Origin: Enterococcus pallens ATCC BAA-351
Lineage (GTDB): Bacteria; Bacillota; Bacilli; Lactobacillales; Enterococcaceae
Direction: 5' to 3'
DNA length: 64,000 bases
Assembly (NCBI RefSeq): GCF_000407485.1
Contig: NZ_ASWD01000002.1
Location: 682,001 to 746,000 of the forward strand
The notes under the pieces were generated by a model that ran no database searches, was not told where the DNA came from, and saw only the letters and a list, made by a program, of their open reading frames with translations. Every line of letters begins with the position of its first letter. The stretch's first letter is position 1. Both the position numbers and the translations under genes were made by a program. Below, piece by piece: positions 1 through 64,000 of this stretch.

Positions 1-1015
1 CCGGCGATTTCTTTAATAAGAGAAGACAAATCGCAGTTACTACTCCTCCTAGCAGCCAATAAAGAACGAACAAACCGGGATTACTGCTTAGAAAAACGAC
101 AAACAATCCCCCATGAGGTGCATGAAGTGTAATGGCAGAAGCATAGCAAAGCGCACCAGAAACCGCTGAGCCAGCCATCAACGCCGGAATAACTCGAAAA
201 GGATCGGCAACAGCAAAAGGAATGGCAAATTCGGTAATTTCAAAAATCCCTCCAGTAATCAACCCAGGCAGGTTTGAAAACTCATCCTTAGTGAATTTCT
301 TTTTCATAATAATCATTGCTATAGCGATTCCCAAAGGAGGTGTCATTGCCGCCACACAACTAGTTGTTAAAGGAATCCAGTTTCCTGCTTCACTAGCTGC
401 TAAGGCAAACGCGTAAGACGCTTTATTCAGCGGGCCGCCCATATCAAAAGCAATCATACACCCATGAATAATTCCCAGCATAATAGCACTTCCTGTACCT
501 AACCCCTCTAACCAATTAGTCAAACCCACACTTAACGCAGTCATCGGCTTGCCAATCACGTAAATCATTAAAAAGCCAATAACCAGAACGCTGATTATAG
601 GAATAATCAAAGTCGGAAGAAGCGAACGCATGCTCAAAGGTAATGGAATCTTTTTTAATTCGCGAACCAAAAAGCCGGCAATAATCCCCGCGACCAAAGC
701 ACCAATAAACCCAGCACCCATTTCATCAGCTAATAGCCCACCTACCATGCCGGAACAGATAGCTGGCTTATCGGCGATGGCAAAAGCTACATAAGCTCCC
801 AGTACGGGGGTCATCATAGCGAAAGCTCGTTTCCCTACCCAGAAAATGGTGCTGCTGACATTGCCGAAAGGCTCAACCGAGCTGGGAATATCTACTCCCC
901 CTACCGCAAACCCTAAAGCAACTAAGATACCGCCGGCAATAACAAACGGCAGCATAAACGATACCCCTGTTAACAATCCCGTTTTTATATCATTCAGTAT
1001 TTGCTTCATTTTCAT
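1..1015 (-). CDS. PTS fructose-type transporter, IIC subunit (partial, runs off left edge)
   Basis: Membrane permease of a phosphoenolpyruvate-dependent sugar phosphotransferase system. The reverse frame is open from an ATG at 1015 to base 1, giving about 338 residues of a hydrophobic protein that begins MKMKQILNDIKTGLLTGVSF and continues with repeated Gly-rich membrane segments typical of fructose/mannitol-family IIC. I chose 1015 because AGGAAGGAG lies five bases upstream; a second in-frame ATG is at 1009. The gene overlaps the end of the IIB gene by 26 bases, so translation is probably coupled. The C-terminus lies outside the window. Family call is firm; the substrate cannot be read from sequence. 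Confidence 0.85.
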   Translation of the reverse strand, partial: MKMKQILNDIKTGLLTGVSFMLPFVIAGGILVALGFAVGGVDIPSSVEPFGNVSSTIFWVGKRAFAMMTPVLGAYVAFAIADKPAICSGMVGGLLADEMGAGFIGALVAGIIAGFLVRELKKIPLPLSMRSLLPTLIIPIISVLVIGFLMIYVIGKPMTALSVGLTNWLEGLGTGSAIMLGIIHGCMIAFDMGGPLNKASYAFALAASEAGNWIPLTTSCVAAMTPPLGIAIAMIIMKKKFTKDEFSNLPGLITGGIFEITEFAIPFAVADPFRVIPALMAGSAVSGALCYASAITLHAPHGGLFVVFLSSNPGLFVLYWLLGGVVTAICLLLLKKSP

Positions 1016-1313
1016 GCTCCTTCCTAAAGATAATGCCCGCATCCTTCACTAAAGTATGAGGATCTGTTTGAAAAATTTTTTCTTCAAATCCTGCAAATCG
1101 TTCGCTTTTTTGAATGCCGACATCATTTGCTAATACAATCAAATCCGCCTCTTCAATATCTTTTTTATTCAACTCATTTTCAATCCCTAAGGCGCCTTGA
1201 GTCTCAACCTTACAAGGGATGTTTTTTTGTTTGCATAATTTCTTTATCGATTGCGCCGCCATATAAGTGTGCGCAATCCCTGTCGCGCAAGATGTAATCG
1301 CAATTATTTTCAT
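990..1313 (-). CDS. PTS fructose-type IIB subunit
   Basis: Cytoplasmic phosphocarrier of 107 residues that passes phosphate from IIA to the sugar entering through IIC. The N-terminus reads ITSCATGIAHTYMAA, the signature loop of fructose-family IIB, with the phosphorylated cysteine at position 9. Length is normal for a free-standing IIB. The start codon overlaps the IIA stop by four bases (ATGA), and its end overlaps the IIC start, so all three PTS subunits are separate genes of one translationally coupled operon. Confidence 0.9.
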   Translation of the reverse strand: MKIIAITSCATGIAHTYMAAQSIKKLCKQKNIPCKVETQGALGIENELNKKDIEEADLIVLANDVGIQKSERFAGFEEKIFQTDPHTLVKDAGIIFRKEHENEANTE

Positions 1314-1801
1314 GTGTATTCCCTCTCTTCATCTGCTAAGTCTCTGGCATACTTCAAGAATTCTTGCAGTGTTTCTAGTGAACGTAATTTTTGTAAAAAT
1401 TCATCATTAGCCAATAAACCGGCTAAACTGGCCAGCATTTGAATATAAGCTTCTCCCGATTGCTCCTGAGAAACCGCTAACATAAATATAAAACGAACCA
1501 AGCCGGTCTCACCAGAAGATTCATATAAGAAGGGCTCTCGCATTCGACAAAACAAGACTGCAGGCCTTTTTACTACAGAGCTTTTGGCATGAGGTAAAGC
1601 AATTTCATTGCCCATGTAAGTAGAGCCTAAAGCTTCCCTTTCATATAACGCCTGTTTAAATACTTCTTTATTGGTAATAAGACCCGCTTCAAAATACCAT
1701 CGAGTTAATTGAACAAACATTTCATCTTTATCATTGAACGGGGCTATATCTAGAAAAAAAGTTTTTTCATTTAAGATCGCTCCAATGTTTTTTTCCATCA
1801 T
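1310..1801 (-). CDS. PTS fructose/mannitol-type IIA subunit
   Basis: A 163-residue cytoplasmic IIA that takes phosphate from HPr and hands it to IIB. The motif NEIALPHAKS places the phosphorylated histidine at residue 71, as in the mannitol/fructose EIIA family (PTS_EIIA_2). GAGGAG sits five bases before two consecutive ATG codons; either Met could be used. It follows the dehydrogenase gene after 43 bases on the same strand. The upstream regulator carries its own EIIA-like domain, so this free IIA and the regulator may compete for phosphate, as known for MtlR/ManR systems. Confidence 0.9.
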   Translation of the reverse strand: MMEKNIGAILNEKTFFLDIAPFNDKDEMFVQLTRWYFEAGLITNKEVFKQALYEREALGSTYMGNEIALPHAKSSVVKRPAVLFCRMREPFLYESSGETGLVRFIFMLAVSQEQSGEAYIQMLASLAGLLANDEFLQKLRSLETLQEFLKYARDLADEEREYT

Positions 1802-1844
1802 GTACTCTCCTCACACCACCATTTGCTTTTTTGGCATCAGCAGT

Positions 1845-2612
1845 CTATTTTGCTGCAATTCCTCCATCAATTCGACAGCAGCAGCCAACGATATAACTGG
1901 ATTTATTCGATGATAAAAACAAGACTAAATCTGCTATCTCATCGGGTTTGGCATAACGCTTTAATGGAATACCACTGACAAAATCCGCATGAGCTGCAGC
2001 AGGATTTTCCGGCTGAGCTTTTTCTTCCATCGCTCGAATCATGGCTGTATCGACTGATCCTGGACAAATTGAGTTCACCCGAATGCCTTCATTCACATAC
2101 TCCAAGGCCACAGACTTAGTTAATCCATTCACCGCATGCTTTGCAGCGCTATACAGTGGTTTTCTTCGGCTGGCAGATAACCCAGCAATTGAAGAAATAT
2201 TCACTATTGTTCCTTGCTTGTCTTTCAGCATTTCCTTTATTGCATGTTTAATAAAGAAAAATGTTCCTTTCACATTGGTGTTCATCATTACATCAAAATC
2301 ATATTCCTCCATGTCAGTAATGTAGGCCTGTTTCCCATCTATTCCGCCGCAATTAACCAGATGATTAAGCTTGTTAAAATGTTCAACTCCCCTATTCACA
2401 ACCTGAATAACTTCAGACTCCTTGGTTATATCAGCCGCCTGACAAATACAGCGTTCATCTGAATAAGCATTGGCTTCCTTCATTTCTTCCAGCGCTGGCA
2501 AAGAGATATCTGTTAAAATCAACTTTGCGCCTGCTTCATAGAACTTCTGTGCACAGACACGGCCGATTCCGCCACAAGCACCATTAATCAATACGACTTG
2601 CTGCTCAAACAT
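1845..2612 (-). CDS. SDR-family NAD(P)-dependent oxidoreductase
   Basis: Classical short-chain dehydrogenase of 255 residues. It shows the nucleotide-binding NGACGGIGR loop (about residues 10-18), the NISSIAG strand (138-144) with the catalytic serine, and the YSAAK catalytic Tyr154/Lys158. I start it at 2612, where GGAGGGG precedes ATG; the longer open frame to 2693 overlaps the aldolase gene and has no ribosome site. It begins one base after the aldolase stop, so the two are co-expressed. In this operon it probably oxidises or reduces a sugar, sugar alcohol or sugar phosphate; the substrate is not deducible. The second glycine of the usual TGxxxGIG loop is replaced by cysteine. Confidence 0.85.
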   Translation of the reverse strand: MFEQQVVLINGACGGIGRVCAQKFYEAGAKLILTDISLPALEEMKEANAYSDERCICQAADITKESEVIQVVNRGVEHFNKLNHLVNCGGIDGKQAYITDMEEYDFDVMMNTNVKGTFFFIKHAIKEMLKDKQGTIVNISSIAGLSASRRKPLYSAAKHAVNGLTKSVALEYVNEGIRVNSICPGSVDTAMIRAMEEKAQPENPAAAHADFVSGIPLKRYAKPDEIADLVLFLSSNKSSYIVGCCCRIDGGIAAK

Positions 2613-2613
2613 T

Positions 2614-3312
2614 CTACCCCTCCTCTGCCAGCTGTTCCTTGGCTGCTTCTGTAATAGCAATCCCTGCGGTTCCTCCCAAACGGACTGCCCCAATTTCTAA
2701 ATAAGTGCACGCATCTTCTAATGTACGAATTGCGCCTGAGGCCTTTACTAGAATTTTATCTCCAGCGGCTTTTTTCATTGCAGTCACATCCTCAACAGTA
2801 GATCCGTAATTCGCGTACCCAGAAGAAGTTTTCACAAAATCTGCTCCCGCCTCAATTGCACACTCCACTGCCTTTGAAATTTTGTCATTTCCAATAATTG
2901 AAGTTTCGATAATCACCTTTACAATTTTTTCTTCTCCATAACTCTTGAAAGCCTGCACAACCGCCTGTAAATCAGCAATAACATACGAATAATCTTCATC
3001 TAAAAATTTCCCAACATGCATCACGATATCAATCTCATCAGCACCATACTTTGCACATTCATGCGCTTCAAAAACCTTTGTTGCTGTCGTCATTGCTCCT
3101 AAAGGGTAAGCCATTGTGCAGCATACATGCACCTGCGTACCAGCCAAAGCCTCTTTGCACAATTGACAATAGCTTGAACTTAAAACAACGGAAGCAAAGC
3201 CATATTCTTTGGCTTCACTACAAAATTTCAATACTTCTTCCTTCGTTGCATCTGCCTTTACCAAACTGTGGTCAAAGTAACTAGCCATCGTTTCTAAAAA
3301 TTCCCTATTCAT
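2614..3312 (-). CDS. deoC: DeoC-family aldolase (deoxyribose-phosphate aldolase-like)
   Basis: A 232-residue class I aldolase. DeoC enzymes cleave 2-deoxyribose-5-phosphate to glyceraldehyde-3-phosphate and acetaldehyde. The Schiff-base lysine is Lys161 in DFVKTSSGY, a second active-site lysine is Lys190 in VKASGAIR, and the acid Asp95 is in DEIDIV. The loop after Lys161 reads SGYANYG where ordinary DeoC has a form like TGFSTGG, so substrate preference may differ. No nucleoside phosphorylase or phosphopentomutase is nearby; instead the gene leads a PTS operon, which suggests an aldol step on a sugar phosphate brought in by that PTS. It is the first structural gene after the regulator. Confidence 0.8.
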   Translation of the reverse strand: MNREFLETMASYFDHSLVKADATKEEVLKFCSEAKEYGFASVVLSSSYCQLCKEALAGTQVHVCCTMAYPLGAMTTATKVFEAHECAKYGADEIDIVMHVGKFLDEDYSYVIADLQAVVQAFKSYGEEKIVKVIIETSIIGNDKISKAVECAIEAGADFVKTSSGYANYGSTVEDVTAMKKAAGDKILVKASGAIRTLEDACTYLEIGAVRLGGTAGIAITEAAKEQLAEEG

Positions 3313-3343
3313 TCGATCACCCTTCCTATTTTTTTACACCCTA

Positions 3344-3376
3344 AGTATAGTCTGAGAAAATCTGTTTGAATATTCA
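3344..3376 (-). promoter_or_regulatory. Candidate promoter and operator of the aldolase/PTS operon
   Basis: Upstream of the aldolase gene the reverse strand carries a good -10 hexamer, TATACT (3349 to 3344). Seventeen bases further upstream, where the -35 should be, the hexamer is poor (TATTCA) and lies inside a perfect ten-base palindrome, TGAATATTCA (3367-3376). A weak -35 covered by a palindrome is typical of an activator-dependent promoter, and the PRD regulator encoded immediately upstream is the obvious candidate. This is inference from layout. Confidence 0.4.
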
Positions 3377-3477
3377 GAAATTTTCATTTAGTTTTGAGTA
3401 AAGCAGACTCACTTATACAATTCATTTCCTTTATTCAATGCAACGTCAGCAATCACTCAATAAAATTCTTCACTTGC

Positions 3478-5415
3478 TTAGTGAAATTTATTACCGATTC
3501 CTTCTTCAATGACCTGTTTAAATTCAGATAAGTTCTCTACTTTCTTTAATTGGGAAACTAAAAAAGGCAGCTGCGATATTTCATAAATACTTTCCATGAT
3601 ACGTTCAAACTCACGTGTTTCATCTGGTTTTATGCATAAAAGCAGCACAATTTGAACCTTTTCTTGATTCCATAACAACGGCTTAGCAGTGGTGAGAATA
3701 CCGATTCCATTCTTTTGGATGACCTCGGGATAGGGATGGGGAATTGCAATAAAATTCCCTACTTCCGTTCCACTGACCGTCTCTCTTTTAGCAACAGAAT
3801 CATACATATCAGAAGAGCCATAGTTCAGAGCCTCCATCTTACAGCAAATATAACGCAAGGCTTCATCTTTGTCAGGAATTTGTTTTGAAAATATTGATAT
3901 TTCTTCTTTAAAATAGCCAAAGAGCAGATTTAAGCTTTCTTTTTCTGTTTGTTCCTTCCTGTTCAAATAATCATGAATCTTCTCAATATCATGTTGCTTC
4001 AATACGGGCGATACATAAATTACCGGTGTTTCAACATTCTTTATTTCAGTAGTCGCAACAATTAAGTCAAGCTGCTCCTCCTCTAGCTTATCTAATTGCC
4101 GACTGCTGGTCATAACCTTTACGACATGCAGCTTGGGGATTTCCGAATGAAGCTTAACCTTTAAAAACTCTGCCATCCCTTTTCCTGAAGGACAGACAAT
4201 TGCTACTTGACTCTGTTCATTTTGATTGACCTTCGTTTCCAAGGCAACAATGATATGCATAGTGAACAGACCAATTTCTTTATCACTAAGGTGAATACTC
4301 AACCGATCTTCTAGTCTTTTGGCAATTAACAACGATATCTCAAAGGAGAATGCAAAAGACCTTTTCAATTCATGTAATAATGGATTGTCTATTTGAATGC
4401 TATAGATTGACCGATTAATAGCAGGTATCAGGTGTTTAAACAAATTCTCAATCAAACGCTGATTGTGGTGAAAATTAGTAAAATAGATTAGATCAATTTC
4501 TTCCAAGACAGTCGTCAAAATTTGGCGAACCTGTTGCGGATCGATCGTTGAATGATGAATATTCTCAGTGGTCATGCTCAAACCTGACAGAAAACAAGCC
4601 AAATACGTCAGCTCAGCGCTGCGATATTCTAAATCAAAGGCAACACATAGCTTTTCCAACAAATAATTACTCTGCTTGAAAAGAATCGTTTCTACCTGTG
4701 TTTCATCCATTATTTTTCGACGATCCAAGAATTTTTTTTGACGATAAATAGTCACACACAAGTATATGAATAATTTCTTAAATTCATGATCGGGAATAAT
4801 TGTGTTGTGATATTTTTCGTATTCAATTAATAACTCATATAACCCTATGACAGAAACTCCCTGATAATCCTTTGTTTCTTGTAATGTTTGAAACAGGCTG
4901 AAACTTTTGGATTTAAGCTCAATCATGACTAATGCCATCCGAATATCGATTTCGTTGCCCGAAACAAATAATCCTAAGTTATTCCTCAACAATTTCAGCT
5001 GATGTTTTTCCAACTCCTTAGCTACTATATCCAATTCATTGGTAATCACACTTCGACTAAAATACATAGACTCACATACTTCGGCAATCGTTATATAGTT
5101 ATTCTGTCCGAGCAAATACTTAATAATTTCATATTTCCGAAAATTATCTGTGAATTGATTAGTAGTAGCATCAACAGAACCAATCAAGTTATACAAATAG
5201 CCTTTTTTATTTTCATCAACGACCAAAAAAACTCCTTTGCCTCTAAGTGTCTGGATTTGAATGTTTTCAGACTTCAGCTTTTGGTTAATATTTTTGATAT
5301 CCGATTTGATTGTCCGCGAAGAAACATGCAGCATTAAAGCAATATACTCAGTGGTAATCGTTTTGTCTTGATGAATCAGCAGTTGAACAATCGCCTTTTC
5401 ACGCTCTTTTAGCAT
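3478..5415 (-). CDS. BglG/MtlR-type PRD transcriptional regulator with EIIB and EIIA domains
   Basis: A 645-residue PTS-controlled activator. In order: an N-terminal helix-turn-helix (about 1-65, with TTEYIALMLHVSSRTIKSDI), two PTS regulation domains (about 175-280 and 290-400, histidine-bearing helical segments), an EIIB-like domain with Cys408 in IVCPSGKGMAE, and a C-terminal EIIA domain with His560 in FIAIPHPYP. This is the architecture of MtlR, ManR and LicR. Phosphorylation by HPr and by the cognate IIB normally sets its activity, so it is expected to switch on the downstream aldolase-PTS operon when the sugar is present. GGGGGG precedes the ATG; a TATAAT -10 lies at 5453-5458 on the same strand. 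Confidence 0.9.
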   Translation of the reverse strand: MLKEREKAIVQLLIHQDKTITTEYIALMLHVSSRTIKSDIKNINQKLKSENIQIQTLRGKGVFLVVDENKKGYLYNLIGSVDATTNQFTDNFRKYEIIKYLLGQNNYITIAEVCESMYFSRSVITNELDIVAKELEKHQLKLLRNNLGLFVSGNEIDIRMALVMIELKSKSFSLFQTLQETKDYQGVSVIGLYELLIEYEKYHNTIIPDHEFKKLFIYLCVTIYRQKKFLDRRKIMDETQVETILFKQSNYLLEKLCVAFDLEYRSAELTYLACFLSGLSMTTENIHHSTIDPQQVRQILTTVLEEIDLIYFTNFHHNQRLIENLFKHLIPAINRSIYSIQIDNPLLHELKRSFAFSFEISLLIAKRLEDRLSIHLSDKEIGLFTMHIIVALETKVNQNEQSQVAIVCPSGKGMAEFLKVKLHSEIPKLHVVKVMTSSRQLDKLEEEQLDLIVATTEIKNVETPVIYVSPVLKQHDIEKIHDYLNRKEQTEKESLNLLFGYFKEEISIFSKQIPDKDEALRYICCKMEALNYGSSDMYDSVAKRETVSGTEVGNFIAIPHPYPEVIQKNGIGILTTAKPLLWNQEKVQIVLLLCIKPDETREFERIMESIYEISQLPFLVSQLKKVENLSEFKQVIEEGIGNKFH

Positions 5416-5788
5416 ACTTATCCCCCCAGTAAAGTAGCCTATTGTTACCTTTATTATAAACAGCTTTTCCCCAAGTGCAGTATTTACTTTTTCACTAACT
5501 CATGAAACCTTTAGAGGTTAGAGAAGACATTTGAATACCTGAGAAAAGGTTTAGAGTCTCTCTTTTTTCATTCCGAAAAAGCAGTTGTTGTTTTTTTATT
5601 AACTGTCAAGTAAACTAAGCTATTCAAAAATATGTTGCTGTTTGATGTTTGATCAATAATCCAGTCTTGATAAATTTTTCACTTATCTCAGAAAACTACT
5701 GTAAAAAGTTAGATAGGCTAAATGATAAAGAGTTATATTCAAGGCACAAAAAAAGCTTCCGAAATTCGGAAGCTCGTAATTGATTGCT
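5416..5788. other. Intergenic region between PRD regulator and CHAP hydrolase gene
   Basis: About 370 AT-rich bases without a credible gene. The end near 5453-5458 holds the likely -10 of the regulator promoter (reverse strand); the other end holds the terminator of the CHAP hydrolase gene. Apart from short A/T runs nothing else stands out. Confidence 0.6.
5747..5774 (-). terminator. Rho-independent terminator of the CHAP hydrolase gene
   Basis: Perfect nine-base stem AGCTTCCGA with a three-base loop (5754-5774), followed on the reverse strand by seven T residues. It lies 15 bases past the stop codon of the hydrolase gene. Confidence 0.9.
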
Positions 5789-7111
5789 TTATGGGTGAAT
5801 ATAAGTTAAACCTGATGCACTTAAGGTTGCAGTGTTTGGTCCCATTGGTGTTGGGAAGCCCATGCCGCCTTGAGTGATTGTGATTGTGTTGCTGCCAGCA
5901 TCATAGGATTGTACGTAAGCTACGTGTCCATAAGATGGATCGGCATTCCATGTTCCAACAGATTGTCCTTGAGCAAAGACAACGATTGAACCAGCTGCAG
6001 GAGATCCGTCTACCTGGAAGCCGTCAGCTGCTGCTGAAGCACCCCATTGACAGCCATTCCCCCAGTAAGTTCCAGCCCATGGAGCTACTGATTTCACGTA
6101 CCAAGTACATTGACCTGGTGAGTACATATTGCCTGAACCAGTATGATCAACTCTGCCGCCAGTGCTGGTGCTTGGAGCTGTCGCTGCAGGTGTTTGTGGT
6201 ACAGAAGAACTTGTTTCTGTTTTTGGCTCAGAGCTTGTTTGTGTTGAAGAAGAGCTTGATTCAGTAGCCGCTGTTGATGACTCTGAAGTTGCTGCTTGTT
6301 CTTTCGCTTCTTGAGCTGCTTTAGCTTGAGAAGCTTCAAACGCTTTTTGTGCTTTCGCTGCTTCTTCGGCTTGACGTTTTTCTTCCGCTTGACGTGCTTT
6401 TTCAGCTTCTTGCTGTTCTTTCAGAATACGCGCTTGTTCTGCTTTAGCAGCTTCTTGCTGCGCCTTCAATTTAGATTTATCTTGTTCAGCAGTTGCTTGC
6501 TCAGCCGCATAGTTTGCTTTGATAACGTTCAATTCAGCTTGCTTATTCGCAATCGCATTTTGTTGCGTTTCTAGTTCTTTTTGGTTTGCAACCAGCTCAG
6601 CCACTTTTTCTTCATTGGCTTTGACTTGCTTTTCAACTTCTTGTTTGTCTTCTTTTTGCTGTTCCATCAATGTTTTGTTCGCTTTAACCATTGTCGTCAT
6701 CGCTTGAACACGACCAACAACATCTGATAATGATTCAGCATCTAACACTGCGTTCACGTAATTAGTTGCTTGACCATTTACTTGTGCATCACGAGCTTGA
6801 TCTTCAATCAACTTTTCACGCTTTGCAATACGAACCTTTAAGGTAGCAATTTTATCTTGTAATTTCATTGTATCTTCGTTTAATTTTTCTTGTTTCGCTT
6901 CTAAGTCTTTTACCTGTCCGCTTACTGTTGCGATTTCAGCAGTCATTTCGTCAATCTGTGTTTGAACAGATGATTGTTTTCCTTGCAATTCGCTGATTTT
7001 TTGATCTTTTTCTTGAATTTGCTGGTCGTAGCTATCGGCTAAAGCAATGCTTGGTACTGTTGATAAAGCTAATGTGCAGACCAATACTGCTGATAAAATA
7101 CTTTTCTTCAC
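5789..7111 (-). CDS. Secreted PcsB/SagA-type coiled-coil protein with C-terminal CHAP domain
   Basis: A 440-residue exported peptidoglycan hydrolase. Residues 1-25 are a signal peptide ending ALADS. Residues 28 to about 270 form a long heptad-rich coiled coil (Glu/Lys/Gln/Ala), then a Ser/Thr-rich linker to about 325, then a CHAP amidase/endopeptidase domain with catalytic Cys335 (GQCTWYV) and His396 (YGHVAYV). This order matches PcsB of streptococci and the Sag/Usp45 family of enterococci and lactococci, which split daughter-cell walls and are activated through FtsX contacts in PcsB. The start codon is GTG with GGAGG nine bases upstream. In E. faecium SagA the catalytic domain is NlpC/P60, so this is a CHAP-bearing relative. 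It is monocistronic, with its own terminator. Confidence 0.9.
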   Translation of the reverse strand: MKKSILSAVLVCTLALSTVPSIALADSYDQQIQEKDQKISELQGKQSSVQTQIDEMTAEIATVSGQVKDLEAKQEKLNEDTMKLQDKIATLKVRIAKREKLIEDQARDAQVNGQATNYVNAVLDAESLSDVVGRVQAMTTMVKANKTLMEQQKEDKQEVEKQVKANEEKVAELVANQKELETQQNAIANKQAELNVIKANYAAEQATAEQDKSKLKAQQEAAKAEQARILKEQQEAEKARQAEEKRQAEEAAKAQKAFEASQAKAAQEAKEQAATSESSTAATESSSSSTQTSSEPKTETSSSVPQTPAATAPSTSTGGRVDHTGSGNMYSPGQCTWYVKSVAPWAGTYWGNGCQWGASAAADGFQVDGSPAAGSIVVFAQGQSVGTWNADPSYGHVAYVQSYDAGSNTITITQGGMGFPTPMGPNTATLSASGLTYIHP

Positions 7112-7507
7112 TGAATAATTCCTCCGGTTACAACTTTAATTATTTAATAAGCTCTTCATAAGATTTTCTTTCGATACCAGAAGCAATTTTACCATAGTGA
7201 TGTATCACACATATGAATAGGATGTTACAGAAATATTTCAATCTAGTTTTTTTATGTCGCCGTAACCATATAGTTGAGTAAGATTAGATGATTATTAGTA
7301 ATAAAATCATTTGTTATTTTTAACCATTCTAATCTAGTGAAATCCTAATTCATAAGCATTAAATCAGCTTTGAAAGCGTTAACCATTTGTTTTAATAGTC
7401 CAATTTAGACTTTATAAGATTGAAAAAGTTCAACGAGAATTCGCTGAACTTTAAGTTGAAAATAAACTATTTTGCCTAGTAGGAGTTTGCTTACTGAGGC
7501 ATTTGGA
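7112..7507. other. Intergenic region upstream of the CHAP hydrolase gene
   Basis: About 395 bases. On the reverse strand an extended -10 (TGGTAAAAT, near 7181-7189) is a reasonable promoter core for the hydrolase. At 7370-7384 there is a 14-of-15 match to the cre consensus (TTGAAAGCGTTAACC, last base off). The far end carries the terminator of the zinc-ribbon operon. No gene is seen. Confidence 0.45.
7425..7452 (-). terminator. Probable terminator of the zinc-ribbon operon
   Basis: Inverted repeat AAAGTTCA ... TGAACTTT with further pairing inside the loop, followed by a short T run on the reverse strand. It lies about 55 bases beyond the last gene of the zinc-ribbon operon. Confidence 0.55.
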
Positions 7508-8194
7508 TTATTCCTTTGTTGCTGTCCCACATTCTGGACAGAACTTAGCATCCTCAGCCAGTAACGCCTGGCAATTTTCACAATGCTTTTCTTGAGCTGC
7601 TTGTACATTTGTGCCGCACTCTGGACAGAACTTGGTATTTTTGTCGATTGCAGCCTGACAATTGGGACAAGTGTCTAGTAATGATTGTCCGCAAGAGCTG
7701 CAAAATTTCGTTCCTTCTGGATTTTGCGCCCGACAGTTGGAACAGACAATTCCAGCAGTTCCATTACTGCCAGACATCGAAACAGTCACTATTTTGCCGC
7801 CGGTTTGAATATAATTTTCAATTGCAGCGAAAATTTCCTGTGGTAATTGCTGCTGCTTAAAGGCTCCAAATGCAGCTGTTGCCAGCAATGGGGCAAAAAC
7901 AATTGCTCCGACACCTGCTGCGGCAGCTTTATCAACCCATTTTCCAGTACCAACATTAACGGTAATGCTTTCTGGTGTCGACTGGAAGATCTGCACCTGT
8001 GTCGCTTGATCCATGCCAGCAAACTTTTTCCAGCTTTGCTCTTCTTTTGCTTGAACCAGATAACCTTCCGGTGTTGCCATTCCTTCGACTACAAATCTTT
8101 TCTTTTCACGGAAAAAAATCTCCAAGCCGCGACCAACACTTTCAGCTGTCATTCCCTCTTCTAATGTAAACATCTTTGATTCTGCCATTTTCAT
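7508..8194 (-). CDS. Zinc-ribbon protein with N-terminal PH-like region and tandem Cys4 ribbons
   Basis: A 228-residue protein of unknown function. Residues 1-140 form a folded region with an Ala/Gly-rich hydrophobic stretch (about 88-110, AAAAGVGAIVFAPLLATAAFGAF) that could touch the membrane. Residues 150-225 contain a run of CxxC knuckles (CSNC, CSSC, CPNC, CPEC, CENC, CPEC) that make three complete zinc ribbons in a row. It starts ten bases after the PrsW gene stop and is the last gene of the five-gene operon. GAGGAG precedes ATG 8194 by four bases and ATG 8188 by ten; both are possible. The role could be protein or nucleic acid binding; I cannot assign one. Confidence 0.75.
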   Translation of the reverse strand: MKMAESKMFTLEEGMTAESVGRGLEIFFREKKRFVVEGMATPEGYLVQAKEEQSWKKFAGMDQATQVQIFQSTPESITVNVGTGKWVDKAAAAGVGAIVFAPLLATAAFGAFKQQQLPQEIFAAIENYIQTGGKIVTVSMSGSNGTAGIVCSNCRAQNPEGTKFCSSCGQSLLDTCPNCQAAIDKNTKFCPECGTNVQAAQEKHCENCQALLAEDAKFCPECGTATKE

Positions 8195-8203
8195 CCATCT
8201 CCT

Positions 8204-9319
8204 CTAATTTTTTATCTGCCGAAACTGATTAACTTCTTTTAATCCGGCACTCATTAAAATAAATAATTCGATCCAAGCCGCAACGATCAGCAAAATATAA
8301 ATCAGCAGCTCGCTATTCAGTAACACGATGCCCATATCCCAGACGCCATGGAGTACCACTGCCGAAGCAAAGAAAAAGACAAAGCGTGTATCAAACAGCT
8401 GATTCATATTGAAAGAGCTGGTTTTCTTCACAATAATCACCGCTCCACCAATCATCGCTGACCAAGCCAGATGTGTGCCGATACTCATCCAGCCCCGCAA
8501 AATAATCAATCCGATCACATCTCCATAGCCCAACAATTCCCTAAAGACATAGCCAGAAGTTTCAAAGGCCGCAAAACCTGCACCAACCGCCGCTCCTATC
8601 AGCAAGCCATTTAGAATTTTGTTAATCTTATATTTGTTAATAAAGTAAACAACAATCACTGCCTTTCCCAGCTCTTCTACCACACTGACTAAAAAAGCAT
8701 CTGTAATCGTCATTACTCCAAAATAAGTTGCTTCATCACTAAACGTCACAAACTCATACAAAAATAATGTGCTAAGAATTGAAATAACACCCCCGATGAA
8801 AAAGATTTTAATGACTTCAAAAATACTGATATTTTGATAGACATTAGTTTCAAAGAAAAAGATCAATACTGAGAAGGGAACGGCAAAAGCACCAATGATA
8901 ATCAGTCCTGGAAGTGCATTGCTGTTTTCAAAGCTAGTCACAGCTACCAAAAGTGCTCCAAAAACAATCAGTGCCGCGATAAAAATTCGGGAAAACAACC
9001 ATGGCTTAGACCAGCTGTCAGAAACCTCTGAAATGTCGGGTGTCGTCTGCTTCGTGCCCGCAATAAAAATTTTTTCAGCTTCCTCGTTTGTGTGCTTTTT
9101 AGCGACCTGTGAAAACAATTGATTCAAATCAATCTGCAGGCCATCCTCTTCTCCAGCGTACTTGCCGATTGCCCGAGTCGCTTCGGTAAAAAGTCCCTTC
9201 GCTTTAGCTGTTTCCGCCGCTTCCGCTGGGGATGTCATCATTGGTAATGCAGCACCACACTTCCCGCAAAACTTTGCTTGATCCCCTAATTGATTGCCGC
9301 AATGTGGACAGAATTTCAT
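8204..9319 (-). CDS. prsW: PrsW-family intramembrane metalloprotease with N-terminal zinc ribbon
   Basis: A 371-residue polytopic membrane protein. Residues 1-23 are a Cys4 zinc ribbon (FCPHCG, FCGKCG). From about 108 there are some eight hydrophobic helices carrying all PrsW marks: Glu215-Glu216 (VEELGKA), Glu253 (AAFET), His283 (HLAWSA) and His324 (HGVWD). PrsW in Bacillus cleaves the anti-sigma factor RsiW inside or near the membrane to start a stress response. No sigma or anti-sigma gene is adjacent here. Its start overlaps the stop of the upstream serine hydrolase gene by four bases, so the two are made together. The cytoplasmic zinc ribbon, shared with both neighbours, may recruit a partner; that is inference. 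Confidence 0.88.
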   Translation of the reverse strand: MKFCPHCGNQLGDQAKFCGKCGAALPMMTSPAEAAETAKAKGLFTEATRAIGKYAGEEDGLQIDLNQLFSQVAKKHTNEEAEKIFIAGTKQTTPDISEVSDSWSKPWLFSRIFIAALIVFGALLVAVTSFENSNALPGLIIIGAFAVPFSVLIFFFETNVYQNISIFEVIKIFFIGGVISILSTLFLYEFVTFSDEATYFGVMTITDAFLVSVVEELGKAVIVVYFINKYKINKILNGLLIGAAVGAGFAAFETSGYVFRELLGYGDVIGLIILRGWMSIGTHLAWSAMIGGAVIIVKKTSSFNMNQLFDTRFVFFFASAVVLHGVWDMGIVLLNSELLIYILLIVAAWIELFILMSAGLKEVNQFRQIKN

Positions 9320-10542
9320 TCTTCATCACTCCTCATAAACGTTTCGTAAAATTCTTTTCCTAAACGATTCATTGCTACTAATTGTTCACTAGAATTGCCA
9401 TCCTCTGAAAGAACCACCAATACATAAGCGTTGCCGTCCTTTTCAAAAATACAGGCATCATTTTCTATTCCATAATCAGCATACTCTCCCGTTTTGTTGT
9501 AGATATTTACTTCTGGTCCAATTTGCGCCGGCAGCTTGCGGTGGTTTTTATTCTGATTCAAGAGCTCTAGCATTGCTAAATCATGAACCGGTGAAACCTG
9601 TTTTTGCTGATAAACGTTTTGTAGTAAGCGAGCTACATCTTCAGCACTCGTGTAGTTATCAATTCCCGCTTCCAATGCTTCCGTATCCAGAAACAAACGA
9701 TTCATCACGGTTCCGGAAAAATTCTGCTCACGAAGATAATTGTTCAACTCTGAAAGACCCCCAAGCTGTTCAACCAGAATATTGCCAGCTGTATTGTCGC
9801 TATCCACCATCATATGAGCAAGCAACTGATTGATCGTCAATGTGCTACCAATTGGATAATCTTGCAACACGCCCGTTCCACCAACAATATCTTGGCTGAG
9901 CAGCGTATATTCCTGATTTAACGCCAATCTTTTTTGATCCACTTGCTCATACACAGCTGCCATAATGAATAATTTGATTACACTTGCAGCCCGTCGCATA
10001 TTTTTTTCTTCCATTGTAAAGGTAGGGCCGTCAGCTTCAATTGGTGCCAGCAGTACACTGAAATTTCCATCAGCTCCGTTTAAAGCAGTTTGAGCAATTC
10101 TTCTGGCTTCTGCCACGTTAAATGTTGACTCCTCTGATTCGCCTGTTGTCTCCGTGGTAGAGACCAATGATTGACTGGTGTTGCTTTCTTGTGATGTTTC
10201 CGTTGAATGCTCAATGGAAGACTGAACCGTCGTTGCCTTTTCTTCAGAAGTACGGGTTGTCCACCAGAAATAACCGCCGATTGCTCCAACCAGCAGTAAT
10301 ACCAGCAGGCCCCACTTCCAACCAGACTTTTTGGGGTCAGGGTTTATTTGCGGCCTGCCGCGGTAGATGGCCCCTTCCTCTTTTTGCGAAATAATTTTCT
10401 CTGTAACAGCTTCGGTATCGACAGCAGTTTCTGCCGACTCTTCAATTGGTTCTGGCGTTGAATGTTTAACCGATGTTCCACATTTCTCACAAAAGGCTGA
10501 AGCTTCTGCCAGCGGCGCACCGCATTCTTCACAAAATTTCAT
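9316..10542 (-). CDS. Zinc ribbon - transmembrane - class A beta-lactamase-like serine hydrolase
   Basis: A 408-residue single-pass membrane protein. It has an N-terminal zinc ribbon (residues 4-22, FCEECG and FCEKCG), a membrane helix (about 76-92), a Ser/Thr/Glu-rich spacer (about 98-140) and an extracellular penicillin-recognising domain. All three active-site motifs are present: SVIK (187-190), SDN (248-250) and KTG (350-352). A clear class A ExxLN omega-loop glutamate is not evident, so acylation without efficient antibiotic hydrolysis is likely; it may act on peptidoglycan or sense beta-lactams. I start at 10542, where AGGAGG precedes ATG; a longer open frame upstream overlaps the Mor-like gene. 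It overlaps the PrsW gene by four bases. Confidence 0.85.
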   Translation of the reverse strand: MKFCEECGAPLAEASAFCEKCGTSVKHSTPEPIEESAETAVDTEAVTEKIISQKEEGAIYRGRPQINPDPKKSGWKWGLLVLLLVGAIGGYFWWTTRTSEEKATTVQSSIEHSTETSQESNTSQSLVSTTETTGESEESTFNVAEARRIAQTALNGADGNFSVLLAPIEADGPTFTMEEKNMRRAASVIKLFIMAAVYEQVDQKRLALNQEYTLLSQDIVGGTGVLQDYPIGSTLTINQLLAHMMVDSDNTAGNILVEQLGGLSELNNYLREQNFSGTVMNRLFLDTEALEAGIDNYTSAEDVARLLQNVYQQKQVSPVHDLAMLELLNQNKNHRKLPAQIGPEVNIYNKTGEYADYGIENDACIFEKDGNAYVLVVLSEDGNSSEQLVAMNRLGKEFYETFMRSDEE

Positions 10543-10546
10543 AAGC

Positions 10547-10837
10547 CTAACTTTCCTCCTGCTCTTTGATTTCTCGCAGCATTCGCTCAATACTGCGCTG
10601 ACTGTAGCCATAGGTGCGAGCCAGCTTTTGCTTGTTGCGGCCATCGTAATCGCTGCGCAGTACATCCAGCATATGTGACCGAGAAATCAAACGTACGGGT
10701 AAATTCAATTGAATCCCTCGATATTCCTTGAATAAGTTCAACGTTGCTTCGGTACCAATAACTTTCTGCAAGTCTTTATAAATTTTATTCCAACCAGACG
10801 TATCAAGCTCATTCACTTCTTTTCCCCCATTCGTCAC
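10547..10837 (-). CDS. Mor-like helix-turn-helix protein 1
   Basis: A 96-residue protein resembling the Mor/C transcription activator family of Mu-like phages. The centre (about 38-60) has the YRGIQLNLP strand segment seen in Mor (compare Mor GGxxxYIP), and the C-terminus (about 68-90) is a helix-turn-helix, NKQKLARTYGYSQRSIERML. It ends four bases before the serine hydrolase start and has AAGGAG six bases before its ATG. It is clearly related to the next gene upstream. It probably controls this operon; family assignment is by motif only. Confidence 0.65.
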   Translation of the reverse strand: MTNGGKEVNELDTSGWNKIYKDLQKVIGTEATLNLFKEYRGIQLNLPVRLISRSHMLDVLRSDYDGRNKQKLARTYGYSQRSIERMLREIKEQEES

Positions 10838-10891
10838 TCCTTAGTTAAAATAATAATGTTTTCAAAAAACCTTATCTCGCGATTTTTTCAA

Positions 10892-10914
10892 CGACATTAC
10901 GCTTCCTTTTGTCG
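10892..10914. promoter_or_regulatory. Candidate operator, CGACA-N13-TGTCG
   Basis: The 106-base gap between the two Mor-like genes contains an inverted pair CGACA (10892-10896) and TGTCG (10910-10914). A related dyad, GACA-N5-TGTC (11255-11267), lies in the divergent promoter region upstream of the second Mor-like gene. The shared half-site suggests one regulator of the cluster binds both places. Short half-sites make this tentative. Confidence 0.3.
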
Positions 10915-10943
10915 CTGCTTTCTAGTTGACTCTGTAACAACAA

Positions 10944-11213
10944 CTAGGTAAAATCCTCTTTTTGTTTTTCCTTGATAAGTCGTTCAATCTGTCGCTGTGA
11001 ATAGCCATATTTCTGGGCAAGATGTTGTTTGGTCTTAAGGTCAATCGGAGGAAGGATTGCCAGTCTTTCTGCCAGCTTTTTACCACTGTAAAGCTTTTTA
11101 GGAACACTAATTACCAGCCCTTGGTAATGCTCAAAAAATACCAGCATTGCTTCTTCGCCCAGCAGCTCTGCTAATTCTTGATAAAAGCTATTTAGTAATT
11201 CTTTTTCAACCAT
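10944..11213 (-). CDS. Mor-like helix-turn-helix protein 2
   Basis: An 89-residue paralog of the preceding gene product. It shares the central YQGLVISVP segment and the C-terminal helix-turn-helix KQHLAQKYGYSQRQIERLI. I start it at 11213, with GGAGGGAGG just upstream; the longer frame to 11261 would run into the divergent promoter. It is the first gene of the operon and faces the WYL regulator across 68 bases. Two similar small regulators in tandem suggest duplication followed by divergence, or a heterodimer. Confidence 0.65.
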   Translation of the reverse strand: MVEKELLNSFYQELAELLGEEAMLVFFEHYQGLVISVPKKLYSGKKLAERLAILPPIDLKTKQHLAQKYGYSQRQIERLIKEKQKEDFT

Positions 11214-11254
11214 TGAAACCTCCCTCCTTCGGCAATATGGTATCATTAAGCAAT

Positions 11255-11267
11255 GACACATTATGTC
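11255..11267. promoter_or_regulatory. Candidate operator in the divergent Mor-like / WYL promoter region
   Basis: GACA-N5-TGTC dyad in the 68-base space between the two divergent start codons. It sits directly upstream of the AAGGAGG of the WYL gene, so a bound protein would block that gene and could also act on the operon in the other direction. Confidence 0.3.
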
Positions 11268-11281
11268 GCAAGGAGGTCCTC

Positions 11282-12226
11282 ATGAACAGCAATAAGCGAA
11301 TTATTGAATTATTTCTCACTCTTTACCAAGGTCAACGTCTTGCTATCCCAGAGACTAGTTCTCGCTACGATGTTTCGCCGCGTACCATTCAACGGGATCT
11401 TGCCGCAATTAAAGAGATTCTGAGCACCAGCGATGTTGCGCTAAAATTGATTTACGATCCCCATCAACAACGCTATAAGCTGGAAAATACTGACAAGCTT
11501 TCACCACAAGAAGTTTTATCAATCGGCAAGATTCTACTGGAGAGTCGAGCACTGACGAAAGAAGAACTAGAAAAGATCATTAATCATCTATTAAAGGAAC
11601 TCTCTGACGAATCCAGCAAGACAGTCAAGAAGTCACTAGCAAATGAGTTGTTAAACTACTATCCACTAAAGCATCAGGAAAACCTATTCCAATTAATTTG
11701 GGATTTCAGCCAGTACATTGCTGAACACACCGTCATTGCTTTCGATTACCGCAAAAATCGCGGCGAATTTGTCCAACGCAAAGGCCTGCCGGTTTCACTG
11801 ATTTTTTCGGAGTACTATTTTTATGTCCTGCTGTACAACCCAACGTATGAAAATTATTTGATTTATCGCCTGGATCGTTTCGGTAAAATCACTATTACTT
11901 CAGACAAAATAAAAATCCCCTACAAAAATCGTCTAGAGGATGGTGAGCTGCGGAAAAAAATCCACTTTATGTATGCCGGCAAAGAAGTCACCTTCACCTT
12001 TCGTTTTTGGGGAATCGTCGAGGCCGCTTTAGACAAGCTGCCAAATTCTAGAGTCATCAAAACATTCGAAGACACTAGCGTGATTATTGAAGCCACTGCC
12101 TACGATACCGGTGTAATCATGTGGCTGCTGAGTCAAGGCAAGAATGTTCAGGTACTTTCGCCGCCGTCATTTGTGGACAAAATACGAGAAGAAGTTGAAG
12201 ACATGTTAAAAAGGTACACGGATTGA
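11282..12226 (+). CDS. HTH-11 / WYL-domain transcriptional regulator
   Basis: A 314-residue DeoR-like regulator. Residues 1-60 carry a winged helix (VSPRTIQRDLAAIKEIL), and the centre and C-terminus form a WYL domain and its extension (WYL signature region around residues 150-215, YYFYVLLYNP and YLIYRLDR, ending in a C-terminal WCX-like segment). WYL proteins sense ligands or single-stranded nucleic acid and often sit beside defence or stress loci. I start at 11282, with AAGGAGG seven bases upstream; the longer frame has no ribosome site. It is divergent from the Mor-like/zinc-ribbon operon and is the likely master regulator of it. Confidence 0.85.
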   Translation: MNSNKRIIELFLTLYQGQRLAIPETSSRYDVSPRTIQRDLAAIKEILSTSDVALKLIYDPHQQRYKLENTDKLSPQEVLSIGKILLESRALTKEELEKIINHLLKELSDESSKTVKKSLANELLNYYPLKHQENLFQLIWDFSQYIAEHTVIAFDYRKNRGEFVQRKGLPVSLIFSEYYFYVLLYNPTYENYLIYRLDRFGKITITSDKIKIPYKNRLEDGELRKKIHFMYAGKEVTFTFRFWGIVEAALDKLPNSRVIKTFEDTSVIIEATAYDTGVIMWLLSQGKNVQVLSPPSFVDKIREEVEDMLKRYTD

Positions 12227-12235
12227 CCGTGTACC
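12213..12235 (+). terminator. Terminator of the WYL regulator gene
   Basis: Nine-base perfect stem GGTACACGG ... CCGTGTACC with a five-base loop; the stop codon lies in the loop. Downstream is only moderately T-rich, so efficiency is uncertain. Confidence 0.6.
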
Positions 12236-12400
12236 TTGGGTTGAATTTATTCTTTTGCTAAATACTAGATAATAGATTACTTTTTCAATAGTTTTGCGTA
12301 ATAAACCACCCTAGCTAAATTTATCGCTTCACCATCTAATAATCCTCATCGTTTCCAGCTACGGAGCCTTTGCTTTTAGGCCAACTGTCATTTCCAACTG

Positions 12401-12658
12401 TTAATTTAAAAACCAAACTTCATTCATCTTACGTAGAAATTCATCAGACAATGTATATTGACTGCCTTGTGGAATGACTGAATCTATACCACAGCTTGGA
12501 CATAACGCCGTTTGATCCGGTTCCCCATCAATCCAGCTTTGAATTCTCTCGTAATTAAAGATTGCACCACAATAGAAGCAACCACACAAGCCTGAATTCT
12601 TTAACAACTCCTTGTTGTAAATTGAATATTTGTGGGCATCAGCATAAATTTTTTCCAC
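12401..12658 (-). CDS. Small zinc-binding cytoplasmic protein
   Basis: An 85-residue protein with two cysteine pairs, CGCFYCG near residue 25 and CPSCG near 55, separated by about 28 residues, which should bind one zinc ion. Similar short proteins are annotated only as cytoplasmic or hypothetical protein in many Firmicutes. The start is GTG with GGGAG ten bases upstream. It follows the DUF1456 gene on the same strand after about 110 bases but no shared role is evident. Confidence 0.65.
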   Translation of the reverse strand: MEKIYADAHKYSIYNKELLKNSGLCGCFYCGAIFNYERIQSWIDGEPDQTALCPSCGIDSVIPQGSQYTLSDEFLRKMNEVWFLN

Positions 12659-12766
12659 GATAAAGCGACTCCCTTACTGTTTCTAAATACGGGCTACTTT
12701 CATATTTTGAATCCGGCTCGAGATTATAGATATCAAGCGATTTTTACATTATAAATCAAGCATTAA

Positions 12767-13282
12767 TCACTTCTCTCGATTTTCCTCACTCCGATAAACC
12801 AAACCCAATCCTTTTAAGAAATTACGCGCATACTTATCTCCACAAGGTTTGAAGTTGCGATGTCCTTCTTTTCGCAAGATAGCCCCAAGCTCACCTTTTG
12901 AAGGATAAACTTTGGCCTCAGCAAGAATCGCCAGCATGTCATCGCTAGTCAAGAATAGCGCAATTTTCAGCTTTTTCAGAAGAACATTATTAATATATTT
13001 GATCTCCTTGCTTTGCGGCTGTACTTCTTCCGCAGGTTTATCTTTTTGCGGACCGCGTTTAAGAATGATGAAACCATTCAAAAAGGCATCTAATTCTTGA
13101 TTGTCGATCGGCTTCAAATACACATTGTCTTCCTCACGTGAAGCAGGCTTCACTTTAGTCAGCATCTTATGCATGTCATCCTTAGTAATCGTGATTCCAC
13201 CTAGCTCAAAAGCCTTGATGAGATCATTATCCTTAATATCAATGGCGTATCTTAAACGCAGCAATCTATCATTGTTGTTCAT
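12767..13282 (-). CDS. yehS: DUF1456 family protein (YehS-like)
   Basis: A 171-residue protein made of two similar halves (about 1-65 and 95-160). Each has a short helical unit ending in a pattern like ITKDDMHKMLTKVK or LTSDDMLAILAEAKV, the DUF1456 repeat of E. coli YehS. Function is unknown in the family. AAGGAG lies seven bases before the ATG. It stands alone, with 225 bases of AT-rich sequence upstream. Confidence 0.85.
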   Translation of the reverse strand: MNNNDRLLRLRYAIDIKDNDLIKAFELGGITITKDDMHKMLTKVKPASREEDNVYLKPIDNQELDAFLNGFIILKRGPQKDKPAEEVQPQSKEIKYINNVLLKKLKIALFLTSDDMLAILAEAKVYPSKGELGAILRKEGHRNFKPCGDKYARNFLKGLGLVYRSEENREK

Positions 13283-13507
13283 TTAGTGTCTCCTTGTTTT
13301 CGTTTTTCTATTTGAAATTCTCGAAAATTGATTTCAAACATCCTATCAGTTGTAGTATACCTTACAATTAATTGCTTTAGTGATGCAAATACGTAAAAAA
13401 GACATTTAGGATTACACATATGCAGGAAACATTCCTGTACATAAGGTGTAATTTCTAAACGCCTTTATTCATTCAAAGCAAAAAGTCATTGCTATTACTA
13501 AGCTTAA

Positions 13508-14179
13508 CTATGGGAATTCAGTCATTCGTTCACGTTCAAATACCATTGATTCCTTAAATAATTTTGCCAAGGACTCACTATCCTGTTCTCCTAGATATTC
13601 CATATATTGACCTCGCCATTCTTTTCTGATAACAATCGGCACTCCTAAATATTTCATACTCAGGTACATCAATAGTAGGCGTCCGGTTCGTCCATTTCCA
13701 TCAGAAAAAGGATGGATTCGTTCAAACTGAATATGAGTATCTGCTAATACTTCCAAAATTTCTTGTTCATCAGTTAATAAATCTAGACGGTTGTTTGTAT
13801 TGTCAGCCCATTGACTCATTAGTAATGGCATTTCCTCCGGCACAGCCGTTTTGAATTCCGCTCCACGGATCGCATTTTGCTGCGTTTTAAACTGACCCTT
13901 ATCATGCTGCAGACGATCTGTTAGCAGAAAATGAAATTGCTTGATTTCTGCTATATCTAATGACTGATTTTCAGCTAACAATCCAATCAAATAAGCAAAG
14001 GCTTGCTTATGATTTTCAATTTCATAAAATTCACGAATGCTTTTACCGCTGCTGGGAAGCGTTCCTTCTAAAAGGATAGAGACCGTCTGCGGCAAGCTGA
14101 TGGTGTTACCTTCTATTCCACTGGAATGATACGCCATTCGGACAAGCGCATCGTCTAAATAGTCTTGAGAAACATCCAT
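13508..14179 (-). CDS. Fic-family protein (AMPylase), inhibitory motif in cis
   Basis: A 223-residue Fic protein. Fic enzymes transfer AMP or other nucleotides onto target side chains. The core motif HPFSDGNGRTGR (156-167) is intact, with catalytic His156 and the anion-hole glycines. Near the N-terminus SSGIEGN (19-25) fits the (S/T)xxxE(G/N) inhibitory helix, which makes this a class II, self-inhibited Fic protein. There is no partner antitoxin gene beside it, in agreement with that. GGGAGG precedes the ATG by seven bases. The target is unknown. Confidence 0.9.
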   Translation of the reverse strand: MDVSQDYLDDALVRMAYHSSGIEGNTISLPQTVSILLEGTLPSSGKSIREFYEIENHKQAFAYLIGLLAENQSLDIAEIKQFHFLLTDRLQHDKGQFKTQQNAIRGAEFKTAVPEEMPLLMSQWADNTNNRLDLLTDEQEILEVLADTHIQFERIHPFSDGNGRTGRLLLMYLSMKYLGVPIVIRKEWRGQYMEYLGEQDSESLAKLFKESMVFERERMTEFP

Positions 14180-14523
14180 GTCTTTTCCTCCCCACCCGTG
14201 CTTACACTATTTTATTATACCTTAATCGAGCGACTCAAAACACTTGTAGCTTTTATATCTACACTGACACTAGCATCTAATGTTCAAATGTCCGCAAAAA
14301 AATACTTACTTATATTACGAACCCACATATCGCAAATAATACTTTCAAAAACCGCATTACTCAGTATCCCCTCTCCCTATCATAAACTAATGATAGCCAT
14401 GACTTTTCTCGATAGCATCAGATTTCTTATTGCTAAAGCTAGTGACAAAAATCCGGAATGTTCGTGATTTTTGCAGGTGGTCAGACTATAATAAATGTAG
14501 TGATGAGGAGTGGAGGTAGTACG

Positions 14524-15984
14524 GTGATTGAAGCATTTATTGAAAAAGATGTTATTCGACAAGTCAAATTGATCGAATACCTTTATGAGTTAGAAAAGCT
14601 GACCTTGCGTGAGGTTGCCAAGCGGCTACAAGTGACAACGAATACAGTGAAACGAGACTTTGATAAAGTCGTCTTAATGTTAGAGGAGCAAATCGAGTTT
14701 TCTGAAATCACCAGTACAACGATTTCCATTATTTTCAATAGCTCCTTTACGCGTTATGAATTAATTAAATTGATCTACCAAGATTCGTATTTTTTAAAAA
14801 CATGTGCCTATTATTTGCTTGGTGAATCCGATTATCTGACTCTGGTAGAAGCAGAATTTATTTCAGTCGCCAAAGCTTTCACAATAAAAAAGCAGGTAGA
14901 AAACTATTTCAAGGCAGCAGAGATCATGGACGAAAATGGTGCCTTCATTAATAATGAAATTCGCTATCGTTTAGTCCTTATTTCTGTTTGGATGCGATGC
15001 GATGTATTGGATAAGCTGATTGTTTCAGATAAGTATAAAACCGCTACTGTTTTTGTAAATCAAGTCTTATTCAAGTTTGCCAATGGTTACGAAAAAAACA
15101 AAAGAGAATATCAATTTTTGCTGCTGAATACCTATTTGTCGCTCAGTCGCTTTAAAGATTTTTCTTTAATGTACGAAAAAGAAGCCATTACCTATTTGAA
15201 AAATACACCGACTTTTCAACAACTGATGGACGTTAATGACTTGATTTTGACGAAAGACAAATTACCGGAAACTGAAATTCAATATCTGGCTTCGATTTAT
15301 AAATCGATCCCTTTAAACACGAGAAATTATTTAATTGTGGAAATGAACTATCAGAGGGAAAGAGAATTGATGATCGAGAAAAATTTTATGGTTCGACAAT
15401 TGCTTAAAAATTTTGAAGATGAATTTTCTGCTGATTTGTTCAATCATGTTCTATTTGAAAAACCCTTTATGAATTTTGTTTATTCTTTATGGCAGGAAAC
15501 CCAAGCTTTTTCTGTTGAAAAGCATTTTTATCTAAGTGACCAGCAATTACAGTTAGCAGAAAGAATCAAGCAAGTCTTAGAATCTTGGCAGAAACACTTC
15601 CATTTAGAAACAGAAGTCACATTCAATCAGACCACACTTGAAAAGTTCTGCTCTCAAGTAACCGTGAGTTTGATGCAAAAAAGAACCCCAAAATTTGTTT
15701 TCTTCTTTATTGCAGAAGATGAGCTATCCCATACTATTTACCGGGAGAACTTAAAACGTTGGTTGAACTTGGACTATAATGTTATTGATAGCACTATGTA
15801 TTATTCCTTAGATGAATTACCAATTTATGTCAAAGACTGGCCAAGTATCGTTATATGCGAGCGATCGCTAAAATACGATTTCACGATTCCCGATTCACTC
15901 ACCTTCTTTCCAATCTCACGAAACTCGATTTTAGAGGATACCAAAAATATTTTATCCTATGTTTATAACTGGAAAACTGAATAA
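14524..15984 (+). CDS. Mga-type helix-turn-helix transcriptional regulator
   Basis: About 486 residues. The N-terminus has a DeoR/Mga-like helix-turn-helix (LTLREVAKRLQVTTNTVKRD) followed by a long helical body as in Mga, AtxA and related virulence regulators, with a C-terminal EIIB-like segment (around FVFFFIAEDELSHTIYRENL). I start it at the GTG at 14524, which has GGAGG seven bases upstream; a TATAAT at 14487-14492 would put the transcript start after the more upstream ATGs. It ends before a strong bidirectional terminator, and the next gene on the same strand encodes a secreted protein, a common Mga target type. Confidence 0.8.
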   Translation: MIEAFIEKDVIRQVKLIEYLYELEKLTLREVAKRLQVTTNTVKRDFDKVVLMLEEQIEFSEITSTTISIIFNSSFTRYELIKLIYQDSYFLKTCAYYLLGESDYLTLVEAEFISVAKAFTIKKQVENYFKAAEIMDENGAFINNEIRYRLVLISVWMRCDVLDKLIVSDKYKTATVFVNQVLFKFANGYEKNKREYQFLLLNTYLSLSRFKDFSLMYEKEAITYLKNTPTFQQLMDVNDLILTKDKLPETEIQYLASIYKSIPLNTRNYLIVEMNYQRERELMIEKNFMVRQLLKNFEDEFSADLFNHVLFEKPFMNFVYSLWQETQAFSVEKHFYLSDQQLQLAERIKQVLESWQKHFHLETEVTFNQTTLEKFCSQVTVSLMQKRTPKFVFFFIAEDELSHTIYRENLKRWLNLDYNVIDSTMYYSLDELPIYVKDWPSIVICERSLKYDFTIPDSLTFFPISRNSILEDTKNILSYVYNWKTE

Positions 15985-15990
15985 TACCTC

Positions 15991-16051
15991 AAAAGAAGAC
16001 AGCTGTACCTTAGAAAAGCCATTCTGGCACTAGGGCTACAGCTGTTTTCTT
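15991..16051. terminator. Bidirectional rho-independent terminator
   Basis: Long inverted repeat with arms AAAGAAGACAGCTGTA and TACAGCTGTTTTCTTT, separated by about 25 bases, just after the Mga-type gene stop; T-rich on the forward strand. Confidence 0.8.
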
Positions 16052-16168
16052 TATTTTTTCATCTTTTGTGAAAATCCATGAAATAAGATAGAAAATATCC
16101 TGGAAAAGAAATTGTATACTACTCTCGAAAAAAGAAATAAATCTATTTTATTAAAGGGAGTGTTTACA

Positions 16169-17107
16169 ATGACTGCATTAAAAAAAGCAATGATTTTTTC
16201 TATTGGTTTGTTGTTACCACTGACTTTTCTAGGATTTGCAAAGCAAGATGATCATTCTAATGCAAGTGCAAAAGACACGATGCCCCCTAAAATCGAGCAT
16301 ATCGCAGACTGCACGTTGACATTAAGCGAAGCAAAAAATTTTGATCCAATGGAAAATGTACAATCTTTTGATAACGTAGATGGAAATCTAACAGAAAAAA
16401 TAAAGCTAAACAGTGACTTAAAGAAGGACACGGTTGGAAAATATGAATTGATTTACTCTGTAGCAGACAGCAGCAGCAATAAAACTTCTAAAAAACGAAC
16501 AGTCACAATTGTTCCAGACAAAGAAGACCCTTCAACTGTTGAGCCTGCTGTTTCTGATCAACCAAAATCCGTCGAAGCAGATACTCCAGTTGCTGAAAAT
16601 AATCCCGATGTTCCTGAAGCTGTAGAACCAGTTGCGGATAATACTCTTACAGAAAATCAACCTGCATTGGTCGAAGAGAATACAGCACCCGTTCCTGAAG
16701 CTGAATCAGTCATGACCCAACAAAATTCTACTATCAGCTTTTTAGGTAGTACCATTCCCTTCATCAATTGTAATGGCGCTAGTCAAGCTCCTAGCAGCGG
16801 TGCCGGTACATGGACAGGGACAGGAATGGTCAATGATGGCGCACCTACCCATTTCATTGGGCATAATCCTGGTGACTTTGCACCAGTAATGAACATCACA
16901 GTTGGCACACCAATTACCGTAGTTGATGGGCAAGGTAACACTCGAACCTACACAGTTTATGAAGTACTTGATGTCTATGATGATGGAATTAATGTCCATG
17001 ACCCAAACGACGATATTTGGGCTAGAGTAATTGATGCCGGGGGAGAACGCATCTCACTTCAAACCTGCATCACTGATTCAGTGAATCGAATCGTTTTAGC
17101 AAGCTAA
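16169..17107 (+). CDS. Secreted protein: Ig-like domain plus sortase-like C-terminal domain
   Basis: A 312-residue exported protein. Residues 1-24 are a signal peptide without a lipobox. Residues about 38-115 look like a DUF5011/HYR Ig-like domain (FDNVDGNLTEKI, GKYELIYSVADSSSNKT). Residues 118-185 are a Pro/Glu/Val-rich spacer. The C-terminal 125 residues have the order of a sortase core: His232 in FIGHNPGDFAPV, ISLQTC with Cys300, and Arg307 in NRIVLA. There is no membrane anchor, unlike housekeeping sortases. A second cysteine, Cys201, could instead pair with Cys300 as a disulfide; two-cysteine secreted antimicrobial proteins of the streptococcin A-M57/enterococcin type are an alternative I could not test. 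The start at 16169 has GGGAG nine bases upstream. Confidence 0.65.
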   Translation: MTALKKAMIFSIGLLLPLTFLGFAKQDDHSNASAKDTMPPKIEHIADCTLTLSEAKNFDPMENVQSFDNVDGNLTEKIKLNSDLKKDTVGKYELIYSVADSSSNKTSKKRTVTIVPDKEDPSTVEPAVSDQPKSVEADTPVAENNPDVPEAVEPVADNTLTENQPALVEENTAPVPEAESVMTQQNSTISFLGSTIPFINCNGASQAPSSGAGTWTGTGMVNDGAPTHFIGHNPGDFAPVMNITVGTPITVVDGQGNTRTYTVYEVLDVYDDGINVHDPNDDIWARVIDAGGERISLQTCITDSVNRIVLAS

Positions 17108-17158
17108 AAATAATTCTACAGATCAATAAAATGAACCCTGTAAATATGATTCCATAAT

Positions 17159-17201
17159 ATTTGGTGTTATTACTTAAATGAGTAGGAACACCAAATTTTT
17201 T
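17159..17201 (+). terminator. Terminator of the sortase-like gene
   Basis: Ten-base perfect stem ATTTGGTGTT ... AACACCAAAT with an 18-base loop and six T residues after it, 50 bases past the stop codon. Confidence 0.85.
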
Positions 17202-17231
17202 ATGACAAAAGGCATTTGCTTCCTCTATAAT
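17202..17231 (+). promoter_or_regulatory. Promoter of a possible tiny gene
   Basis: Hexamers ATGACA (17202-17207) and TATAAT (17226-17231) with an 18-base spacer: five of six and six of six matches to the vegetative consensus. GGCATTTG in the spacer (17211-17218) is repeated inverted as CAAATGCC at 17264-17271, over the start codon of the small reading frame. Confidence 0.6.
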
Positions 17232-17266
17232 TAAGTCGCTGAACAAAATATAGAAGGAAAAACCAA

Positions 17267-17368
17267 ATGCCTACGACTAAGAGCAATAGAAAGAAAGACG
17301 AACAGACAAGTGAATTCGTAAGAAAGTTGCTAAATATAAAGGATCAAACCTCTACCTCTGCAATCTGA
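17267..17368 (+). CDS. Possible 33-residue peptide
   Basis: A short reading frame begins MPTTKSNRKKDEQTSEF and is lysine/charge-rich with no hydrophobic segment. It has AAGGA eight bases before the ATG, a near-consensus promoter 36 bases upstream, and a rho-independent terminator immediately after the stop. That complete transcription unit is the support; the peptide itself matches nothing I recognise, and the transcript could instead be a small RNA or the remnant of a longer gene. Confidence 0.35.
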   Translation: MPTTKSNRKKDEQTSEFVRKLLNIKDQTSTSAI

Positions 17369-17396
17369 GAGAACATCGAAATGTTCTCCATTTTTT
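17369..17396 (+). terminator. Terminator of the tiny gene
   Basis: Eight-base perfect stem GAGAACAT ... ATGTTCTC with loop CGAA and a run of six T two bases later; begins one base after the stop codon. Confidence 0.85.
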
Positions 17397-17451
17397 AACT
17401 TAATTTAAAAACAATATCATTTAACAAATACCCTTTTTTAGTGGTCAACTA

Positions 17452-17517
17452 AAAAATAGGCAGGACCAAATAGGTAGAAAAGAACATAGTCTTCTCTACT
17501 TATTTGGTCTTGTCTGC
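17452..17517 (-). terminator. Long-stem terminator of the beta-glucoside operon
   Basis: Imperfect inverted repeat of about 25 paired bases (17460-17517; arms contain GACCAAATAGGTAGAAAAG and CTTCTCTACTTATTTGGTC) followed on the reverse strand by TATTTTTT. It lies about 95 bases beyond the PTS gene. The stem is longer than usual for a terminator. Confidence 0.65.
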
Positions 17518-17610
17518 ATTACCAGTGACATACCTGTTGATTTGAACTTACATCAATAAAAAGAAAACGTTATCAATATTTCTAGTTATAAGCCCTCTTC
17601 CAAACTGTCT

Positions 17611-19440
17611 TTACAAACTAAACAAATAACTATTTTTTTCAACTTTGTTAGATATTTTCCCAATATTTTTTTTGTCAAGCTCTCGATTCAAAAAAATTAT
17701 TGGAACGACTGTATCATACTCTTTCCCAATATTTTCTAAATCAAAGCTTAATAATTCTTGTCCAATACTTATTTTATCTCCTGTTTTAACAAGAGGTGTA
17801 AAATGTTTACCATCTAGTTCCACCGTATCAATTCCCACATGAATCAACAATTCGATTCCCTCATCAGAAGTTAAACCAATTGCGTGATTTGTTGGAAAAA
17901 CCGTAGTAACGACACCACTAAATGGTGCAACTACTATTCCATCTGTTGGTTTAATCGCAAAACCTGATCCCATTGTTCCAGTTGAAAAGGCTTGATCATT
18001 TACTTTAGATAGTTCCACTATTTCACCTGATAGAGGAGAGTTGAACAAGCCTACACTATCATCACTAGTTTGCGAAATTTCAACATCAATTTCTTTTTTC
18101 GGTGTTTTCACAATTAAGAAGGTAATCACAAAACCTGCTACCGTACTAATTAAAAAAGCACTTAAAACAACGGGTACATTAACTTGTAAATAGATTGGTA
18201 AACTAACAATACTTGATGAAGCAAACGCTGGCAATTCAATTCCCATAAAAGAAATATAAGCTCCACCAATCGCTCCACCTAAACAAGCAGAAAATAAAGC
18301 CCGTTTATTATGAATTAGCACCGTATATAAAGCTGGCTCAGTAATTCCAAGAACTGCTGAAATACTGGCTGAAGTGGCTACTGCTTTTTCTGTTTTATTT
18401 CTTGTTTTAAAAATCATCGCTGCCGTTGCTCCAAACTGAGCCATTGTAGACATCATCATTGTTGGCAATAAAAAGTCACTTCCACGATCCGATAGATTCT
18501 GGAAAATCACAGGTGTAAAAGCTTGATGCATACCTGTAATAACTAGTAGTGGTCTTAAAAATGATAAAATGAAACCAGCAATTAATTTGTTAAATGAAAA
18601 TAATGAACCAACGAAGGTTGAAATAGCTACTCCAACATAATTTCCTAAAGGTCCTAAAATAATAAACATTAATGGGATCATGATTAACAGTACAATAGTT
18701 GGTGTGAAAATAACTTTTAAAGCATTTGGCATATGTTTATCTACAAACTTATAAACATAACTTAAAATCCAGACTGATAAAATAATTGGAATAACTGAGT
18801 TCGCGTAATTAATAATTGGAATTGGTAAACCAAAGAATGATAGTTTGCTTACTTCGCCACCAATTACAAAAGCAGTGAAAGTTGGGTGAATTAAAGCAGC
18901 CCCTAAAACAATCGCTATTGTTCTATTTGTATTAAATACCTTAGCAGCGGAGGATGCTAATAAAATTGGTAAAAAGTAAAAAGAAACATCCGCAATCATA
19001 TTAAATAGAACAAAAACATCACTTTCAACTGGTACTAAATTAAAAGCTTTAACTAACGCTAAGATAGCTTTAAGCATTCCCGCACTAGCAATCGCTGGAA
19101 TAACTGGTACAAATACACTAGATAAAATATTCAAGAAGTTTGAAAGAATTCCCTTCTTCTCTTCTGATTCATTTTGATTTGCATTTTCAGAATTAAAATT
19201 CCCTAGTAAATTAATTTCACTATAAACCTGTGCAACTTGTGGACCGATAACAATTTGCAACTGATTATTTTTAAATTGAACTTTTAAAACTTCATCAACT
19301 TTTTCTAATTCATCAACTTTGACAAGATTATTATCTTTTAGATTAACTCTTAGGCGAGTCATACAATGCATCATGCTTACAACATTAGATTTACCACCAA
19401 TAAGCTCTAAGATCTTTTTAGCTTGATTTTTCTTATCCAT
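17611..19440 (-). CDS. Beta-glucoside PTS transporter, fused IIB-IIC-IIA
   Basis: A 609-residue sugar permease of the BglP/glucose-sucrose family. The N-terminal IIB domain has the phosphocysteine Cys26 in MHCMTRLR, the middle (about 105-440) is a ten-helix IIC channel, and the C-terminal IIA domain has the phosphohistidine near 534 in [11 protein letters not shown]. It imports a beta-glucoside and phosphorylates it. The gene follows the 6-phospho-beta-glucosidase gene by 27 bases with GGGGAG before its ATG, so import and hydrolysis are co-expressed. The gene and its neighbours are visibly more AT-rich than the housekeeping genes to the right. Confidence 0.92.
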
Positions 19441-19467
19441 TTTTTTCTCCCCATGTCATCCTTAAAA

Positions 19468-20946
<1,479 letters not shown>

Positions 20947-20964
20947 TTATAAGTTGATAGTAGC

Positions 20965-20993
20965 AAAAAAAACGCTTTAGAAAGCGTTTTTTT
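20965..20993. terminator. Symmetric hairpin between the RpiR gene and the GH1 gene
   Basis: Eight A, then CGCTTT-AG-AAAGCG, then seven T: a terminator readable on both strands. On the reverse strand it should stop most transcripts from the regulator gene before the GH1 gene. The core also resembles a cre site with two mismatches (20978-20992), so it may double as a CcpA target at the GH1-PTS promoter. Confidence 0.7.
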
Positions 20994-21017
20994 CACGTTA
21001 TGATTCTCTGTTTCATA

Positions 21018-21800
21018 TTATGAAACACTTTCGTCATCAAACTTTCTTTTATAATTTAGGTAAAGTAAATCTGAATAAACATTCAACAACATCCATGATG
21101 AATAATCTGTTTCTTGACCCAATACAATAGTTTGATTAACATACGAATAGTCTTTTGTCTCATCAATAGTAATAAAGTAAATAGTCGGCTTTTTTAAACG
21201 TTGCATAGTAATTGGATTTGGTTCTACTCTTTCAAAAAACTTACCGCCAGCTGAAAAAACAATGACTAAAGCATCATCTTCCAACGTTTCAATCAGTTCT
21301 TTCTGTTCAACAAAATCATGACTGGTCCGGACAACTTTTCCTAATTTAGTTAAGTTATCCTGTAAAGAAACTGCAGCAAATCCAGAAGAAACTTGTCCCA
21401 TTAAAAAAATATTGTCATGACTTTTAATCAACTCAACCAAATGCTCGATTTCTCCTAAATCTAAATTATCACTTAAATAATCGACTTGATTTTTTACCTT
21501 ACTAAAGTAATTGTTAAATAAATCGTCACTTTCAATAGCGTTTAAATAAAAATAATCATTTTTAGAAACTCGGTAAGTTGCTAAAGCTAGCTGAAAATCA
21601 AAATAATCCTCATAACCAAGCCGTTTAGAATAACGACTAATAGATGCTTTGGATACATTACAAGCGTTCGCCATATCTGACATAGATATTTTCTTTTGAT
21701 ACTTGATGTTTTCAAGTATGTATTTAGTAATAACAAAATTCACAGAGTCTGCTGGTTCACGATTCAGAATGGATAATAATTGGATTCTTATATTACTCAT
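21018..21800 (-). CDS. RpiR/MurR-family regulator with SIS domain
   Basis: A 260-residue regulator. It has an N-terminal helix-turn-helix (MSDMANACNVSKASISRYSKR, about 40-60) and a C-terminal sugar isomerase (SIS) domain (FLMGQVSSGFAAVSLQDNL, IVFSAGGKFF) that binds a phosphosugar. It probably responds to a phosphorylated beta-glucoside and controls the two genes downstream. The best ribosome site, AGGAGG, lies about 28 bases before the ATG at 21800; the in-frame CTG at 21824 is four bases from it, so the true start may be a rare upstream codon. Confidence 0.88.
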   Translation of the reverse strand: MSNIRIQLLSILNREPADSVNFVITKYILENIKYQKKISMSDMANACNVSKASISRYSKRLGYEDYFDFQLALATYRVSKNDYFYLNAIESDDLFNNYFSKVKNQVDYLSDNLDLGEIEHLVELIKSHDNIFLMGQVSSGFAAVSLQDNLTKLGKVVRTSHDFVEQKELIETLEDDALVIVFSAGGKFFERVEPNPITMQRLKKPTIYFITIDETKDYSYVNQTIVLGQETDYSSWMLLNVYSDLLYLNYKRKFDDESVS

Positions 21801-22034
21801 ATAATTTCTAGCCCAATAATCCAGGCTACCTCCTTTTAAATTATTTCTTAATATATTATATATAGTTCATCACAATGTTTTTATAAGCATCTATTTAATA
21901 TATTGTACACAACGCTATTATTATATTACGTAAATGGATTACCAATTTATTTTTAATAATCAAAACAACCTATCTTTCATTGATGTTTACTTATAATTTG
22001 AATCATTCTTATCTCTCACAAATATCCCACTAAT

Positions 22035-22054
22035 CGCATCACTTATGATATGGA
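22035..22054. other. SCC-type attachment-site-like sequence at the rlmH 3' end
   Basis: On the reverse strand the last codons of rlmH and the following bases read CATATCATAAGTGATGCG. This closely resembles the attB used by staphylococcal SCC elements at the same place in rlmH. The match is expected because it is coding sequence for the conserved C-terminus YHK. No recombinase gene and no second copy of the site were found in the window. Confidence 0.4.
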
Positions 22055-22518
22055 GCATTCGTATTTATCCTAAACGATCGATAAATTTGCTCCACCAAAA
22101 TCAACCGCATCAGCTGATGAGGATAGGTCATCTTCCCAAAGGATATTTGAGCATTGCTGCGCTTCATGACTTCTGGACTTAGACCTAATGATCCACCGAT
22201 AACAAAGACGAATTGACTGTTGCCAGAAACCTGCAGGCGGTCCAGCTGGGCAGCGAATTCTTCGCTGGTGGGATTTTTGCCTTCGATAGCTAGGGCATAG
22301 ACGTATTCGCCTTCTTTGATCTTGGCTAGAATGCGTTCGCCTTCTTTTTGTTTGACCTGCTCCATCTCGGCTTCGCTTAGTTTTTCGGGGGCTTTTTCAT
22401 CTGGAACCTCTAGAATAGTTATTTTTGCGTATTTTGACAGGCGTTTGGTGTATTCGGCAATTCCTTGAATTAAATATTTTTCTTTCAGCTTTCCCACAGT
22501 TATGATTTTGATATTCAT
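22039..22518 (-). CDS. rlmH: 23S rRNA (pseudouridine1915-N3)-methyltransferase RlmH
   Basis: A 159-residue SPOUT methyltransferase, full length for the family. It shows [15 protein letters not shown] (the SAM-binding trefoil loop) and the conserved C-terminal tail [20 protein letters not shown] ending NAPYHK. It methylates the pseudouridine at 1915 in helix 69 of 23S rRNA. The gene is single and faces away from htrA; the DnaA-box cluster lies between the two. Confidence 0.97.
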
Positions 22519-22530
22519 TTTGTTTTCCTC

Positions 22531-22726
22531 TTTTCCACTTTTTTATCCACACTAATCACAGGTTTATCCACAAAAACATGGGGTAAAAAGCCTGTTTTGA
22601 TACGAATTTTGCTTACAAACATATGTTTTCCCCAGAGTTACCCCCATTATCCACAAAACTGTGGATAACTATATTCCTCTTTTAAACAGAGTTTTCCCTG
22701 ACTTTTCCACGAGGAATGTGGAAAAG
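22531..22726. other. DnaA-box cluster between rlmH and htrA
   Basis: Four exact TTATCCACA boxes: 22543-22551, 22564-22572 and 22647-22655 forward, and 22660-22668 reverse. The last two form a perfect head-to-head palindrome with a four-base spacer. A fifth variant, TTTTCCACA, is at 22717-22725 reverse and pairs with CTTTTCCAC at 22702-22710 in a second dyad; TTTTCCACT at 22531 is one mismatch away. This is the known DnaA recognition sequence. No dnaA or dnaN gene is in the window. In streptococci rlmH and htrA lie next to oriC, so this may be origin-related or a DnaA-titrating cluster. Confidence 0.65.
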
Positions 22727-22865
22727 TAGTCTAATTTTTTTCATGTTATAAAAAATAATTACCCAACTTCTTCATAAAAAAGTCAAAACAGCATAGTAGA
22801 CTAATCTTAGTTAAAAATACTATACTTAATATAACGTATATTCAAGTAAAGGTGGAGGAATAATA

Positions 22866-24185
22866 ATGATGGATAAAAATGATATGACCCCTACTCCAAA
22901 AAATTCAAACGGCTTCTTTAAGCGGTTTGGGATTGGCCTATTAGGCGGTTTGGTTGGGGCAGGTTTAATATTTGGTATTTATTATGCTGCAACTAGTGCT
23001 GGCTCTAGCGACAATGCCAGCGGGTCACCAAGTGCTGGCAGTACTCAAGTCAGCAATATGAAGGTTGACGCAAATTCTGATATTACTGAGGCAGTTGAAA
23101 AGGTGCAAGGTGCAGTAGTATCTGTAGTTAACCTGCAAAGACAACAACAGCAGCAAAATGGCTTAGGCGGCTGGTCAGATATTTTTGGCGGCGGAAATAA
23201 TGGAAATAGCGGTGAAGAGTCTCAGGATAGCCAAAATGAAAGTGATGACAACCTGGTAGAGGCTTCTGAAGGTTCTGGTGTCATTTATAAACGTGAAGGC
23301 AATACAGCTTATGTCGTAACTAACAATCACGTAGTGGAAGGACAAAATGGGCTGGAAGTTTTGCTAAAAGATGGCTCTAAAGTAAAAGCTGAGCTAATCG
23401 GAACGGATACTTACACTGACTTGGCTGTTTTGAAAATCGAATCAGACAAGGTTGCAGATATTACACCAGCTACCTTTGGTGATTCTGACAGCTTGAAGGC
23501 GGGTGAACCAGCAATTGCTTTAGGTTCTCCACTAGGTTCTCAATATGCCAACTCAGTAACTGCTGGTATTATTTCTTCATTAGGGCGGCAAGTAGTCAGC
23601 CAAACAAGTGAAGGCCAATCGGTGAATATCAATGCCATCCAAACAGATGCTGCGATTAACCCTGGTAACTCTGGTGGTCCGTTAGTAAACATTGCCGGAC
23701 AAGTAATCGGTATTAACTCTAGTAAAATTGTTCAAACTGAATCTAACGTAAGTGTTGAAGGAATTGGTTTTGCCATTCCAAGTAATGATGTAGTCAATGT
23801 CATCAATCAACTGGAAACGGATGGAAAAGTAACTCGTCCTGCTCTAGGAATTACCATGCACAATCTTTCTGATTTAACGAGTCAACAACAGGAACAAATC
23901 GTTAAAGTACCTAGCTCGGTAACCCAAGGTGTGGTTATTGCCTCTGTTCAAGGAGCAACTCCAGCTGAAAAAGCTGGCTTGAAGCAATATGATGTAATTA
24001 CTAAAATTGATGGCGAGAATGTTTCCACTGGAGTTGAACTGCAATCCGCTTTATACAAACATAAAGTTGGGGACACCGTTGAAATTACCTACTACCGTGA
24101 AGACAAAGAGCATACAGCCAAGGTTGAATTGTCATTAGATTCTAGTGCATTGCAAAAGCAATCAAACAACCAACAAGGTGAATAG
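22866..24185 (+). CDS. htrA: Serine protease HtrA (DegP-like), membrane anchored
   Basis: A 439-residue surface quality-control protease. A short cytoplasmic N-terminus precedes a signal anchor (about 21-45), then a Gln/Gly/Asn-rich linker, a trypsin-like domain with His155 (TNNHVV), Asp185 (YTDLAVLK) and Ser269 (NPGNSGGP), and one PDZ domain (about 325-425, PAEKAGLKQYDVI). It degrades misfolded exported proteins. The start is the first of two ATGs, seven bases after GGAGG. It is monocistronic with a terminator downstream. A TATACT -10 lies at about 22819-22824. Confidence 0.96.
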   Translation: MMDKNDMTPTPKNSNGFFKRFGIGLLGGLVGAGLIFGIYYAATSAGSSDNASGSPSAGSTQVSNMKVDANSDITEAVEKVQGAVVSVVNLQRQQQQQNGLGGWSDIFGGGNNGNSGEESQDSQNESDDNLVEASEGSGVIYKREGNTAYVVTNNHVVEGQNGLEVLLKDGSKVKAELIGTDTYTDLAVLKIESDKVADITPATFGDSDSLKAGEPAIALGSPLGSQYANSVTAGIISSLGRQVVSQTSEGQSVNINAIQTDAAINPGNSGGPLVNIAGQVIGINSSKIVQTESNVSVEGIGFAIPSNDVVNVINQLETDGKVTRPALGITMHNLSDLTSQQQEQIVKVPSSVTQGVVIASVQGATPAEKAGLKQYDVITKIDGENVSTGVELQSALYKHKVGDTVEITYYREDKEHTAKVELSLDSSALQKQSNNQQGE

Positions 24186-24190
24186 CTAAA

Positions 24191-24215
24191 AGGGCGGTCG
24201 CGAGATCGTCCTTTT
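24191..24215 (+). terminator. Terminator of htrA
   Basis: GC-rich hairpin AGGGCGGTC-GCGA-GATCGTCCT with wobble pairs, followed by TTTTTCTT, right after the htrA stop. Confidence 0.8.
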
Positions 24216-24223
24216 TCTTGCGC

Positions 24224-24268
24224 AAAAAAAGCAGAGAAATCCCCAATTACTTGGTGGATTTCTCTGCT
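24224..24268 (-). terminator. Terminator of the YfhO-family gene
   Basis: Thirteen-base stem AGCAGAGAAATCC ... GGATTTCTCTGCT overlapping the gene end, followed on the reverse strand by seven T. Confidence 0.85.
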
Positions 24269-26826
24269 TCTTTGCGTCTTGCCAGCGGTTTGTAGACAAC
24301 GTAATAGCCAATGACACCTGTCATTACAACTATGGACACGATACCTCCGACAACCGGTGCTGTTGGACGGTACACAAGTCGAATCTGATGTTCTCCCTTT
24401 TTAGGGACAGTCACTGATAAAAAGCTGCCGAAAACCTTTTTAGTTTTTACTTTTTGATTATCAATATACACCTTCCAGGCATCGTCATAAGGTATCGACA
24501 AATACACTGTTTGATTGTCTTCTTCAACGTTTAACGTACCTCGCAGCTGGTCATCTCGCTGTCCTTTCAAATCAAAGGCAAATTGATGCTTGTCAGCCAG
24601 CAGCTGATTGAAGTTGGCTTCATCCAATGTAGCAATTTCTGCCTGTTTAAAGTTAAAGTCTTTCTTGCCCTTCAGCTCAACGGTAACCTGTTCACCAGCT
24701 TTAAAGTAACCTAAGTTGAACAATTGATTGGTTTGAATGCCAATAGCAGTTTGGTGTTTTTTGCCATTGATTAATAATTCATCAACATTTTTCCAATAGA
24801 CTTTAGGCAAATACATGAACAGCTTGCCGCTCTCAGTTGTTTCCAGGGTAAAGGTATTGGGCTTCTCGCCCATCGTCATTTTAGCCGGCTGGAAATAGTG
24901 CTTTTCTTGTTTCTTAAGGGACTGTAAAATACTTTCCTGGTTATCAATTACTTTATTCGGCTGCAATTTTACTTGGCTGTCTTCCAGCAGCAAGCCCATT
25001 CCCAAGGCCTCCGAATTTTCGTAAACATGTAAATTGTGCGATTTTTTAAAGGCGGCTCGATCCTCTAGTTCCTGCGGTTTTATCGAGTAGCGAACATTCA
25101 GCAATAAATTCAGTACCGGATTTTCATCCACATACGTAAAGCGCCGTACATTGCGCGAATAAATGCCCAGATTGACGAGAGTGTCCAGCACATCCTTTTC
25201 CAAGGTAGAGGTGTAGCTGGAAATATCAGCAAAATTGTACAAGAACGAGTCGTTGTAGCTGTTGTAAGCAATTGAAAAGCCATCATTGTTTTGATCGGTC
25301 TTCTCATTGATGCGCCATAGGGTCGGCGAAGCATTCAGCTCATCAATCAGCTCACTTTGGTTCTCATAAAATTTGGCGAACTTTGATTGGCTGCCAAAAG
25401 GAATCGCGTTTAGCGCATGCTGATAGTTAAAGCCCAATTCGAAAAAGGTTAAGCAGGCGATAACACCGATTAGCCATTGATAATTTTTGCGCTTCAGAAT
25501 AATAATCAGCAATGCATACAGCCAAATCAGGGCTAAGCTATAGCCGAGATAAGCGGTATTGCTGACCAATTCATTTTTGATGAACCAGCGTTCGTTAGCT
25601 GTTCCTTCAATATTCGCACTAAGTGGCGCCAGTAAAAGCAAAATGCTAAAAACGCCCGCCGATTTGACCAGCGTCTGAGTCAGCTGCTCTTTGTCTAATT
25701 TCAGCCAGGCGGCATAGCCAAAGCGAATCATCAGCAGGCTGAAAATAAATACATTGCGGTAAGGAAAACCGGCTGGACTTTGGAACATGTGCCAGACCGT
25801 ATTTATCAGCTGAACAATAAAGGATAGAAATAAGGCCAGCATCAAAAAGAAGGTGCCTTTTCTTTCCCGCTTACTAATTTTTTGACAGAAAAAGTAGCTG
25901 ATAAACAACAGAACCATCAAAATGCCTGAATACATCGTTGGCAAATGCTGCAGACGATCCTCGAATTCATACGTGCCAATTCCTAATTCACCGAAAGCGG
26001 ACAACGCAAAGCGAGGCGTTGGCGCAAAGCTTAGCGGATCAAAATTAGTTTTGGCAGTCCGCAGCATGCCCACCAACGATGGCAGCAAAATAAAGCTGGT
26101 AGCAATTCCGGCTAAAAAGGAAACGACAATAAATTTCCGCCATTCCTGCCACAGAACTTTGGGTCTCCAGGCACCTTTTTCCGGATGAGCCAGCCAGTAA
26201 AGATACACACTGTAAATCACGGCATAAATACAAACCATATAACCTAAATAATAATTGGTCATAATCGTCGCAAACAGCGAAATCCCATACAGCGATCCCG
26301 TTTCCTTGCGCCACAGCTTTTCCAGTCCAAAGGTTACCAGCGGCAGTAAAATCAGAGCATCCAGCCACATAAAGTTTAAGCTGTAGGCCACTACAAACCC
26401 GCACAAGCTGTAGGAGGTGGAAAAAATAATCGTCGCAAAGCTGGGTTGATTAAAGTGTCGAGTTAGATAGTAGTACATGGTGCTGCCCATCGTAGCGATT
26501 TTGGCCGTGATAATCCAGATGAGAGCAATCGGCAGATTTTCGTCTTGAAAGAGCAGACAAATCAAATTATAAGGACTGATTAAGTAATAGCCGCTCAATG
26601 CCTCGATTGATCCGCCAATTCCATTTGAAAAGGAATACAGACTGACTCCTTCATCGAAGAAACGCTTAAACAAACTCATAAACTCCAGGTATTGGGTTCC
26701 GATATCACTTACCAATAAGTTATTATCGCCAAACGGGGCAATTGCCAGTGAGTGCCAGATCGCCAGCATGATAACAAACGGTACTAGAAAACTCCCTAGT
26801 CCGCGTAAAATTTTTTGCGTGGTCAT
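24247..26826 (-). CDS. YfhO-family polytopic membrane protein
   Basis: An 859-residue membrane protein of the YfhO family, which are GT-C-like proteins linked to glycosylation of lipoteichoic or wall teichoic acid in Bacillus and Listeria. The first 500 residues hold about a dozen membrane helices, with the conserved early luminal segment VSDIGTQYLEFMSLF and NGIGGSIEALSGYY. The remainder is a large extracellular beta-rich domain, followed by one C-terminal helix (VVGGIVSIVVMTGVIGYYVV) and a basic tail. I start at 26826, where AAGGAGG is six bases upstream; the open frame extends further without a ribosome site. It is monocistronic. Confidence 0.88.
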   Translation of the reverse strand: MTTQKILRGLGSFLVPFVIMLAIWHSLAIAPFGDNNLLVSDIGTQYLEFMSLFKRFFDEGVSLYSFSNGIGGSIEALSGYYLISPYNLICLLFQDENLPIALIWIITAKIATMGSTMYYYLTRHFNQPSFATIIFSTSYSLCGFVVAYSLNFMWLDALILLPLVTFGLEKLWRKETGSLYGISLFATIMTNYYLGYMVCIYAVIYSVYLYWLAHPEKGAWRPKVLWQEWRKFIVVSFLAGIATSFILLPSLVGMLRTAKTNFDPLSFAPTPRFALSAFGELGIGTYEFEDRLQHLPTMYSGILMVLLFISYFFCQKISKRERKGTFFLMLALFLSFIVQLINTVWHMFQSPAGFPYRNVFIFSLLMIRFGYAAWLKLDKEQLTQTLVKSAGVFSILLLLAPLSANIEGTANERWFIKNELVSNTAYLGYSLALIWLYALLIIILKRKNYQWLIGVIACLTFFELGFNYQHALNAIPFGSQSKFAKFYENQSELIDELNASPTLWRINEKTDQNNDGFSIAYNSYNDSFLYNFADISSYTSTLEKDVLDTLVNLGIYSRNVRRFTYVDENPVLNLLLNVRYSIKPQELEDRAAFKKSHNLHVYENSEALGMGLLLEDSQVKLQPNKVIDNQESILQSLKKQEKHYFQPAKMTMGEKPNTFTLETTESGKLFMYLPKVYWKNVDELLINGKKHQTAIGIQTNQLFNLGYFKAGEQVTVELKGKKDFNFKQAEIATLDEANFNQLLADKHQFAFDLKGQRDDQLRGTLNVEEDNQTVYLSIPYDDAWKVYIDNQKVKTKKVFGSFLSVTVPKKGEHQIRLVYRPTAPVVGGIVSIVVMTGVIGYYVVYKPLARRKEAEKSTK

Positions 26827-26985
26827 TTCAACCTCCTTGATACAAAATTTCATTTTTTCAGAAATTTTTCTTTATTCTAATCAAGGATAGCCATTATCTG
26901 AATTTCTGTCAAAAGACTTCCGACCGATTTAACAAATAATTTGTATGATTTTTTTCAAAATAACCCGATTTTTTATGAATTTCAG

Positions 26986-27028
26986 CAAAAAAATAGCCAA
27001 ACGAAGGATATTTTCCCGTTTGGCTATT
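26986..27028 (-). terminator. Terminator of ytpR
   Basis: Twelve-base stem AATAGCCAAACG ... CGTTTGGCTATT followed on the reverse strand by a run of T residues, just past the ytpR stop. Confidence 0.85.
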
Positions 27029-27030
27029 GC

Positions 27031-27642
27031 TTATTTTCCTACTTGAAAAGCTTCTCCCACCACAGCAGCTTCATCAAGAACCAAAATGCCCTTTTTCTCT
27101 GGAGCGTTAGGCAAATGTAATTCCTTCGCTGAACAAATCATGCCGTAGCTTTCAACACCTCGCAGCTTACCAGGCCAGATCATTAAACCGTCAGGCATCA
27201 TCGCACCAGGTTTAGCTACCACTACCTTTTGTCCTGCTGCGATATTGCTGGCGCCGCAAACAATTTGCAGCACTTGGCCGTTGTCTACTTCAGTTTCGGT
27301 GATATGCAAATGGTCTGAGTCGGGATGATCGACACAGGTCTTCACATAGCCCACCACAATTTTAGGCTCATGATCTGGAGCTAAGCGCTCTTCAAAGCCG
27401 GCCATTTCCATTTGTTTATTCAATACATCAATGTCTTCATCGCTTACGTTGACCTGTCCATTGCCTTCAATCGTTAAATAGTCGGAAACGTTGAAGAAGT
27501 TCCAGGCAACTGTTTTACCCTCGTCGGTTTGGATACGTGCAACATTTGCTTTACGCTCCGTTTGATTTTCTTTGTTTTCATCATTGGCAACGATCACCAG
27601 TAGTGTATCGCCGATTGTTTCTTTATTATAAGCAAAAATCAT
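27031..27642 (-). CDS. ytpR: YtpR-family tRNA-binding domain protein
   Basis: A 203-residue protein with an N-terminal DUF4479 region (about 1-85) and a C-terminal tRNA-binding OB-fold (about 90-200) as in the N-terminal part of the PheRS beta subunit: KTCVDHPDSDHLHITETEVDNG, IVCGASNIAAGQKVVVAKPG. Length and order match YtpR of Bacillus. It is likely to bind tRNA or act on mischarged tRNA, but no firm activity is known. AAAGGGAGG precedes the ATG. Confidence 0.92.
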   Translation of the reverse strand: MIFAYNKETIGDTLLVIVANDENKENQTERKANVARIQTDEGKTVAWNFFNVSDYLTIEGNGQVNVSDEDIDVLNKQMEMAGFEERLAPDHEPKIVVGYVKTCVDHPDSDHLHITETEVDNGQVLQIVCGASNIAAGQKVVVAKPGAMMPDGLMIWPGKLRGVESYGMICSAKELHLPNAPEKKGILVLDEAAVVGEAFQVGK

Positions 27643-27743
27643 GCTGTGACCTCCCTTTAATTCTCTGGTATCTTATCAAAAAAAGCAAAAAAGTGCATGA
27701 GATTTTTTTCATTTTAGCCCGCTGCGCCCAAAAGAAAAGCTGG

Positions 27744-28217
27744 CTATTCACCAGCTTCTTTACTTGGATGAACGATCAGTACATCGCAAGGTGCTTCCTT
27801 AATCACGTGACTGGCTACACTGCCCGTCATAAACCGTTCAACCGCATTTAAACCAGATTGTCCCACCATAATCAGATCAATGCCATATTTTTCCGGCAGC
27901 TTGTGGGCCATCGCTTCTTTTGCTGAGCCGTAAGCTAAAATGCCTTCCACCTCATCATAGCCGAAATCCTTTGCCAGCTTCCGATAGTCGGTAATCAGCT
28001 TTTTGGCATCATTGGTTTGCTGCTCAATGATGTTTTCGTTTAAAGACGAATAGCCCATAATGTTATAAGCTTGATTGTCTAAAACATGAGCCACATAAAC
28101 CTTTCCTTGGTTACGCTTAGCAACAGAAAGAGCCTTTTTAAATGCCTCGAGTGCTTGTTCGCTGCCATCTGTCCCTACTAAGATGCGTTGATAATTTTGT
28201 ATCATCATTTTTCTCAC
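27744..28217 (-). CDS. Universal stress protein (UspA family)
   Basis: A 157-residue nucleotide-binding stress protein. It has the N-terminal strand ILVGTDGSEQALEAF and the C-terminal ATP-binding pattern GQSGLNAVERFMTGSVASHVI, the G-2x-G-9x-G(S/T) signature of ATP-binding Usp proteins. It follows the thioredoxin gene directly: its GTG start (28217) touches the thioredoxin stop; ATGs at 28208 and 28205 are alternatives. The pairing suggests a shared role under oxidative stress. Confidence 0.9.
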   Translation of the reverse strand: MRKMMIQNYQRILVGTDGSEQALEAFKKALSVAKRNQGKVYVAHVLDNQAYNIMGYSSLNENIIEQQTNDAKKLITDYRKLAKDFGYDEVEGILAYGSAKEAMAHKLPEKYGIDLIMVGQSGLNAVERFMTGSVASHVIKEAPCDVLIVHPSKEAGE

Positions 28218-28535
28218 TTATCCTTCCACTTTTTCTAAAAAGCCTACGATCTCCTCTTTGGTTTTACGATTTTTATTTACCAGACGCCCTAATTCTTCCC
28301 CATCATTGGTGACAACGAAACTAGGAATGCCAAATATATTCCACTCAGCGGCTACATCCAAGTATTCATCCCGGTCCACTTGAATAAATTGAAACTGAGG
28401 AAAGGCGGCTTCAATCTCCGGCATTTGCGGTTTGATGAAGCTGCAGTCACCACACCAGTCGGCAGTAAAAAAGAAAACATTTTTTCCCTTTTCTGCATAG
28501 CTGGCTAGTTCCTCAATGTTCTTTGGAATAATCAT
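28218..28535 (-). CDS. Thioredoxin-family protein
   Basis: A 105-residue cytoplasmic thioredoxin-fold protein. The active site is WCGDC (Cys28, Cys31) rather than the standard WCGPC, followed by SFIKPQMPEIEAAF and the cis-proline in FGIPSFVV. The WCGDC site is typical of a small Firmicutes family that is often encoded beside housekeeping genes. I start at 28535; the longer frame would begin in the divergent promoter. It is co-transcribed with the universal stress gene. Confidence 0.9.
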   Translation of the reverse strand: MIIPKNIEELASYAEKGKNVFFFTADWCGDCSFIKPQMPEIEAAFPQFQFIQVDRDEYLDVAAEWNIFGIPSFVVTNDGEELGRLVNKNRKTKEEIVGFLEKVEG

Positions 28536-28681
28536 TTGCGTCACGACCTTTTCTTTTGTTACTTTAATTATACACGTTTCTTTTTGTTTTGCGAAAGAAA
28601 GTATTTTTGGCAATTAAGCAAACCTTTTAAGCGAATCTATGTTAAAATTGATGGGAAATAGACGTCAGGAGGTTTATGCAT

Positions 28682-29014
28682 ATGGGCAAGCACACAGATT
28701 TTTCCCGCGGCTTACTCCTTGGTTCAACTCTTGGACTCGTAGGTGGAATTGCCGGTAGTTACTGGATTCAGAAAAAACAAAATGTCTCCCCGGATGAGAT
28801 TTTAAATCGCATTAAAAAAGCGTTTTTAGAAGAAGGACCCATTGAAGGCTCATGGATTTCCTTTGAAACAAAACCTTTACGAAAATTTGCTATTCGCATG
28901 AATGCTGTTGAAGGCGGCATTACCCGTCTAGAGGATGGGAAATTGGTGGCCTACGAATTTATGGCTGATGCCAAAACCGGAGCAGTTTTAACCATTGATC
29001 GTTTAGCTATGTAA
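28682..29014 (+). CDS. Small membrane-anchored PepSY-like protein
   Basis: A 110-residue protein. Residues about 8-30 are a glycine-rich hydrophobic anchor (GLLLGSTLGLVGGIAGSYW); the rest resembles a PepSY-type fold, with a C-terminal AYEFMADAKTGAVLTIDRL. Such proteins in lactic acid bacteria are annotated as small secreted proteins; no function is known. AGGAGG lies nine bases before ATG 28682, and only three bases before ATG 28676, so I prefer the former. It is divergent from the thioredoxin gene. Confidence 0.7.
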   Translation: MGKHTDFSRGLLLGSTLGLVGGIAGSYWIQKKQNVSPDEILNRIKKAFLEEGPIEGSWISFETKPLRKFAIRMNAVEGGITRLEDGKLVAYEFMADAKTGAVLTIDRLAM

Positions 29015-29055
29015 AAAAGTCACGAAAATCTTTGTCGATTTTCGTGACTTTTTTT
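29013..29055. terminator. Bidirectional terminator between the PepSY-like gene and pepV
   Basis: Long perfect stem AAAAAGTCACGAAAATC ... GATTTTCGTGACTTTTT with a six-base loop; A-rich on one side and T-rich on the other, serving two convergent genes. Confidence 0.92.
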
Positions 29056-29060
29056 GTTTA

Positions 29061-30473
29061 CTATTTTGCCAAGCGGTAGATTGCGTCTGCATAAATGGCA
29101 GTTGCCCGTAAAATATCGGCTACTGGCATAAATTCATTGGCTTGGTGCATGGTATCAGTATAGCCTGGGAATTGTGCCCCGTATGCTACGCCGCGTTCCA
29201 ACAGACGGCCAAAGGTGCCACCGCCGATGATTTTTTCTTCGCCTTTTAGTCCGGTATGTTCTTCAAAAACATCCATCAAGGTAGCGACTAATTCATCATC
29301 CACTGGTACATAGTGAGGCAGCATGTGGTGTCCATCTAAGACGACCTTCGCATTGTCCGCAAATAAGTCAGTTAATGTTTTTTCAATTTCTTCTGCTGTA
29401 ATGCCTTTTGGATAACGGAAGTTCAAGACAATTTGGTTGCCTTCGTCTTGGCCGTTTTCAAATTTGAATACACCCGCATTCATGGTTAATTCGCCCATGA
29501 CTTCATCTTGGTAAGCCACGCCTAGTTTTTTACCATAAACATCTTCATGGATGTAGTTGGCTGAATAATCAATAAAGGCTTTAGCCGCTCCGTCGAAATC
29601 GTAGTTGTTCAAGAAGACTGCCAGGAAAGTTCCCGCATTGGTTCCTGATTGTGGGCTGGCACCGTGGGCAGCTTTACCGACAAGATCAATGGAGACTTCG
29701 TTGCCGTTTACTTCAGCAGTACCACTAATAGGATTATTTTCAACATAATCTGCAAAGTCATTGGCTAATGCTTTAGCAGCCGCTTCATCTGGCGTTTGGA
29801 CAACTGCCTTCGCATTGCCTGGTACCATGTTGGCACGCAAGCCAGCATTAAAGCTGCTTAGTACATAGTCCACGCCGTTTGTGCCGCTGAATTGAGGAAC
29901 AAAGGTAACATTCCCTTTTTCACCATTGATCATTGGGAATTCCGCATCTGGCGAGAAGCCAAAGTCTGGTTTTTCTTCGTGTTCAAAATAATAATCCATA
30001 TCTGCCCAGCCGCTTTCTTCATCGGTTCCGATGACAAAACGGATTTTTTTAGAAACAGGCAGGTCTAATTCTTTAATCATTTTCATTGCATAGTAAGCCG
30101 CAACGGTTGGGCCTTTGTCGTCGCTTGAGCCGCGGGCGTATAATTTCCCGTCTTTTACTACTGGTTCATAAGGATCTGTATCCCAGCCATCACCAGCAGG
30201 TACCACGTCTAAGTGGCCGAAGATTCCTAGGGTTTCATCCCCTTCGCCAAAATCAATGTGGCCGGCATAGTTGTCTACGTTTTTAGTAGCAAAGCCGTCA
30301 CGTTCAGCGATAGCCAACATTTTTTCCAAGGCTTCTTTTGGTCCTGGTCCAAATGGGGCTTCCTTTGTTGCCTGACTGTCGTCACGTTCGCTGTTGATTC
30401 GCAACAAGTCGTTCAAATCGTTTAACAAGTCGTCTTTCCGTGCTTCGACTTCTTTTTTCCAATCGATGGTCAT
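29061..30473 (-). CDS. pepV: Dipeptidase PepV (M20 family)
   Basis: A 470-residue dinuclear zinc aminopeptidase that hydrolyses dipeptides in the cytoplasm. Metal and active-site motifs are visible: IFGHLDVVP, GSSDDKGP, TDEESGW and a C-terminal PGYTDTMHQANEF. Length matches lactobacillal PepV. I start at 30473 because AGGAGG lies nine bases upstream; two ATGs further up overlap or abut the ribosome site. It is monocistronic and divergent from nnrD. Confidence 0.94.
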   Translation of the reverse strand: MTIDWKKEVEARKDDLLNDLNDLLRINSERDDSQATKEAPFGPGPKEALEKMLAIAERDGFATKNVDNYAGHIDFGEGDETLGIFGHLDVVPAGDGWDTDPYEPVVKDGKLYARGSSDDKGPTVAAYYAMKMIKELDLPVSKKIRFVIGTDEESGWADMDYYFEHEEKPDFGFSPDAEFPMINGEKGNVTFVPQFSGTNGVDYVLSSFNAGLRANMVPGNAKAVVQTPDEAAAKALANDFADYVENNPISGTAEVNGNEVSIDLVGKAAHGASPQSGTNAGTFLAVFLNNYDFDGAAKAFIDYSANYIHEDVYGKKLGVAYQDEVMGELTMNAGVFKFENGQDEGNQIVLNFRYPKGITAEEIEKTLTDLFADNAKVVLDGHHMLPHYVPVDDELVATLMDVFEEHTGLKGEEKIIGGGTFGRLLERGVAYGAQFPGYTDTMHQANEFMPVADILRATAIYADAIYRLAK

Positions 30474-30612
30474 TGCATTCATCCTCCTTGTTTTTACCAC
30501 TTTTATGATAGCACTCTGAATTGTAAAATGAAAACAAAATAAACCGACTATTTAAGACAGATGACCCTGGTTGTTCTATAATAAGAAGAAAAGCATAAAG
30601 AAGGTGAACCTC

Positions 30613-31458
30613 GTGAACCAACTGACCGAAGATATTTTAACTAAGGTCATTACTCGGCGTCCTGAGAATTCCCATAAAGGGACCTTTGGACGTGCCGCTT
30701 TAATCGGCGGAAACAACCAATATGGCGGTGCCATTATTATGAGTGCCGAAGCCTGTGTGAATGCCGGTGCTGGCTTGACAACCGTCGTTACCTCTGAAAA
30801 AAATCATGCACCCCTGCATGCCCGACTGCCAGAAGCGATGGTTATCGATTATTCTGACACAGAGCTGCTGGTGGATCTGCTGAAGAGTATGGACGTCATT
30901 TTGATCGGTCCAGGCTTGGGGCTCAGTGTTACCGTTCTATCTATTTTAAAAAAAATCTTGCAGGTTCAGCTGGAGCACCAATGGCTGATTATTGACGGGT
31001 CGGCAATTACCCTGTTTGCTAGTCATCGGCTGCCTTTGAAATACCCGGAAAAGGTTGTCTTTACCCCGCATCAAAAAGAATGGCAGCGACTAAGCGGACT
31101 GGAAATTGATCAGCAGACAACTGAAAACAATCAGGAAAAACAAAAAGAGCTGCAGGCCATGATCGTACTAAAAAGCCATCGCACTGAAATTTACGATGGC
31201 CATCAGATTTGGCACAATACTGCCGGCAACGCTGCGATGGCAACTGGCGGCACAGGGGATACTTTGGCAGGCATGATTGCCGGCTTTATTGCTCAGTTTG
31301 GCGGCAGCAGTGAAACAATTGCAGCGGCGGTCTATCTTCACAGTAAAATCGGCGATGATCTGGCTGAGGAGCATTATGTGGTTCTTCCTACCACAATCAG
31401 CCAAGAAATCTCCCGCTATATGAAAAAATACGCACAACAAGAAAGGACAAAAAAATGA
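30613..31458 (+). CDS. nnrD: ADP/ATP-dependent NAD(P)H-hydrate dehydratase (NnrD, YjeF C-terminal type)
   Basis: A 281-residue ribokinase-fold repair enzyme that dehydrates damaged NAD(P)H hydrate. It shows KGTFGRAALIGGNNQYGGA near the N-terminus and the nucleotide-binding AMATGGTGDTLAGMIAGF near 215-232. The epimerase domain (NnrE) is absent, as in several Firmicutes. The start is GTG at 30613 with GAAGG seven bases upstream. It overlaps the thioesterase gene by four bases (ATGA). Confidence 0.92.
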   Translation: MNQLTEDILTKVITRRPENSHKGTFGRAALIGGNNQYGGAIIMSAEACVNAGAGLTTVVTSEKNHAPLHARLPEAMVIDYSDTELLVDLLKSMDVILIGPGLGLSVTVLSILKKILQVQLEHQWLIIDGSAITLFASHRLPLKYPEKVVFTPHQKEWQRLSGLEIDQQTTENNQEKQKELQAMIVLKSHRTEIYDGHQIWHNTAGNAAMATGGTGDTLAGMIAGFIAQFGGSSETIAAAVYLHSKIGDDLAEEHYVVLPTTISQEISRYMKKYAQQERTKK

Positions 31459-31895
31459 AACTTTATCCTGGCTACAAACGCAAACCTTTTTATTATGAAA
31501 CAGACAAAATGGGCATTATTCATCATTCCAATTATATTCGCTGGTTTGAAGAAGCTCGAGTGGACATGCTGGAATTTGTCGGCTATCCCTTTGAGCGAAT
31601 CGAAAAATACGGGATTATCGTGCCGGTTTTAAGCGTCAGCAGCACTTACAAAGATATGGTACGCTTTGGTGATGAAGTATTGGTCAAGCCGACTATCAGC
31701 AACTATACTGGGACTCGTTTGGATTTCAAGTATCAAATCATTAACGTGGCAACTGGCGTAACCACGACGGTTGGAACTAGCGAGCATTGCTTCATGTCCA
31801 GTGAATCCAATCGACTGGTTCATTTGAAACGGCAAAATCCTGAATTACATCAACTATTTATGGACTATTACAATCAAACAGGTGAAGAAGCTTAG
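31455..31895 (+). CDS. Acyl-CoA thioesterase, 4-hydroxybenzoyl-CoA (hotdog) type
   Basis: A 146-residue hotdog-fold thioesterase of the YbgC/FadM type. The catalytic pattern YYETDKMGIIHHSNYIRWFEEAR contains the expected Asp and is well conserved. The substrate acyl-CoA or acyl-ACP is unknown. It is translationally coupled to nnrD by a four-base overlap and ends at a terminator. Confidence 0.92.
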   Translation: MKLYPGYKRKPFYYETDKMGIIHHSNYIRWFEEARVDMLEFVGYPFERIEKYGIIVPVLSVSSTYKDMVRFGDEVLVKPTISNYTGTRLDFKYQIINVATGVTTTVGTSEHCFMSSESNRLVHLKRQNPELHQLFMDYYNQTGEEA

Positions 31896-31913
31896 CTTCC
31901 TCACCTGTTTTTT
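31876..31913 (+). terminator. Terminator of the nnrD-thioesterase operon
   Basis: Stem AAACAGGTGA ... TCACCTGTTT with an inner AGAAGCTTAGCTTC pairing and six T after it; the thioesterase stop lies inside. It also serves the convergent DUF2877 gene. Confidence 0.85.
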
Positions 31914-32725
31914 ACTGCATTTAAGCCCAGTAAAATCCCATAGGCTGTGTCTTTTCCTGAGGTTTCTCCGATAGATAAAATTCGTTGCACGGCTTGTGCT
32001 AATTCTGCCTCGGCTGCCGGCTGCTGCATTCGCTGCTGCAGCTCTACAAAAGGTGAACTGGCAAAGCCGGCCAGCATCGCTTCCAAATAATTTTGGCTGA
32101 CAATCGTCGTTCGATCCGTTTTTGAAGCCAAAGCGGTCTTCAGCTGTTGGGCTGCCGGCAATTGATAACTGAGCAGGACAAACAAATAACCCATCAGCAA
32201 ATCATCGCCGCTGGGGGTTAATCCCTGCCCTCGCCCTACAAAATATGTAGTCAATGCTTCCCAATTTTCACGGTCCAAGTTCGGCTGCAGCAAGAATTCA
32301 AAGAAGGCGGATTCCTTTACCCCCACGGTCAAGCCCAGCTGAGGTCGCAGCTGAAGGCTTTCTAGTTTAGCAATCATGGTCATAAGCACCGTGGAGTCAA
32401 AGGAAACCGTCGTCAAGCGTAAAGAAACTGGCTGAACTACCTCAAAGCTGATTCTTTTGGTGCCCTTGCGGCTGTAAAAGGTCATGGAGTGATCCGTTAG
32501 TTTCACCACATTGCCCTGCTGGCAAAAGGGTTTTACTGCCTGGAAGCTTTCCGCTGGAATCTGAATACCAAAGCTGGACAGAAAATCCTTCGCATCAGTT
32601 ACATGCAGCAGCTGCTGGCCAAACACTAAATTAAAGGAGTGCTGAAACACACTGTGAATCTGCCCGATCTTGCCGAAGCCATCCAAGGACGTTAGATAGG
32701 AACTAATCTGACAGCTATTTTTCAT
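31901..32725 (-). CDS. allH: DUF2877 protein, AllH (YlbF)-like oxamate carbamoyltransferase subunit
   Basis: A 274-residue cytoplasmic protein. The diagnostic DUF2877 motif GRGQGLTPSGDDLLMG lies in its C-terminal half. In E. coli the DUF2877 protein YlbF (AllH) acts with FdrA (AllF) and YlbE (AllG) as oxamate carbamoyltransferase, which splits oxalurate into oxamate and carbamoyl phosphate. Here all three parts occur in one cluster, so the same complex is probable. AGGAG lies ten bases before the ATG. It is the last gene of the operon, 24 bases after the amidohydrolase gene. Confidence 0.82.
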   Translation of the reverse strand: MKNSCQISSYLTSLDGFGKIGQIHSVFQHSFNLVFGQQLLHVTDAKDFLSSFGIQIPAESFQAVKPFCQQGNVVKLTDHSMTFYSRKGTKRISFEVVQPVSLRLTTVSFDSTVLMTMIAKLESLQLRPQLGLTVGVKESAFFEFLLQPNLDRENWEALTTYFVGRGQGLTPSGDDLLMGYLFVLLSYQLPAAQQLKTALASKTDRTTIVSQNYLEAMLAGFASSPFVELQQRMQQPAAEAELAQAVQRILSIGETSGKDTAYGILLGLNAVKNR

Positions 32726-32749
32726 GTTTATTGCACTCCTTTCGTTTAA

Positions 32750-33973
32750 TTAGCGGTTGATGGTTACTTTTGTATCCACCTTCACGGTTACACAGCCGTT
32801 TTTAATTACATAAACTCGTTCAGGGATGTCAATGATCGCATTGGCTTTGACCTTCGTGTCTAACAAGACTAGGTCAGCCTTTTTCCCTTCTGCAATTCCA
32901 TAATCGGTTAAGCCTAAAGCCTTGGCTGGATTTTCAGTAATCATTGGTAAAACGGTTGGTAAATCGTCAGCGCCGCCTAAATGTCCCACAGGAACCGCCA
33001 GCATCGCAATTTGAATCAAGTCACCATTGCCGTAAGGGGTGAAGGCGTTGCGAATATTATTGGTTGCCAGACAGATGTTTACGCCGGCATCACGCAGCTT
33101 GCGAATTGGCGTTACCGCTCGGCGAACGTTGTATTCGTCATTACGCGCACCTAAATGCAAGTCAGTCGCTGGTAATGGCATCACATTGATTTTCGCTTGG
33201 GCCATCTTGCCGATTACTCGATCCAGTTCGTCTTTCTTCATGGCATGCAAAGCCGTTAAATGCCCCACTGAAACACGGCCTTCGTAGCCTTCTTTGATGG
33301 TTTTTTCGCACAGGTATTCGATGGACGTTTCATCTGCTTCGTCCGCAAAGTCCTGATGCAGGTCGATATCCTTGTTATATTTTTTAGCAATTTCAAAAAT
33401 CAAGTCGATGTGCTCATTGGCTGGTGCATCATTGTAAGGAATGCCGCCAACTACATCAGCACCCATATCCATGGCTTCATACATCATTTTTTCTGTACCA
33501 GGTGCTTTGAAAATTCCTTCTTGCGGGAAGGCCACTACCTGCATATCAATCATGTCTTTGTATTCTTCTTTTAATTTCAAAATCATCTTAAAGCCGGTAA
33601 AGCCCTGTGCCGGATCAAACTCGGAATGGGTTCTAACAGTTGTTGCCCCACGGCGAATAATCATTTCCAAGGCTTGCTTCGCCCGGTTGTATACATCTTC
33701 TTCAGTGAACGTTGGTTTCAATTTGGCGGTTACTTGAATTGCTTCTTTTAACGTGCCTGATTTGTTCGGTTCACGGTCAGCGATTAACGCCTTGTCCAGA
33801 TGAATGTGGCTTTCCACTAGTCCTGGGATCAATACGCGGCCGTCTGCTTCAATTACTTCATTTGCGGTTTCGTCAATCGTCGGTGCAATTTTGACAATTT
33901 TGCCGTTTTCAATTGCGATATCCTGCAACGCTTCGCCGTCATTTAATCGTGCTTGTTTAATTAATAAATCCAT
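32750..33973 (-). CDS. Cytosine deaminase-like amidohydrolase
   Basis: A 407-residue metal-dependent hydrolase of the CodA-like branch of the amidohydrolase superfamily. Metal ligands are visible in ESHIHLDKAL, DLHQDFADE, VGHLTALH and the late ATNNIRNAFTPYGNGD, where cytosine deaminase has a similar metal-binding Asp loop. Rather than cytosine, the setting among carbamoyl-transfer genes suggests a cyclic ureide or N-carbamoyl compound that is opened to feed the carbamoyltransferase. I start at 33973, eight bases after AGGAG; a GTG nine bases upstream abuts the ribosome site. Confidence 0.85.
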   Translation of the reverse strand: MDLLIKQARLNDGEALQDIAIENGKIVKIAPTIDETANEVIEADGRVLIPGLVESHIHLDKALIADREPNKSGTLKEAIQVTAKLKPTFTEEDVYNRAKQALEMIIRRGATTVRTHSEFDPAQGFTGFKMILKLKEEYKDMIDMQVVAFPQEGIFKAPGTEKMMYEAMDMGADVVGGIPYNDAPANEHIDLIFEIAKKYNKDIDLHQDFADEADETSIEYLCEKTIKEGYEGRVSVGHLTALHAMKKDELDRVIGKMAQAKINVMPLPATDLHLGARNDEYNVRRAVTPIRKLRDAGVNICLATNNIRNAFTPYGNGDLIQIAMLAVPVGHLGGADDLPTVLPMITENPAKALGLTDYGIAEGKKADLVLLDTKVKANAIIDIPERVYVIKNGCVTVKVDTKVTINR

Positions 33974-34000
33974 TCTGTTCACTCCTATGTCTTTTTTATA

Positions 34001-35356
34001 TTAACCAAAAATTAATCCAATTGCTAACAGTAAAACCGAGGCTAAACTCAGCCATTTGACATTTCCTTTTACCACATCCAAAATTGGGATCTGGAAACCG
34101 GAAGATAAAGCCTGCATCGTAATGTTTACAAAGCTCATTTGACTGCCTAAGCCGACACCCATCGTCACAAAACCTAAAGCCAACGGTGGGAAGCCTAGTG
34201 AAACTGCGACTGGCAGGACTAACGTCAATACCGAACCTACATAAGCACCTGCTGGAACCCCGATTAATACGCCAGTCAAAATAGCTACTGGTACTACGAT
34301 AAATTCCGGCGCATTTTGTGCAATTCCGGCGATTACCGCAAAGGTTCCTGTTTGAGCGATAACATTAATGAAGGCCAAGAAAATCCCTACTTGGAACAAA
34401 CGCGTTAAAATGTAGGTGGAACCGTCGACCATTGCTTCCACTGATTGATTCATGGTGAAGTCGGTACAAATGAATACCAGTGCTAAGGTTAAAATCATGT
34501 AAACCAATGGCGTGAAGAAGGCAAATCCGATTACATCATTTACCACTGGACCAAAGATTACGGCAAACAACAAGAAAGTTGCCGGTAAAGTTAATTTGAA
34601 CAGTTCTCCATTGGATTTTTTATCAAAAACATCATCCTCTGATTCCTTGAAGCCGACGTTCCGGCGTTTGGTTCCCCAGAAAGCTAAAACAATCGCTAAG
34701 GCAACAAATACTAACCAGTACGGACGCATTACTGAAACGTAATCACCAACACTTACATCTCCCAGCTTGGAAACAATACTTGATTCCAAAGAAGCCGGTG
34801 AAGTGGTAAAAGATACCGCTGCCGCCAAGGACATTCCGGCAATCAGCTCGGGAACAACCCCAACCGCCGCAAAGGCCAAGGGTGCGATAACCATCGCGCT
34901 GCCGCCGCCAATTCCTGACATGTAGGTTGCTGCGGCTAATAACACTACGATAAATGCTGAAACAAATTCGACTTTTCCTTTAGTGCCTCGTTTAGCCAGT
35001 GTTAAGGCTGCCGAGTAGCTGCCTGCTTTAAATACCGCCATCGCTACTGCTGAGTTGATAATGGGAACGGTGATGCTCAACATTGATGGAATGGTCTCCA
35101 ACAGCTGAGCATTGGCATCCATTAGGCTGACGCCGCCGATCAGCATGGCTAGAACCCCGGCTACTAAACCTGCGATAATCATATCGACCTTCATAAACAG
35201 CAAAACCAGCACCAATATTAAGGGAACAATAACTAAAATAGCTTTAAATCCAGTTGGCGCAGTAATGGCATCTAATCCATCCGATGCATAAGCGCTGATT
35301 CCTGATGTCACGCCTACCAGCAACATCAGGAGAAATAACGTAATTTTTCGTTTCAT
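34001..35356 (-). CDS. Putative ion-transporter-superfamily permease (ureide uptake?)
   Basis: A 451-residue membrane protein with about 11-12 hydrophobic helices. It has two similar glycine-rich regions, MSGIGGGSAMVIAPLAFAAVG in the first half and GVPAGAYVGSVLTLVLPVAVS in the second, as expected for the inverted repeats of ion-transporter-superfamily carriers (CitMHS, DcuC and relatives). The N-terminus may be a cleaved signal or first helix. It lies between carbamate kinase and the amidohydrolase genes, each within 30 bases, so it likely imports the substrate of the cluster. Exact family is uncertain. Confidence 0.7.
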   Translation of the reverse strand: MKRKITLFLLMLLVGVTSGISAYASDGLDAITAPTGFKAILVIVPLILVLVLLFMKVDMIIAGLVAGVLAMLIGGVSLMDANAQLLETIPSMLSITVPIINSAVAMAVFKAGSYSAALTLAKRGTKGKVEFVSAFIVVLLAAATYMSGIGGGSAMVIAPLAFAAVGVVPELIAGMSLAAAVSFTTSPASLESSIVSKLGDVSVGDYVSVMRPYWLVFVALAIVLAFWGTKRRNVGFKESEDDVFDKKSNGELFKLTLPATFLLFAVIFGPVVNDVIGFAFFTPLVYMILTLALVFICTDFTMNQSVEAMVDGSTYILTRLFQVGIFLAFINVIAQTGTFAVIAGIAQNAPEFIVVPVAILTGVLIGVPAGAYVGSVLTLVLPVAVSLGFPPLALGFVTMGVGLGSQMSFVNITMQALSSGFQIPILDVVKGNVKWLSLASVLLLAIGLIFG

Positions 35357-35381
35357 GACTAAGCTCCTCTACTTTGTAGTA

Positions 35382-36317
35382 TTAACAAACAATTCTCGTT
35401 CCAAAGCCGGCTACAATATTGCTTAAATTTTCAATGGACGTAATCACGGCTTCGCGTTTTTGACTTTCTTCTACAAAATCAATCGCAGATTCAACCTTTG
35501 GCAGCATGCTGCCTGGCGGGAATTGATTTTCTTTAATGTATTGCTTGGCTTCTTCAATTGTTAATTTTTCCAGCTTCTTTTGATCCGGCTGATTGTAGTT
35601 GATGTAAATATTATCGACACCCGTTAGGATAATCAGTCGATCGGCATTGATCTCTTTGGCTAGATTGTTAGCGGAAAGATCTTTATCAATCACCGCTTCT
35701 GCCCCTTCATAAACACCGTCTTGGTTTTTGATCACGGGAATGCCGCCGCCACCGACACAAACAGTGATAACATCTGCTGCCACCAGTGATAGGATCGCAT
35801 CCTTTTCAACAATCCGTTTAGGCTTAGGAGAGGCAATCACTTTACGATAGCCTCGTCCTGAATCCTCCTGATAAACACCTTCCCCATTGGCCATTTTTTG
35901 CTGCGCTTCCTCTTTGGTGTAAAAAGGCCCGATTGGTTTCGTAGGATTTTGGAAGGAGGGATCTGCGGCATCTACCTCCACTTGGGTAATCACGCTAATG
36001 ACACTTTTTTGGATGCTGCGTTTTTGCAATTCGTTTTGAATCGCCTGTTGAATCCAGTAGCCGATACTGCCTTCTGTCATAGCTACATTGGTGTCCAGCT
36101 TCATCATAGGTGTCTTTTCTGAATCACCGGCCTTTTGCTGGATCAGCAGGTTTCCTACCTGCGGACCATTGCCGTGGCAGATCACCACCTGCTCTCCGAG
36201 TTCAATAAATTCGATAATGTCTGACGCGACCTTGCGTACAACCTCCTTTTGTCCTTCGTCAGTAGGAATTTTATCTAAAATGGCATTTCCGCCTAAAGCA
36301 ATCACATTTAATCCCAT
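35382..36317 (-). CDS. arcC: Carbamate kinase
   Basis: A 311-residue enzyme that converts carbamoyl phosphate and ADP to ATP, ammonia and CO2. The start MGLNVIALGGNAIL, the HGNGPQVGNLLIQQ loop and the GGGGIPV segment are all characteristic. It lies 17 bases upstream of nothing but its permease and directly after the FdrA-AllG fusion gene, with no arginine deiminase or ornithine carbamoyltransferase gene nearby. It should therefore draw carbamoyl phosphate from oxamate-type transcarbamoylation, as AllK does in E. coli. Confidence 0.95.
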   Translation of the reverse strand: MGLNVIALGGNAILDKIPTDEGQKEVVRKVASDIIEFIELGEQVVICHGNGPQVGNLLIQQKAGDSEKTPMMKLDTNVAMTEGSIGYWIQQAIQNELQKRSIQKSVISVITQVEVDAADPSFQNPTKPIGPFYTKEEAQQKMANGEGVYQEDSGRGYRKVIASPKPKRIVEKDAILSLVAADVITVCVGGGGIPVIKNQDGVYEGAEAVIDKDLSANNLAKEINADRLIILTGVDNIYINYNQPDQKKLEKLTIEEAKQYIKENQFPPGSMLPKVESAIDFVEESQKREAVITSIENLSNIVAGFGTRIVC

Positions 36318-36334
36318 GTTTGTCTAATCCTTTC

Positions 36335-39328
36335 TTACTCGACTTCGATGCCTAGCGATGTTGCATAGGCTTCTAAGGCTTTTTCAAAGCAGCTTAATGG
36401 TGCTCTAACTGTTCCTGCACCGACTTGACCAACGCCGGCTTCTTTATTGGCAATACCGGTATTAATAATTGGAGTAATTCCTGTTTCTACAACTTTGCGA
36501 ATATCGATGCCTAGACAGGTCCCTTGGAAATCCCAAGTTGGAATGGTCCAGGTTGGGTTATGTCCAATACTAATCTCGGCCATTTCATTGGAGATAGACA
36601 AGGCATCTTGGAAGCCGCCTGCTCCGACAAAACGAGTGACCCCAGGAGCTGCTACCATCGCCATACCGCCGACTCCGATGGTTTCAGTGATGGCACTGTC
36701 TCCCATATCCGGGTTGCCGTCTTCTTCGGTAAATCCTGTGAAATACAAGCCTTTTGGCAAATTCACCGGAGCAGTGAACCATTCGTCGCCGGTCTCAGCA
36801 ATCCGTACCCCAAAATCAACACCGTTTCTCGTCAAGGTGGTAACTACTGTTCCTTTGGCATTTTTACGCGCCGTATCTACGATGGATTTGCCGGCTGCCA
36901 TCATAATATTCAAGAAGAACTGATCGGTATCTGCCAAGAATTTCATGACATCGAATTTGTCTTGTTCATCGATTTGCAGCGTCACAATATGTGGTGCTAC
37001 TTCCCGTAAAAAGTTCAAGGATGCCGCAAAATTGCGTTGATGGAACTCATCCCCCATCGTAATTGAACGGGCAATCAGAACACTCAAGTTAATTCCGTTG
37101 GCGTTTTGTTTCAATGCTCCTGACAAGGTTGGTCCTAAAACATCCTTCATCCAGTTCAAGCGGTCAATCACTTCCTGTGAAAAGGCCCCAAAACGCAGCA
37201 CTTTACCAATACCTTCATTCATGGTGCAATAGCCAGTTGAGCCGTCCAGGCGATTTTCAACTACAAAGACCGGCATGTTCGCTGAGGTAATCCCTCCCAT
37301 TGGTCCAACTGCATGGACATGATGACAAGGAATAAAGCGAATCTCTCCTGCTTCGACTAAGGCAGTGACTTGATTTTCATCGGTCGCCCAGCCTTCAAAA
37401 ATAGCGGCCCCTACCACTGAGCCCTTCATAGGACCAGTCATGTCTGCCCAAGCAATCGGTGGTCCAGCATGCAGCAAGGTTTTGGTTGCTTCATTCAGCT
37501 CTGGAATCACCGTTTTAGCTGGCACAACATCGGTTAGGAATGGCTGAGCGTTTTTGATTTTTTCCATTACCTGCTGGTTTTCTTCGTTAATTTGATCTTC
37601 GTAATCAGCTAAAGCGTTCAAGATTTTGATCATCTTCTGATTGCCGCCTGCCCGAGGCTTCCAGTTGAATTGCTCCGATTTGCCATCGAAGGCTTGAATC
37701 GATTGGTTAAAGCTTTGCAGACCGACATTAATGATCCGTGGTTTTGTGTTTAATAGTTCCATCACCTTTTCACTTGGTGCAGGCACGGTTACTTTGCTGC
37801 CTTGATAAGCAACCACGACTTTTGGTTCTTCGGTTAGTTCAATTCCTTTTAAGCGCAAAGCCAATTGGACGGCTTTCGCATTGCTTTCGGCAACCAATAC
37901 ACCTTTGGCTTTCAAACGTAAAACGGCATCTTCATAGTTTTGCGGATCTTTATTCGTTCCAACTACCGTAGCGATAAATGTCAGCTCTGGATTAACACCT
38001 TGGGCTTCCTTGATGGCTGGCATTAACGCCCCCACCATGTCTTCATGAGCACCGTAGCCTAGAACAACATCCAACAAGATGACTCCGGTATTTGCATCTG
38101 CTGCGTATTCTTGAATCTTCTTCACTCGAACTTCTGGGTCAATCATAGGATGAGGCTTGCCTTGAGTGTAAATATCATCCCCTAAGTCAATCACATCGTA
38201 GCCAGCTGATTTCAAAATGTAGCCGGCTTCCTTAACTAACCCTGCCAAGCCTAGAGCTTCTGAGATCAGCATGCCGGCTTCAGCTGCCAAGGTTCCTCCT
38301 GAATAAAGGCCTTTGATAACTTTGTCTTCGCCAATTGTTTGCTCAGGTGCCGCAACTGGTTCGAAATAGTTTTCCTTAACGGGTACTTCATTAGCTAAAT
38401 CAACCGCAATCTTAGCTGTTTCCTCTAACGTATGAGCCAAGTAAACCTTGCCTTCATGAGCTGCAGGTTTTTCACCTAGGAAAATTGCTACGACTGGCTT
38501 GGAAATACTTTGCAGCAGCTGCACCACTTCATCCCGCACTTCTTTTGCTGGCGGCTTAGAAATGACACAAATGACATCTGTAGGTTCGTGGTTCTCTAAA
38601 GCCACAATTGCATCCTTCATCGTAATCGCGCCGACCTTGTCACTGAGATCCCGACCGCCGGTACCAATGGCATGAACCACGCCATTTCCTAGACGATCAA
38701 TAATCGTAGTTACTTCTTGAATCCCGGTTCCGGAAGCTCCGACAACCCCGATATTCCCTGGTGACACGACATTGGTGAAGGCAATCGGAATACTAGAGAT
38801 AATCCCCGTTCCGCAGTCTGGCCCCATCATCATCAAGCCTTTTTCATGGGCCAGTTGTTTCAAACGTACTTCGTCTTCTACAGGAATGTTGTCAGTGAAG
38901 GAGAAGACATGCAATCCGTTTTTCAACGCTGTTTCCATTTCAGCTGCTCCATATTCTCCGGGAATACTGAACAACGCCATGTTGGCATCTGGTAATTGCT
39001 CCAAGGCTTCCTGCCAAGTAGTCGACGCCTTTTTTGCTTCGCTAGAGCCTTTAGAAGACAAATCGCTTAAGAAGTTGTCCACCTCTGGCAAGACCTGCTC
39101 CATAATTTCCGGCAATTCGCTGTCAACTACAATCATCAGGTCATTGGGTGAAGCCGCTTTCGCTTCTTCCGTTAATAAACCGGTATTTTCTAAAATATCT
39201 TTATTGGCATTGGTTCCCATCATCAGCTGACTCATGGTAACTGCCTCTAATTCATTGATACGGTTGGTCAATAGCATCAAATTAATGGAATCTTGATAAT
39301 TATTCTTTAAAATAACTGTATTAAGCAT
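36335..39328 (-). CDS. fdrA: Fused FdrA (AllF) - DUF1116 (AllG) oxamate carbamoyltransferase protein
   Basis: A 997-residue protein joining two proteins that are separate in E. coli. Residues 1 to about 512 match FdrA, with a succinyl-CoA-synthetase-like Rossmann domain (NIGVVGASGTGIQEV, 192-206; TGGRDLSDKVG) and a ligase-like second domain (VILLDVVLGYGAHED, 416-430). Residues about 530-997 match DUF1116/YlbE: GPPIAWADMTGPMKG, FIPCHHVHAVGPMGG and the C-terminal GAGTVRAPLSCFEKAL. No stop or frameshift separates them. The E. coli counterparts, with AllH, are oxamate carbamoyltransferase. It is the first gene of the operon, divergent from a PucR regulator. Confidence 0.88.
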   Translation of the reverse strand: MLNTVILKNNYQDSINLMLLTNRINELEAVTMSQLMMGTNANKDILENTGLLTEEAKAASPNDLMIVVDSELPEIMEQVLPEVDNFLSDLSSKGSSEAKKASTTWQEALEQLPDANMALFSIPGEYGAAEMETALKNGLHVFSFTDNIPVEDEVRLKQLAHEKGLMMMGPDCGTGIISSIPIAFTNVVSPGNIGVVGASGTGIQEVTTIIDRLGNGVVHAIGTGGRDLSDKVGAITMKDAIVALENHEPTDVICVISKPPAKEVRDEVVQLLQSISKPVVAIFLGEKPAAHEGKVYLAHTLEETAKIAVDLANEVPVKENYFEPVAAPEQTIGEDKVIKGLYSGGTLAAEAGMLISEALGLAGLVKEAGYILKSAGYDVIDLGDDIYTQGKPHPMIDPEVRVKKIQEYAADANTGVILLDVVLGYGAHEDMVGALMPAIKEAQGVNPELTFIATVVGTNKDPQNYEDAVLRLKAKGVLVAESNAKAVQLALRLKGIELTEEPKVVVAYQGSKVTVPAPSEKVMELLNTKPRIINVGLQSFNQSIQAFDGKSEQFNWKPRAGGNQKMIKILNALADYEDQINEENQQVMEKIKNAQPFLTDVVPAKTVIPELNEATKTLLHAGPPIAWADMTGPMKGSVVGAAIFEGWATDENQVTALVEAGEIRFIPCHHVHAVGPMGGITSANMPVFVVENRLDGSTGYCTMNEGIGKVLRFGAFSQEVIDRLNWMKDVLGPTLSGALKQNANGINLSVLIARSITMGDEFHQRNFAASLNFLREVAPHIVTLQIDEQDKFDVMKFLADTDQFFLNIMMAAGKSIVDTARKNAKGTVVTTLTRNGVDFGVRIAETGDEWFTAPVNLPKGLYFTGFTEEDGNPDMGDSAITETIGVGGMAMVAAPGVTRFVGAGGFQDALSISNEMAEISIGHNPTWTIPTWDFQGTCLGIDIRKVVETGITPIINTGIANKEAGVGQVGAGTVRAPLSCFEKALEAYATSLGIEVE

Positions 39329-39373
39329 TTCATTTATCCTACCTTTCCTCTACACTATTATTCTAAAGATAAA

Positions 39374-39388
39374 AGATTGCGTTTTCAT
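39374..39388 (-). promoter_or_regulatory. cre site (CcpA) in the fdrA / pucR divergent promoter
   Basis: On the reverse strand ATGAAAACGCAATCT matches all fixed positions of the 15-base cre consensus WTGNAANCGNWNNCW. It lies directly beside the -35 of the PucR promoter and about 50 bases upstream of the fdrA start, so CcpA could repress both directions when a preferred sugar is present. Confidence 0.65.
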
Positions 39389-39417
39389 CGGACAATATTC
39401 TAAAAAAGTGCTATACT
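39389..39417 (+). promoter_or_regulatory. Promoter of the PucR-type regulator gene
   Basis: CGGACA (39389-39394) and TATACT (39412-39417) with a 17-base spacer, 33 bases before the ATG. Confidence 0.55.
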
Positions 39418-39449
39418 TTTTATCCATAAAGCGCAAAAAGGAGAATCTC

Positions 39450-41039
39450 ATGAAATTAAAGGAATTGCTGGCCCAGGGAGAATTAAAAACGAGTAAAATT
39501 CTGACTAAGGATATCGGTCTGGAAAACGATGTAGAATCGGCGATGGTCTTAGAAGCCATGGACATTGAAAATTGGAGCAAGAAAAATCAATTGATTCTGA
39601 CTTCCTTTTACGCCTTCAATGGGGTTTCCGAGGAGGAGCTGGAAATCTTCTTCTGTAAGATGCAGCAGATTGGCGTCAGCGGCTTAGTGGTAAAGATGGA
39701 TCGCCTCATCAAAATTATCCCGGAATGGGTAATCGAGCTGTCCTTTAAATATGAGATTCCCTTGATTAAGATTGCCCAGGAGGTCAGCTACGAAAAAATT
39801 CTGTTGACGATTTATGAGCCCCTGCTAAATTACCAAACCCATATTTTACGCACCTATTACGAAGTACGCCAGCGCTTTACTAAGCTGGAGCGCAGCTATC
39901 CTTCTTTAGAACGGATTATGGAAGAGTTCTATCAAGTAATTAATTATCCCTGCAGTTTGAAGCTGATTGATAAGCAGCGGGAGATTCACTTTGGCGAAGT
40001 ACCGAAAAATGACGTGGTACTAAATCGGGAGAGCTTAGCCAGTGGCGAATTTACTAAGAATGACTACACACTGCTGACCCTTTTTTCGCAACACGAAGGC
40101 AAGACGCGCTCGGCTCTGGAGGTAAGCCTATTCAATCCTTACTCCAGCAATTGTCTGCTGCTGGTTTATCTAAACCAGGCAGAGGTGAAGGAAACGGATT
40201 TGATGATTATCGAAAATACGATTGATGTGCTGCAGGAGAAATTCAATACGGAGTACTTATTAAAGAAGGAACGCTATGAACGGCTGAACAACTTAGCGGA
40301 TGCCATCCTGCAAAATACGCCGAAAAATCCGGAGGAACTGGAAAGCCTGTTGAAGGAAGCCGATATGAACCACTATGCGTTCTATCAGGCAATTGCCTTC
40401 CCCACTAAGACACCAGAGGCTCAGCTGATTAAGGATCGGACATTGAATTTATTGAAGTCCTTGAAATCTAAATCGATCTTCTTTGATCACCACAATTACT
40501 CCTTGATCCTGCTGAATTTTGATCAGGAGAAGAGTATTGCTAAGGTCGAGGTGAAGCGTTTGTTGGCAGAGGTGCTGGAATACCATCCTTCGATGACGTT
40601 TGCCTTAAGCAGCTTGAAACGTAAGCATGAACTGAAGGAAATTTTGATGGAATGCTTAGATATTCTGAATTTCAGCGAGGAATTTTATCACGATGATGTA
40701 GTGGAATTAGCCGATATTGGCATCTTCCGACATTTTATTCGCAGCGAACAGCTGGAAGTGATTGATGAACTGGTGCCAGCAAAATTATTGGCTTTGTCGC
40801 AGGAAAACTACGATTTGTTTGAAACCTTCTATCAGTTTCTGCGCAACAAGCGCAATTATAAGCAAACGGCCGAAGCCATGTTCCTGCATTCGAAAACGAT
40901 TCGCTATCGTTTGACCAAGATCGAACAGTTTCTGGCAATTGAGCTGGATGATCCCTTGCAGGTCATGAACCATGAAATTGGTACCTATATTATTAAGATG
41001 AGGAGAAACGCCATTGAAAAAAATCATCACCCTGACTAA
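39450..41039 (+). CDS. PucR-family transcriptional regulator
   Basis: A 529-residue regulator. The N-terminal PucR domain (about 1-120) begins MKLKELLAQGELKTSKILTK, and the C-terminus has the HTH_30 helix-turn-helix (RNYKQTAEAMFLHSKTIRYRLTKIEQFL). PucR in Bacillus controls purine and ureide catabolism, which agrees with the divergent oxamate/carbamate operon. I start at 39450 with AAGGAG six bases upstream. The 3' end overlaps the following hydrolase gene by 26 bases. Confidence 0.92.
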   Translation: MKLKELLAQGELKTSKILTKDIGLENDVESAMVLEAMDIENWSKKNQLILTSFYAFNGVSEEELEIFFCKMQQIGVSGLVVKMDRLIKIIPEWVIELSFKYEIPLIKIAQEVSYEKILLTIYEPLLNYQTHILRTYYEVRQRFTKLERSYPSLERIMEEFYQVINYPCSLKLIDKQREIHFGEVPKNDVVLNRESLASGEFTKNDYTLLTLFSQHEGKTRSALEVSLFNPYSSNCLLLVYLNQAEVKETDLMIIENTIDVLQEKFNTEYLLKKERYERLNNLADAILQNTPKNPEELESLLKEADMNHYAFYQAIAFPTKTPEAQLIKDRTLNLLKSLKSKSIFFDHHNYSLILLNFDQEKSIAKVEVKRLLAEVLEYHPSMTFALSSLKRKHELKEILMECLDILNFSEEFYHDDVVELADIGIFRHFIRSEQLEVIDELVPAKLLALSQENYDLFETFYQFLRNKRNYKQTAEAMFLHSKTIRYRLTKIEQFLAIELDDPLQVMNHEIGTYIIKMRRNAIEKNHHPD

Positions 41040-41808
41040 CGATGCTGCTGTTGCTATATATCCTGCAACTTCCGAAAAGAAAGTCGTGCTTTATTTCCAC
41101 GGCGGCGGCTTGATTTACGGTTCGAAAAACGATTTACCCAGCGAATTAAGCGAGAAATTTTTAGCTAAAGATTACACTGTTCTAGCGGTAGATTACTTGC
41201 TAGCCCCGAATAATACACTGCCGGAAATTGTTGATGCCTTAGAAGAAAGCTTTTATTTATTGAAGGATTCGGTGTTTGGTGATCGGCCCTTTGGCTTTTG
41301 CGGACGTTCGGCTGGCGGGTATTTGATGCTGCTGTTGACGAAGCGTTTGTTGGCTAAGGGAATTTCGCCGGACTTTTTGGTTAATTTCTATGGCTATACT
41401 GATTTGGCGTTTATTCAGCAGGATCGGCAATTGCTACCTATGACGATTGAAAAGGAGCAGCTTGCTGCGGTGGAATTGACGCAACCCGTTTGGGACGATC
41501 CGCTGATGACCCGTTTCTTGCTTTACCATTACGCAGTGCAGCAAAAGCTGCTGCCGGAATACTATGGGGTAGATTCTGATGAGGCATTCTCGGTTACAGA
41601 TGCCGACTTGGCACAATTCCCGCGAACCTTCAGCAGCGCCAGTACTTCCGATAAGGAAATCCCCTTTAGCTATAGTAAGAAAATCGGTCGTTTAATTCCT
41701 GACAGCTGCTTCAAGCCGGTCTATTATTTGGAACATGATTTTCTAAAGGAAGTCCACAAGCCAGAGGTGCAGAAGGTGCTGCAGGCGTTGGAGGATTGGC
41801 TGGAATAG
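41014..41808 (+). CDS. Alpha/beta hydrolase, HSL/carboxylesterase type
   Basis: A 264-residue hydrolase. It has the oxyanion-hole motif FHGGG near residue 29, the nucleophile elbow GRSAGGY near 97, and a C-terminal histidine in YLEHDF, giving a Ser-Asp-His triad as in hormone-sensitive-lipase esterases. Start is TTG at 41014 with GAGGAG eight bases upstream, inside the end of the PucR gene, so the two are translationally coupled. A role in the ureide pathway (for example ester or amide cleavage) is possible but not shown. Confidence 0.82.
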   Translation: MKKIITLTNDAAVAIYPATSEKKVVLYFHGGGLIYGSKNDLPSELSEKFLAKDYTVLAVDYLLAPNNTLPEIVDALEESFYLLKDSVFGDRPFGFCGRSAGGYLMLLLTKRLLAKGISPDFLVNFYGYTDLAFIQQDRQLLPMTIEKEQLAAVELTQPVWDDPLMTRFLLYHYAVQQKLLPEYYGVDSDEAFSVTDADLAQFPRTFSSASTSDKEIPFSYSKKIGRLIPDSCFKPVYYLEHDFLKEVHKPEVQKVLQALEDWLE

Positions 41809-41837
41809 AAAAAACCTCCATCGGCTGGAGGTTTTTT
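41809..41837. terminator. Bidirectional terminator after the hydrolase gene
   Basis: AAAAAACCTCCA-TCGGC-TGGAGGTTTTTT, a symmetric stem with A and T tracts, between two convergent genes. Confidence 0.92.
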
Positions 41838-41841
41838 CGCC

Positions 41842-42072
41842 TTATTCTAGTCCGCCAAACTCAGCTAAAACTTCTGCTAGCGAGACTGTTTCTTTTCCTG
41901 CTTCCAGCCATTGCTTATGAGCAATTTCAGCCAGCTGCTGATCGTAAGCGTCTTCCAATTGTTCCATGGAGTACTGCTTCATTAATTCAGAAAGAGACAG
42001 TCCATAAAATTCTGCCATGTATTGCAGCCATTCTTTTTCGGAATCACTTACTTCGATTGCAATGATTGCCAT
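41842..42072 (-). CDS. Ribbon-helix-helix antitoxin-like protein (RelB/DUF6290 type)
   Basis: A 76-residue protein starting MAIIAIEVSDSEKEWLQYMA, a ribbon-helix-helix strand and helix, with an acidic C-terminal tail as in RelB-like antitoxins. I start at 42072, as the longer frame lacks a ribosome site. No toxin gene (RelE-like) is adjacent on either side, so it is an orphan or acts alone as a small regulator. Confidence 0.7.
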   Translation of the reverse strand: MAIIAIEVSDSEKEWLQYMAEFYGLSLSELMKQYSMEQLEDAYDQQLAEIAHKQWLEAGKETVSLAEVLAEFGGLE

Positions 42073-42125
42073 TTTCCCTGTCCCCTTTTTTTCTTTCACT
42101 CTACCATAAAACATCAAAACATCCC

Positions 42126-42156
42126 AAAAAAACTAGTCAGGCCTTCACCTAACTAG
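42126..42156 (-). terminator. Terminator of the ECF transporter operon
   Basis: Nine-base stem CTAGTTAGG ... CCTGACTAG (one mismatch) followed on the reverse strand by seven T. Confidence 0.85.
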
Positions 42157-42162
42157 CTTTCG

Positions 42163-42993
42163 TTAAAACGGATTATAAAAACGTCCTCCATTGACTCTAA
42201 ACAGCAGCAGGCTGACAGCAAACAGCAACACACTGCTTAGCATCAACAGATAGTCCTTATTCTTAAATGGTTGATCCACATACCAGGTGCGTTTTTTCTT
42301 TTGACCGAAGCGGCGCAGCTCCATCGCGGTACTGATGGTTTCAATCCGATCCAGACTGGAGAAAATCAGCGGCAGCACAATTTGTCCTGTGCCCTTCAAG
42401 CGTTGCGACAGCTTGCCCTTTTTGGACATTTCAAAACCGCGAGCCTGCTGGGCTTGGGAAATACTAAAGAAGTCCTCTTGAATATCTGGAATATAGCGCA
42501 GAGCCAAGGAAACTGCATAGCTGATTTTGTAGCTCAAGCCGATTTTATTCAGACTGGCCGCAAAAGAGCTGGGATTGGTCGTTAATAAAAAGACCAGTGC
42601 CAACGGAATCGTACAAAAATATTTCAGCACTAGGTTAAACAAGTAAAACAGCTGCTCCTGCGTTAAGGTGAAGCGACCGATTCCTTCCAAAATCACATGG
42701 CGGCTGCCATACAAATGAACCCCGTACTCTGGTTCAAAAATATAGACTGCCAGTAAATTTAACACCGAAAAGAAAAAGATAAACTTCATAACAAAGGAGA
42801 TCTGGTGCCATTTAATATTTGCCAGTTTAAACAGGAACAGGGAAAAGACACTGACAATCAGCAAATACCGGGTGTCATAGGTTGTCATACAGGCTACTGA
42901 CACCAGCAGCAGGAATACCAGCTTAGCTGTGGCATTCAAGTGGTGGATCATTGTATTATCGGGATGATACCCTAAGGTTTGATGTTCGTTCAT
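42163..42993 (-). CDS. ecfT: ECF transporter transmembrane subunit (EcfT)
   Basis: A 276-residue membrane coupling subunit. It has about six helices and the conserved cytoplasmic motif QAQQARGF (AxxARG), with which EcfT grips the ATPases. It overlaps the ATPase gene by four bases. With the neighbouring ATPase and UPF0397 S-component it forms a complete ECF-type importer. Confidence 0.92.
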   Translation of the reverse strand: MNEHQTLGYHPDNTMIHHLNATAKLVFLLLVSVACMTTYDTRYLLIVSVFSLFLFKLANIKWHQISFVMKFIFFFSVLNLLAVYIFEPEYGVHLYGSRHVILEGIGRFTLTQEQLFYLFNLVLKYFCTIPLALVFLLTTNPSSFAASLNKIGLSYKISYAVSLALRYIPDIQEDFFSISQAQQARGFEMSKKGKLSQRLKGTGQIVLPLIFSSLDRIETISTAMELRRFGQKKKRTWYVDQPFKNKDYLLMLSSVLLFAVSLLLFRVNGGRFYNPF

Positions 42994-44696
42994 CGTTGGC
43001 GCACCTCCCGATCATAATGGATAAATTTGCGAGTGAAAGCAATCGGGTCCGAGAGACCGATTTTCTCGGCAAAGGTAAACAGGCTGGTTTCCTTCAAGGA
43101 AGATTCCTCTACTAGCTTTCTCGAGGTCAGAACGTCAATTGGCGTGGTGTCCATCAAGACTTTTCCGCCGCCGATCACTAAGGCCCGATCACTATATTCC
43201 AGCATTAAATGCATGTCGTGAGTAATCATAACCACGGTTTTTCCTAGCTTGTTTAATTCTTCGATAAAGCTCATCATTTCGGTATAATTACGGAAATCCT
43301 GCCCAGCCGTTGGTTCATCAAGAATAATCATCTCCGGCTCCAGCACCAAAATCGCCGCAATCGTTACCCGTTTTTTCTGTCCGTAGCTAAGGGCGGCAAT
43401 CGGCCAGTTTCTAAACGGATACAGTCCGCAAACTTTTAAGGCATGCTCGACTCGTTCCTTAATCTCTGTTTCAGAAACTCCTCGCAGCACTAGCCCCAAA
43501 GCTACTTCGTCAAAAATCATTTTCTTTGAAATCATTTGGTTAGGGTTCTGCATCACGTAACCAATTTTGTCGGCTCGCTCTTTAATAGATTCCTTAGTGA
43601 TATCCTGACCGTTCCACAGCATTTGACCATCGGGTGAGATGAAGCCGCAAATCGCTTTAAACAGGGTGGATTTACCGGCACCGTTTTTGCCGACAATACT
43701 GATCCGTTCGCCTTTGTGAATCGTAGTTGATAGGTGATCAATCACTAATGGATCTTGTTTGCGGTAACGGTAGGTTAAGTCGGATAATTCTAACAGCGGC
43801 GCCCCTTGTTCAGCAGGACTCAAATCAAAGTGCGCCGCCTCCCAAGTCACCATGTTAGCCTTGATTTCTGAACCATCTAAAGCAGCCAGGTTCGCCAAAT
43901 TCGTTACTTTTTCTAAGTCAACCTTGGCATATTTCATAGACGTCACATACAACGGCTCGCGAATCCCATTTTCAGCTAAAACCGAAGACCGCAGCAGCTC
44001 ATCTGGTTTCATGTCCGCAACAATCTCGCCCTCATTGAAAACGATCACCCGATCCACCGGCTGATCCAGCACGTCTTCTAAACGGTGCTCAATAATGACT
44101 ACCGTGGCTTTAGAATCTTTGTGCAGCCGATCAATCAAGGCAATCGCTTCTTTACCAGCCGAAGGATCCAGATTGGCTAAAGGCTCATCAAATAAGAGAA
44201 TCGGTGCCTCATTAATCAGCACACCCGCCATGGAAACCCGCTGCTTTTGACCGCCTGATAGATCCTGCGGTCGTTTGTCCAGATGACCGTCAATATCCAC
44301 CACCTCAGCCCAGCGTGCTACCTGTTCCTTCATTTGTGCCTGGTCCACTGTGTCATTTTCCAGCACGAAGGCGATATCTTCAGCGACGGTTAAGCCGATA
44401 AACTGACCATCGGTATCCTGCAAAACAGTTCCGGTACTAAAGGACAGCTCAAACAACGAACTGTCAGCAATATTTTTCCCATCAACCACTACTTCCCCTT
44501 GAATGGTTCCTTCGTATTGATTGGGAATCAAGCCATTAATACAATGGGCGAAGGTTGATTTGCCGCTGCCAGATGGGCCCACGACCAACACCTTTTCACC
44601 TTCATTAATGGTGACAGTTAAATTCTTCAAGGTTGGTTCCGATTGACTATGGTATTGAAAAGTAAAATTGTTAAATGCAATCATCGGTTTCGTCAT
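42990..44696 (-). CDS. ECF transporter duplicated ATPase
   Basis: A 568-residue protein with two ABC ATPase domains in one chain. Domain 1 has Walker A GPSGSGKST and signature LSGGQKQR; domain 2 has GKNGAGKST and a variant signature LSYGQKKR. This replaces the separate EcfA1/EcfA2 pair. It resembles the double-domain ATPase that accompanies UPF0397 proteins in lactic acid bacteria. Dedicated ATPase and S-component in one operon mark it as a group I ECF system. Confidence 0.95.
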   Translation of the reverse strand: MTKPMIAFNNFTFQYHSQSEPTLKNLTVTINEGEKVLVVGPSGSGKSTFAHCINGLIPNQYEGTIQGEVVVDGKNIADSSLFELSFSTGTVLQDTDGQFIGLTVAEDIAFVLENDTVDQAQMKEQVARWAEVVDIDGHLDKRPQDLSGGQKQRVSMAGVLINEAPILLFDEPLANLDPSAGKEAIALIDRLHKDSKATVVIIEHRLEDVLDQPVDRVIVFNEGEIVADMKPDELLRSSVLAENGIREPLYVTSMKYAKVDLEKVTNLANLAALDGSEIKANMVTWEAAHFDLSPAEQGAPLLELSDLTYRYRKQDPLVIDHLSTTIHKGERISIVGKNGAGKSTLFKAICGFISPDGQMLWNGQDITKESIKERADKIGYVMQNPNQMISKKMIFDEVALGLVLRGVSETEIKERVEHALKVCGLYPFRNWPIAALSYGQKKRVTIAAILVLEPEMIILDEPTAGQDFRNYTEMMSFIEELNKLGKTVVMITHDMHLMLEYSDRALVIGGGKVLMDTTPIDVLTSRKLVEESSLKETSLFTFAEKIGLSDPIAFTRKFIHYDREVRQR

Positions 44697-44722
44697 GTGA
44701 TCTTCTCCTTGAGCAATAAAAC

Positions 44723-44752
44723 GCAGAAAAGCCGAGTGCTAGGCACCCGGCT
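44723..44752 (-). terminator. Intra-operon hairpin between S-component and ATPase genes
   Basis: GC-rich stem AGCCGGGTGC-CTA-GCACTCGGCT with a short T run on the reverse strand. It could be a partial terminator that lowers ATPase/EcfT expression relative to the S-component and hydrolase. Confidence 0.5.
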
Positions 44753-44760
44753 AGCGACAG

Positions 44761-45312
44761 CTAGTCCTTTTTCAGACTTCCTTGTTTGGTTTGGGTCGCT
44801 GCGTAAGCTTTCATTAATAATGTACCAATAATTCCTACAGCCAAAGCATTTACCACCACAGAGACAACGCCTTGGGTATAAACTTTGTTGGCAGGTTCGC
44901 TATAGATGATAACATCTAAAGTTGGTGCTAACAAGCCCCAAACAACTGCATTAGACAGTACTTGAAAAATATTGAAATAAATTATTTCTTTTTTACCAAA
45001 AATACCATGCTGCAAATCAATCTTGCGGCCCACAAAGCCGAAAATCAACCCGATAACCCCTGAACAAATAATCCAGCTCCACCAAGCACTGCCATAAGTA
45101 GTAAAGTCTTTTAACGTATGGCCGATGAATCCGATCAAGGCACCAGCAACAGGTCCATAAATGACAGACATCAACGCTAAGAATGGATACGCTGTTTCGA
45201 TGTTGGTATTAGGAATCCCGGTTGGAATCACCACAAAACGTCCCAAAATGACAAATACCGCTGAGCCAATCCCGATGGCTACAATTGTTTTGACTGAAAA
45301 TTCTTTTTTCAC
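44761..45312 (-). CDS. UPF0397 ECF transporter S-component
   Basis: A 183-residue, six-helix membrane protein of the UPF0397 family, the substrate-binding part of an ECF importer. It starts with a short basic segment and [26 protein letters not shown], typical of S-components, and contains [20 protein letters not shown]. Its start overlaps the DUF62 gene end by four bases. The substrate is not established; the coupled DUF62 enzyme suggests a SAM- or adenosine-related compound. Confidence 0.85.
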
Positions 45313-46178
45313 ACTTCTTCCTCCTCAAAAATAATCCGTGGTGCCTTGCGCAATTCAATCTTCCAATCCGTACCCGTGCCGATATGATACAAGTCAGAGA
45401 AGGAATCCTGATTGACAGCAACACCGATATTTACTAATGAATTGATGTAAACCAGCGGTTCGCCGACATTCACATCAGCAAATGATTTAGCAAACTGCAT
45501 AATGTTTTGATAGACCTTTTTGCCTTGGTGGAAAATGGTTACCTGCAGCATATCTCCATGCTGGATGCCTTCATTTTTAAAGTAGTCCAGCGGAATATTG
45601 GTCCATAATGAACCGAAACGTACATCTAATACGTCAATGCTGCCGCTTAAAATATGGCCTTCATGCTTCGCTTCAACGATCTCTAATTTTTCAATACTAT
45701 CATTAGAAACGACACTGCCTAGTTCCTCAAAGGTAATCTCTCCACTAGCTAAACGAGCACCATTGTAGGCATAAATGTCCCGACCGTGGAAGGTATGGCT
45801 CTCCTCGGAATGCGGCAGACGGCTTTTCACTTCGTCAATCGCCCGAACTTCTTCAATACCTTCATAATGCTTAATATGTGTCAATGACCCATTATCCGGT
45901 GTAATTACATAATGCCCAGACTTGGTTTTGCAGACAATACTGCGACGGGCACTGCCCACACCAGGATCGACTACTGAAACAAAAACCGTTCCCTCTGGCC
46001 AGTATTTAACTGTTTGGTATAACCGATAAGAAGCTACCCAAATATCATAAGGAGGGATATCATGAGTCAAATCACTAATGGTAATCTCTGGACTCACCAT
46101 ATGAGCCACTCCGTACATTGCGCTGACCGCGCCATCACCTAATCCAAAATCCGTTTGTAACACTAAATATTTTCCCAT
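45309..46178 (-). CDS. SAM hydroxide adenosyltransferase family protein (DUF62)
   Basis: A 289-residue enzyme of the fluorinase/chlorinase fold family. Bacterial DUF62 proteins hydrolyse S-adenosyl-methionine to adenosine and methionine. Motifs QTDFGLGDG at the N-terminus, [22 protein letters not shown] and TFHGRDIYA are all present. It is the first gene of the ECF operon, overlapping the S-component by four bases, so it should act on the imported compound or on its product. CGGAGG lies before the ATG. Confidence 0.92.
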
Positions 46179-46482
46179 AACAGCCTCCGATTGAACAAAA
46201 TTTCATAACTTTCTGAAATATCTTATAATTTCAGACACAAAAAAGCAACTGATTTTTACGGTAAATTGCAGAAACATTCGCGATTTACCAAAAATCATCT
46301 AAAATCAATACTTTTTTTCACTTCACTGCCGACAATCGTTAAATTCACATCTGATTTTATCCAAATTGCGACTAGTGCCATTAGAGTTTTCCCATACTGA
46401 GAAATAACAAGTTCATATCTTTGTAAGCTCTGTAAAAAAGCTATAATATATAAAATATCTTAAGATAAAGGAGGAAATGACA
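46179..46482. other. Intergenic region between DUF62 and DUF378 genes
   Basis: About 300 bases between divergent genes. The forward side has TATAAT (46442-46447) and AAAGGAGG for the DUF378 gene. The reverse side has a small hairpin (CTGAAAT ... ATTTCAG, about 46217-46243) in the DUF62 leader. I looked for a SAM riboswitch there and see no recognisable core. Confidence 0.45.
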
Positions 46483-46713
46483 ATGAAAACATTAGACTAT
46501 ATTGCACTTGGATTATTGATCGTTGGCGGCTTAAACTGGCTATTAGTAGGGTTATTCGAATTTGATTTAGTAGCAGCGATCGCAGGTGGTCCAGCTACCC
46601 TTCTCGCAAAAATTATTTACGTAGTTGTCGGGATTTGTGCGATCTATTGCTTACGCTTCTTCCCACTTATCTCGCGCTCGGCTGAAGTTAGAGACACCAC
46701 CACGCGCATGTAA
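46483..46713 (+). CDS. DUF378 membrane protein
   Basis: A 76-residue protein with two membrane helices and the family motif VGGLNWLLVGLFEFDLV, as in Bacillus YuzA. Function unknown. ATG 46483 is eight bases from AAAGGAGG; ATG 46477 is too close to it. Confidence 0.9.
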   Translation: MKTLDYIALGLLIVGGLNWLLVGLFEFDLVAAIAGGPATLLAKIIYVVVGICAIYCLRFFPLISRSAEVRDTTTRM

Positions 46714-46730
46714 AAATGAATAACACGTTA

Positions 46731-46813
46731 GGTTGTTGGAGCAATAGTTCCAACAATCTTTTTTTGTGCTTTGAACCCTCCGTATAGCAGGTGGTTTTCA
46801 AAGCACAAAAAAA
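46731..46813. terminator. Stacked terminators between DUF378 gene and the permease
   Basis: First hairpin TTGTTGGA ... TCCAACAA plus seven T (46731-46765, forward). It runs into a 17-base inverted repeat, TTTTTTTGTGCTTTGAA ... TTCAAAGCACAAAAAAA (46758-46774 and 46797-46813), readable on either strand. Confidence 0.75.
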
Positions 46814-46839
46814 CACCAGCAACCGTGGCTGCTGATGTT
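46806..46839 (-). terminator. Terminator of the amino acid permease gene
   Basis: Stem AACATCAGCA ... TGCTGGTGTT (one mismatch) followed on the reverse strand by T residues, eleven bases past the gene stop. Confidence 0.85.
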
Positions 46840-46849
46840 CGTTTGATAC

Positions 46850-48214
46850 TTATGCTTGTTGATTTTTCTTCATCATATAGAAGTATACAGGAATTCCCAA
46901 TGCAGTAATCAATAAGCCAACCATTGCTAGTGAGAATTGATTAATTAGGGTCATAATTAAAATGAAGACCCCGCCAATGATGGCAACTGCTGGAATGATT
47001 GGGTATAACGGCACCTTGTATGGGCGATGCAGATCTGGTTCGGTTTTCCGCAGCTTGATTACCGCAATGAAAACTAATGTATAGAAAATCCAGATAACAA
47101 AGACCAGCATGTCCGTTAATAAATCAAATCCGCCTACCATCATCATGCCAATAGCAATGACTAATTCTAAGAGACCGGCAATGTAAGGAACGGAATTCCT
47201 GTTTAATTTGGCTAGCTGTTTAGAAAATGGCAATTGTTTTTCAATTCCCATGGTGTATGGCAAACGCATCCCAGTCATGGTATAGCCATTGATCGTTCCG
47301 TATACGGAAACCAAGATACCGATAGTGACCAAACGTCCACCCATACCGCCGAAAATGCGTCCGGCAACTTCCATCGCTGCGTTTTCGTTACCAGCTAATT
47401 CTGGAATAGCCATGGTTTTCAAGTAAGCCCAGTTGACTAACAGGTACACTACCATGATACCTAAGATTCCGCCAGCAATTGCTCGTGGCAAATCTTTCGC
47501 TGGTTTTTTCAATTCCCCAGCCAGGTTTCCTACGTGAATCCAGCCGTCGTAAGCGAACATTGTTGCCAATAGTCCGGCACCTAACGCTGGTGCGAAGCCG
47601 CCGACATTCGCTCCAGCTTGAACTGGAAACAGGCTGACTTCTACGGCACCTTGACGCATCAAACCAAAAATTACAATTAATGCTAGTGGGATTAACTTGA
47701 AGACTAGTGTAACGGATTGGAACATTCCGCCGGCTTTAGAGCCTAAGAAATTAATCAGCATAATGGAGGCTGCCGCCACAATTGCTATTGGGATGATCGT
47801 TCCATCTCCTAAGCCGAACAAATTCTTGAACTGAGTAGCAAAAATGATCGACAATGCGGCCACATTCGCTGGAAAATAAATAATTACTTGAGCCCAACCT
47901 AATAAGAAGCTTGGGAATTTACCATAAGCGCGTTCGATATAACGCAGCATTCCGCCGGTTTCTGGAATGGCTGCGGCAAGCTCCGCTCCGGTCAATCCGG
48001 CACAGACACTAATTAGTCCTCCTAAGAACCAAGAAAGCATGTGCATGCTGGTTGAGCCAGTTACTGCAGCAACACTGGCTGCTTTAAAAAATACTCCTGC
48101 ACCGATTACCGTACCCATTACGGTAGATAGCGCCGGGAAGAAGGTCATCGTTCGTTTCAATTCACCTTCTTTTGTTGCTGCTGATGCAGCAACCTCTTGT
48201 TGGTTCGTTGCCAT
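46850..48214 (-). CDS. APC-superfamily amino acid permease (SteT-like)
   Basis: A 454-residue, 12-helix transporter. Helix 1 carries the APC motif VMGTVIGAGVFF, and the region around GLTGAELAAAIPETGGMLRYIERAYGKFPSFLLGW is typical of the LAT branch, such as the serine/threonine exchanger SteT. It lies on the same strand about 200 bases after tdh-kbl, which supports threonine or a related amino acid as substrate. A hairpin in that gap may give it separate regulation. GAGGGGG precedes the ATG. Confidence 0.85.
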   Translation of the reverse strand: MATNQQEVAASAATKEGELKRTMTFFPALSTVMGTVIGAGVFFKAASVAAVTGSTSMHMLSWFLGGLISVCAGLTGAELAAAIPETGGMLRYIERAYGKFPSFLLGWAQVIIYFPANVAALSIIFATQFKNLFGLGDGTIIPIAIVAAASIMLINFLGSKAGGMFQSVTLVFKLIPLALIVIFGLMRQGAVEVSLFPVQAGANVGGFAPALGAGLLATMFAYDGWIHVGNLAGELKKPAKDLPRAIAGGILGIMVVYLLVNWAYLKTMAIPELAGNENAAMEVAGRIFGGMGGRLVTIGILVSVYGTINGYTMTGMRLPYTMGIEKQLPFSKQLAKLNRNSVPYIAGLLELVIAIGMMMVGGFDLLTDMLVFVIWIFYTLVFIAVIKLRKTEPDLHRPYKVPLYPIIPAVAIIGGVFILIMTLINQFSLAMVGLLITALGIPVYFYMMKKNQQA

Positions 48215-48340
48215 GCTTGTTCCCCCTCATTGATCTTTTGCAATGACCAGCCGCAATCGCTAATGTAATAAATGCAGTTTGCGAAGGAATGGCGGCTTTT
48301 TTGGTCTGCCAAATATTTTATCACGCAGCCTAGAAAAAGG

Positions 48341-48370
48341 GAGTATTTTGCTTAAAACACTCACCTTTTT
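48341..48370 (-). terminator. Hairpin after the threonine dehydrogenase gene
   Basis: Nine-base stem GAGTGTTTT ... AAAATACTC (one wobble/mismatch) followed on the reverse strand by CCCTTTTTC, about 40 bases beyond the tdh stop. It could be partial and separate tdh-kbl from the permease gene. Confidence 0.6.
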
Positions 48371-48411
48371 CTTAGCGGCGCCTCATAGATTTTTTAACGA
48401 TGTGTGTTGGG

Positions 48412-49389
48412 TTATTTTGCGACCATACCTTCTGTTTCAAATTTTTTCTCTAAGCGCATCAGCATTTCATCTGTCATGCGTTCTAAGTCGTAGCTTGGGG
48501 TAAAGTTCCATTCATCCACAGCACATTGGCAATCGATGGAGTTTGGCCAAGATTCAGCGATACCTTGACGAACTGGGTCCACTTCATAATGCATTTCAAA
48601 TTCTGGAATGCGTTTTTTGATGGCTGCGGCAATTTCTTCAGGTGCAAAGGACATTGCCGTAATATTGAAGGCATTGCGATGCTCTAAACGATCTGCATCA
48701 GCATTCATTAAGTCAACAATCGCATCAATTGCATCATCCATGTACATCATGTCCATATAGGTTCCTTCTGCAATAAAGGAGGTATAGGATTTATTCTTCA
48801 ATGCTTCATAGAAAATATCTACTGCGTAGTCTGTAGTTCCGCCGCCAGGTTCAACCTTATAAGAAATCAAGCCAGGGAAACGGACAGAGCGAGTATCCAC
48901 GCCGTATTTATCATGGTAATAGTTTTCCAGTAATTCACCTGCAACCTTGGTAACACCGTACATGGTTGTTGGATGCATCACAGTATCCTGCGGTGTGCTG
49001 TCTGATTCCGCATCTGGACCGTAAGCCGCAATCGATGATGGCGCAAAGAATTTAATGCCATCGCCTAATTCACGCGCGACTTCCAAGCCATTCATTAAGC
49101 CGCCCATGTTCAATTGCCAAGCAAAGGCCGGACGTTTTTCAGCCGTTGCTGACAGCAAAGCAGCCAAGTGAATGATGGTATCCACATCATACCGTTTAGC
49201 TAACGCTAAGAAACTATCGTAATCCTGTACATCTAATGTTTCAAATTGGCCGTTTTCAACAGTTGGGTTGTTGTCTGGACGACGAATATCGGTAGCGATT
49301 ACATTATCGACACCTAAGTCGCGACGTAAACGTTCCGTTAATTCTGATCCGATTTGTCCTAAAGCTCCAGTGATTAATACGCGTTTCAT
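48412..49389 (-). CDS. tdh: L-threonine 3-dehydrogenase, SDR/epimerase type
   Basis: A 325-residue NAD-dependent enzyme that oxidises L-threonine to 2-amino-3-ketobutyrate. It is the extended-SDR form, not the zinc alcohol dehydrogenase form: GALGQIG at 8-14, SSIAAYG, and catalytic Tyr144/Lys148 in TMYGVTK, with the family-specific TPQDTVMHPTTMYG run. It lies 33 bases after kbl, the enzyme for the next step. Confidence 0.93.
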   Translation of the reverse strand: MKRVLITGALGQIGSELTERLRRDLGVDNVIATDIRRPDNNPTVENGQFETLDVQDYDSFLALAKRYDVDTIIHLAALLSATAEKRPAFAWQLNMGGLMNGLEVARELGDGIKFFAPSSIAAYGPDAESDSTPQDTVMHPTTMYGVTKVAGELLENYYHDKYGVDTRSVRFPGLISYKVEPGGGTTDYAVDIFYEALKNKSYTSFIAEGTYMDMMYMDDAIDAIVDLMNADADRLEHRNAFNITAMSFAPEEIAAAIKKRIPEFEMHYEVDPVRQGIAESWPNSIDCQCAVDEWNFTPSYDLERMTDEMLMRLEKKFETEGMVAK

Positions 49390-49422
49390 AATAAAATACT
49401 CCCCTTCTTTAATTGAATAATT

Positions 49423-50616
49423 TTATTTGATAATTTCTAACTCTTGACCGACCTGCTGATAAATCTTGATCGCATCATCCAGCATTTCTTTCGTATGGCC
49501 GGCATTCGGCATGTTGCGTACCCGACCGGTTCCCAGCGGTACTGTTGGATAAACGATTGGTTTGGCGTAGACACCGTTTTCAATTAGCTTCTTAGAAAAT
49601 GTTTGCGCCAATTTTTCGTCTCCTACAATAACTGGTGTGATTGGTGTTTCGGATTTACCAATGTCATAGCCAATCCGTTTTAGCTCTTGTTTGAAGTAGT
49701 TAGCGTTGTCCCAAAGTTTTTCTACATATTCTGGATGTTCCTGAATCAATTCAATAGCCTTAATAGCTGCCCCAGCTGCACCGGGTGTTAAAGAAGTTGA
49801 GAACAGGAATGGTCGCGCTTGTGATTTTAACCAAGTGATTAATTCTTTCGTTCCGGCTACGTATCCGCCGACAACACCGATTCCTTTGGATAATGTTCCC
49901 ATTTGGAAATCAATGTGATCCTGCATACCGAAGTGTTTCACCGTTCCAGCACCTTTGCCCATTACACCTGTACCGTGAGCATCGTCTACATAGGTAATCA
50001 CGTTGTATCTTTCGCAAATTTCAACGATTTCTGGAATTTTGGCTACATCGCCATCCATGGAGAATACGCCGTCTGTGATGTACATCACTTTGTTGTACTC
50101 GCCGCTTTCCGTTGCTTCTTTGGCTTTCTTTTCTAAGTCTTCCATGTCCTGATGGTTTACACGAATAATTTTGGCACCAGATAGACGGCAGCCGTCGATG
50201 ATGGAGGCATGATTCAATTCATCTGATAGAATGGCATCGCCCTTTTTCATAACTGCTGAGATGGCCCCCATGTTGCAGTTAAAGCCTGATTGGAAAGCAA
50301 TTGCCGCTTCAGTTCCTTTAAATTCAGCAATTTTTTCTTCTAATTGGCGGTGAATCTCCAACGTGCCATTGATGGTTCGTACTGCTCCAGCACCCGCTCC
50401 GTATTTTTCTGTTGCTTTTACATCAGCTTCAATCAGCTCAGGTCTAGTCGCAAAGCCTAGATAATTGTTTGAAGCCAAGTTAATTAGTTCTTTCCCGTTA
50501 ATGGTAATTTTAGGGCCATTGCTCCCTTCAATTACATCAATTGTATTGAACAGTCCTTTTTCTTTTAGTTCCTTCAGATTGCTTTCAAGAAACTGATCAA
50601 GTACTTTTGAACTCAT
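49423..50616 (-). CDS. kbl: Glycine C-acetyltransferase (2-amino-3-ketobutyrate CoA ligase)
   Basis: A 397-residue PLP enzyme that splits 2-amino-3-ketobutyrate with CoA to glycine and acetyl-CoA. The PLP lysine is Lys244 in [23 protein letters not shown] and [12 protein letters not shown] are alpha-oxoamine synthase motifs. It is the first gene of the threonine degradation operon. AATGGAGG lies eight bases before the ATG. Upstream are a cre-covered promoter and a large leader dyad. Confidence 0.95.
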
Positions 50617-50665
50617 GTCGATTCCTCCATTGCTTTTTTTTACGGGTGATGTGTGGTCAATCGAT

Positions 50666-50704
50666 CGTTATCTTTTCTAAGTGATCAGTTTAGAAAAGAT
50701 AACG
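50666..50704. promoter_or_regulatory. 15-base perfect dyad in the kbl leader
   Basis: CGTTATCTTTTCTAA (50666-50680) and its exact inverse (50690-50704) flank a nine-base loop GTGATCAGT. It lies between the predicted transcription start (near 50738) and the kbl ribosome site. No T run follows it, so it is not an ordinary terminator. It may be an operator for a dimeric repressor or an RNA element. Confidence 0.55.
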
Positions 50705-50744
50705 AAACCGATCAATAAATCATTTCTCTGTCACCTACATTTGT

Positions 50745-50774
50745 AGTATATATCCTCCGTGTCAACGCTTACAA
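50745..50774 (-). promoter_or_regulatory. kbl promoter with overlapping cre site
   Basis: Reverse-strand TTGTAA (50774-50769) and TATACT (50750-50745), 18-base spacer. TTGTAAGCGTTGACA (50760-50774) matches every fixed position of the cre consensus WTGNAANCGNWNNCW and covers the -35, so CcpA should repress threonine degradation. A second cre-like site with one mismatch is at 50922-50936. Confidence 0.65.
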
Positions 50775-51193
50775 CATTTGTGCATTCGAATTCCTCGAAT
50801 TATAATAAATAACTATAGAGCTTCTCATATTTCTTATTTAATCAGCAATTATACGTTTATAGGTAGAGCAAATAAAAACCGCTTTTGACCAGAAATTTCG
50901 CAGAAAACTTATCACATCTAAAAGTAATCGCTTTCACAATTAGGCAATTAGTTTAGCATAAAATACCTGTACATCAACAATCCCATTAACGATTTCACTT
51001 CACAAACCGGTTATTTATAGGGAATTTAAAATGACAGGCTTATCTGATTTTTCTGACAAATCGACTTTAATAAACCGTTTTCTTTTTCTCATTTTAGAAA
51101 GATTTTACTAAGATTTTTTGCCATAAAAGACTTTTTTACTTTTGGATTTTGGCGTTTTGACTAAAATTAGCCGCTTTTTTTAGCAAATGGCAG
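50775..51193. other. AT-rich intergenic region upstream of kbl
   Basis: About 420 bases. It holds a one-mismatch cre site (50922-50936) and a 26-codon frame starting ATG 51031 with AGGGAA seven bases upstream (51031-51111), too weak to call a gene. The rest is AT-rich without recognisable structure. Confidence 0.4.
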
Positions 51194-51223
51194 AAAAAAA
51201 GACTCGTCAGCGGACGAGTCTTT
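51194..51223 (-). terminator. Terminator of the DUF2089 gene
   Basis: Eleven-base stem AAAGACTCGTC ... GACGAGTCTTT with a four-base loop and seven T on the reverse strand. Confidence 0.9.
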
Positions 51224-51252
51224 GCCTGATTATTCATTTTATGAAAGGTTTT

Positions 51253-51561
51253 CTAATCAACCAGTAAACAATTTAACGATTTGCTGTACTCGTTGACAAC
51301 GGTCTTTGCAATCGTGCGATCGATCTTTCCTTCCCGCTCCAGCTGATGAATCAGCTTCACTACTTGGTCATTGTCTTTTCTTTCGCTTACTTGAATTTTT
51401 TGAATCAGCTTATCCAGCCGTTTTCGCACAGTTGGATAACTCAATGAGTATTCCCCTGCCAGCTCTTTAATCGACCCTGAGGAAAGTAAAAAGCTTTTCA
51501 CAAATTCCATTTCCTGTTCATTTAAATCTAAAATCCAGCGAGGTACGCCTTCTTTCTTCAT
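51253..51561 (-). CDS. DUF2089-family small DNA-binding protein
   Basis: A 102-residue protein with the DUF2089 pattern: WILDLNEQEMEFVKSFLLSSGSIKELAGEYSLSYPTVRKRLDKLI, a helix-turn-helix core. The zinc-ribbon that starts many family members is absent. I start at ATG 51561, eight bases after GAGG; a GTG at 51570 abuts the ribosome site. It stands alone between two large intergenic regions. Confidence 0.8.
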   Translation of the reverse strand: MKKEGVPRWILDLNEQEMEFVKSFLLSSGSIKELAGEYSLSYPTVRKRLDKLIQKIQVSERKDNDQVVKLIHQLEREGKIDRTIAKTVVNEYSKSLNCLLVD

Positions 51562-51994
51562 TTTGTCCACCTCATTCTCATAATTTTGTCTTCAGCTGAT
51601 AAAGCAGCTGACCACTTGTCGATTTGTTTCTCTATTATGTTTAGAAATTTATCCTAAACTTTTTTCTTTCAAAAACATTATATTATGTCAATAAAAAGTT
51701 TATCTAGAACTGGCACGAATAGTGTTATAGCAGCATAACTGTCACTCTTACTTACAAAAACCAACGTTTAACTTACATGAGCGTCACCTTTTTTAATATT
51801 TTTACTCATTTTTTAGTTATTACCTGATATAATAAACTTATGAATTTATTTATGGCGCAATGATTAGGCTATAAAAATCAAAATTGACTTAATCTTCTCT
51901 GCGAAACTCATTTTATTTTTTCTGATCAGCTTATTTATCTATTGATTAACGGCAGCTGGATCACACTCTAATTAAGCCAAAAGGGAGAACGACT
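51562..51994. other. Intergenic region upstream of the LytTR regulator gene
   Basis: About 430 AT-rich bases between divergent genes. A TTGACA is present on the reverse strand near 51687, but no -10 fits a 16-18 base spacing. A TATAAT-like stretch near 51830 may serve the forward gene. No gene or repeat is seen. Confidence 0.35.
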
Positions 51995-52756
51995 ATGACT
52001 ATTAAAGTATATATCGCTGAAGACAACTTTGAGCAACGTAAACAAATTAAGCAGGCTGTAAAAAACTATCAGCTGTTTTCGGACTGGGAGCTGGAAATTG
52101 CCAGTACCGTTTCTACTGGTGAGGAGCTGTTAGCAAGTATTGATCGTGAAAATCAATGGAATATCTATTTTCTGGACATTAACTTAGCCAATGATACTCG
52201 ACTGAATAATGGCTTTATTGTGGCGCAGGAGATTCGCAACTTTGACCCCTTTGGCTTTATCGTCTTTATCACTGTCCGATCTGAGCTCAGCTTCCTTACC
52301 TTCCAATACCGCGTGCAGGCGTTGGATTTTATCATTAAGGAACCCACCATTAATATTCAGGAACGTGTTCATGCCTGTTTGAAAACAGTGGAGCAGCGTT
52401 TAAGCATCTTATCAACGGGGCAGACCATCAAACTAAATACAGGAAGTGAGATTACCTCCTTTATTGTGGAGGATATTCTTTATATTTCTGCCAATAAGGG
52501 CCACGTGCTTTCTCTGCATACGAAGCAAAAAGAGTATCAAATCTATCAGGAAACCTTAAACCACCTCCAGGAGCAGCTGGAGGATCAGTTTATTCGCTGC
52601 CATCGCAGCTTTTTGATTAATACAAAATATATTAACCAAATCTCCCGTGATTTCAGCAACTTGGAGCTGGAGAATGGCACAATCATTCCCGTGTCGGTTC
52701 GCAAACGTAATTCCTTAAGAACGCTGCAGTCAAAATATGCTTCAGCGAAATTCTAG
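51995..52756 (+). CDS. AgrA/ComE-type response regulator (REC + LytTR)
   Basis: A 253-residue regulator. The receiver domain (1-130) has the acidic start YIAEDN and phosphoacceptor Asp61 in IYFLDINLA. The C-terminal LytTR domain (about 145-250) includes FIRCHRSFLINTKYI and IPVSVRKR. Members usually work with a membrane histidine kinase and a peptide pheromone gene, but neither is adjacent. AAAGGGAG precedes the ATG. Confidence 0.92.
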   Translation: MTIKVYIAEDNFEQRKQIKQAVKNYQLFSDWELEIASTVSTGEELLASIDRENQWNIYFLDINLANDTRLNNGFIVAQEIRNFDPFGFIVFITVRSELSFLTFQYRVQALDFIIKEPTINIQERVHACLKTVEQRLSILSTGQTIKLNTGSEITSFIVEDILYISANKGHVLSLHTKQKEYQIYQETLNHLQEQLEDQFIRCHRSFLINTKYINQISRDFSNLELENGTIIPVSVRKRNSLRTLQSKYASAKF

Positions 52757-52861
52757 CCATTGCTTGATTCAAATAAGGACGGATACCTTCTTCCTACAAG
52801 AAAAGGTCTCCGTCCTTTTTCAACTGGATAGTCGACGCTTGTCTCTAATGAAAGACAAAAC

Positions 52862-52913
52862 AAAAAAGATTGCCGAGCTTCTTATAATAGAAGAAACTCG
52901 GACAATCTTTTTT
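52862..52913. terminator. Bidirectional terminator after the LytTR gene
   Basis: Long imperfect stem AAAAAAGATTGCCGAG ... CTCGGACAATCTTTTTT between convergent genes. Confidence 0.9.
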
Positions 52914-52921
52914 ATTCGTTG

Positions 52922-53974
52922 CTATTCAAGTGGTTCGCCACCGTTAAAGGGACCACTAACAACCACTTTCCCCAGCATGTGACCCCCTTCAACATCTTTG
53001 GTCGCCTGCTTCAAATTAGTTGCATTAATACCATCTGCATACACCTTGCTCAAAGTAGTAATCAGTTTGCCCTCATCAGCTAACTTAGCAATTAACTCCA
53101 AGGCTTGACCTTGCGTTTCAACCGCATAGTCATGGTCGGTTTTGGCAAACATATACTCCCAGTCAAAGCTGACAGATAAGTTTTTCCATTCACTTATATC
53201 AATGGGTTCCTGAATCCCCACAATGGTTCCTACATGACCAAACGGCTTCACCATGTATTTGATTTGATCCAGGTAGCGAGTAATATCAAACAGCACAGCA
53301 ATATAATTTACTTCATGAACCCCTAAAGCTCTCAGGCTGGCCTTTAAATCCTCATGATAATCAAGGGGATGATCCACCCCTACTTTTTCCAGCCATTCAA
53401 AATTCTTCGGACTAGCTGTTGCGTAAATTTCCAATCCGGCCCAGTGTGCCAGCTGATTCAAGATCGAGCCGACACCGCCAGCACCATTGATTACTAGAAT
53501 GCTTTTGCCTTGATTGGCCTTCTCTTCTGGAATCAAACCGAATTTTTCAAACAATAATTCGTAAGCTGTTAATGCAGTCAAGGGCAATGCTGCAGCTTCT
53601 TCATCCGACAGCTTTTCAGGTGCCAAAGCAACAATTCGTTCATTTACTGCTTGATACTCCTGATTGCTTCCGGCACGTGTAGTGGTGCCCGCATAAAAGA
53701 CTCGGTCGCCAACCCTAAATTTCTCAACTTCTTTTCCGACAGCAACCACTTCACCGACAGCATCAAAGCCTAAAACACGCAGGGCGTTTCTTTTAAGGGT
53801 GCCTTGGCGTAATTTCGTATCTACTGGATTAACCGATACGGCTTTTACCTTTACTAGTAAATCACGAGAACCGGGGGTTGGTATTAATTCTTTTTCATCA
53901 ATAAAGCTTTGAGGATCGTCAATTGGCAGTCCTTCGAAAAAACCAATTGCATGCATAAATTTGTTCTCTGACAT
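52922..53974 (-). CDS. Zinc-independent quinone oxidoreductase / MDR alcohol dehydrogenase-like protein
   Basis: A 350-residue medium-chain dehydrogenase/reductase. It has the GroES-like N-terminal half (VSVNPVDTKLRQG, VGDRVFYAG) and the NADPH-binding loop NGAGGVGSILNQLA. The catalytic and structural zinc ligands of true alcohol dehydrogenases are missing, as in quinone oxidoreductases. AAGGAGG precedes the ATG. A nitroreductase gene follows upstream on the same strand, so both may handle quinones or electrophiles. Confidence 0.88.
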   Translation of the reverse strand: MSENKFMHAIGFFEGLPIDDPQSFIDEKELIPTPGSRDLLVKVKAVSVNPVDTKLRQGTLKRNALRVLGFDAVGEVVAVGKEVEKFRVGDRVFYAGTTTRAGSNQEYQAVNERIVALAPEKLSDEEAAALPLTALTAYELLFEKFGLIPEEKANQGKSILVINGAGGVGSILNQLAHWAGLEIYATASPKNFEWLEKVGVDHPLDYHEDLKASLRALGVHEVNYIAVLFDITRYLDQIKYMVKPFGHVGTIVGIQEPIDISEWKNLSVSFDWEYMFAKTDHDYAVETQGQALELIAKLADEGKLITTLSKVYADGINATNLKQATKDVEGGHMLGKVVVSGPFNGGEPLE

Positions 53975-54076
53975 TTGAATTCCTCCTTATTTTCCCCAGC
54001 GCAAAGCAGCAGCCTTACGTTGAGCAGCTACCTTGATTATGGAACAAAGCCTCTAATTTACAAAACGTTCTGCTTT

Positions 54077-54745
54077 CTATTTAATGACATCATAAATTTC
54101 TGACAGCTTTTGACGCTTCTTCTCCGGAACAGCTTGCTCTCGGTAGCCAAAGCCGGCCATGTAAGCCACGCCGAATTCTGCTGGATCAATGATTCCTTGA
54201 TCGGTTAAGTAATCCTCCACGGCGGCCTGATTGAAGCCTTCAATCGGTACACTATCGATTCCTAAGTAAGCAGCCGTCGTCATCATATTGGCTAAAGGAA
54301 TATACGTCTGTTTCGCTGCCCAGTCAAACAGCGAACGTTCATCAGTTAAATGAAAATCCTCTTTTTGAAAATTGTTGAAGAAGATTGTTTGGGGCGACGT
54401 TTCAGAATAAGGCACCCCAAAGACGTCCTCTACCATATGCTTGACATGGGCACTGTCGCCGGTTACATGCTTCCGAGCTAACCCAATCAGAAAATGACTG
54501 GCTCCGTTCAGACTATTCCGGGCTCCCCAGGCAATATCCTGCAAGTCATCCTTTACCTGCTGGCTTTCAATTAGTAAAAATTTCCAAGGCTCGTAGCCAA
54601 ACGAACTAGGGGACAGCCTAGCAGCCTCCATAATCGTCAGCCAGTCTTCCGCTGAAATTCGCTTGGCAGCATCAAACTTTTTAGTCGCAAACCGCTTTTT
54701 ATGAATAGCTACTATTTCGTTACGTAGCTTTACTTGATCAGTCAT
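54077..54745 (-). CDS. NAD(P)H-dependent nitroreductase family protein
   Basis: A 222-residue FMN enzyme of the NfsB-like family. It shows the N-terminal FMN-binding RFATKKFD and the SPSSFGYEPWKFLLIE segment, plus the C-terminal FGYREQAVPEKKRQ phosphate-binding tail. It likely reduces quinones or nitro compounds. AGAAGGAG precedes the ATG. Confidence 0.92.
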   Translation of the reverse strand: MTDQVKLRNEIVAIHKKRFATKKFDAAKRISAEDWLTIMEAARLSPSSFGYEPWKFLLIESQQVKDDLQDIAWGARNSLNGASHFLIGLARKHVTGDSAHVKHMVEDVFGVPYSETSPQTIFFNNFQKEDFHLTDERSLFDWAAKQTYIPLANMMTTAAYLGIDSVPIEGFNQAAVEDYLTDQGIIDPAEFGVAYMAGFGYREQAVPEKKRQKLSEIYDVIK

Positions 54746-54939
54746 GAGTCATTCTCCTTCTATTATATAGCTTTATCTGGTTGAGGATCGGCTACCATTC
54801 AGCAGCATTCGAATAATTCAGCTTGGGCAGAGCCTTTGCCGTCAAAGGTACGCGATAAAAAACTACCGTTATCTTTCCTCAACGACACTAGACTAAACCC
54901 TCACAACTAAAATGTAAATGAGAGAATTTTTTATACCAC

Positions 54940-55599
54940 TTATTCCTGCTGCAGCTCAAAATTATTTAATACACCTTTTTCCCAAGCCTCCGGTGATTTC
55001 AAATAAATTTGACCATAATCCACCAGCCAGCCGTGAAGATTTTGAGCCTGCTCATTGGTAAAATCAGCCGGCAGCTGAATCATCCCCTGCAGCTTAGCAT
55101 AGGTGAGTGTTTCTTCGATTCCTAAACACTTAAAAATCCGTTGAGCATACTTGTCGGCAATAAAAGCTACCTTATTCAACACAAATACCAGCAAGACATC
55201 CGCTGTTTCTTGGCCAATCCCCCGAATAGCCAGCAGCTCTTCCCGCAAGGAGTGGACATCCTTCTTTTCCAAAGCTTCAATATCAAAGCCATAACCTTGA
55301 AACCAATTAAAGACGTCCTTTATCGTTCGTGATTTATTTTTGTAGAAGCCGCTGGGTCGAATCAGCTCCTGCAGCTCCAGCTGGTCAATTGCGGCCAGTG
55401 CCTTCGGATCAAAGCCGATGCTTTCTTTAATATTCGTTAAGGAATAATCGACGTTTTTCCAATTGGTATTTTGAACCAAAATGGCACCTACCACAATTTC
55501 CCATGGATTTTCCGTATTCCACCAAATAGAATGGTCCATTGCTTCACTTAATACTTCATATAATGCCTTCAGATTGGTGATCATTTTTTTCTCCTTCAT
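54940..55599 (-). CDS. Endonuclease III-like DNA glycosylase without Fe-S cluster
   Basis: A 219-residue HhH-GPD glycosylase. The helix-hairpin-helix is AIRGIGQETADVLL (124-137), and the catalytic aspartate is Asp149 in FIADKYAQR. At the position of the EndoIII catalytic lysine it has Glu131, and the C-terminal Cys4 iron-sulfur loop is missing. This agrees with a monofunctional 3-methyladenine glycosylase of the MagIII type. Start 55599 has GAGGGAG six bases upstream; ATG 55584, behind AAGGAG, is equally possible. Confidence 0.85.
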   Translation of the reverse strand: MKEKKMITNLKALYEVLSEAMDHSIWWNTENPWEIVVGAILVQNTNWKNVDYSLTNIKESIGFDPKALAAIDQLELQELIRPSGFYKNKSRTIKDVFNWFQGYGFDIEALEKKDVHSLREELLAIRGIGQETADVLLVFVLNKVAFIADKYAQRIFKCLGIEETLTYAKLQGMIQLPADFTNEQAQNLHGWLVDYGQIYLKSPEAWEKGVLNNFELQQE

Positions 55600-55669
55600 A
55601 AAAAACTCCCTCTCACAAACGATTATACTGCAAAAAAAAGAAACACCGTTTTATGGCGCTCCCTCCCTA

Positions 55670-56013
55670 TTAGTTGAGTAAATTTTCTTCTTCAAGATAA
55701 CCAGCGTTTTTAAGATTGAACGCTTCGCCCCAGACATAAAGTCTTTCGATTATAGGCTTTAAAGAATTACCATACTCAGTCATCCCGTAAACCACCATTA
55801 ACGGTTTCTCTTTCATGACTTAATCAATCCATCACTTTCCAGATCCTTTAGCTGTAAGGAAAGCATTCGTCTAGTGATGCCGGGAATAAACCTTTGCAAT
55901 TCACCGTCAAAAATCAAATGGTTCAAAATGACACTTTTCCAGCGACCCGATAGAACCTGCAAAACGGACTCAACAGCACAGCCCTTTTCACAATTATAAA
56001 TTTTTCTAGCCAC
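55670..56013 (-). pseudogene. HxlR-family regulator, frameshifted
   Basis: The reading frame from 56013 gives the N-terminal 66 residues of a HxlR winged helix (GCAVESVLQVLSGRWK, FIPGITRRMLSLQLKDLE) and stops at 55813. A one-base frame change at about 55815-55819 opens the other half, KEKPLMVVYGMTEYGNSLKP followed by IIERLYVWGEAF, the expected HxlR C-terminus, ending at 55670. A few residues before QRFIPG also appear to be missing relative to the family. The gene is therefore probably inactive, unless the shift is a sequencing error. Confidence 0.75.
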
Positions 56014-56348
56014 AATGGATTCGCTCTCTCTTAGCTAAGTATAGCTTCATCATAAATATGTCAACTCTTTATGGCATCCGTAAAGTAAGCGACGAAGCAA
56101 GAAACTAATTTATTGCCTTTACAGACAGCTCAAATAAGCCTATAAATTAGGGGATTTTCTTTTATGCTGACCACTGGTGAACAAAATATTTGAAGATCAC
56201 CAGGAAAATATCCGTTTGCACGACAAAGAAGCTAGAAGGAAACCCTCCCATTCAGCTGAATGAACTGCTTAATCCGTTGATGCAGCTCCCGTTTACTATT
56301 GCCAAAGTAACTATTTTTATTACAGCCGTTCTAAAACAATTTCACTAG
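56014..56348. other. Intergenic region with possible decayed coding sequence
   Basis: About 335 bases. On the reverse strand, about 56236-56322, a frame of some 29 codons reads NKNSYFGNSKRELHQRIKQF and is flanked by stops, suggesting a gene remnant. There is also a seven-base inverted repeat, CTGGTGA ... TCACCAG (56173-56202). No intact gene is seen. Confidence 0.35.
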
Positions 56349-57554
56349 TTATTTCCGTTTTTTCCGTCTGCTTTTGGCTTTCTTTTTCAGGTTATATTGC
56401 TGCAGCCGCTGCTGACTTTCCTTCCTACTTAATTTGCGGCTGGATTTATTTGCGGTTTCTTCTGATGCTTGGTCTTCAGCTTCTGCGGTTGCGTCAGACA
56501 CAGGATTTGAAGTTAGCAGGTCTGTTAAGTTAAATAATTCTTCCTCTTCGCCCTCCATTTCCGACTCTTCACCTGCATTATACTCAACTAAATGCGCCAA
56601 TCCTACTACGTCCTTGATTTGTTTACCCTGCAACACAGCCACCATTGCCAGCTTAGCCAATTCTTCTTCCGAAACAGAGCTACGATCAAAGCCTTCCAAT
56701 AAATAGGCCTCCATATCTGCTGCGTTTTCTGCTGCAGGAGCAGTTGCGCTTTGTTGAGGAGCAGTTGGTTCCCCTGTCTCCGTTTGAGCTGCTGCTTGCT
56801 GAGAAGGGATTGTTGGGTTGGCCTCTTCTGAAGTCGCGGTCGCTTCTTCTTGAACACTCGCTGCTTGAGTGCGAACAGGCAGCAATCGGCCTGGTAGTTG
56901 CTGTAAGAAGTTCACTTCCTCTTCCTTGCGCGTATCAAAACCAGAATGATAGATCATGAAGTCAGCATAAATTGGCTCTGCGAAACGACGGACGCCATCC
57001 TTTTTAAAAATATCCAGCGTGCTGAGAATCGATAACAGCTGATAATGTTCCTCCTTGGTAATCTCAGGATTCACATTGCTAAGACTCCAGCTGTGTCTTT
57101 TGCCAGCTCCATCCTTAAAGTAAGAGATCATACTGGTTCGGCGCTCAACCTCGTGAGCCCCAGAATTTAATTTAGGACGTAAATGCTCTAAGTAGGTGCT
57201 GGTGCTTTTCGTTACTTGCTGAAACTCGTCTTCATTAGCAAACAAACGGCTTTTCACCGTTTCCCACTCTTCACTGGTGAAAAAATCGCGGAAATAAATA
57301 CAGGTAAGCGGCATTGAACGAACCTGATCATTGGTTAAATACAGATCACGAATTAAATCTTTGCCCACAGTAGAAAAATCGCCGCAGCTTAACCCATTAC
57401 GTACCATGACAGCGATAGCACATTGTATTACGTAAGTCGCGTCTTTAGTCGCGTTAAAAAAATCATTAAAGCGTTTATCTAAATTCGTGGCACCCATTCT
57501 AAAAATCTGTGTCATCCCCAAGTCTATTCTTCCCGAACCTTTTCTTACCATCAT
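56349..57554 (-). CDS. Uncharacterised protein with low-complexity acidic/Ala-rich C-terminal half
   Basis: A 401-residue protein I do not recognise. Residues about 1-225 look globular and mostly helical, with several aromatic clusters (CIYFRDFFTSEEWETVKSRL). Residues about 230-285 are Ala/Glu/Gln/Thr-rich and probably disordered. A second short folded segment lies about 285-345 (DMEAYLLEGFDRSSVSEEEL), followed by an acidic stretch, and the last 35 residues are highly basic (ending KKKAKSRRKKRK), which suggests nucleic acid or membrane-surface binding. No signal peptide or membrane helix. GGGGAG precedes two ATGs. It stands alone, next to the WxL operon. Confidence 0.7.
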   Translation of the reverse strand: MMVRKGSGRIDLGMTQIFRMGATNLDKRFNDFFNATKDATYVIQCAIAVMVRNGLSCGDFSTVGKDLIRDLYLTNDQVRSMPLTCIYFRDFFTSEEWETVKSRLFANEDEFQQVTKSTSTYLEHLRPKLNSGAHEVERRTSMISYFKDGAGKRHSWSLSNVNPEITKEEHYQLLSILSTLDIFKKDGVRRFAEPIYADFMIYHSGFDTRKEEEVNFLQQLPGRLLPVRTQAASVQEEATATSEEANPTIPSQQAAAQTETGEPTAPQQSATAPAAENAADMEAYLLEGFDRSSVSEEELAKLAMVAVLQGKQIKDVVGLAHLVEYNAGEESEMEGEEEELFNLTDLLTSNPVSDATAEAEDQASEETANKSSRKLSRKESQQRLQQYNLKKKAKSRRKKRK

Positions 57555-57962
57555 TTTCTCCCCTTTTCAAACGTCCCTTTTGTAAATTTACTCATCTCTT
57601 TATCTTCGCTTAGAAGCCCCTTTGGAAATCTGTTCCTGCAGTGCTCCAACAGGCGGCTAGCTATTTCGAAGTTATTGTAATATAACCACAAGAATATATC
57701 AACAAGCGTTTTCATTTGATATTTATTGTATATAACTAAGTGTTTTAATCAAATTAACAGCGAAATCGCTACTTTATTATCCGCTTGTCTAAAATGGAGC
57801 GGACCACTTAATTAAACCTCCATTAATTTCCGATCAGAAATGTAATTCTCTTTTTTAATTTAGTTAAAAAGATTAGCGGGAAATTTTTTTAAATTTTTTT
57901 GATCTCCGAAAAAAAATGCCTATCTGCTAGTTAATTAACTAACAGATAGGCACGCCTTTTCT
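57555..57962. other. Intergenic region between the unknown gene and the WxL operon regulator
   Basis: About 400 AT-rich bases. It should contain the promoter of the unknown gene (reverse strand) and holds the terminator of the WxL operon. No gene is seen. Confidence 0.4.
57911..57951 (-). terminator. Terminator of the WxL operon
   Basis: Nearly perfect 34-base palindrome, arms GCCTATCTGTTAGTTAA and TTAACTAGCAGATAGGC, with a run of T on the reverse strand. It follows the regulator gene, so that gene is the last of the operon. Confidence 0.9.
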
Positions 57963-58634
57963 TTAGACTTGCTGATAAAACGCCTTCCAATCCAATGACT
58001 GTGAAAGCTGATACCCTTTATTCCAGAGCGTTTTGATTGCATCTGCTTCAACTCCCTCCAGCCGAAGCTTTCGGCGGATATTATTCACCATTGTTGAAAG
58101 CTGGACTAAGCGCGAATTGCTGGGCTTTTCGTTCCACAAATGCCAGCACAAATCCGGACGTGTCATAAAAAAGTCCTCCTGCTCCAGCAGTGTGCAAATA
58201 ATCCGGTACTCAATTTTTGAAAATTTTATTTTCCGCGAGACCGTTGACTTGGCAACAGTCTTAGTGAGGGGCGTAGGATTGGCGCGAATAATTTCATCTA
58301 ATGATTCCCGCAGCTTTTCGATCGTCACCGTGTAATCCAGCCAACCGGCAATCCCTTGTTCCACCCAGTCCGCTTTTTCCTCAGTTGAAAGCCGCTCAAC
58401 TGACTTGCGGATAACCACTATATTTTGGTCTTTGATTCCTGAAAGAAGCTTACTCACGTCCTGATCCGGAATCGTTTCGCTAAATAAAAGGATATCGAAA
58501 TAAGTAATCAGCTCACTAGGCAATTCCTCTAACAGGCACTTTGAACAATATACTTCATGACTTAGTACCAGAAGCTTATCCTGAAAGCTTTGTTCTGCAT
58601 AAACATTGTTCGTTAATACTACTATTTTTTTCAT
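57963..58634 (-). CDS. Winged-helix regulator with receiver-like N-terminus
   Basis: A 223-residue protein. The C-terminal 90 residues are an OmpR/PhoB-type winged helix (FSKIEYRIICTLLEQEDFFMTRPDL, MVNNIRRKLRLEG, LWNKGYQL). The N-terminal 120 residues resemble a receiver fold, but the position of the phospho-aspartate reads ILLFSE, so phosphorylation is unlikely. It lies 24 bases after the DUF916 gene and probably controls the surface operon without a kinase. Confidence 0.8.
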   Translation of the reverse strand: MKKIVVLTNNVYAEQSFQDKLLVLSHEVYCSKCLLEELPSELITYFDILLFSETIPDQDVSKLLSGIKDQNIVVIRKSVERLSTEEKADWVEQGIAGWLDYTVTIEKLRESLDEIIRANPTPLTKTVAKSTVSRKIKFSKIEYRIICTLLEQEDFFMTRPDLCWHLWNEKPSNSRLVQLSTMVNNIRRKLRLEGVEADAIKTLWNKGYQLSQSLDWKAFYQQV

Positions 58635-58658
58635 GCCCGTCTCACTCCTTACCGTTCT

Positions 58659-59744
58659 TTATTCTTTGTTCTTATCGTTCTGATTCAGCTGTTTTAATAG
58701 CGCCTTTTGCTGTTTGTTCTTACGAATTAAGTAAACAGCAGCTAGCGCAAACACAGCAGCTAAAGCCGCAAGAACAATAATCATTGTGTAGTCCTCAGGC
58801 TCAACATCCGGATCCGCTTCATTAAATTTATTGGCCTGCTCCCGAGTCACTGTAAATGCTTCTTTAATCGGCCACTCGTTATTTCCTGAGGTAATCGATC
58901 CCGTCAAAACATAGTCCCCTGCCTCATACTGTTTTCCCTGCATCGGCACATACAAGTCAAAAATCGTATTGGGGGCAAATTGCATTTTTTCTTTCTTGAC
59001 CTCAGCAATGGTTTCATCTGAACCCGCCCGCGTTATCTTCGCTTTAAAAACTGCCTGGTTAATGTATGTAGGAGAACTATTGCGAGTCTTCAACGAAACA
59101 GCATTACGAGCATTCAATTGATTAGCTTCAGCACCTTCATAAACTACTTCAGGAGTAACTAAATTGTCATTATTTCTCAGCAACAATGCGATTTGATAAC
59201 CAAACAGGTTCCTTAAATTGGTAGAAGTTCCCTCTTCAACAGCGTTCTTATCGCTCTTTTCTTCTGTATACTTTTGCGACAAATAAATACCGCCGGCAAT
59301 GACACCTGTTACTTCTTCAGCCGGCATTTGAATCGTCATTTTCAGCTCTCGTTCTTCTTGCGGCGCCAAAGCAACTTCATCGGACTCCAGCTTTACAATC
59401 TCTTCAATGTTCGTCTGCAGAGACTTGTCATAAATCCGTTCCTTGTTGTTAAAATTCGAATATTCTACTACCCCATCAGAATTCGTCATAGCTGCATTGA
59501 TTTTGGGAAGAATGATGACTTCTTCGTCGGTATTATTCTTTAACGTTACTGAGATTTCCTGCGTTTGACCAACCGACATCAGAAGATCAAAATACGTAAC
59601 TTCGGGATTGTGCTGATTTTCTGGTATATTGGCCTTCACATTAAACTTCAGCCCATTTGATGCTTCAGCGGCTGGTGACCAGATTAGACTGCAAACCAAT
59701 AAACCAATTGTCATAAAAACAAGCGTCGCCTTTTTGACTTTCAT
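58659..59744 (-). CDS. DUF916/DUF3324 cell-surface protein of WxL loci
   Basis: A 361-residue membrane-anchored protein. It has a signal peptide (1-28), a DUF916 domain (about 30-150, with NIPENQHNPEVTYFDL and VTLKNNTDEE), a DUF3324 domain (about 160-300), and a C-terminal helix (about 325-345) with a basic tail. DUF916 binds peptidoglycan and DUF3324 contacts WxL proteins, so the protein is the membrane hub of a WxL complex. It is separated from the WxL gene by a terminator-like hairpin. Confidence 0.93.
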   Translation of the reverse strand: MKVKKATLVFMTIGLLVCSLIWSPAAEASNGLKFNVKANIPENQHNPEVTYFDLLMSVGQTQEISVTLKNNTDEEVIILPKINAAMTNSDGVVEYSNFNNKERIYDKSLQTNIEEIVKLESDEVALAPQEERELKMTIQMPAEEVTGVIAGGIYLSQKYTEEKSDKNAVEEGTSTNLRNLFGYQIALLLRNNDNLVTPEVVYEGAEANQLNARNAVSLKTRNSSPTYINQAVFKAKITRAGSDETIAEVKKEKMQFAPNTIFDLYVPMQGKQYEAGDYVLTGSITSGNNEWPIKEAFTVTREQANKFNEADPDVEPEDYTMIIVLAALAAVFALAAVYLIRKNKQQKALLKQLNQNDKNKE

Positions 59745-59771
59745 GTTTCACCCTCGTCTCTGCCTTTTTTC

Positions 59772-59819
59772 GTAAAAACAGGCCCAAACATTGACCTGAA
59801 AAACGGAAATGTTTGAGCC
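59772..59819 (-). terminator. Internal terminator between WxL and DUF916 genes
   Basis: Stem GGCTCAAACATT ... AATGTTTGGGCC (one wobble) with a T-rich tail on the reverse strand. It is likely partial, leaving more message for the upstream surface genes than for DUF916 and the regulator. Confidence 0.7.
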
Positions 59820-59839
59820 ATTTTTGTCTACTTTTACCA

Positions 59840-60481
59840 TTAAACTCCTGGTGTGTTGGAAGTAGTCCAAACAATGTCAGATGTGTACGTAACATTGGTT
59901 TTAGGTGCATTAGCTGGAACGGTCAAGCTGAATTTAGTCAGGTCTAAACTAACAAATTTAGCATTGGTATCTGTAGCTTTGGCAGCTAGAACCACTTTAT
60001 CTGACCCTACAGCAACATCTAATTTACCACTTGAAAATCCGTTCGCACCCGTTACATTGGTAACTAATGATGGATCTCCGTAAATGCTTAGAGTTGAACC
60101 AGTCAGAACATCTGAACCATTAGCAAATTGTGCTGTTTGTTGAACATTTACTGTCCATCCATGCGTACTAGAGCTGCGGTTATCTGTTACTTCTACTTTA
60201 CCCGTTGTCAGGTTAGCAGCACTTGCATTCTCAGTATCTGTACCATCATCTGTTGCATAGAATGTTTGCTCGATATCATTCCGGATTGCATGCGTACCGA
60301 AATTTAAGCTGTCTGGTAATTTGGCTCCGTCAATGACTACATCCCCTTCAGTATAAGTAACTGTACCTTGGGTTGTTTTGGTTGTTACTGGCGCTGCACT
60401 AACAGATTGTGTTCCCACACTTAATGTAACCAACGAAATCCCTACAACTCCACATAAATAACCTAGTGATCTTTTCTTCAT
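59840..60481 (-). CDS. WxL-domain surface protein (small)
   Basis: A 213-residue secreted protein: signal peptide (1-29), then a domain covering nearly the whole chain, with the two WxL motifs at Trp109 (HGWTVNV) and Trp205 (IVWTTSN). It contains the FGTH ... YATDDGTDTENASAAN run also present in the large WxL protein. WxL domains attach non-covalently to peptidoglycan. AAGGAGAG precedes the ATG. Confidence 0.95.
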   Translation of the reverse strand: MKKRSLGYLCGVVGISLVTLSVGTQSVSAAPVTTKTTQGTVTYTEGDVVIDGAKLPDSLNFGTHAIRNDIEQTFYATDDGTDTENASAANLTTGKVEVTDNRSSSTHGWTVNVQQTAQFANGSDVLTGSTLSIYGDPSLVTNVTGANGFSSGKLDVAVGSDKVVLAAKATDTNAKFVSLDLTKFSLTVPANAPKTNVTYTSDIVWTTSNTPGV

Positions 60482-60493
60482 CGTTTTCTCTCC

Positions 60494-60856
60494 TTAGTTT
60501 TTTTTATAATAAAACAATAATTGTTTTACTAACTTAGTTAGGTAAAGCATGATACAAAAAGCAATGACGCCAATTCCCAGACCAACCGTTGACCATTTTA
60601 AAATGCTTCCGGTTTGAGGAAGTCTGCGGGTAGATTTCGTATCGCCGTTTCCTCCAGCTGCTGGCAGACGATTGGTCCCCGTTTGACTATCACTGGTACT
60701 GACTGGCGGCTCTTCTTCATAAAAGCCCACATTGCCTGTCATACTATTTTTGTTTTCTTCAATATTCTCAGCAGCATACCCTACAGAGGCGTTAGTCAGA
60801 AGTACAAACATGCTTAAGAATAGGCAAGCAAAGATTCTTGGCAGCCACTTTTTCAT
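60494..60856 (-). CDS. Small LPXTG-anchored surface protein of the WxL locus
   Basis: A 120-residue protein: signal peptide (1-28), short extracellular region, sortase signal LPQTG at 79-83, then a membrane helix (about 88-107) and a positively charged tail. A second LP motif (RLPAAGG) precedes it. Small LPXTG proteins of this kind are regular members of WxL operons. I start at 60856, behind GGGAG. Confidence 0.9.
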   Translation of the reverse strand: MKKWLPRIFACLFLSMFVLLTNASVGYAAENIEENKNSMTGNVGFYEEEPPVSTSDSQTGTNRLPAAGGNGDTKSTRRLPQTGSILKWSTVGLGIGVIAFCIMLYLTKLVKQLLFYYKKN

Positions 60857-60878
60857 TTGCTGTTCTCCCTTCCTCCGT

Positions 60879-63800
60879 TTACGGTACATTCGATACCAGC
60901 CACTCGACTTGCGTTGTATATTCACTCGCATACTTATCCGCAGTGCCAGGTATCTCTAAAGTAAATTTATCAATTGGCAGTTCAACAATGCCTTTTCCCT
61001 GTCCACCTGATGCCAGTAATAGCTGGCTTGAAAGCGATGGTGTCAACGTGACCTTTTGATTGCTTACACCCGTTGGCGCTCCACCTGTGCTTTGACTCAA
61101 GTCCGGCTGTCCCACATCCATCGACAATTCAGCACCGTTCAGCTCTTGATTCGCAGCCGTTTTAAATTGTGTAAGCTGCTTAACCGTTAGACTCCAGCCT
61201 TCAGTAGACAGCCGCGTATCTTCTACGCCGACAGCGCCTTTCGTTAAATCACTTGCTGCGGCGTTCTCAGTGTCATTTCCACTATCTGTTGCATAGTAGG
61301 TTTTAGTGGTACTGTTTTCGATTTTGTGTGTCCCGAATTTCAAATTATCGGGTATTTTGTTTGTTAACAAATTCAACTCTTCAACAATACTGTCTGACTG
61401 CCATTGAGCTGTGAAGGTTACATCTTCCTGCCCCATCGTATAGGTCGTTGGTGTACTGGATAAGAAAGGATTTTGATAAATTTGATTATCTACACTATTT
61501 AACCAGCCGACAAACTTGTGATCAGCTTTGATTAAATCCCCCTGCGGAGCAACATTAACCGTATCTCCTTGGCTGTATAAGTTAGAATCCGTTGGCGTCG
61601 TTCCACTATCTGCACCATTGGAATCATAGATGACACTATACTGCTCTTCGCGGCGAACAATCATGTTGATCTCATGTAAAATTTGTCCTGGATTCGCTAC
61701 GTTGGCCTCATCATGGAAAATACGTTCTCCAGTCTTATGCAGCGTCCGTTTGGCGGTTAATTGGGCTTCATCATACTCTGTATCTAACGTAAACAGCTTG
61801 TTTTGATCAATCTGGCTCTGATCAATTACCAGAGCATTGTTATTGTCTGTCCGCAATGCTTCCCACTCATAATTGGCATATTTCTCCATATTGAAGTTTG
61901 CTGCAATAGAATACGGTATGGACGGAGCCGCATTAAACGGTATCGATACGGCTTTTTGATAATTTTCGATCAGCTGGATTTTTTCTGAATAGCCATCTAT
62001 CGACACTAAATGATCCTTAACATAAAAAGCTGGATACGTTCCCTGATCAGGCTGGATCCCCTTTGAGGTGGTAATGATGGACAAATTATCATAGTAACTA
62101 CCCGTAGACTCATCATTTTTTTCATAATTGCTAATCATTACTTCCCCATCAATCCAAACCGGGTATTGATCCGCTGTCACCTCAATCCGCATATCGCCGA
62201 CACTATAGCCAGAAGTAATCTCAACATAGGCCTGCTCTGTATAGAGTCCATATTCACCACTAACGATAGTCGCTGATGTGTCTGCAAGCATTACCATTCC
62301 TGAGCTGTCACCACCAGTGAGCCGCATCCCAGTTTTCTTAGTATTGATCGAAAGTTTACTGCTGTTAAAATTGTACATGTCCAGTCCACTAGCTTTGATC
62401 CCTTCCTGGGCACCAGCAATGGTTAAAGCAATTCCCTCCAAGGCGATGCCTTCTGGACTCCAATTGGAGGTGGTGTATTCTGACTTTATGCCTGTAGCTT
62501 GGGCCGTAATCGTGACTGGAATTTTGAACGTATTTTCTTCTCCGTATCCGCTGATGAATTTTAATTCAACACCTGTACTTGTTACGATCCCATCGCCAGC
62601 ACTAGCAGTAACTGCTATTTTTGACCCACCATCAACGGTTGACGCATTAGGGGCACTCGCTTTAAAGCTTTTGTTTGTTCTAACTCCGGTTGTTCTGGCA
62701 TTTACATCTATCGACAATAAACCTTCCGTATTTGTCAGTCCATTGGATGCCATAACCTCTAAATTGGCAGTCTGTATCCCACAGTCACCGACAGCTTCGA
62801 TGATTACTTCATTTTCAGCCATAATATTTATGCCTGCTTCTGTCCCATCCAAGCCGTAGAAGCCATAAGAACCAGCTATCGCAGTCGGAGCTTGGGCTTT
62901 CAAGGTAAGATCATTGCCCTGATCACTGAATTCCAGCAAACAAATTACTCCAGCCGAAGTCGGCAGCTCAGTCAGCGTTGAACTAGTAGCAATACTCAGC
63001 AGCTCCAGCAGAACAGCCATAGTCACTGACGATTCCCCTGAGGAGTTGCCTGTGACTCTTACTTTAGGCTTAGGTGTAGAATACGTATTGATCAATAAAT
63101 TCGCTGCTACAATTCCCTGTCCGCTATCTGCCTCGCCAATTAACTCAACCTCTTGATTTCCTTCAATCCTGAAACTCCCAGTAAAGACCCCTGTGCCCTC
63201 AGCTGCAAAACCGGCAACTTTCCCGGAGTTCAGCTGCATATCTCCCGGGTCAATATAGATTGTTCCATCATAGACACTCGCTGAGCGCATCAAAATGCCA
63301 AAGCCTGACTGAACAGTTCCCTCCAGCTCAGACAGGTAATCTGTCCCATTATAGGAAACTGCATCACAAGTATAGTTGCCTGCCTCTACACCCGTAGCTG
63401 TTGTAGACGCTCCCCTAATGATTCCGCCATAATTTGTCAAATAGCCATCAACAAAAACACCAATCCCTGACACACTGGTTCCGTTTAGCTTCCCTTCAAA
63501 GAAGCGCTCGGCTTCTTGTCCATGAGCATCTGGGATACTTTCGATGGTTATCCCTTCCTCCTTAGAAAAAATACCGTAGCCAGCACCATCGGCAATCCCG
63601 GTTAGTTCCGTTCCCTTCAGCTGATAGCTGGCAAATACCGCACCACAGCCGTTGGCACTTGTTCCATGGGCCAGCATTTTCGTTCCCGATAAGGCTTCAT
63701 AGGATGAAGAAGCAGCATCCTCCTGGTCAAGCTTCTCATAAAACTGAGCCAATCCAGTATAATCTTCCCGAACCGGCGGAGTCTCTTTGGTCATACTGAT

Positions 63801-64000
63801 CCCAGCCTGACTGGCGGAAGTATCAACATCCCCAGTAACATTTTTTGTGCCATCAGGCGTATAAATACCAACTTTGGCCGCCCGAACCTTCAGCAGAACT
63901 GGATTCCAGACCAGCTCCTCTAATTCACCAATGATCAAGCGATTAACGTGAATGCCATAAGCTAAATCCGTTTGAACAGTCAAGTCGGAGTCACTTAAAA
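60879..64000 (-). CDS. Giant WxL-domain surface protein (partial, runs off right edge)
   Basis: At least 1,040 residues; the frame is open to the right edge, so the N-terminus and signal are outside. From the window edge to about residue 650 the sequence repeats a glycine-turn pattern (for example GYGIFSKEE, GIGVFVDGY, GQGIVAANL, GFYGLDGTE, GIKASGLDM) suggestive of a beta-helix adhesin. An InlB-type repeat follows (SVIYDSNGADSGTTPTDSNL; KFVGWLNSV), and the last 190 residues are a WxL domain with GWSLTV and VEWLVSN. It is the first known gene of the operon in view. Confidence 0.92.
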   Translation of the reverse strand, partial: LSDSDLTVQTDLAYGIHVNRLIIGELEELVWNPVLLKVRAAKVGIYTPDGTKNVTGDVDTSASQAGISMTKETPPVREDYTGLAQFYEKLDQEDAASSSYEALSGTKMLAHGTSANGCGAVFASYQLKGTELTGIADGAGYGIFSKEEGITIESIPDAHGQEAERFFEGKLNGTSVSGIGVFVDGYLTNYGGIIRGASTTATGVEAGNYTCDAVSYNGTDYLSELEGTVQSGFGILMRSASVYDGTIYIDPGDMQLNSGKVAGFAAEGTGVFTGSFRIEGNQEVELIGEADSGQGIVAANLLINTYSTPKPKVRVTGNSSGESSVTMAVLLELLSIATSSTLTELPTSAGVICLLEFSDQGNDLTLKAQAPTAIAGSYGFYGLDGTEAGINIMAENEVIIEAVGDCGIQTANLEVMASNGLTNTEGLLSIDVNARTTGVRTNKSFKASAPNASTVDGGSKIAVTASAGDGIVTSTGVELKFISGYGEENTFKIPVTITAQATGIKSEYTTSNWSPEGIALEGIALTIAGAQEGIKASGLDMYNFNSSKLSINTKKTGMRLTGGDSSGMVMLADTSATIVSGEYGLYTEQAYVEITSGYSVGDMRIEVTADQYPVWIDGEVMISNYEKNDESTGSYYDNLSIITTSKGIQPDQGTYPAFYVKDHLVSIDGYSEKIQLIENYQKAVSIPFNAAPSIPYSIAANFNMEKYANYEWEALRTDNNNALVIDQSQIDQNKLFTLDTEYDEAQLTAKRTLHKTGERIFHDEANVANPGQILHEINMIVRREEQYSVIYDSNGADSGTTPTDSNLYSQGDTVNVAPQGDLIKADHKFVGWLNSVDNQIYQNPFLSSTPTTYTMGQEDVTFTAQWQSDSIVEELNLLTNKIPDNLKFGTHKIENSTTKTYYATDSGNDTENAAASDLTKGAVGVEDTRLSTEGWSLTVKQLTQFKTAANQELNGAELSMDVGQPDLSQSTGGAPTGVSNQKVTLTPSLSSQLLLASGGQGKGIVELPIDKFTLEIPGTADKYASEYTTQVEWLVSNVP

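Follow-up and report, generated by a model that had tools for sequence, protein, structure and literature searches.

A ribbon-bearing SxxK-PrsW gene set with WYL and Mor regulators in Enterococcus pallens, and its Bunzi neighbours in related loci

PrsW, a protease close to the CPBP/Abi immunity group, has as its substrate RsiW, which spans the membrane with its N terminus inside and its C terminus outside. PBP-A has a fold like that of class A enzymes but lacks their general base, for which the motif is E-x-x-L-N, and YdjG and YdjI contain zinc ribbons. For Bunzi (BnzA and BnzB), we know of no mechanism and no sensed signal. In the available part of the literature on BrxR and CapW, which repress BREX and CBASS, the sites of BrxR are described as inverted repeats whose halves stand 5 bp apart, and those of CapW as palindromes. 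Here we describe a locus with likenesses to all of these in Enterococcus pallens ATCC BAA-351, within a window of 64,000 nucleotides (the whole stretch of DNA analysed; contig NZ_ASWD01000002.1). We tentatively read it, at somewhat short of an even chance, as a membrane-surveillance module under WYL and Mor control that belongs to a mobile envelope-linked anti-phage family and serves as a partner or accessory of Bunzi-type (BnzAB) machinery. What is new here is that the SxxK-PrsW module adjoins Bunzi genes in relatives. No account of the gene set was found in the available part of the open-licence literature, in agreement with a first-pass annotation, made from the sequence alone, that knew of no described system of this make-up.

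Gene content and control region

The locus occupies positions 7508-12226 of the window, where five genes run on the minus strand in the order Mor1-Mor2-SxxK-PrsW-ZR3 and a WYL gene diverges from them. Its features, each followed by its basis, are:

11282-12226, plus strand: WYL regulator, 314 aa, with HTH, WYL and WCX parts (Pfam matches; relatives and neighbourhoods)
11255-11267, no strand: operator-like palindrome GACA-CATTA-TGTC in the Mor1/WYL intergenic region (27 nt upstream of the WYL start)
10944-11213, minus strand: Mor1, Mor-family HTH regulator, 89 aa, first gene of the operon (PF08765; alignment)
10547-10837, minus strand: Mor2, Mor-family HTH regulator, at most 96 aa, start uncertain (PF08765)
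9316-10542, minus strand: SxxK, 408 aa, with N-terminal zinc ribbon, hydrophobic segment (predicted transmembrane) and predicted extracellular PBP-A/class-A-like domain (PF13354; PDB relatives; motifs)
8204-9319, minus strand: ZR-PrsW, 371 aa, with N-terminal zinc ribbon, conserved linker (predicted cytosolic) and PrsW intramembrane protease (PF13367; catalytic residues)
7508-8188, minus strand: ZR3, 226 aa, with N-terminal alpha/beta domain containing a hydrophobic stretch, and three C-terminal zinc ribbons (PF12773/PF13240; alignments; structure model)

The first-pass annotation had called five tightly linked genes with a divergent WYL gene, among them a PrsW protease, an SxxK-type domain and paired Mor-like genes. 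All of this is borne out at these coordinates: the SxxK and PrsW genes overlap by 4 bp, sequences resembling ribosome-binding sites precede SxxK, PrsW, ZR3 and Mor1, and PF13367, PF13354 and PF08765 are all matched over cut-off. The preferred starts of Mor1 (11213), SxxK (10542) and ZR3 (8188) make these proteins shorter than their longest open reading frames. Three zinc-ribbon proteins are present as annotated, but the N-terminal ribbon that all three were thought to share is limited to SxxK and PrsW, because the ribbons of ZR3 are C-terminal, beginning at residues 149, 174 and 203 of the 226-aa form.

SxxK matches PF13354 at 179.6 bits (cut-off 22), and a motif search finds its SxxK, SDN and KTG motifs. 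The motif pattern is matched by 29 of 31 homologues, the exceptions being L092 and L023, and in all 29 an E-x-x-L-N-like motif is absent between SDN and KTG; in L023, a close homologue, the KTG motif reads KAG. The outer domain appears to be PBP-A-like, with penicillin binding or D-Ala-D-Ala cleavage as putative activities. Its transmembrane segment was called by eye and from homologues, a crude hydropathy count giving one segment in most homologues and none in the window copy. ZR-PrsW scores 84.3 bits against PF13367 (cut-off 23.5), and the catalytic residues E215, E216, K219, E253, H283, H324 and D328 are invariant in 12 of 12 aligned homologues; since these residues are intact, regulated proteolysis, which the earlier annotation had put forward as the mechanism, is possible. 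The structure model of ZR3 has a mean pLDDT of 64 and gives middling structural matches. Mor2 (30.8 bits) and Mor1 (25.4 bits) narrowly pass the PF08765 cut-off of 24.9; Mor2 is 91-98% identical in two same-genus relatives, and phage records gave no match to Mor1 at 1e-3.

The WYL protein, which is likely a repressor, matches PF13280 (WYL) and PF25583 (WCX) over cut-off and HTH models below it. The exact site GACA-N5-TGTC lies upstream of 12 of 27 WYL genes, at 27-49 nt in ten and at 96 and 149 nt in two that may be chance, and the palindrome-to-WYL spacing of the window is identical in the relatives G006, G012 and G094. We regard this site as a putative operator-like element.

Recurrence of the gene set and its neighbours

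The first-pass annotation looked to conservation of the neighbourhood outside this strain, and a neighbourhood search finds the set conserved across families. Levilactobacillus and Lapidilactobacillus each have an operon Mor-ZR3-SxxK-PrsW, with ZR3 in another position, and because the set recurs as an operon in another family the association is more than chance. The same set is tightly packed on one strand in these two genera and in Enterococcus (L098), and likewise, without Mor, in Secundilactobacillus. SxxK-PrsW pairs occur at 15 Lactobacillales loci, with Mor within 1.5 kb in ten and WYL within 6 kb in only four; at four of the 15, the available sequence on one side is shorter than 6 kb. 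ZR3 is found without SxxK or PrsW in Carnobacterium, and in L080, L083 and L089 the partners of SxxK are different polytopic proteins with ribbons. The Enterococcus copies adjoin DUF1456, at a site that varies between genomes; near the G012 copy is a gene that we take to be rlmH-like. In the plasmid collection, SxxK had no match at 1e-30 and lay beside a PrsW relative in none of six records, and no defence genes were seen, by annotation or by eye, near the PrsW relatives of S. aureus, Listeria and Niallia.

Four of the 15 SxxK-PrsW loci have BnzB, or a short relative, no more than 6 kb away, as against none of 16 SxxK loci without PrsW (Fisher p 0.043), PrsW is adjacent in 10 of 17 loci with a ribbon-bearing SxxK, as against none of eight with a ribbonless one (p 0.0077; 25 of 46 SxxK places examined; three ORF pieces of unaligned N terminus set aside; L080, which lacks the first cysteine of the ribbon, scored as ribbonless), and a random-position model that ignores relatedness and hot spots gives about 3e-11 for at least four of 15; these three probabilities are too small, because the loci are related (four from one genus, three Enterococcus). 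PADLOC identifies Bunzi genes in G006 (BnzA 2.6e-125, BnzB 2.1e-147) and G012 (BnzA 2.2e-150, BnzB 1.1e-148), which belong to different Bunzi lineages (BnzA 26% identical) and lie on different sides of the locus, and short BnzB relatives in L104 (1.4e-25) and L082 (5.4e-64). In L082, only 43 bp separate BnzB from SxxK and 21 bp SxxK from PrsW, and in L104, BnzB, Mor, ZR3, SxxK and PrsW all lie on one strand with two WYL genes on the opposite strand. BnzA of G006, an Enterococcus, bears the same N-terminal ribbon as SxxK and PrsW, and in G221 a ribbon-bearing BnzA is found together with BnzB, WYL and a gene that resembles Mor but scores below the Pfam cut-off. Neither protein nor HMM search found BnzB in the window genome, BnzB was not seen within 6 kb at 11 of the 15 SxxK-PrsW loci, and SxxK-PrsW adjoins Bunzi at only one (G337) of 21 BnzB places examined, of 26 found. 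Because BnzB is missing from the window strain in these searches and SxxK-PrsW from 20 of the 21 Bunzi places, we can only infer a role in defence.

The WYL gene has associations of its own. Among 20 fetched WYL neighbourhoods, leaving out an 89-residue, 81% identical WYL piece in G280, a Mor-like gene adjoins WYL in eight, and none contains SxxK, PrsW, ZR3 or BnzB. On three lactococcal plasmids, a related WYL gene stands between other membrane genes and a cargo that is Bunzi, dynamin-like or BnzB-like, the order being membrane genes, divergent WYL, then Bunzi or dynamin/LeoA-like genes; the GACA-N5-TGTC palindrome is not upstream of these lactococcal WYL genes. The WYL-side cargo of pNP40 is a BnzB-like gene, and this plasmid also carries LlaJI, AbiE, a CAAX protease and a bacteriocin immunity gene, while pNCDO184A has a CPBP protease and bacteriocin genes near its related WYL gene. 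The earlier hint that WYL regulators accompany defence loci is thus upheld by Bunzi neighbours in relatives of the locus and by some of the WYL relatives, which have Bunzi, BnzB-like, LeoA-like or candidate defence genes next to them.

A possible mechanism and its alternatives

In the reading that we favour, a dimer of the WYL-WCX regulator on the palindrome between the divergent promoters would repress both its own gene and the operon, a ligand arising in phage or DNA stress would release it, and Mor1 and Mor2 would then activate the operon. SxxK would hold its ribbon inside the cell and its PBP-A-like domain outside, where it would engage peptidoglycan or its fragments. PrsW, encoded next door, would cut single-pass SxxK, its likely substrate, once the outer domain is engaged, as PrsW cuts RsiW. 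The ribbons of SxxK, PrsW and ZR3, plus that of BnzA where present, may gather at the inner membrane face and thereby signal to an effector. Because BnzB is undetected in the window strain, the module there would act alone or with another effector; because it lies beside Bunzi in several relatives, it may represent a part of phage defence that works at the envelope and has not been described before.

A broader and on balance unlikely proposal is that such loci form a new envelope-coupled anti-phage class. Ribbon-tagged sensors (the PBP-A-like SxxK, or other ribbon-anchored outer proteins in lactococci) would either be cleaved by a PrsW that has its own ribbon or work together with a DUF805 protein; the ribbon itself would be a common plug from one WYL/Mor front end to exchangeable effectors such as Bunzi, BnzB-like proteins and LeoA-type dynamins. 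If true, a testable path would link events at the envelope, whether phage entry or lysis, to an effector inside the cell, regulated intramembrane proteolysis would extend to phage defence, and WYL, Mor and ribbon membrane genes would be a marker set for further defence cargo in lactic acid bacteria.

A real possibility, though short of probable, is an envelope stress-response cluster with no phage role, in which SxxK and PrsW monitor antimicrobial peptides or whether the wall is intact, and Bunzi lies near only because both use the same insertion hot spots. The accessible parts of the literature point this way: B. subtilis PrsW serves the sigma-W envelope response, a review reports a suggested role of the S. 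aureus PrsW homologue in sigma-S activation, and a title among its references has PrsS protecting against cell wall-targeting antibiotics, though PrsS may differ from the S. aureus homologue found here. The variable DUF1456 site of the Enterococcus copies and the 11 loci without nearby BnzB fit as well. However, hot spots sit poorly with a link that spans families and replicons, with the 43 bp between BnzB and SxxK in L082, with the short Bunzi pair of L104 in line with the operon, and with lactococcal plasmids that repeat the layout of WYL and ribbon membrane genes with Bunzi or dynamin-like cargo. We consider it improbable that the locus is an antimicrobial-peptide or bacteriocin immunity cluster, in which PrsW would act as one of the wider CAAX/Abi membrane proteases and the ribbon membrane proteins would shield the envelope. 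Its appeal lies in the kinship of PrsW to the CPBP/Abi group and in the protease and bacteriocin-related genes of pNCDO184A and pNP40, but no bacteriocin structural genes were seen on reading the SxxK-PrsW loci, and neither BnzAB nor the dynamin-like genes nearby belong to the immunity genes.

The variable content of these loci, including the solitary ZR3 of Carnobacterium and the different ribbon partners of SxxK in L080, L083 and L089, might instead suggest a loose group of mobile genes without joint function; the tight one-strand set in L098, Levilactobacillus, Lapidilactobacillus and (without Mor) Secundilactobacillus, and the way in which a ribbon on SxxK accompanies an adjacent PrsW gene, make this highly improbable. 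Least probable of all is a BlaR/BlaZ-like locus that senses beta-lactams or confers resistance to them: the class A-like domain has its SxxK, SDN and KTG motifs, but the E-x-x-L-N-like motif is absent in the 29 homologues, one close homologue has KAG, and SxxK scores 111.9 bits against the NCBIfam class A model, under the cut-off of 200.

Comparison with known systems

Like BrxR and CapW, as far as the available part of their literature describes them, the window regulator has an HTH-WYL-WCX architecture and a promoter-region palindrome with a 5-bp spacer. It differs in pairing with Mor-like genes, without BREX or CBASS neighbours, and phmmer found no match to it among PDB sequences at E 0.01. 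PBP-A (Tll2115; 2j7v, 7.9e-18) is the second-best PDB match of SxxK after 4hes (6.4e-18), whereas for SxxK we predict a membrane anchor and a zinc ribbon in the cytosol. As in the PrsW-RsiW-sigma-W pathway of B. subtilis, there is a PrsW family protease with its catalytic residues and, in SxxK, a predicted single-pass protein of N-in/C-out topology. In contrast, the window PrsW has an added ribbon and a conserved linker, predicted to be cytosolic, and scores 38.6 bits against the NCBIfam equivalog NF033739, under the cut-off of 225, and there is no sigma or anti-sigma factor among the Pfam matches of the six genes. The B. subtilis pspA-ydjGHI set, in the portion of its literature available, which makes no mention of zinc, is similar in comprising small proteins, some membrane-bound and some soluble, that need one another at the membrane in envelope stress; the six window proteins differ in having no Pfam match to a PspA or SPFH domain at E 0.01. 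From Bunzi, the locus differs in that the window genome is without BnzB, both BnzA and BnzB being present in G006 and G012, and in that SxxK, PrsW, ZR3 and Mor have no counterpart among the PADLOC models; it resembles Bunzi in its placement, with BnzB or a short relative close to the module in four of 15 loci, and in the same kind of N-terminal ribbon on some BnzA proteins.

The ribbon-protein operon and its divergent regulator

All six genes that the first-pass annotation had called at this locus were recovered at the position given, and a sequence scan added a palindrome in the divergent promoter region.

Genes of the locus and the operator-like site (window positions)
10944-11213, minus strand, Mor1, Mor-family HTH regulator, first in transcription order
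10547-10837, minus strand, Mor2, Mor-family HTH regulator, second
9316-10542, minus strand, SxxK protein, third
8204-9319, minus strand, PrsW, ribbon-tagged intramembrane protease, fourth
7508-8188, minus strand, ZR3, fifth
11282-12226, plus strand, WYL regulator gene, divergent from the minus-strand genes
11255-11267, GACA-CATTA-TGTC palindrome, in the 68 bp between Mor1 and the WYL gene

From Mor2 through ZR3 the genes overlap or lie no more than 15 bp apart, and a gap of 106 bp lies between Mor1 and Mor2. The N-terminal ribbons that the annotation took to be shared are indeed present in SxxK and PrsW, with one C4 ribbon each at the start, but ZR3 carries its three ribbons C-terminally (residues 149-220). 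The N-terminal domain of ZR3, which spans ~130 residues and contains a hydrophobic stretch, is predicted at middling confidence to adopt an alpha/beta fold, and structure comparison of the model points to likeness with helix-grip-like domains at modest Z.

In SxxK, the ribbon is followed by a hydrophobic segment and then by a PF13354 domain (Pfam, 179.6 bits), and a PDB search gave as its closest solved sequences the class A-like 4hes and 2j7v, the latter being Tll2115, which is PBP-A. The motif string SxxK...SDN...KTG is found in the window protein, which scores under the NCBIfam class A cut-off (111.9 versus 200 bits). This string could be traced in 29 of 31 homologues, window SxxK included, and none of the 29 has an E-x-x-L-N-like motif between SDN and KTG. 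The SxxK of G006, a close relative (L023:9392-10753), has KAG where others have KTG, thus catalysis may be dispensable in this protein.

PrsW matches PF13367 (Pfam, 84.3 bits), and its E-E-x-x-K, E, H and H-x-x-W-D residues are the same in all 12 homologues aligned. By the NCBIfam equivalog model it does not count as a sigma-W-type PrsW (38.6 versus a cut-off of 225 bits). A conserved cytosolic stretch between ribbon and membrane, G-T-x-x-T-T-P, is kept even where the ribbon is absent or replaced, e.g. in S. aureus and Listeria relatives. The window genome encodes a second PrsW-family protein, 287 aa and without a ribbon, on its contig C1 (L001:1213-2076).

Downstream of the operon lies a PcsB-like coiled-coil and CHAP gene (5789-7111), of which G006 also has a downstream copy, 91% identical. 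Between the WYL gene and a DUF1456 gene is an 85-aa ORF with paired CxxC motifs (12401-12658), for which Pfam gave no match and NCBIfam one match far under its cut-off; in G006, the anti-phage pair Bunzi occupies the place between these same neighbours. A Fic-family gene (13508-14179) matches the PADLOC candidate PDC-S04 (9.5e-109), has a 96% identical copy close to the locus in G006, and persists as an 84-aa remnant (61% identity) in the relative G007.

Conservation of the gene set and of the operator-like site

Among 105 family genomes, with the window genome counted, PrsW is found in three, all of the same genus, ZR3 in four and Mor1 relatives in 15; across 395 genomes of the order, ZR3 occurs in six (E <=1e-20) and SxxK relatives in 40 (E <=1e-25). 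A packed Mor-ZR3-SxxK-PrsW operon is present in four genomes (L044-L047) that belong to a single genus of another family, including Levilactobacillus paucivorans and L. lindianensis. L. humaensis and Lapidilactobacillus wuchangensis have the set as well, and so does Secundilactobacillus similis, where Mor is missing and SxxK is divided between two ORFs (L102:8724-10204). SxxK-PrsW pairs without ZR3 occur in five further relatives (G229, G304, G337, G338 and G293), and in G293 SxxK and PrsW belong to a six-gene ribbon-protein cluster (L085:4779-9270).

PrsW adjoins ribbon-bearing SxxK in 10 of 17 cases versus none of eight for ribbonless SxxK (p 0.0077, uncorrected for relatedness; 25 of 46 SxxK places examined). 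A Mor gene lies within 1.5 kb in 10 of the 15 SxxK-PrsW loci, and a WYL gene within 6 kb in four. At two other loci (L027:5874-7929, L030:6577-7420), a Mor-like gene overlaps a double-ribbon membrane gene, and in the relative G070 such a pair is followed by ORFs resembling, by eye, the outer part of a lactococcal 324-aa ribbon protein.

The palindrome is operator-like and constitutes a putative WYL binding site. Twelve of 27 WYL genes have an exact GACA-N5-TGTC in the ~150 bp ahead of them, against a chance expectation of about 0.002 per gene, and in 10 of those 12 it lies 27-49 nt ahead of the aligned start. Five was the commonest spacer tried in the loci scanned (22 sites versus ~6 expected; 2 to 12 sites at other spacings), and the exact site is absent upstream of WYL on the lactococcal plasmids. 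Published work describes BrxR as binding, downstream of its own promoter, inverted repeats spaced by 5 bp, and CapW as binding palindromes that overlap the -10 site (PMC9122601, PMC9122588).

Bunzi pairs and plasmid relatives

PADLOC identifies BnzA and BnzB both in the 4.5 kb that separate DUF1456 from WYL in G006 and 275 bp past ZR3 in a second relative, G012 (E values 2.6e-125 to 2.2e-150). Since these pairs are of different lineages (BnzA 26% identity) and lie on different sides of the locus, they probably joined it separately. Short BnzA and BnzB relatives also stand ahead of the Mor-ZR3-SxxK-PrsW genes of Lapidilactobacillus (L104), where the opposite strand holds two WYL genes, and 43 bp ahead of SxxK-PrsW in G337 (L082). 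BnzB lies within 6 kb of four of 15 SxxK-PrsW loci versus none of 16 SxxK loci without PrsW, with less than 6 kb of sequence on one side of L045, L046, L082 and L099; chance adjacency is rare, because BnzB occurs in just 25 of the 395 order genomes. The link is one-sided, with SxxK-PrsW at one of 21 BnzB places examined (G337), and protein and HMM searches found no BnzB in the window genome. BnzA itself bears an N-terminal ribbon in G006, G154, G367 and G221. On Lactococcus garvieae pLG50 (L257:6845-10161), a BnzB relative adjoins an Asp23/AmaP/GlsB envelope-stress gene set.

The closest WYL relatives occur in 49 of 395 order genomes (E 1e-28). A Mor-like gene stands beside WYL in eight of 20 fetched neighbourhoods of these and, outside the 20, in the window, G006, G012 and G094, while SxxK, PrsW, ZR3 and BnzB appear in none of the 20 within the stretch fetched. 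G221 clusters WYL, a Mor-like gene (15.4 bits, under the Pfam cut-off), a DUF805 gene, BnzB and ribbon-BnzA. Outside the family, the nearest full-length relative is that of G175 (47% identity), which adjoins a LeoA-like gene (1.2e-8); in G135, WYL has the candidate defence pair PDC-M09A/B close by.

Seventeen plasmid records, 14 of them lactococcal, carry a WYL relative. Among the five read, three share a plan in which a divergent WYL gene separates three membrane genes, one encoding a ribbon-DUF805 protein, from cargo. The cargo is full Bunzi with a short BnzB relative on pLLI11B, dynamin/LeoA-like genes on pB26B and a BnzB-like gene on pNP40. On pNP40 the remaining two membrane proteins have no ribbon as annotated, and the plasmid additionally carries LlaJI, an Abi family gene and AbiE; its unnamed module of WYL, membrane genes and BnzB-like gene (L313, record 33611-40037) is a candidate for the plasmid's unassigned phage-resistance functions. 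On pNCDO184A and a C. difficile plasmid, WYL has different cargo, and the annotation of the part in view shows no ribbon membrane genes.

Surveillance module or envelope-stress cluster

Taken together, the gene set with its WYL/Mor switch, the shared ribbons and the Bunzi-type neighbours are most simply accounted for by an envelope-surveillance module of anti-phage loci under WYL/Mor control. The best candidate for the PrsW substrate is SxxK, since it is the sole single-pass operon protein with a large outer domain, adjoins PrsW and has an inferred topology matching that of RsiW. Substantial weight nevertheless goes to the main rival, an envelope-stress cluster that has insertion sites in common with defence genes: Enterococcus copies adjoin DUF1456, found in 19 of 20 genus genomes, and the G012 copy lies near a presumably rlmH-like gene, at a place that in the relative G002 holds a gene we take to be methylase-like and a DpdB-like gene (5.1e-27). 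The site flanked by the rlmH-like and DUF1456 genes is variable in the genus (L022:6236-7485, L245, L246), and the DpdB-like product in G002 has 749 aa.

Every part of the locus is a member of a known family, and for the gene combination, the operator and the tie to Bunzi and dynamin-like cargo no published description was found in the open-licence literature searched. We count the locus among the WYL-controlled, defence-linked loci, a known kind.
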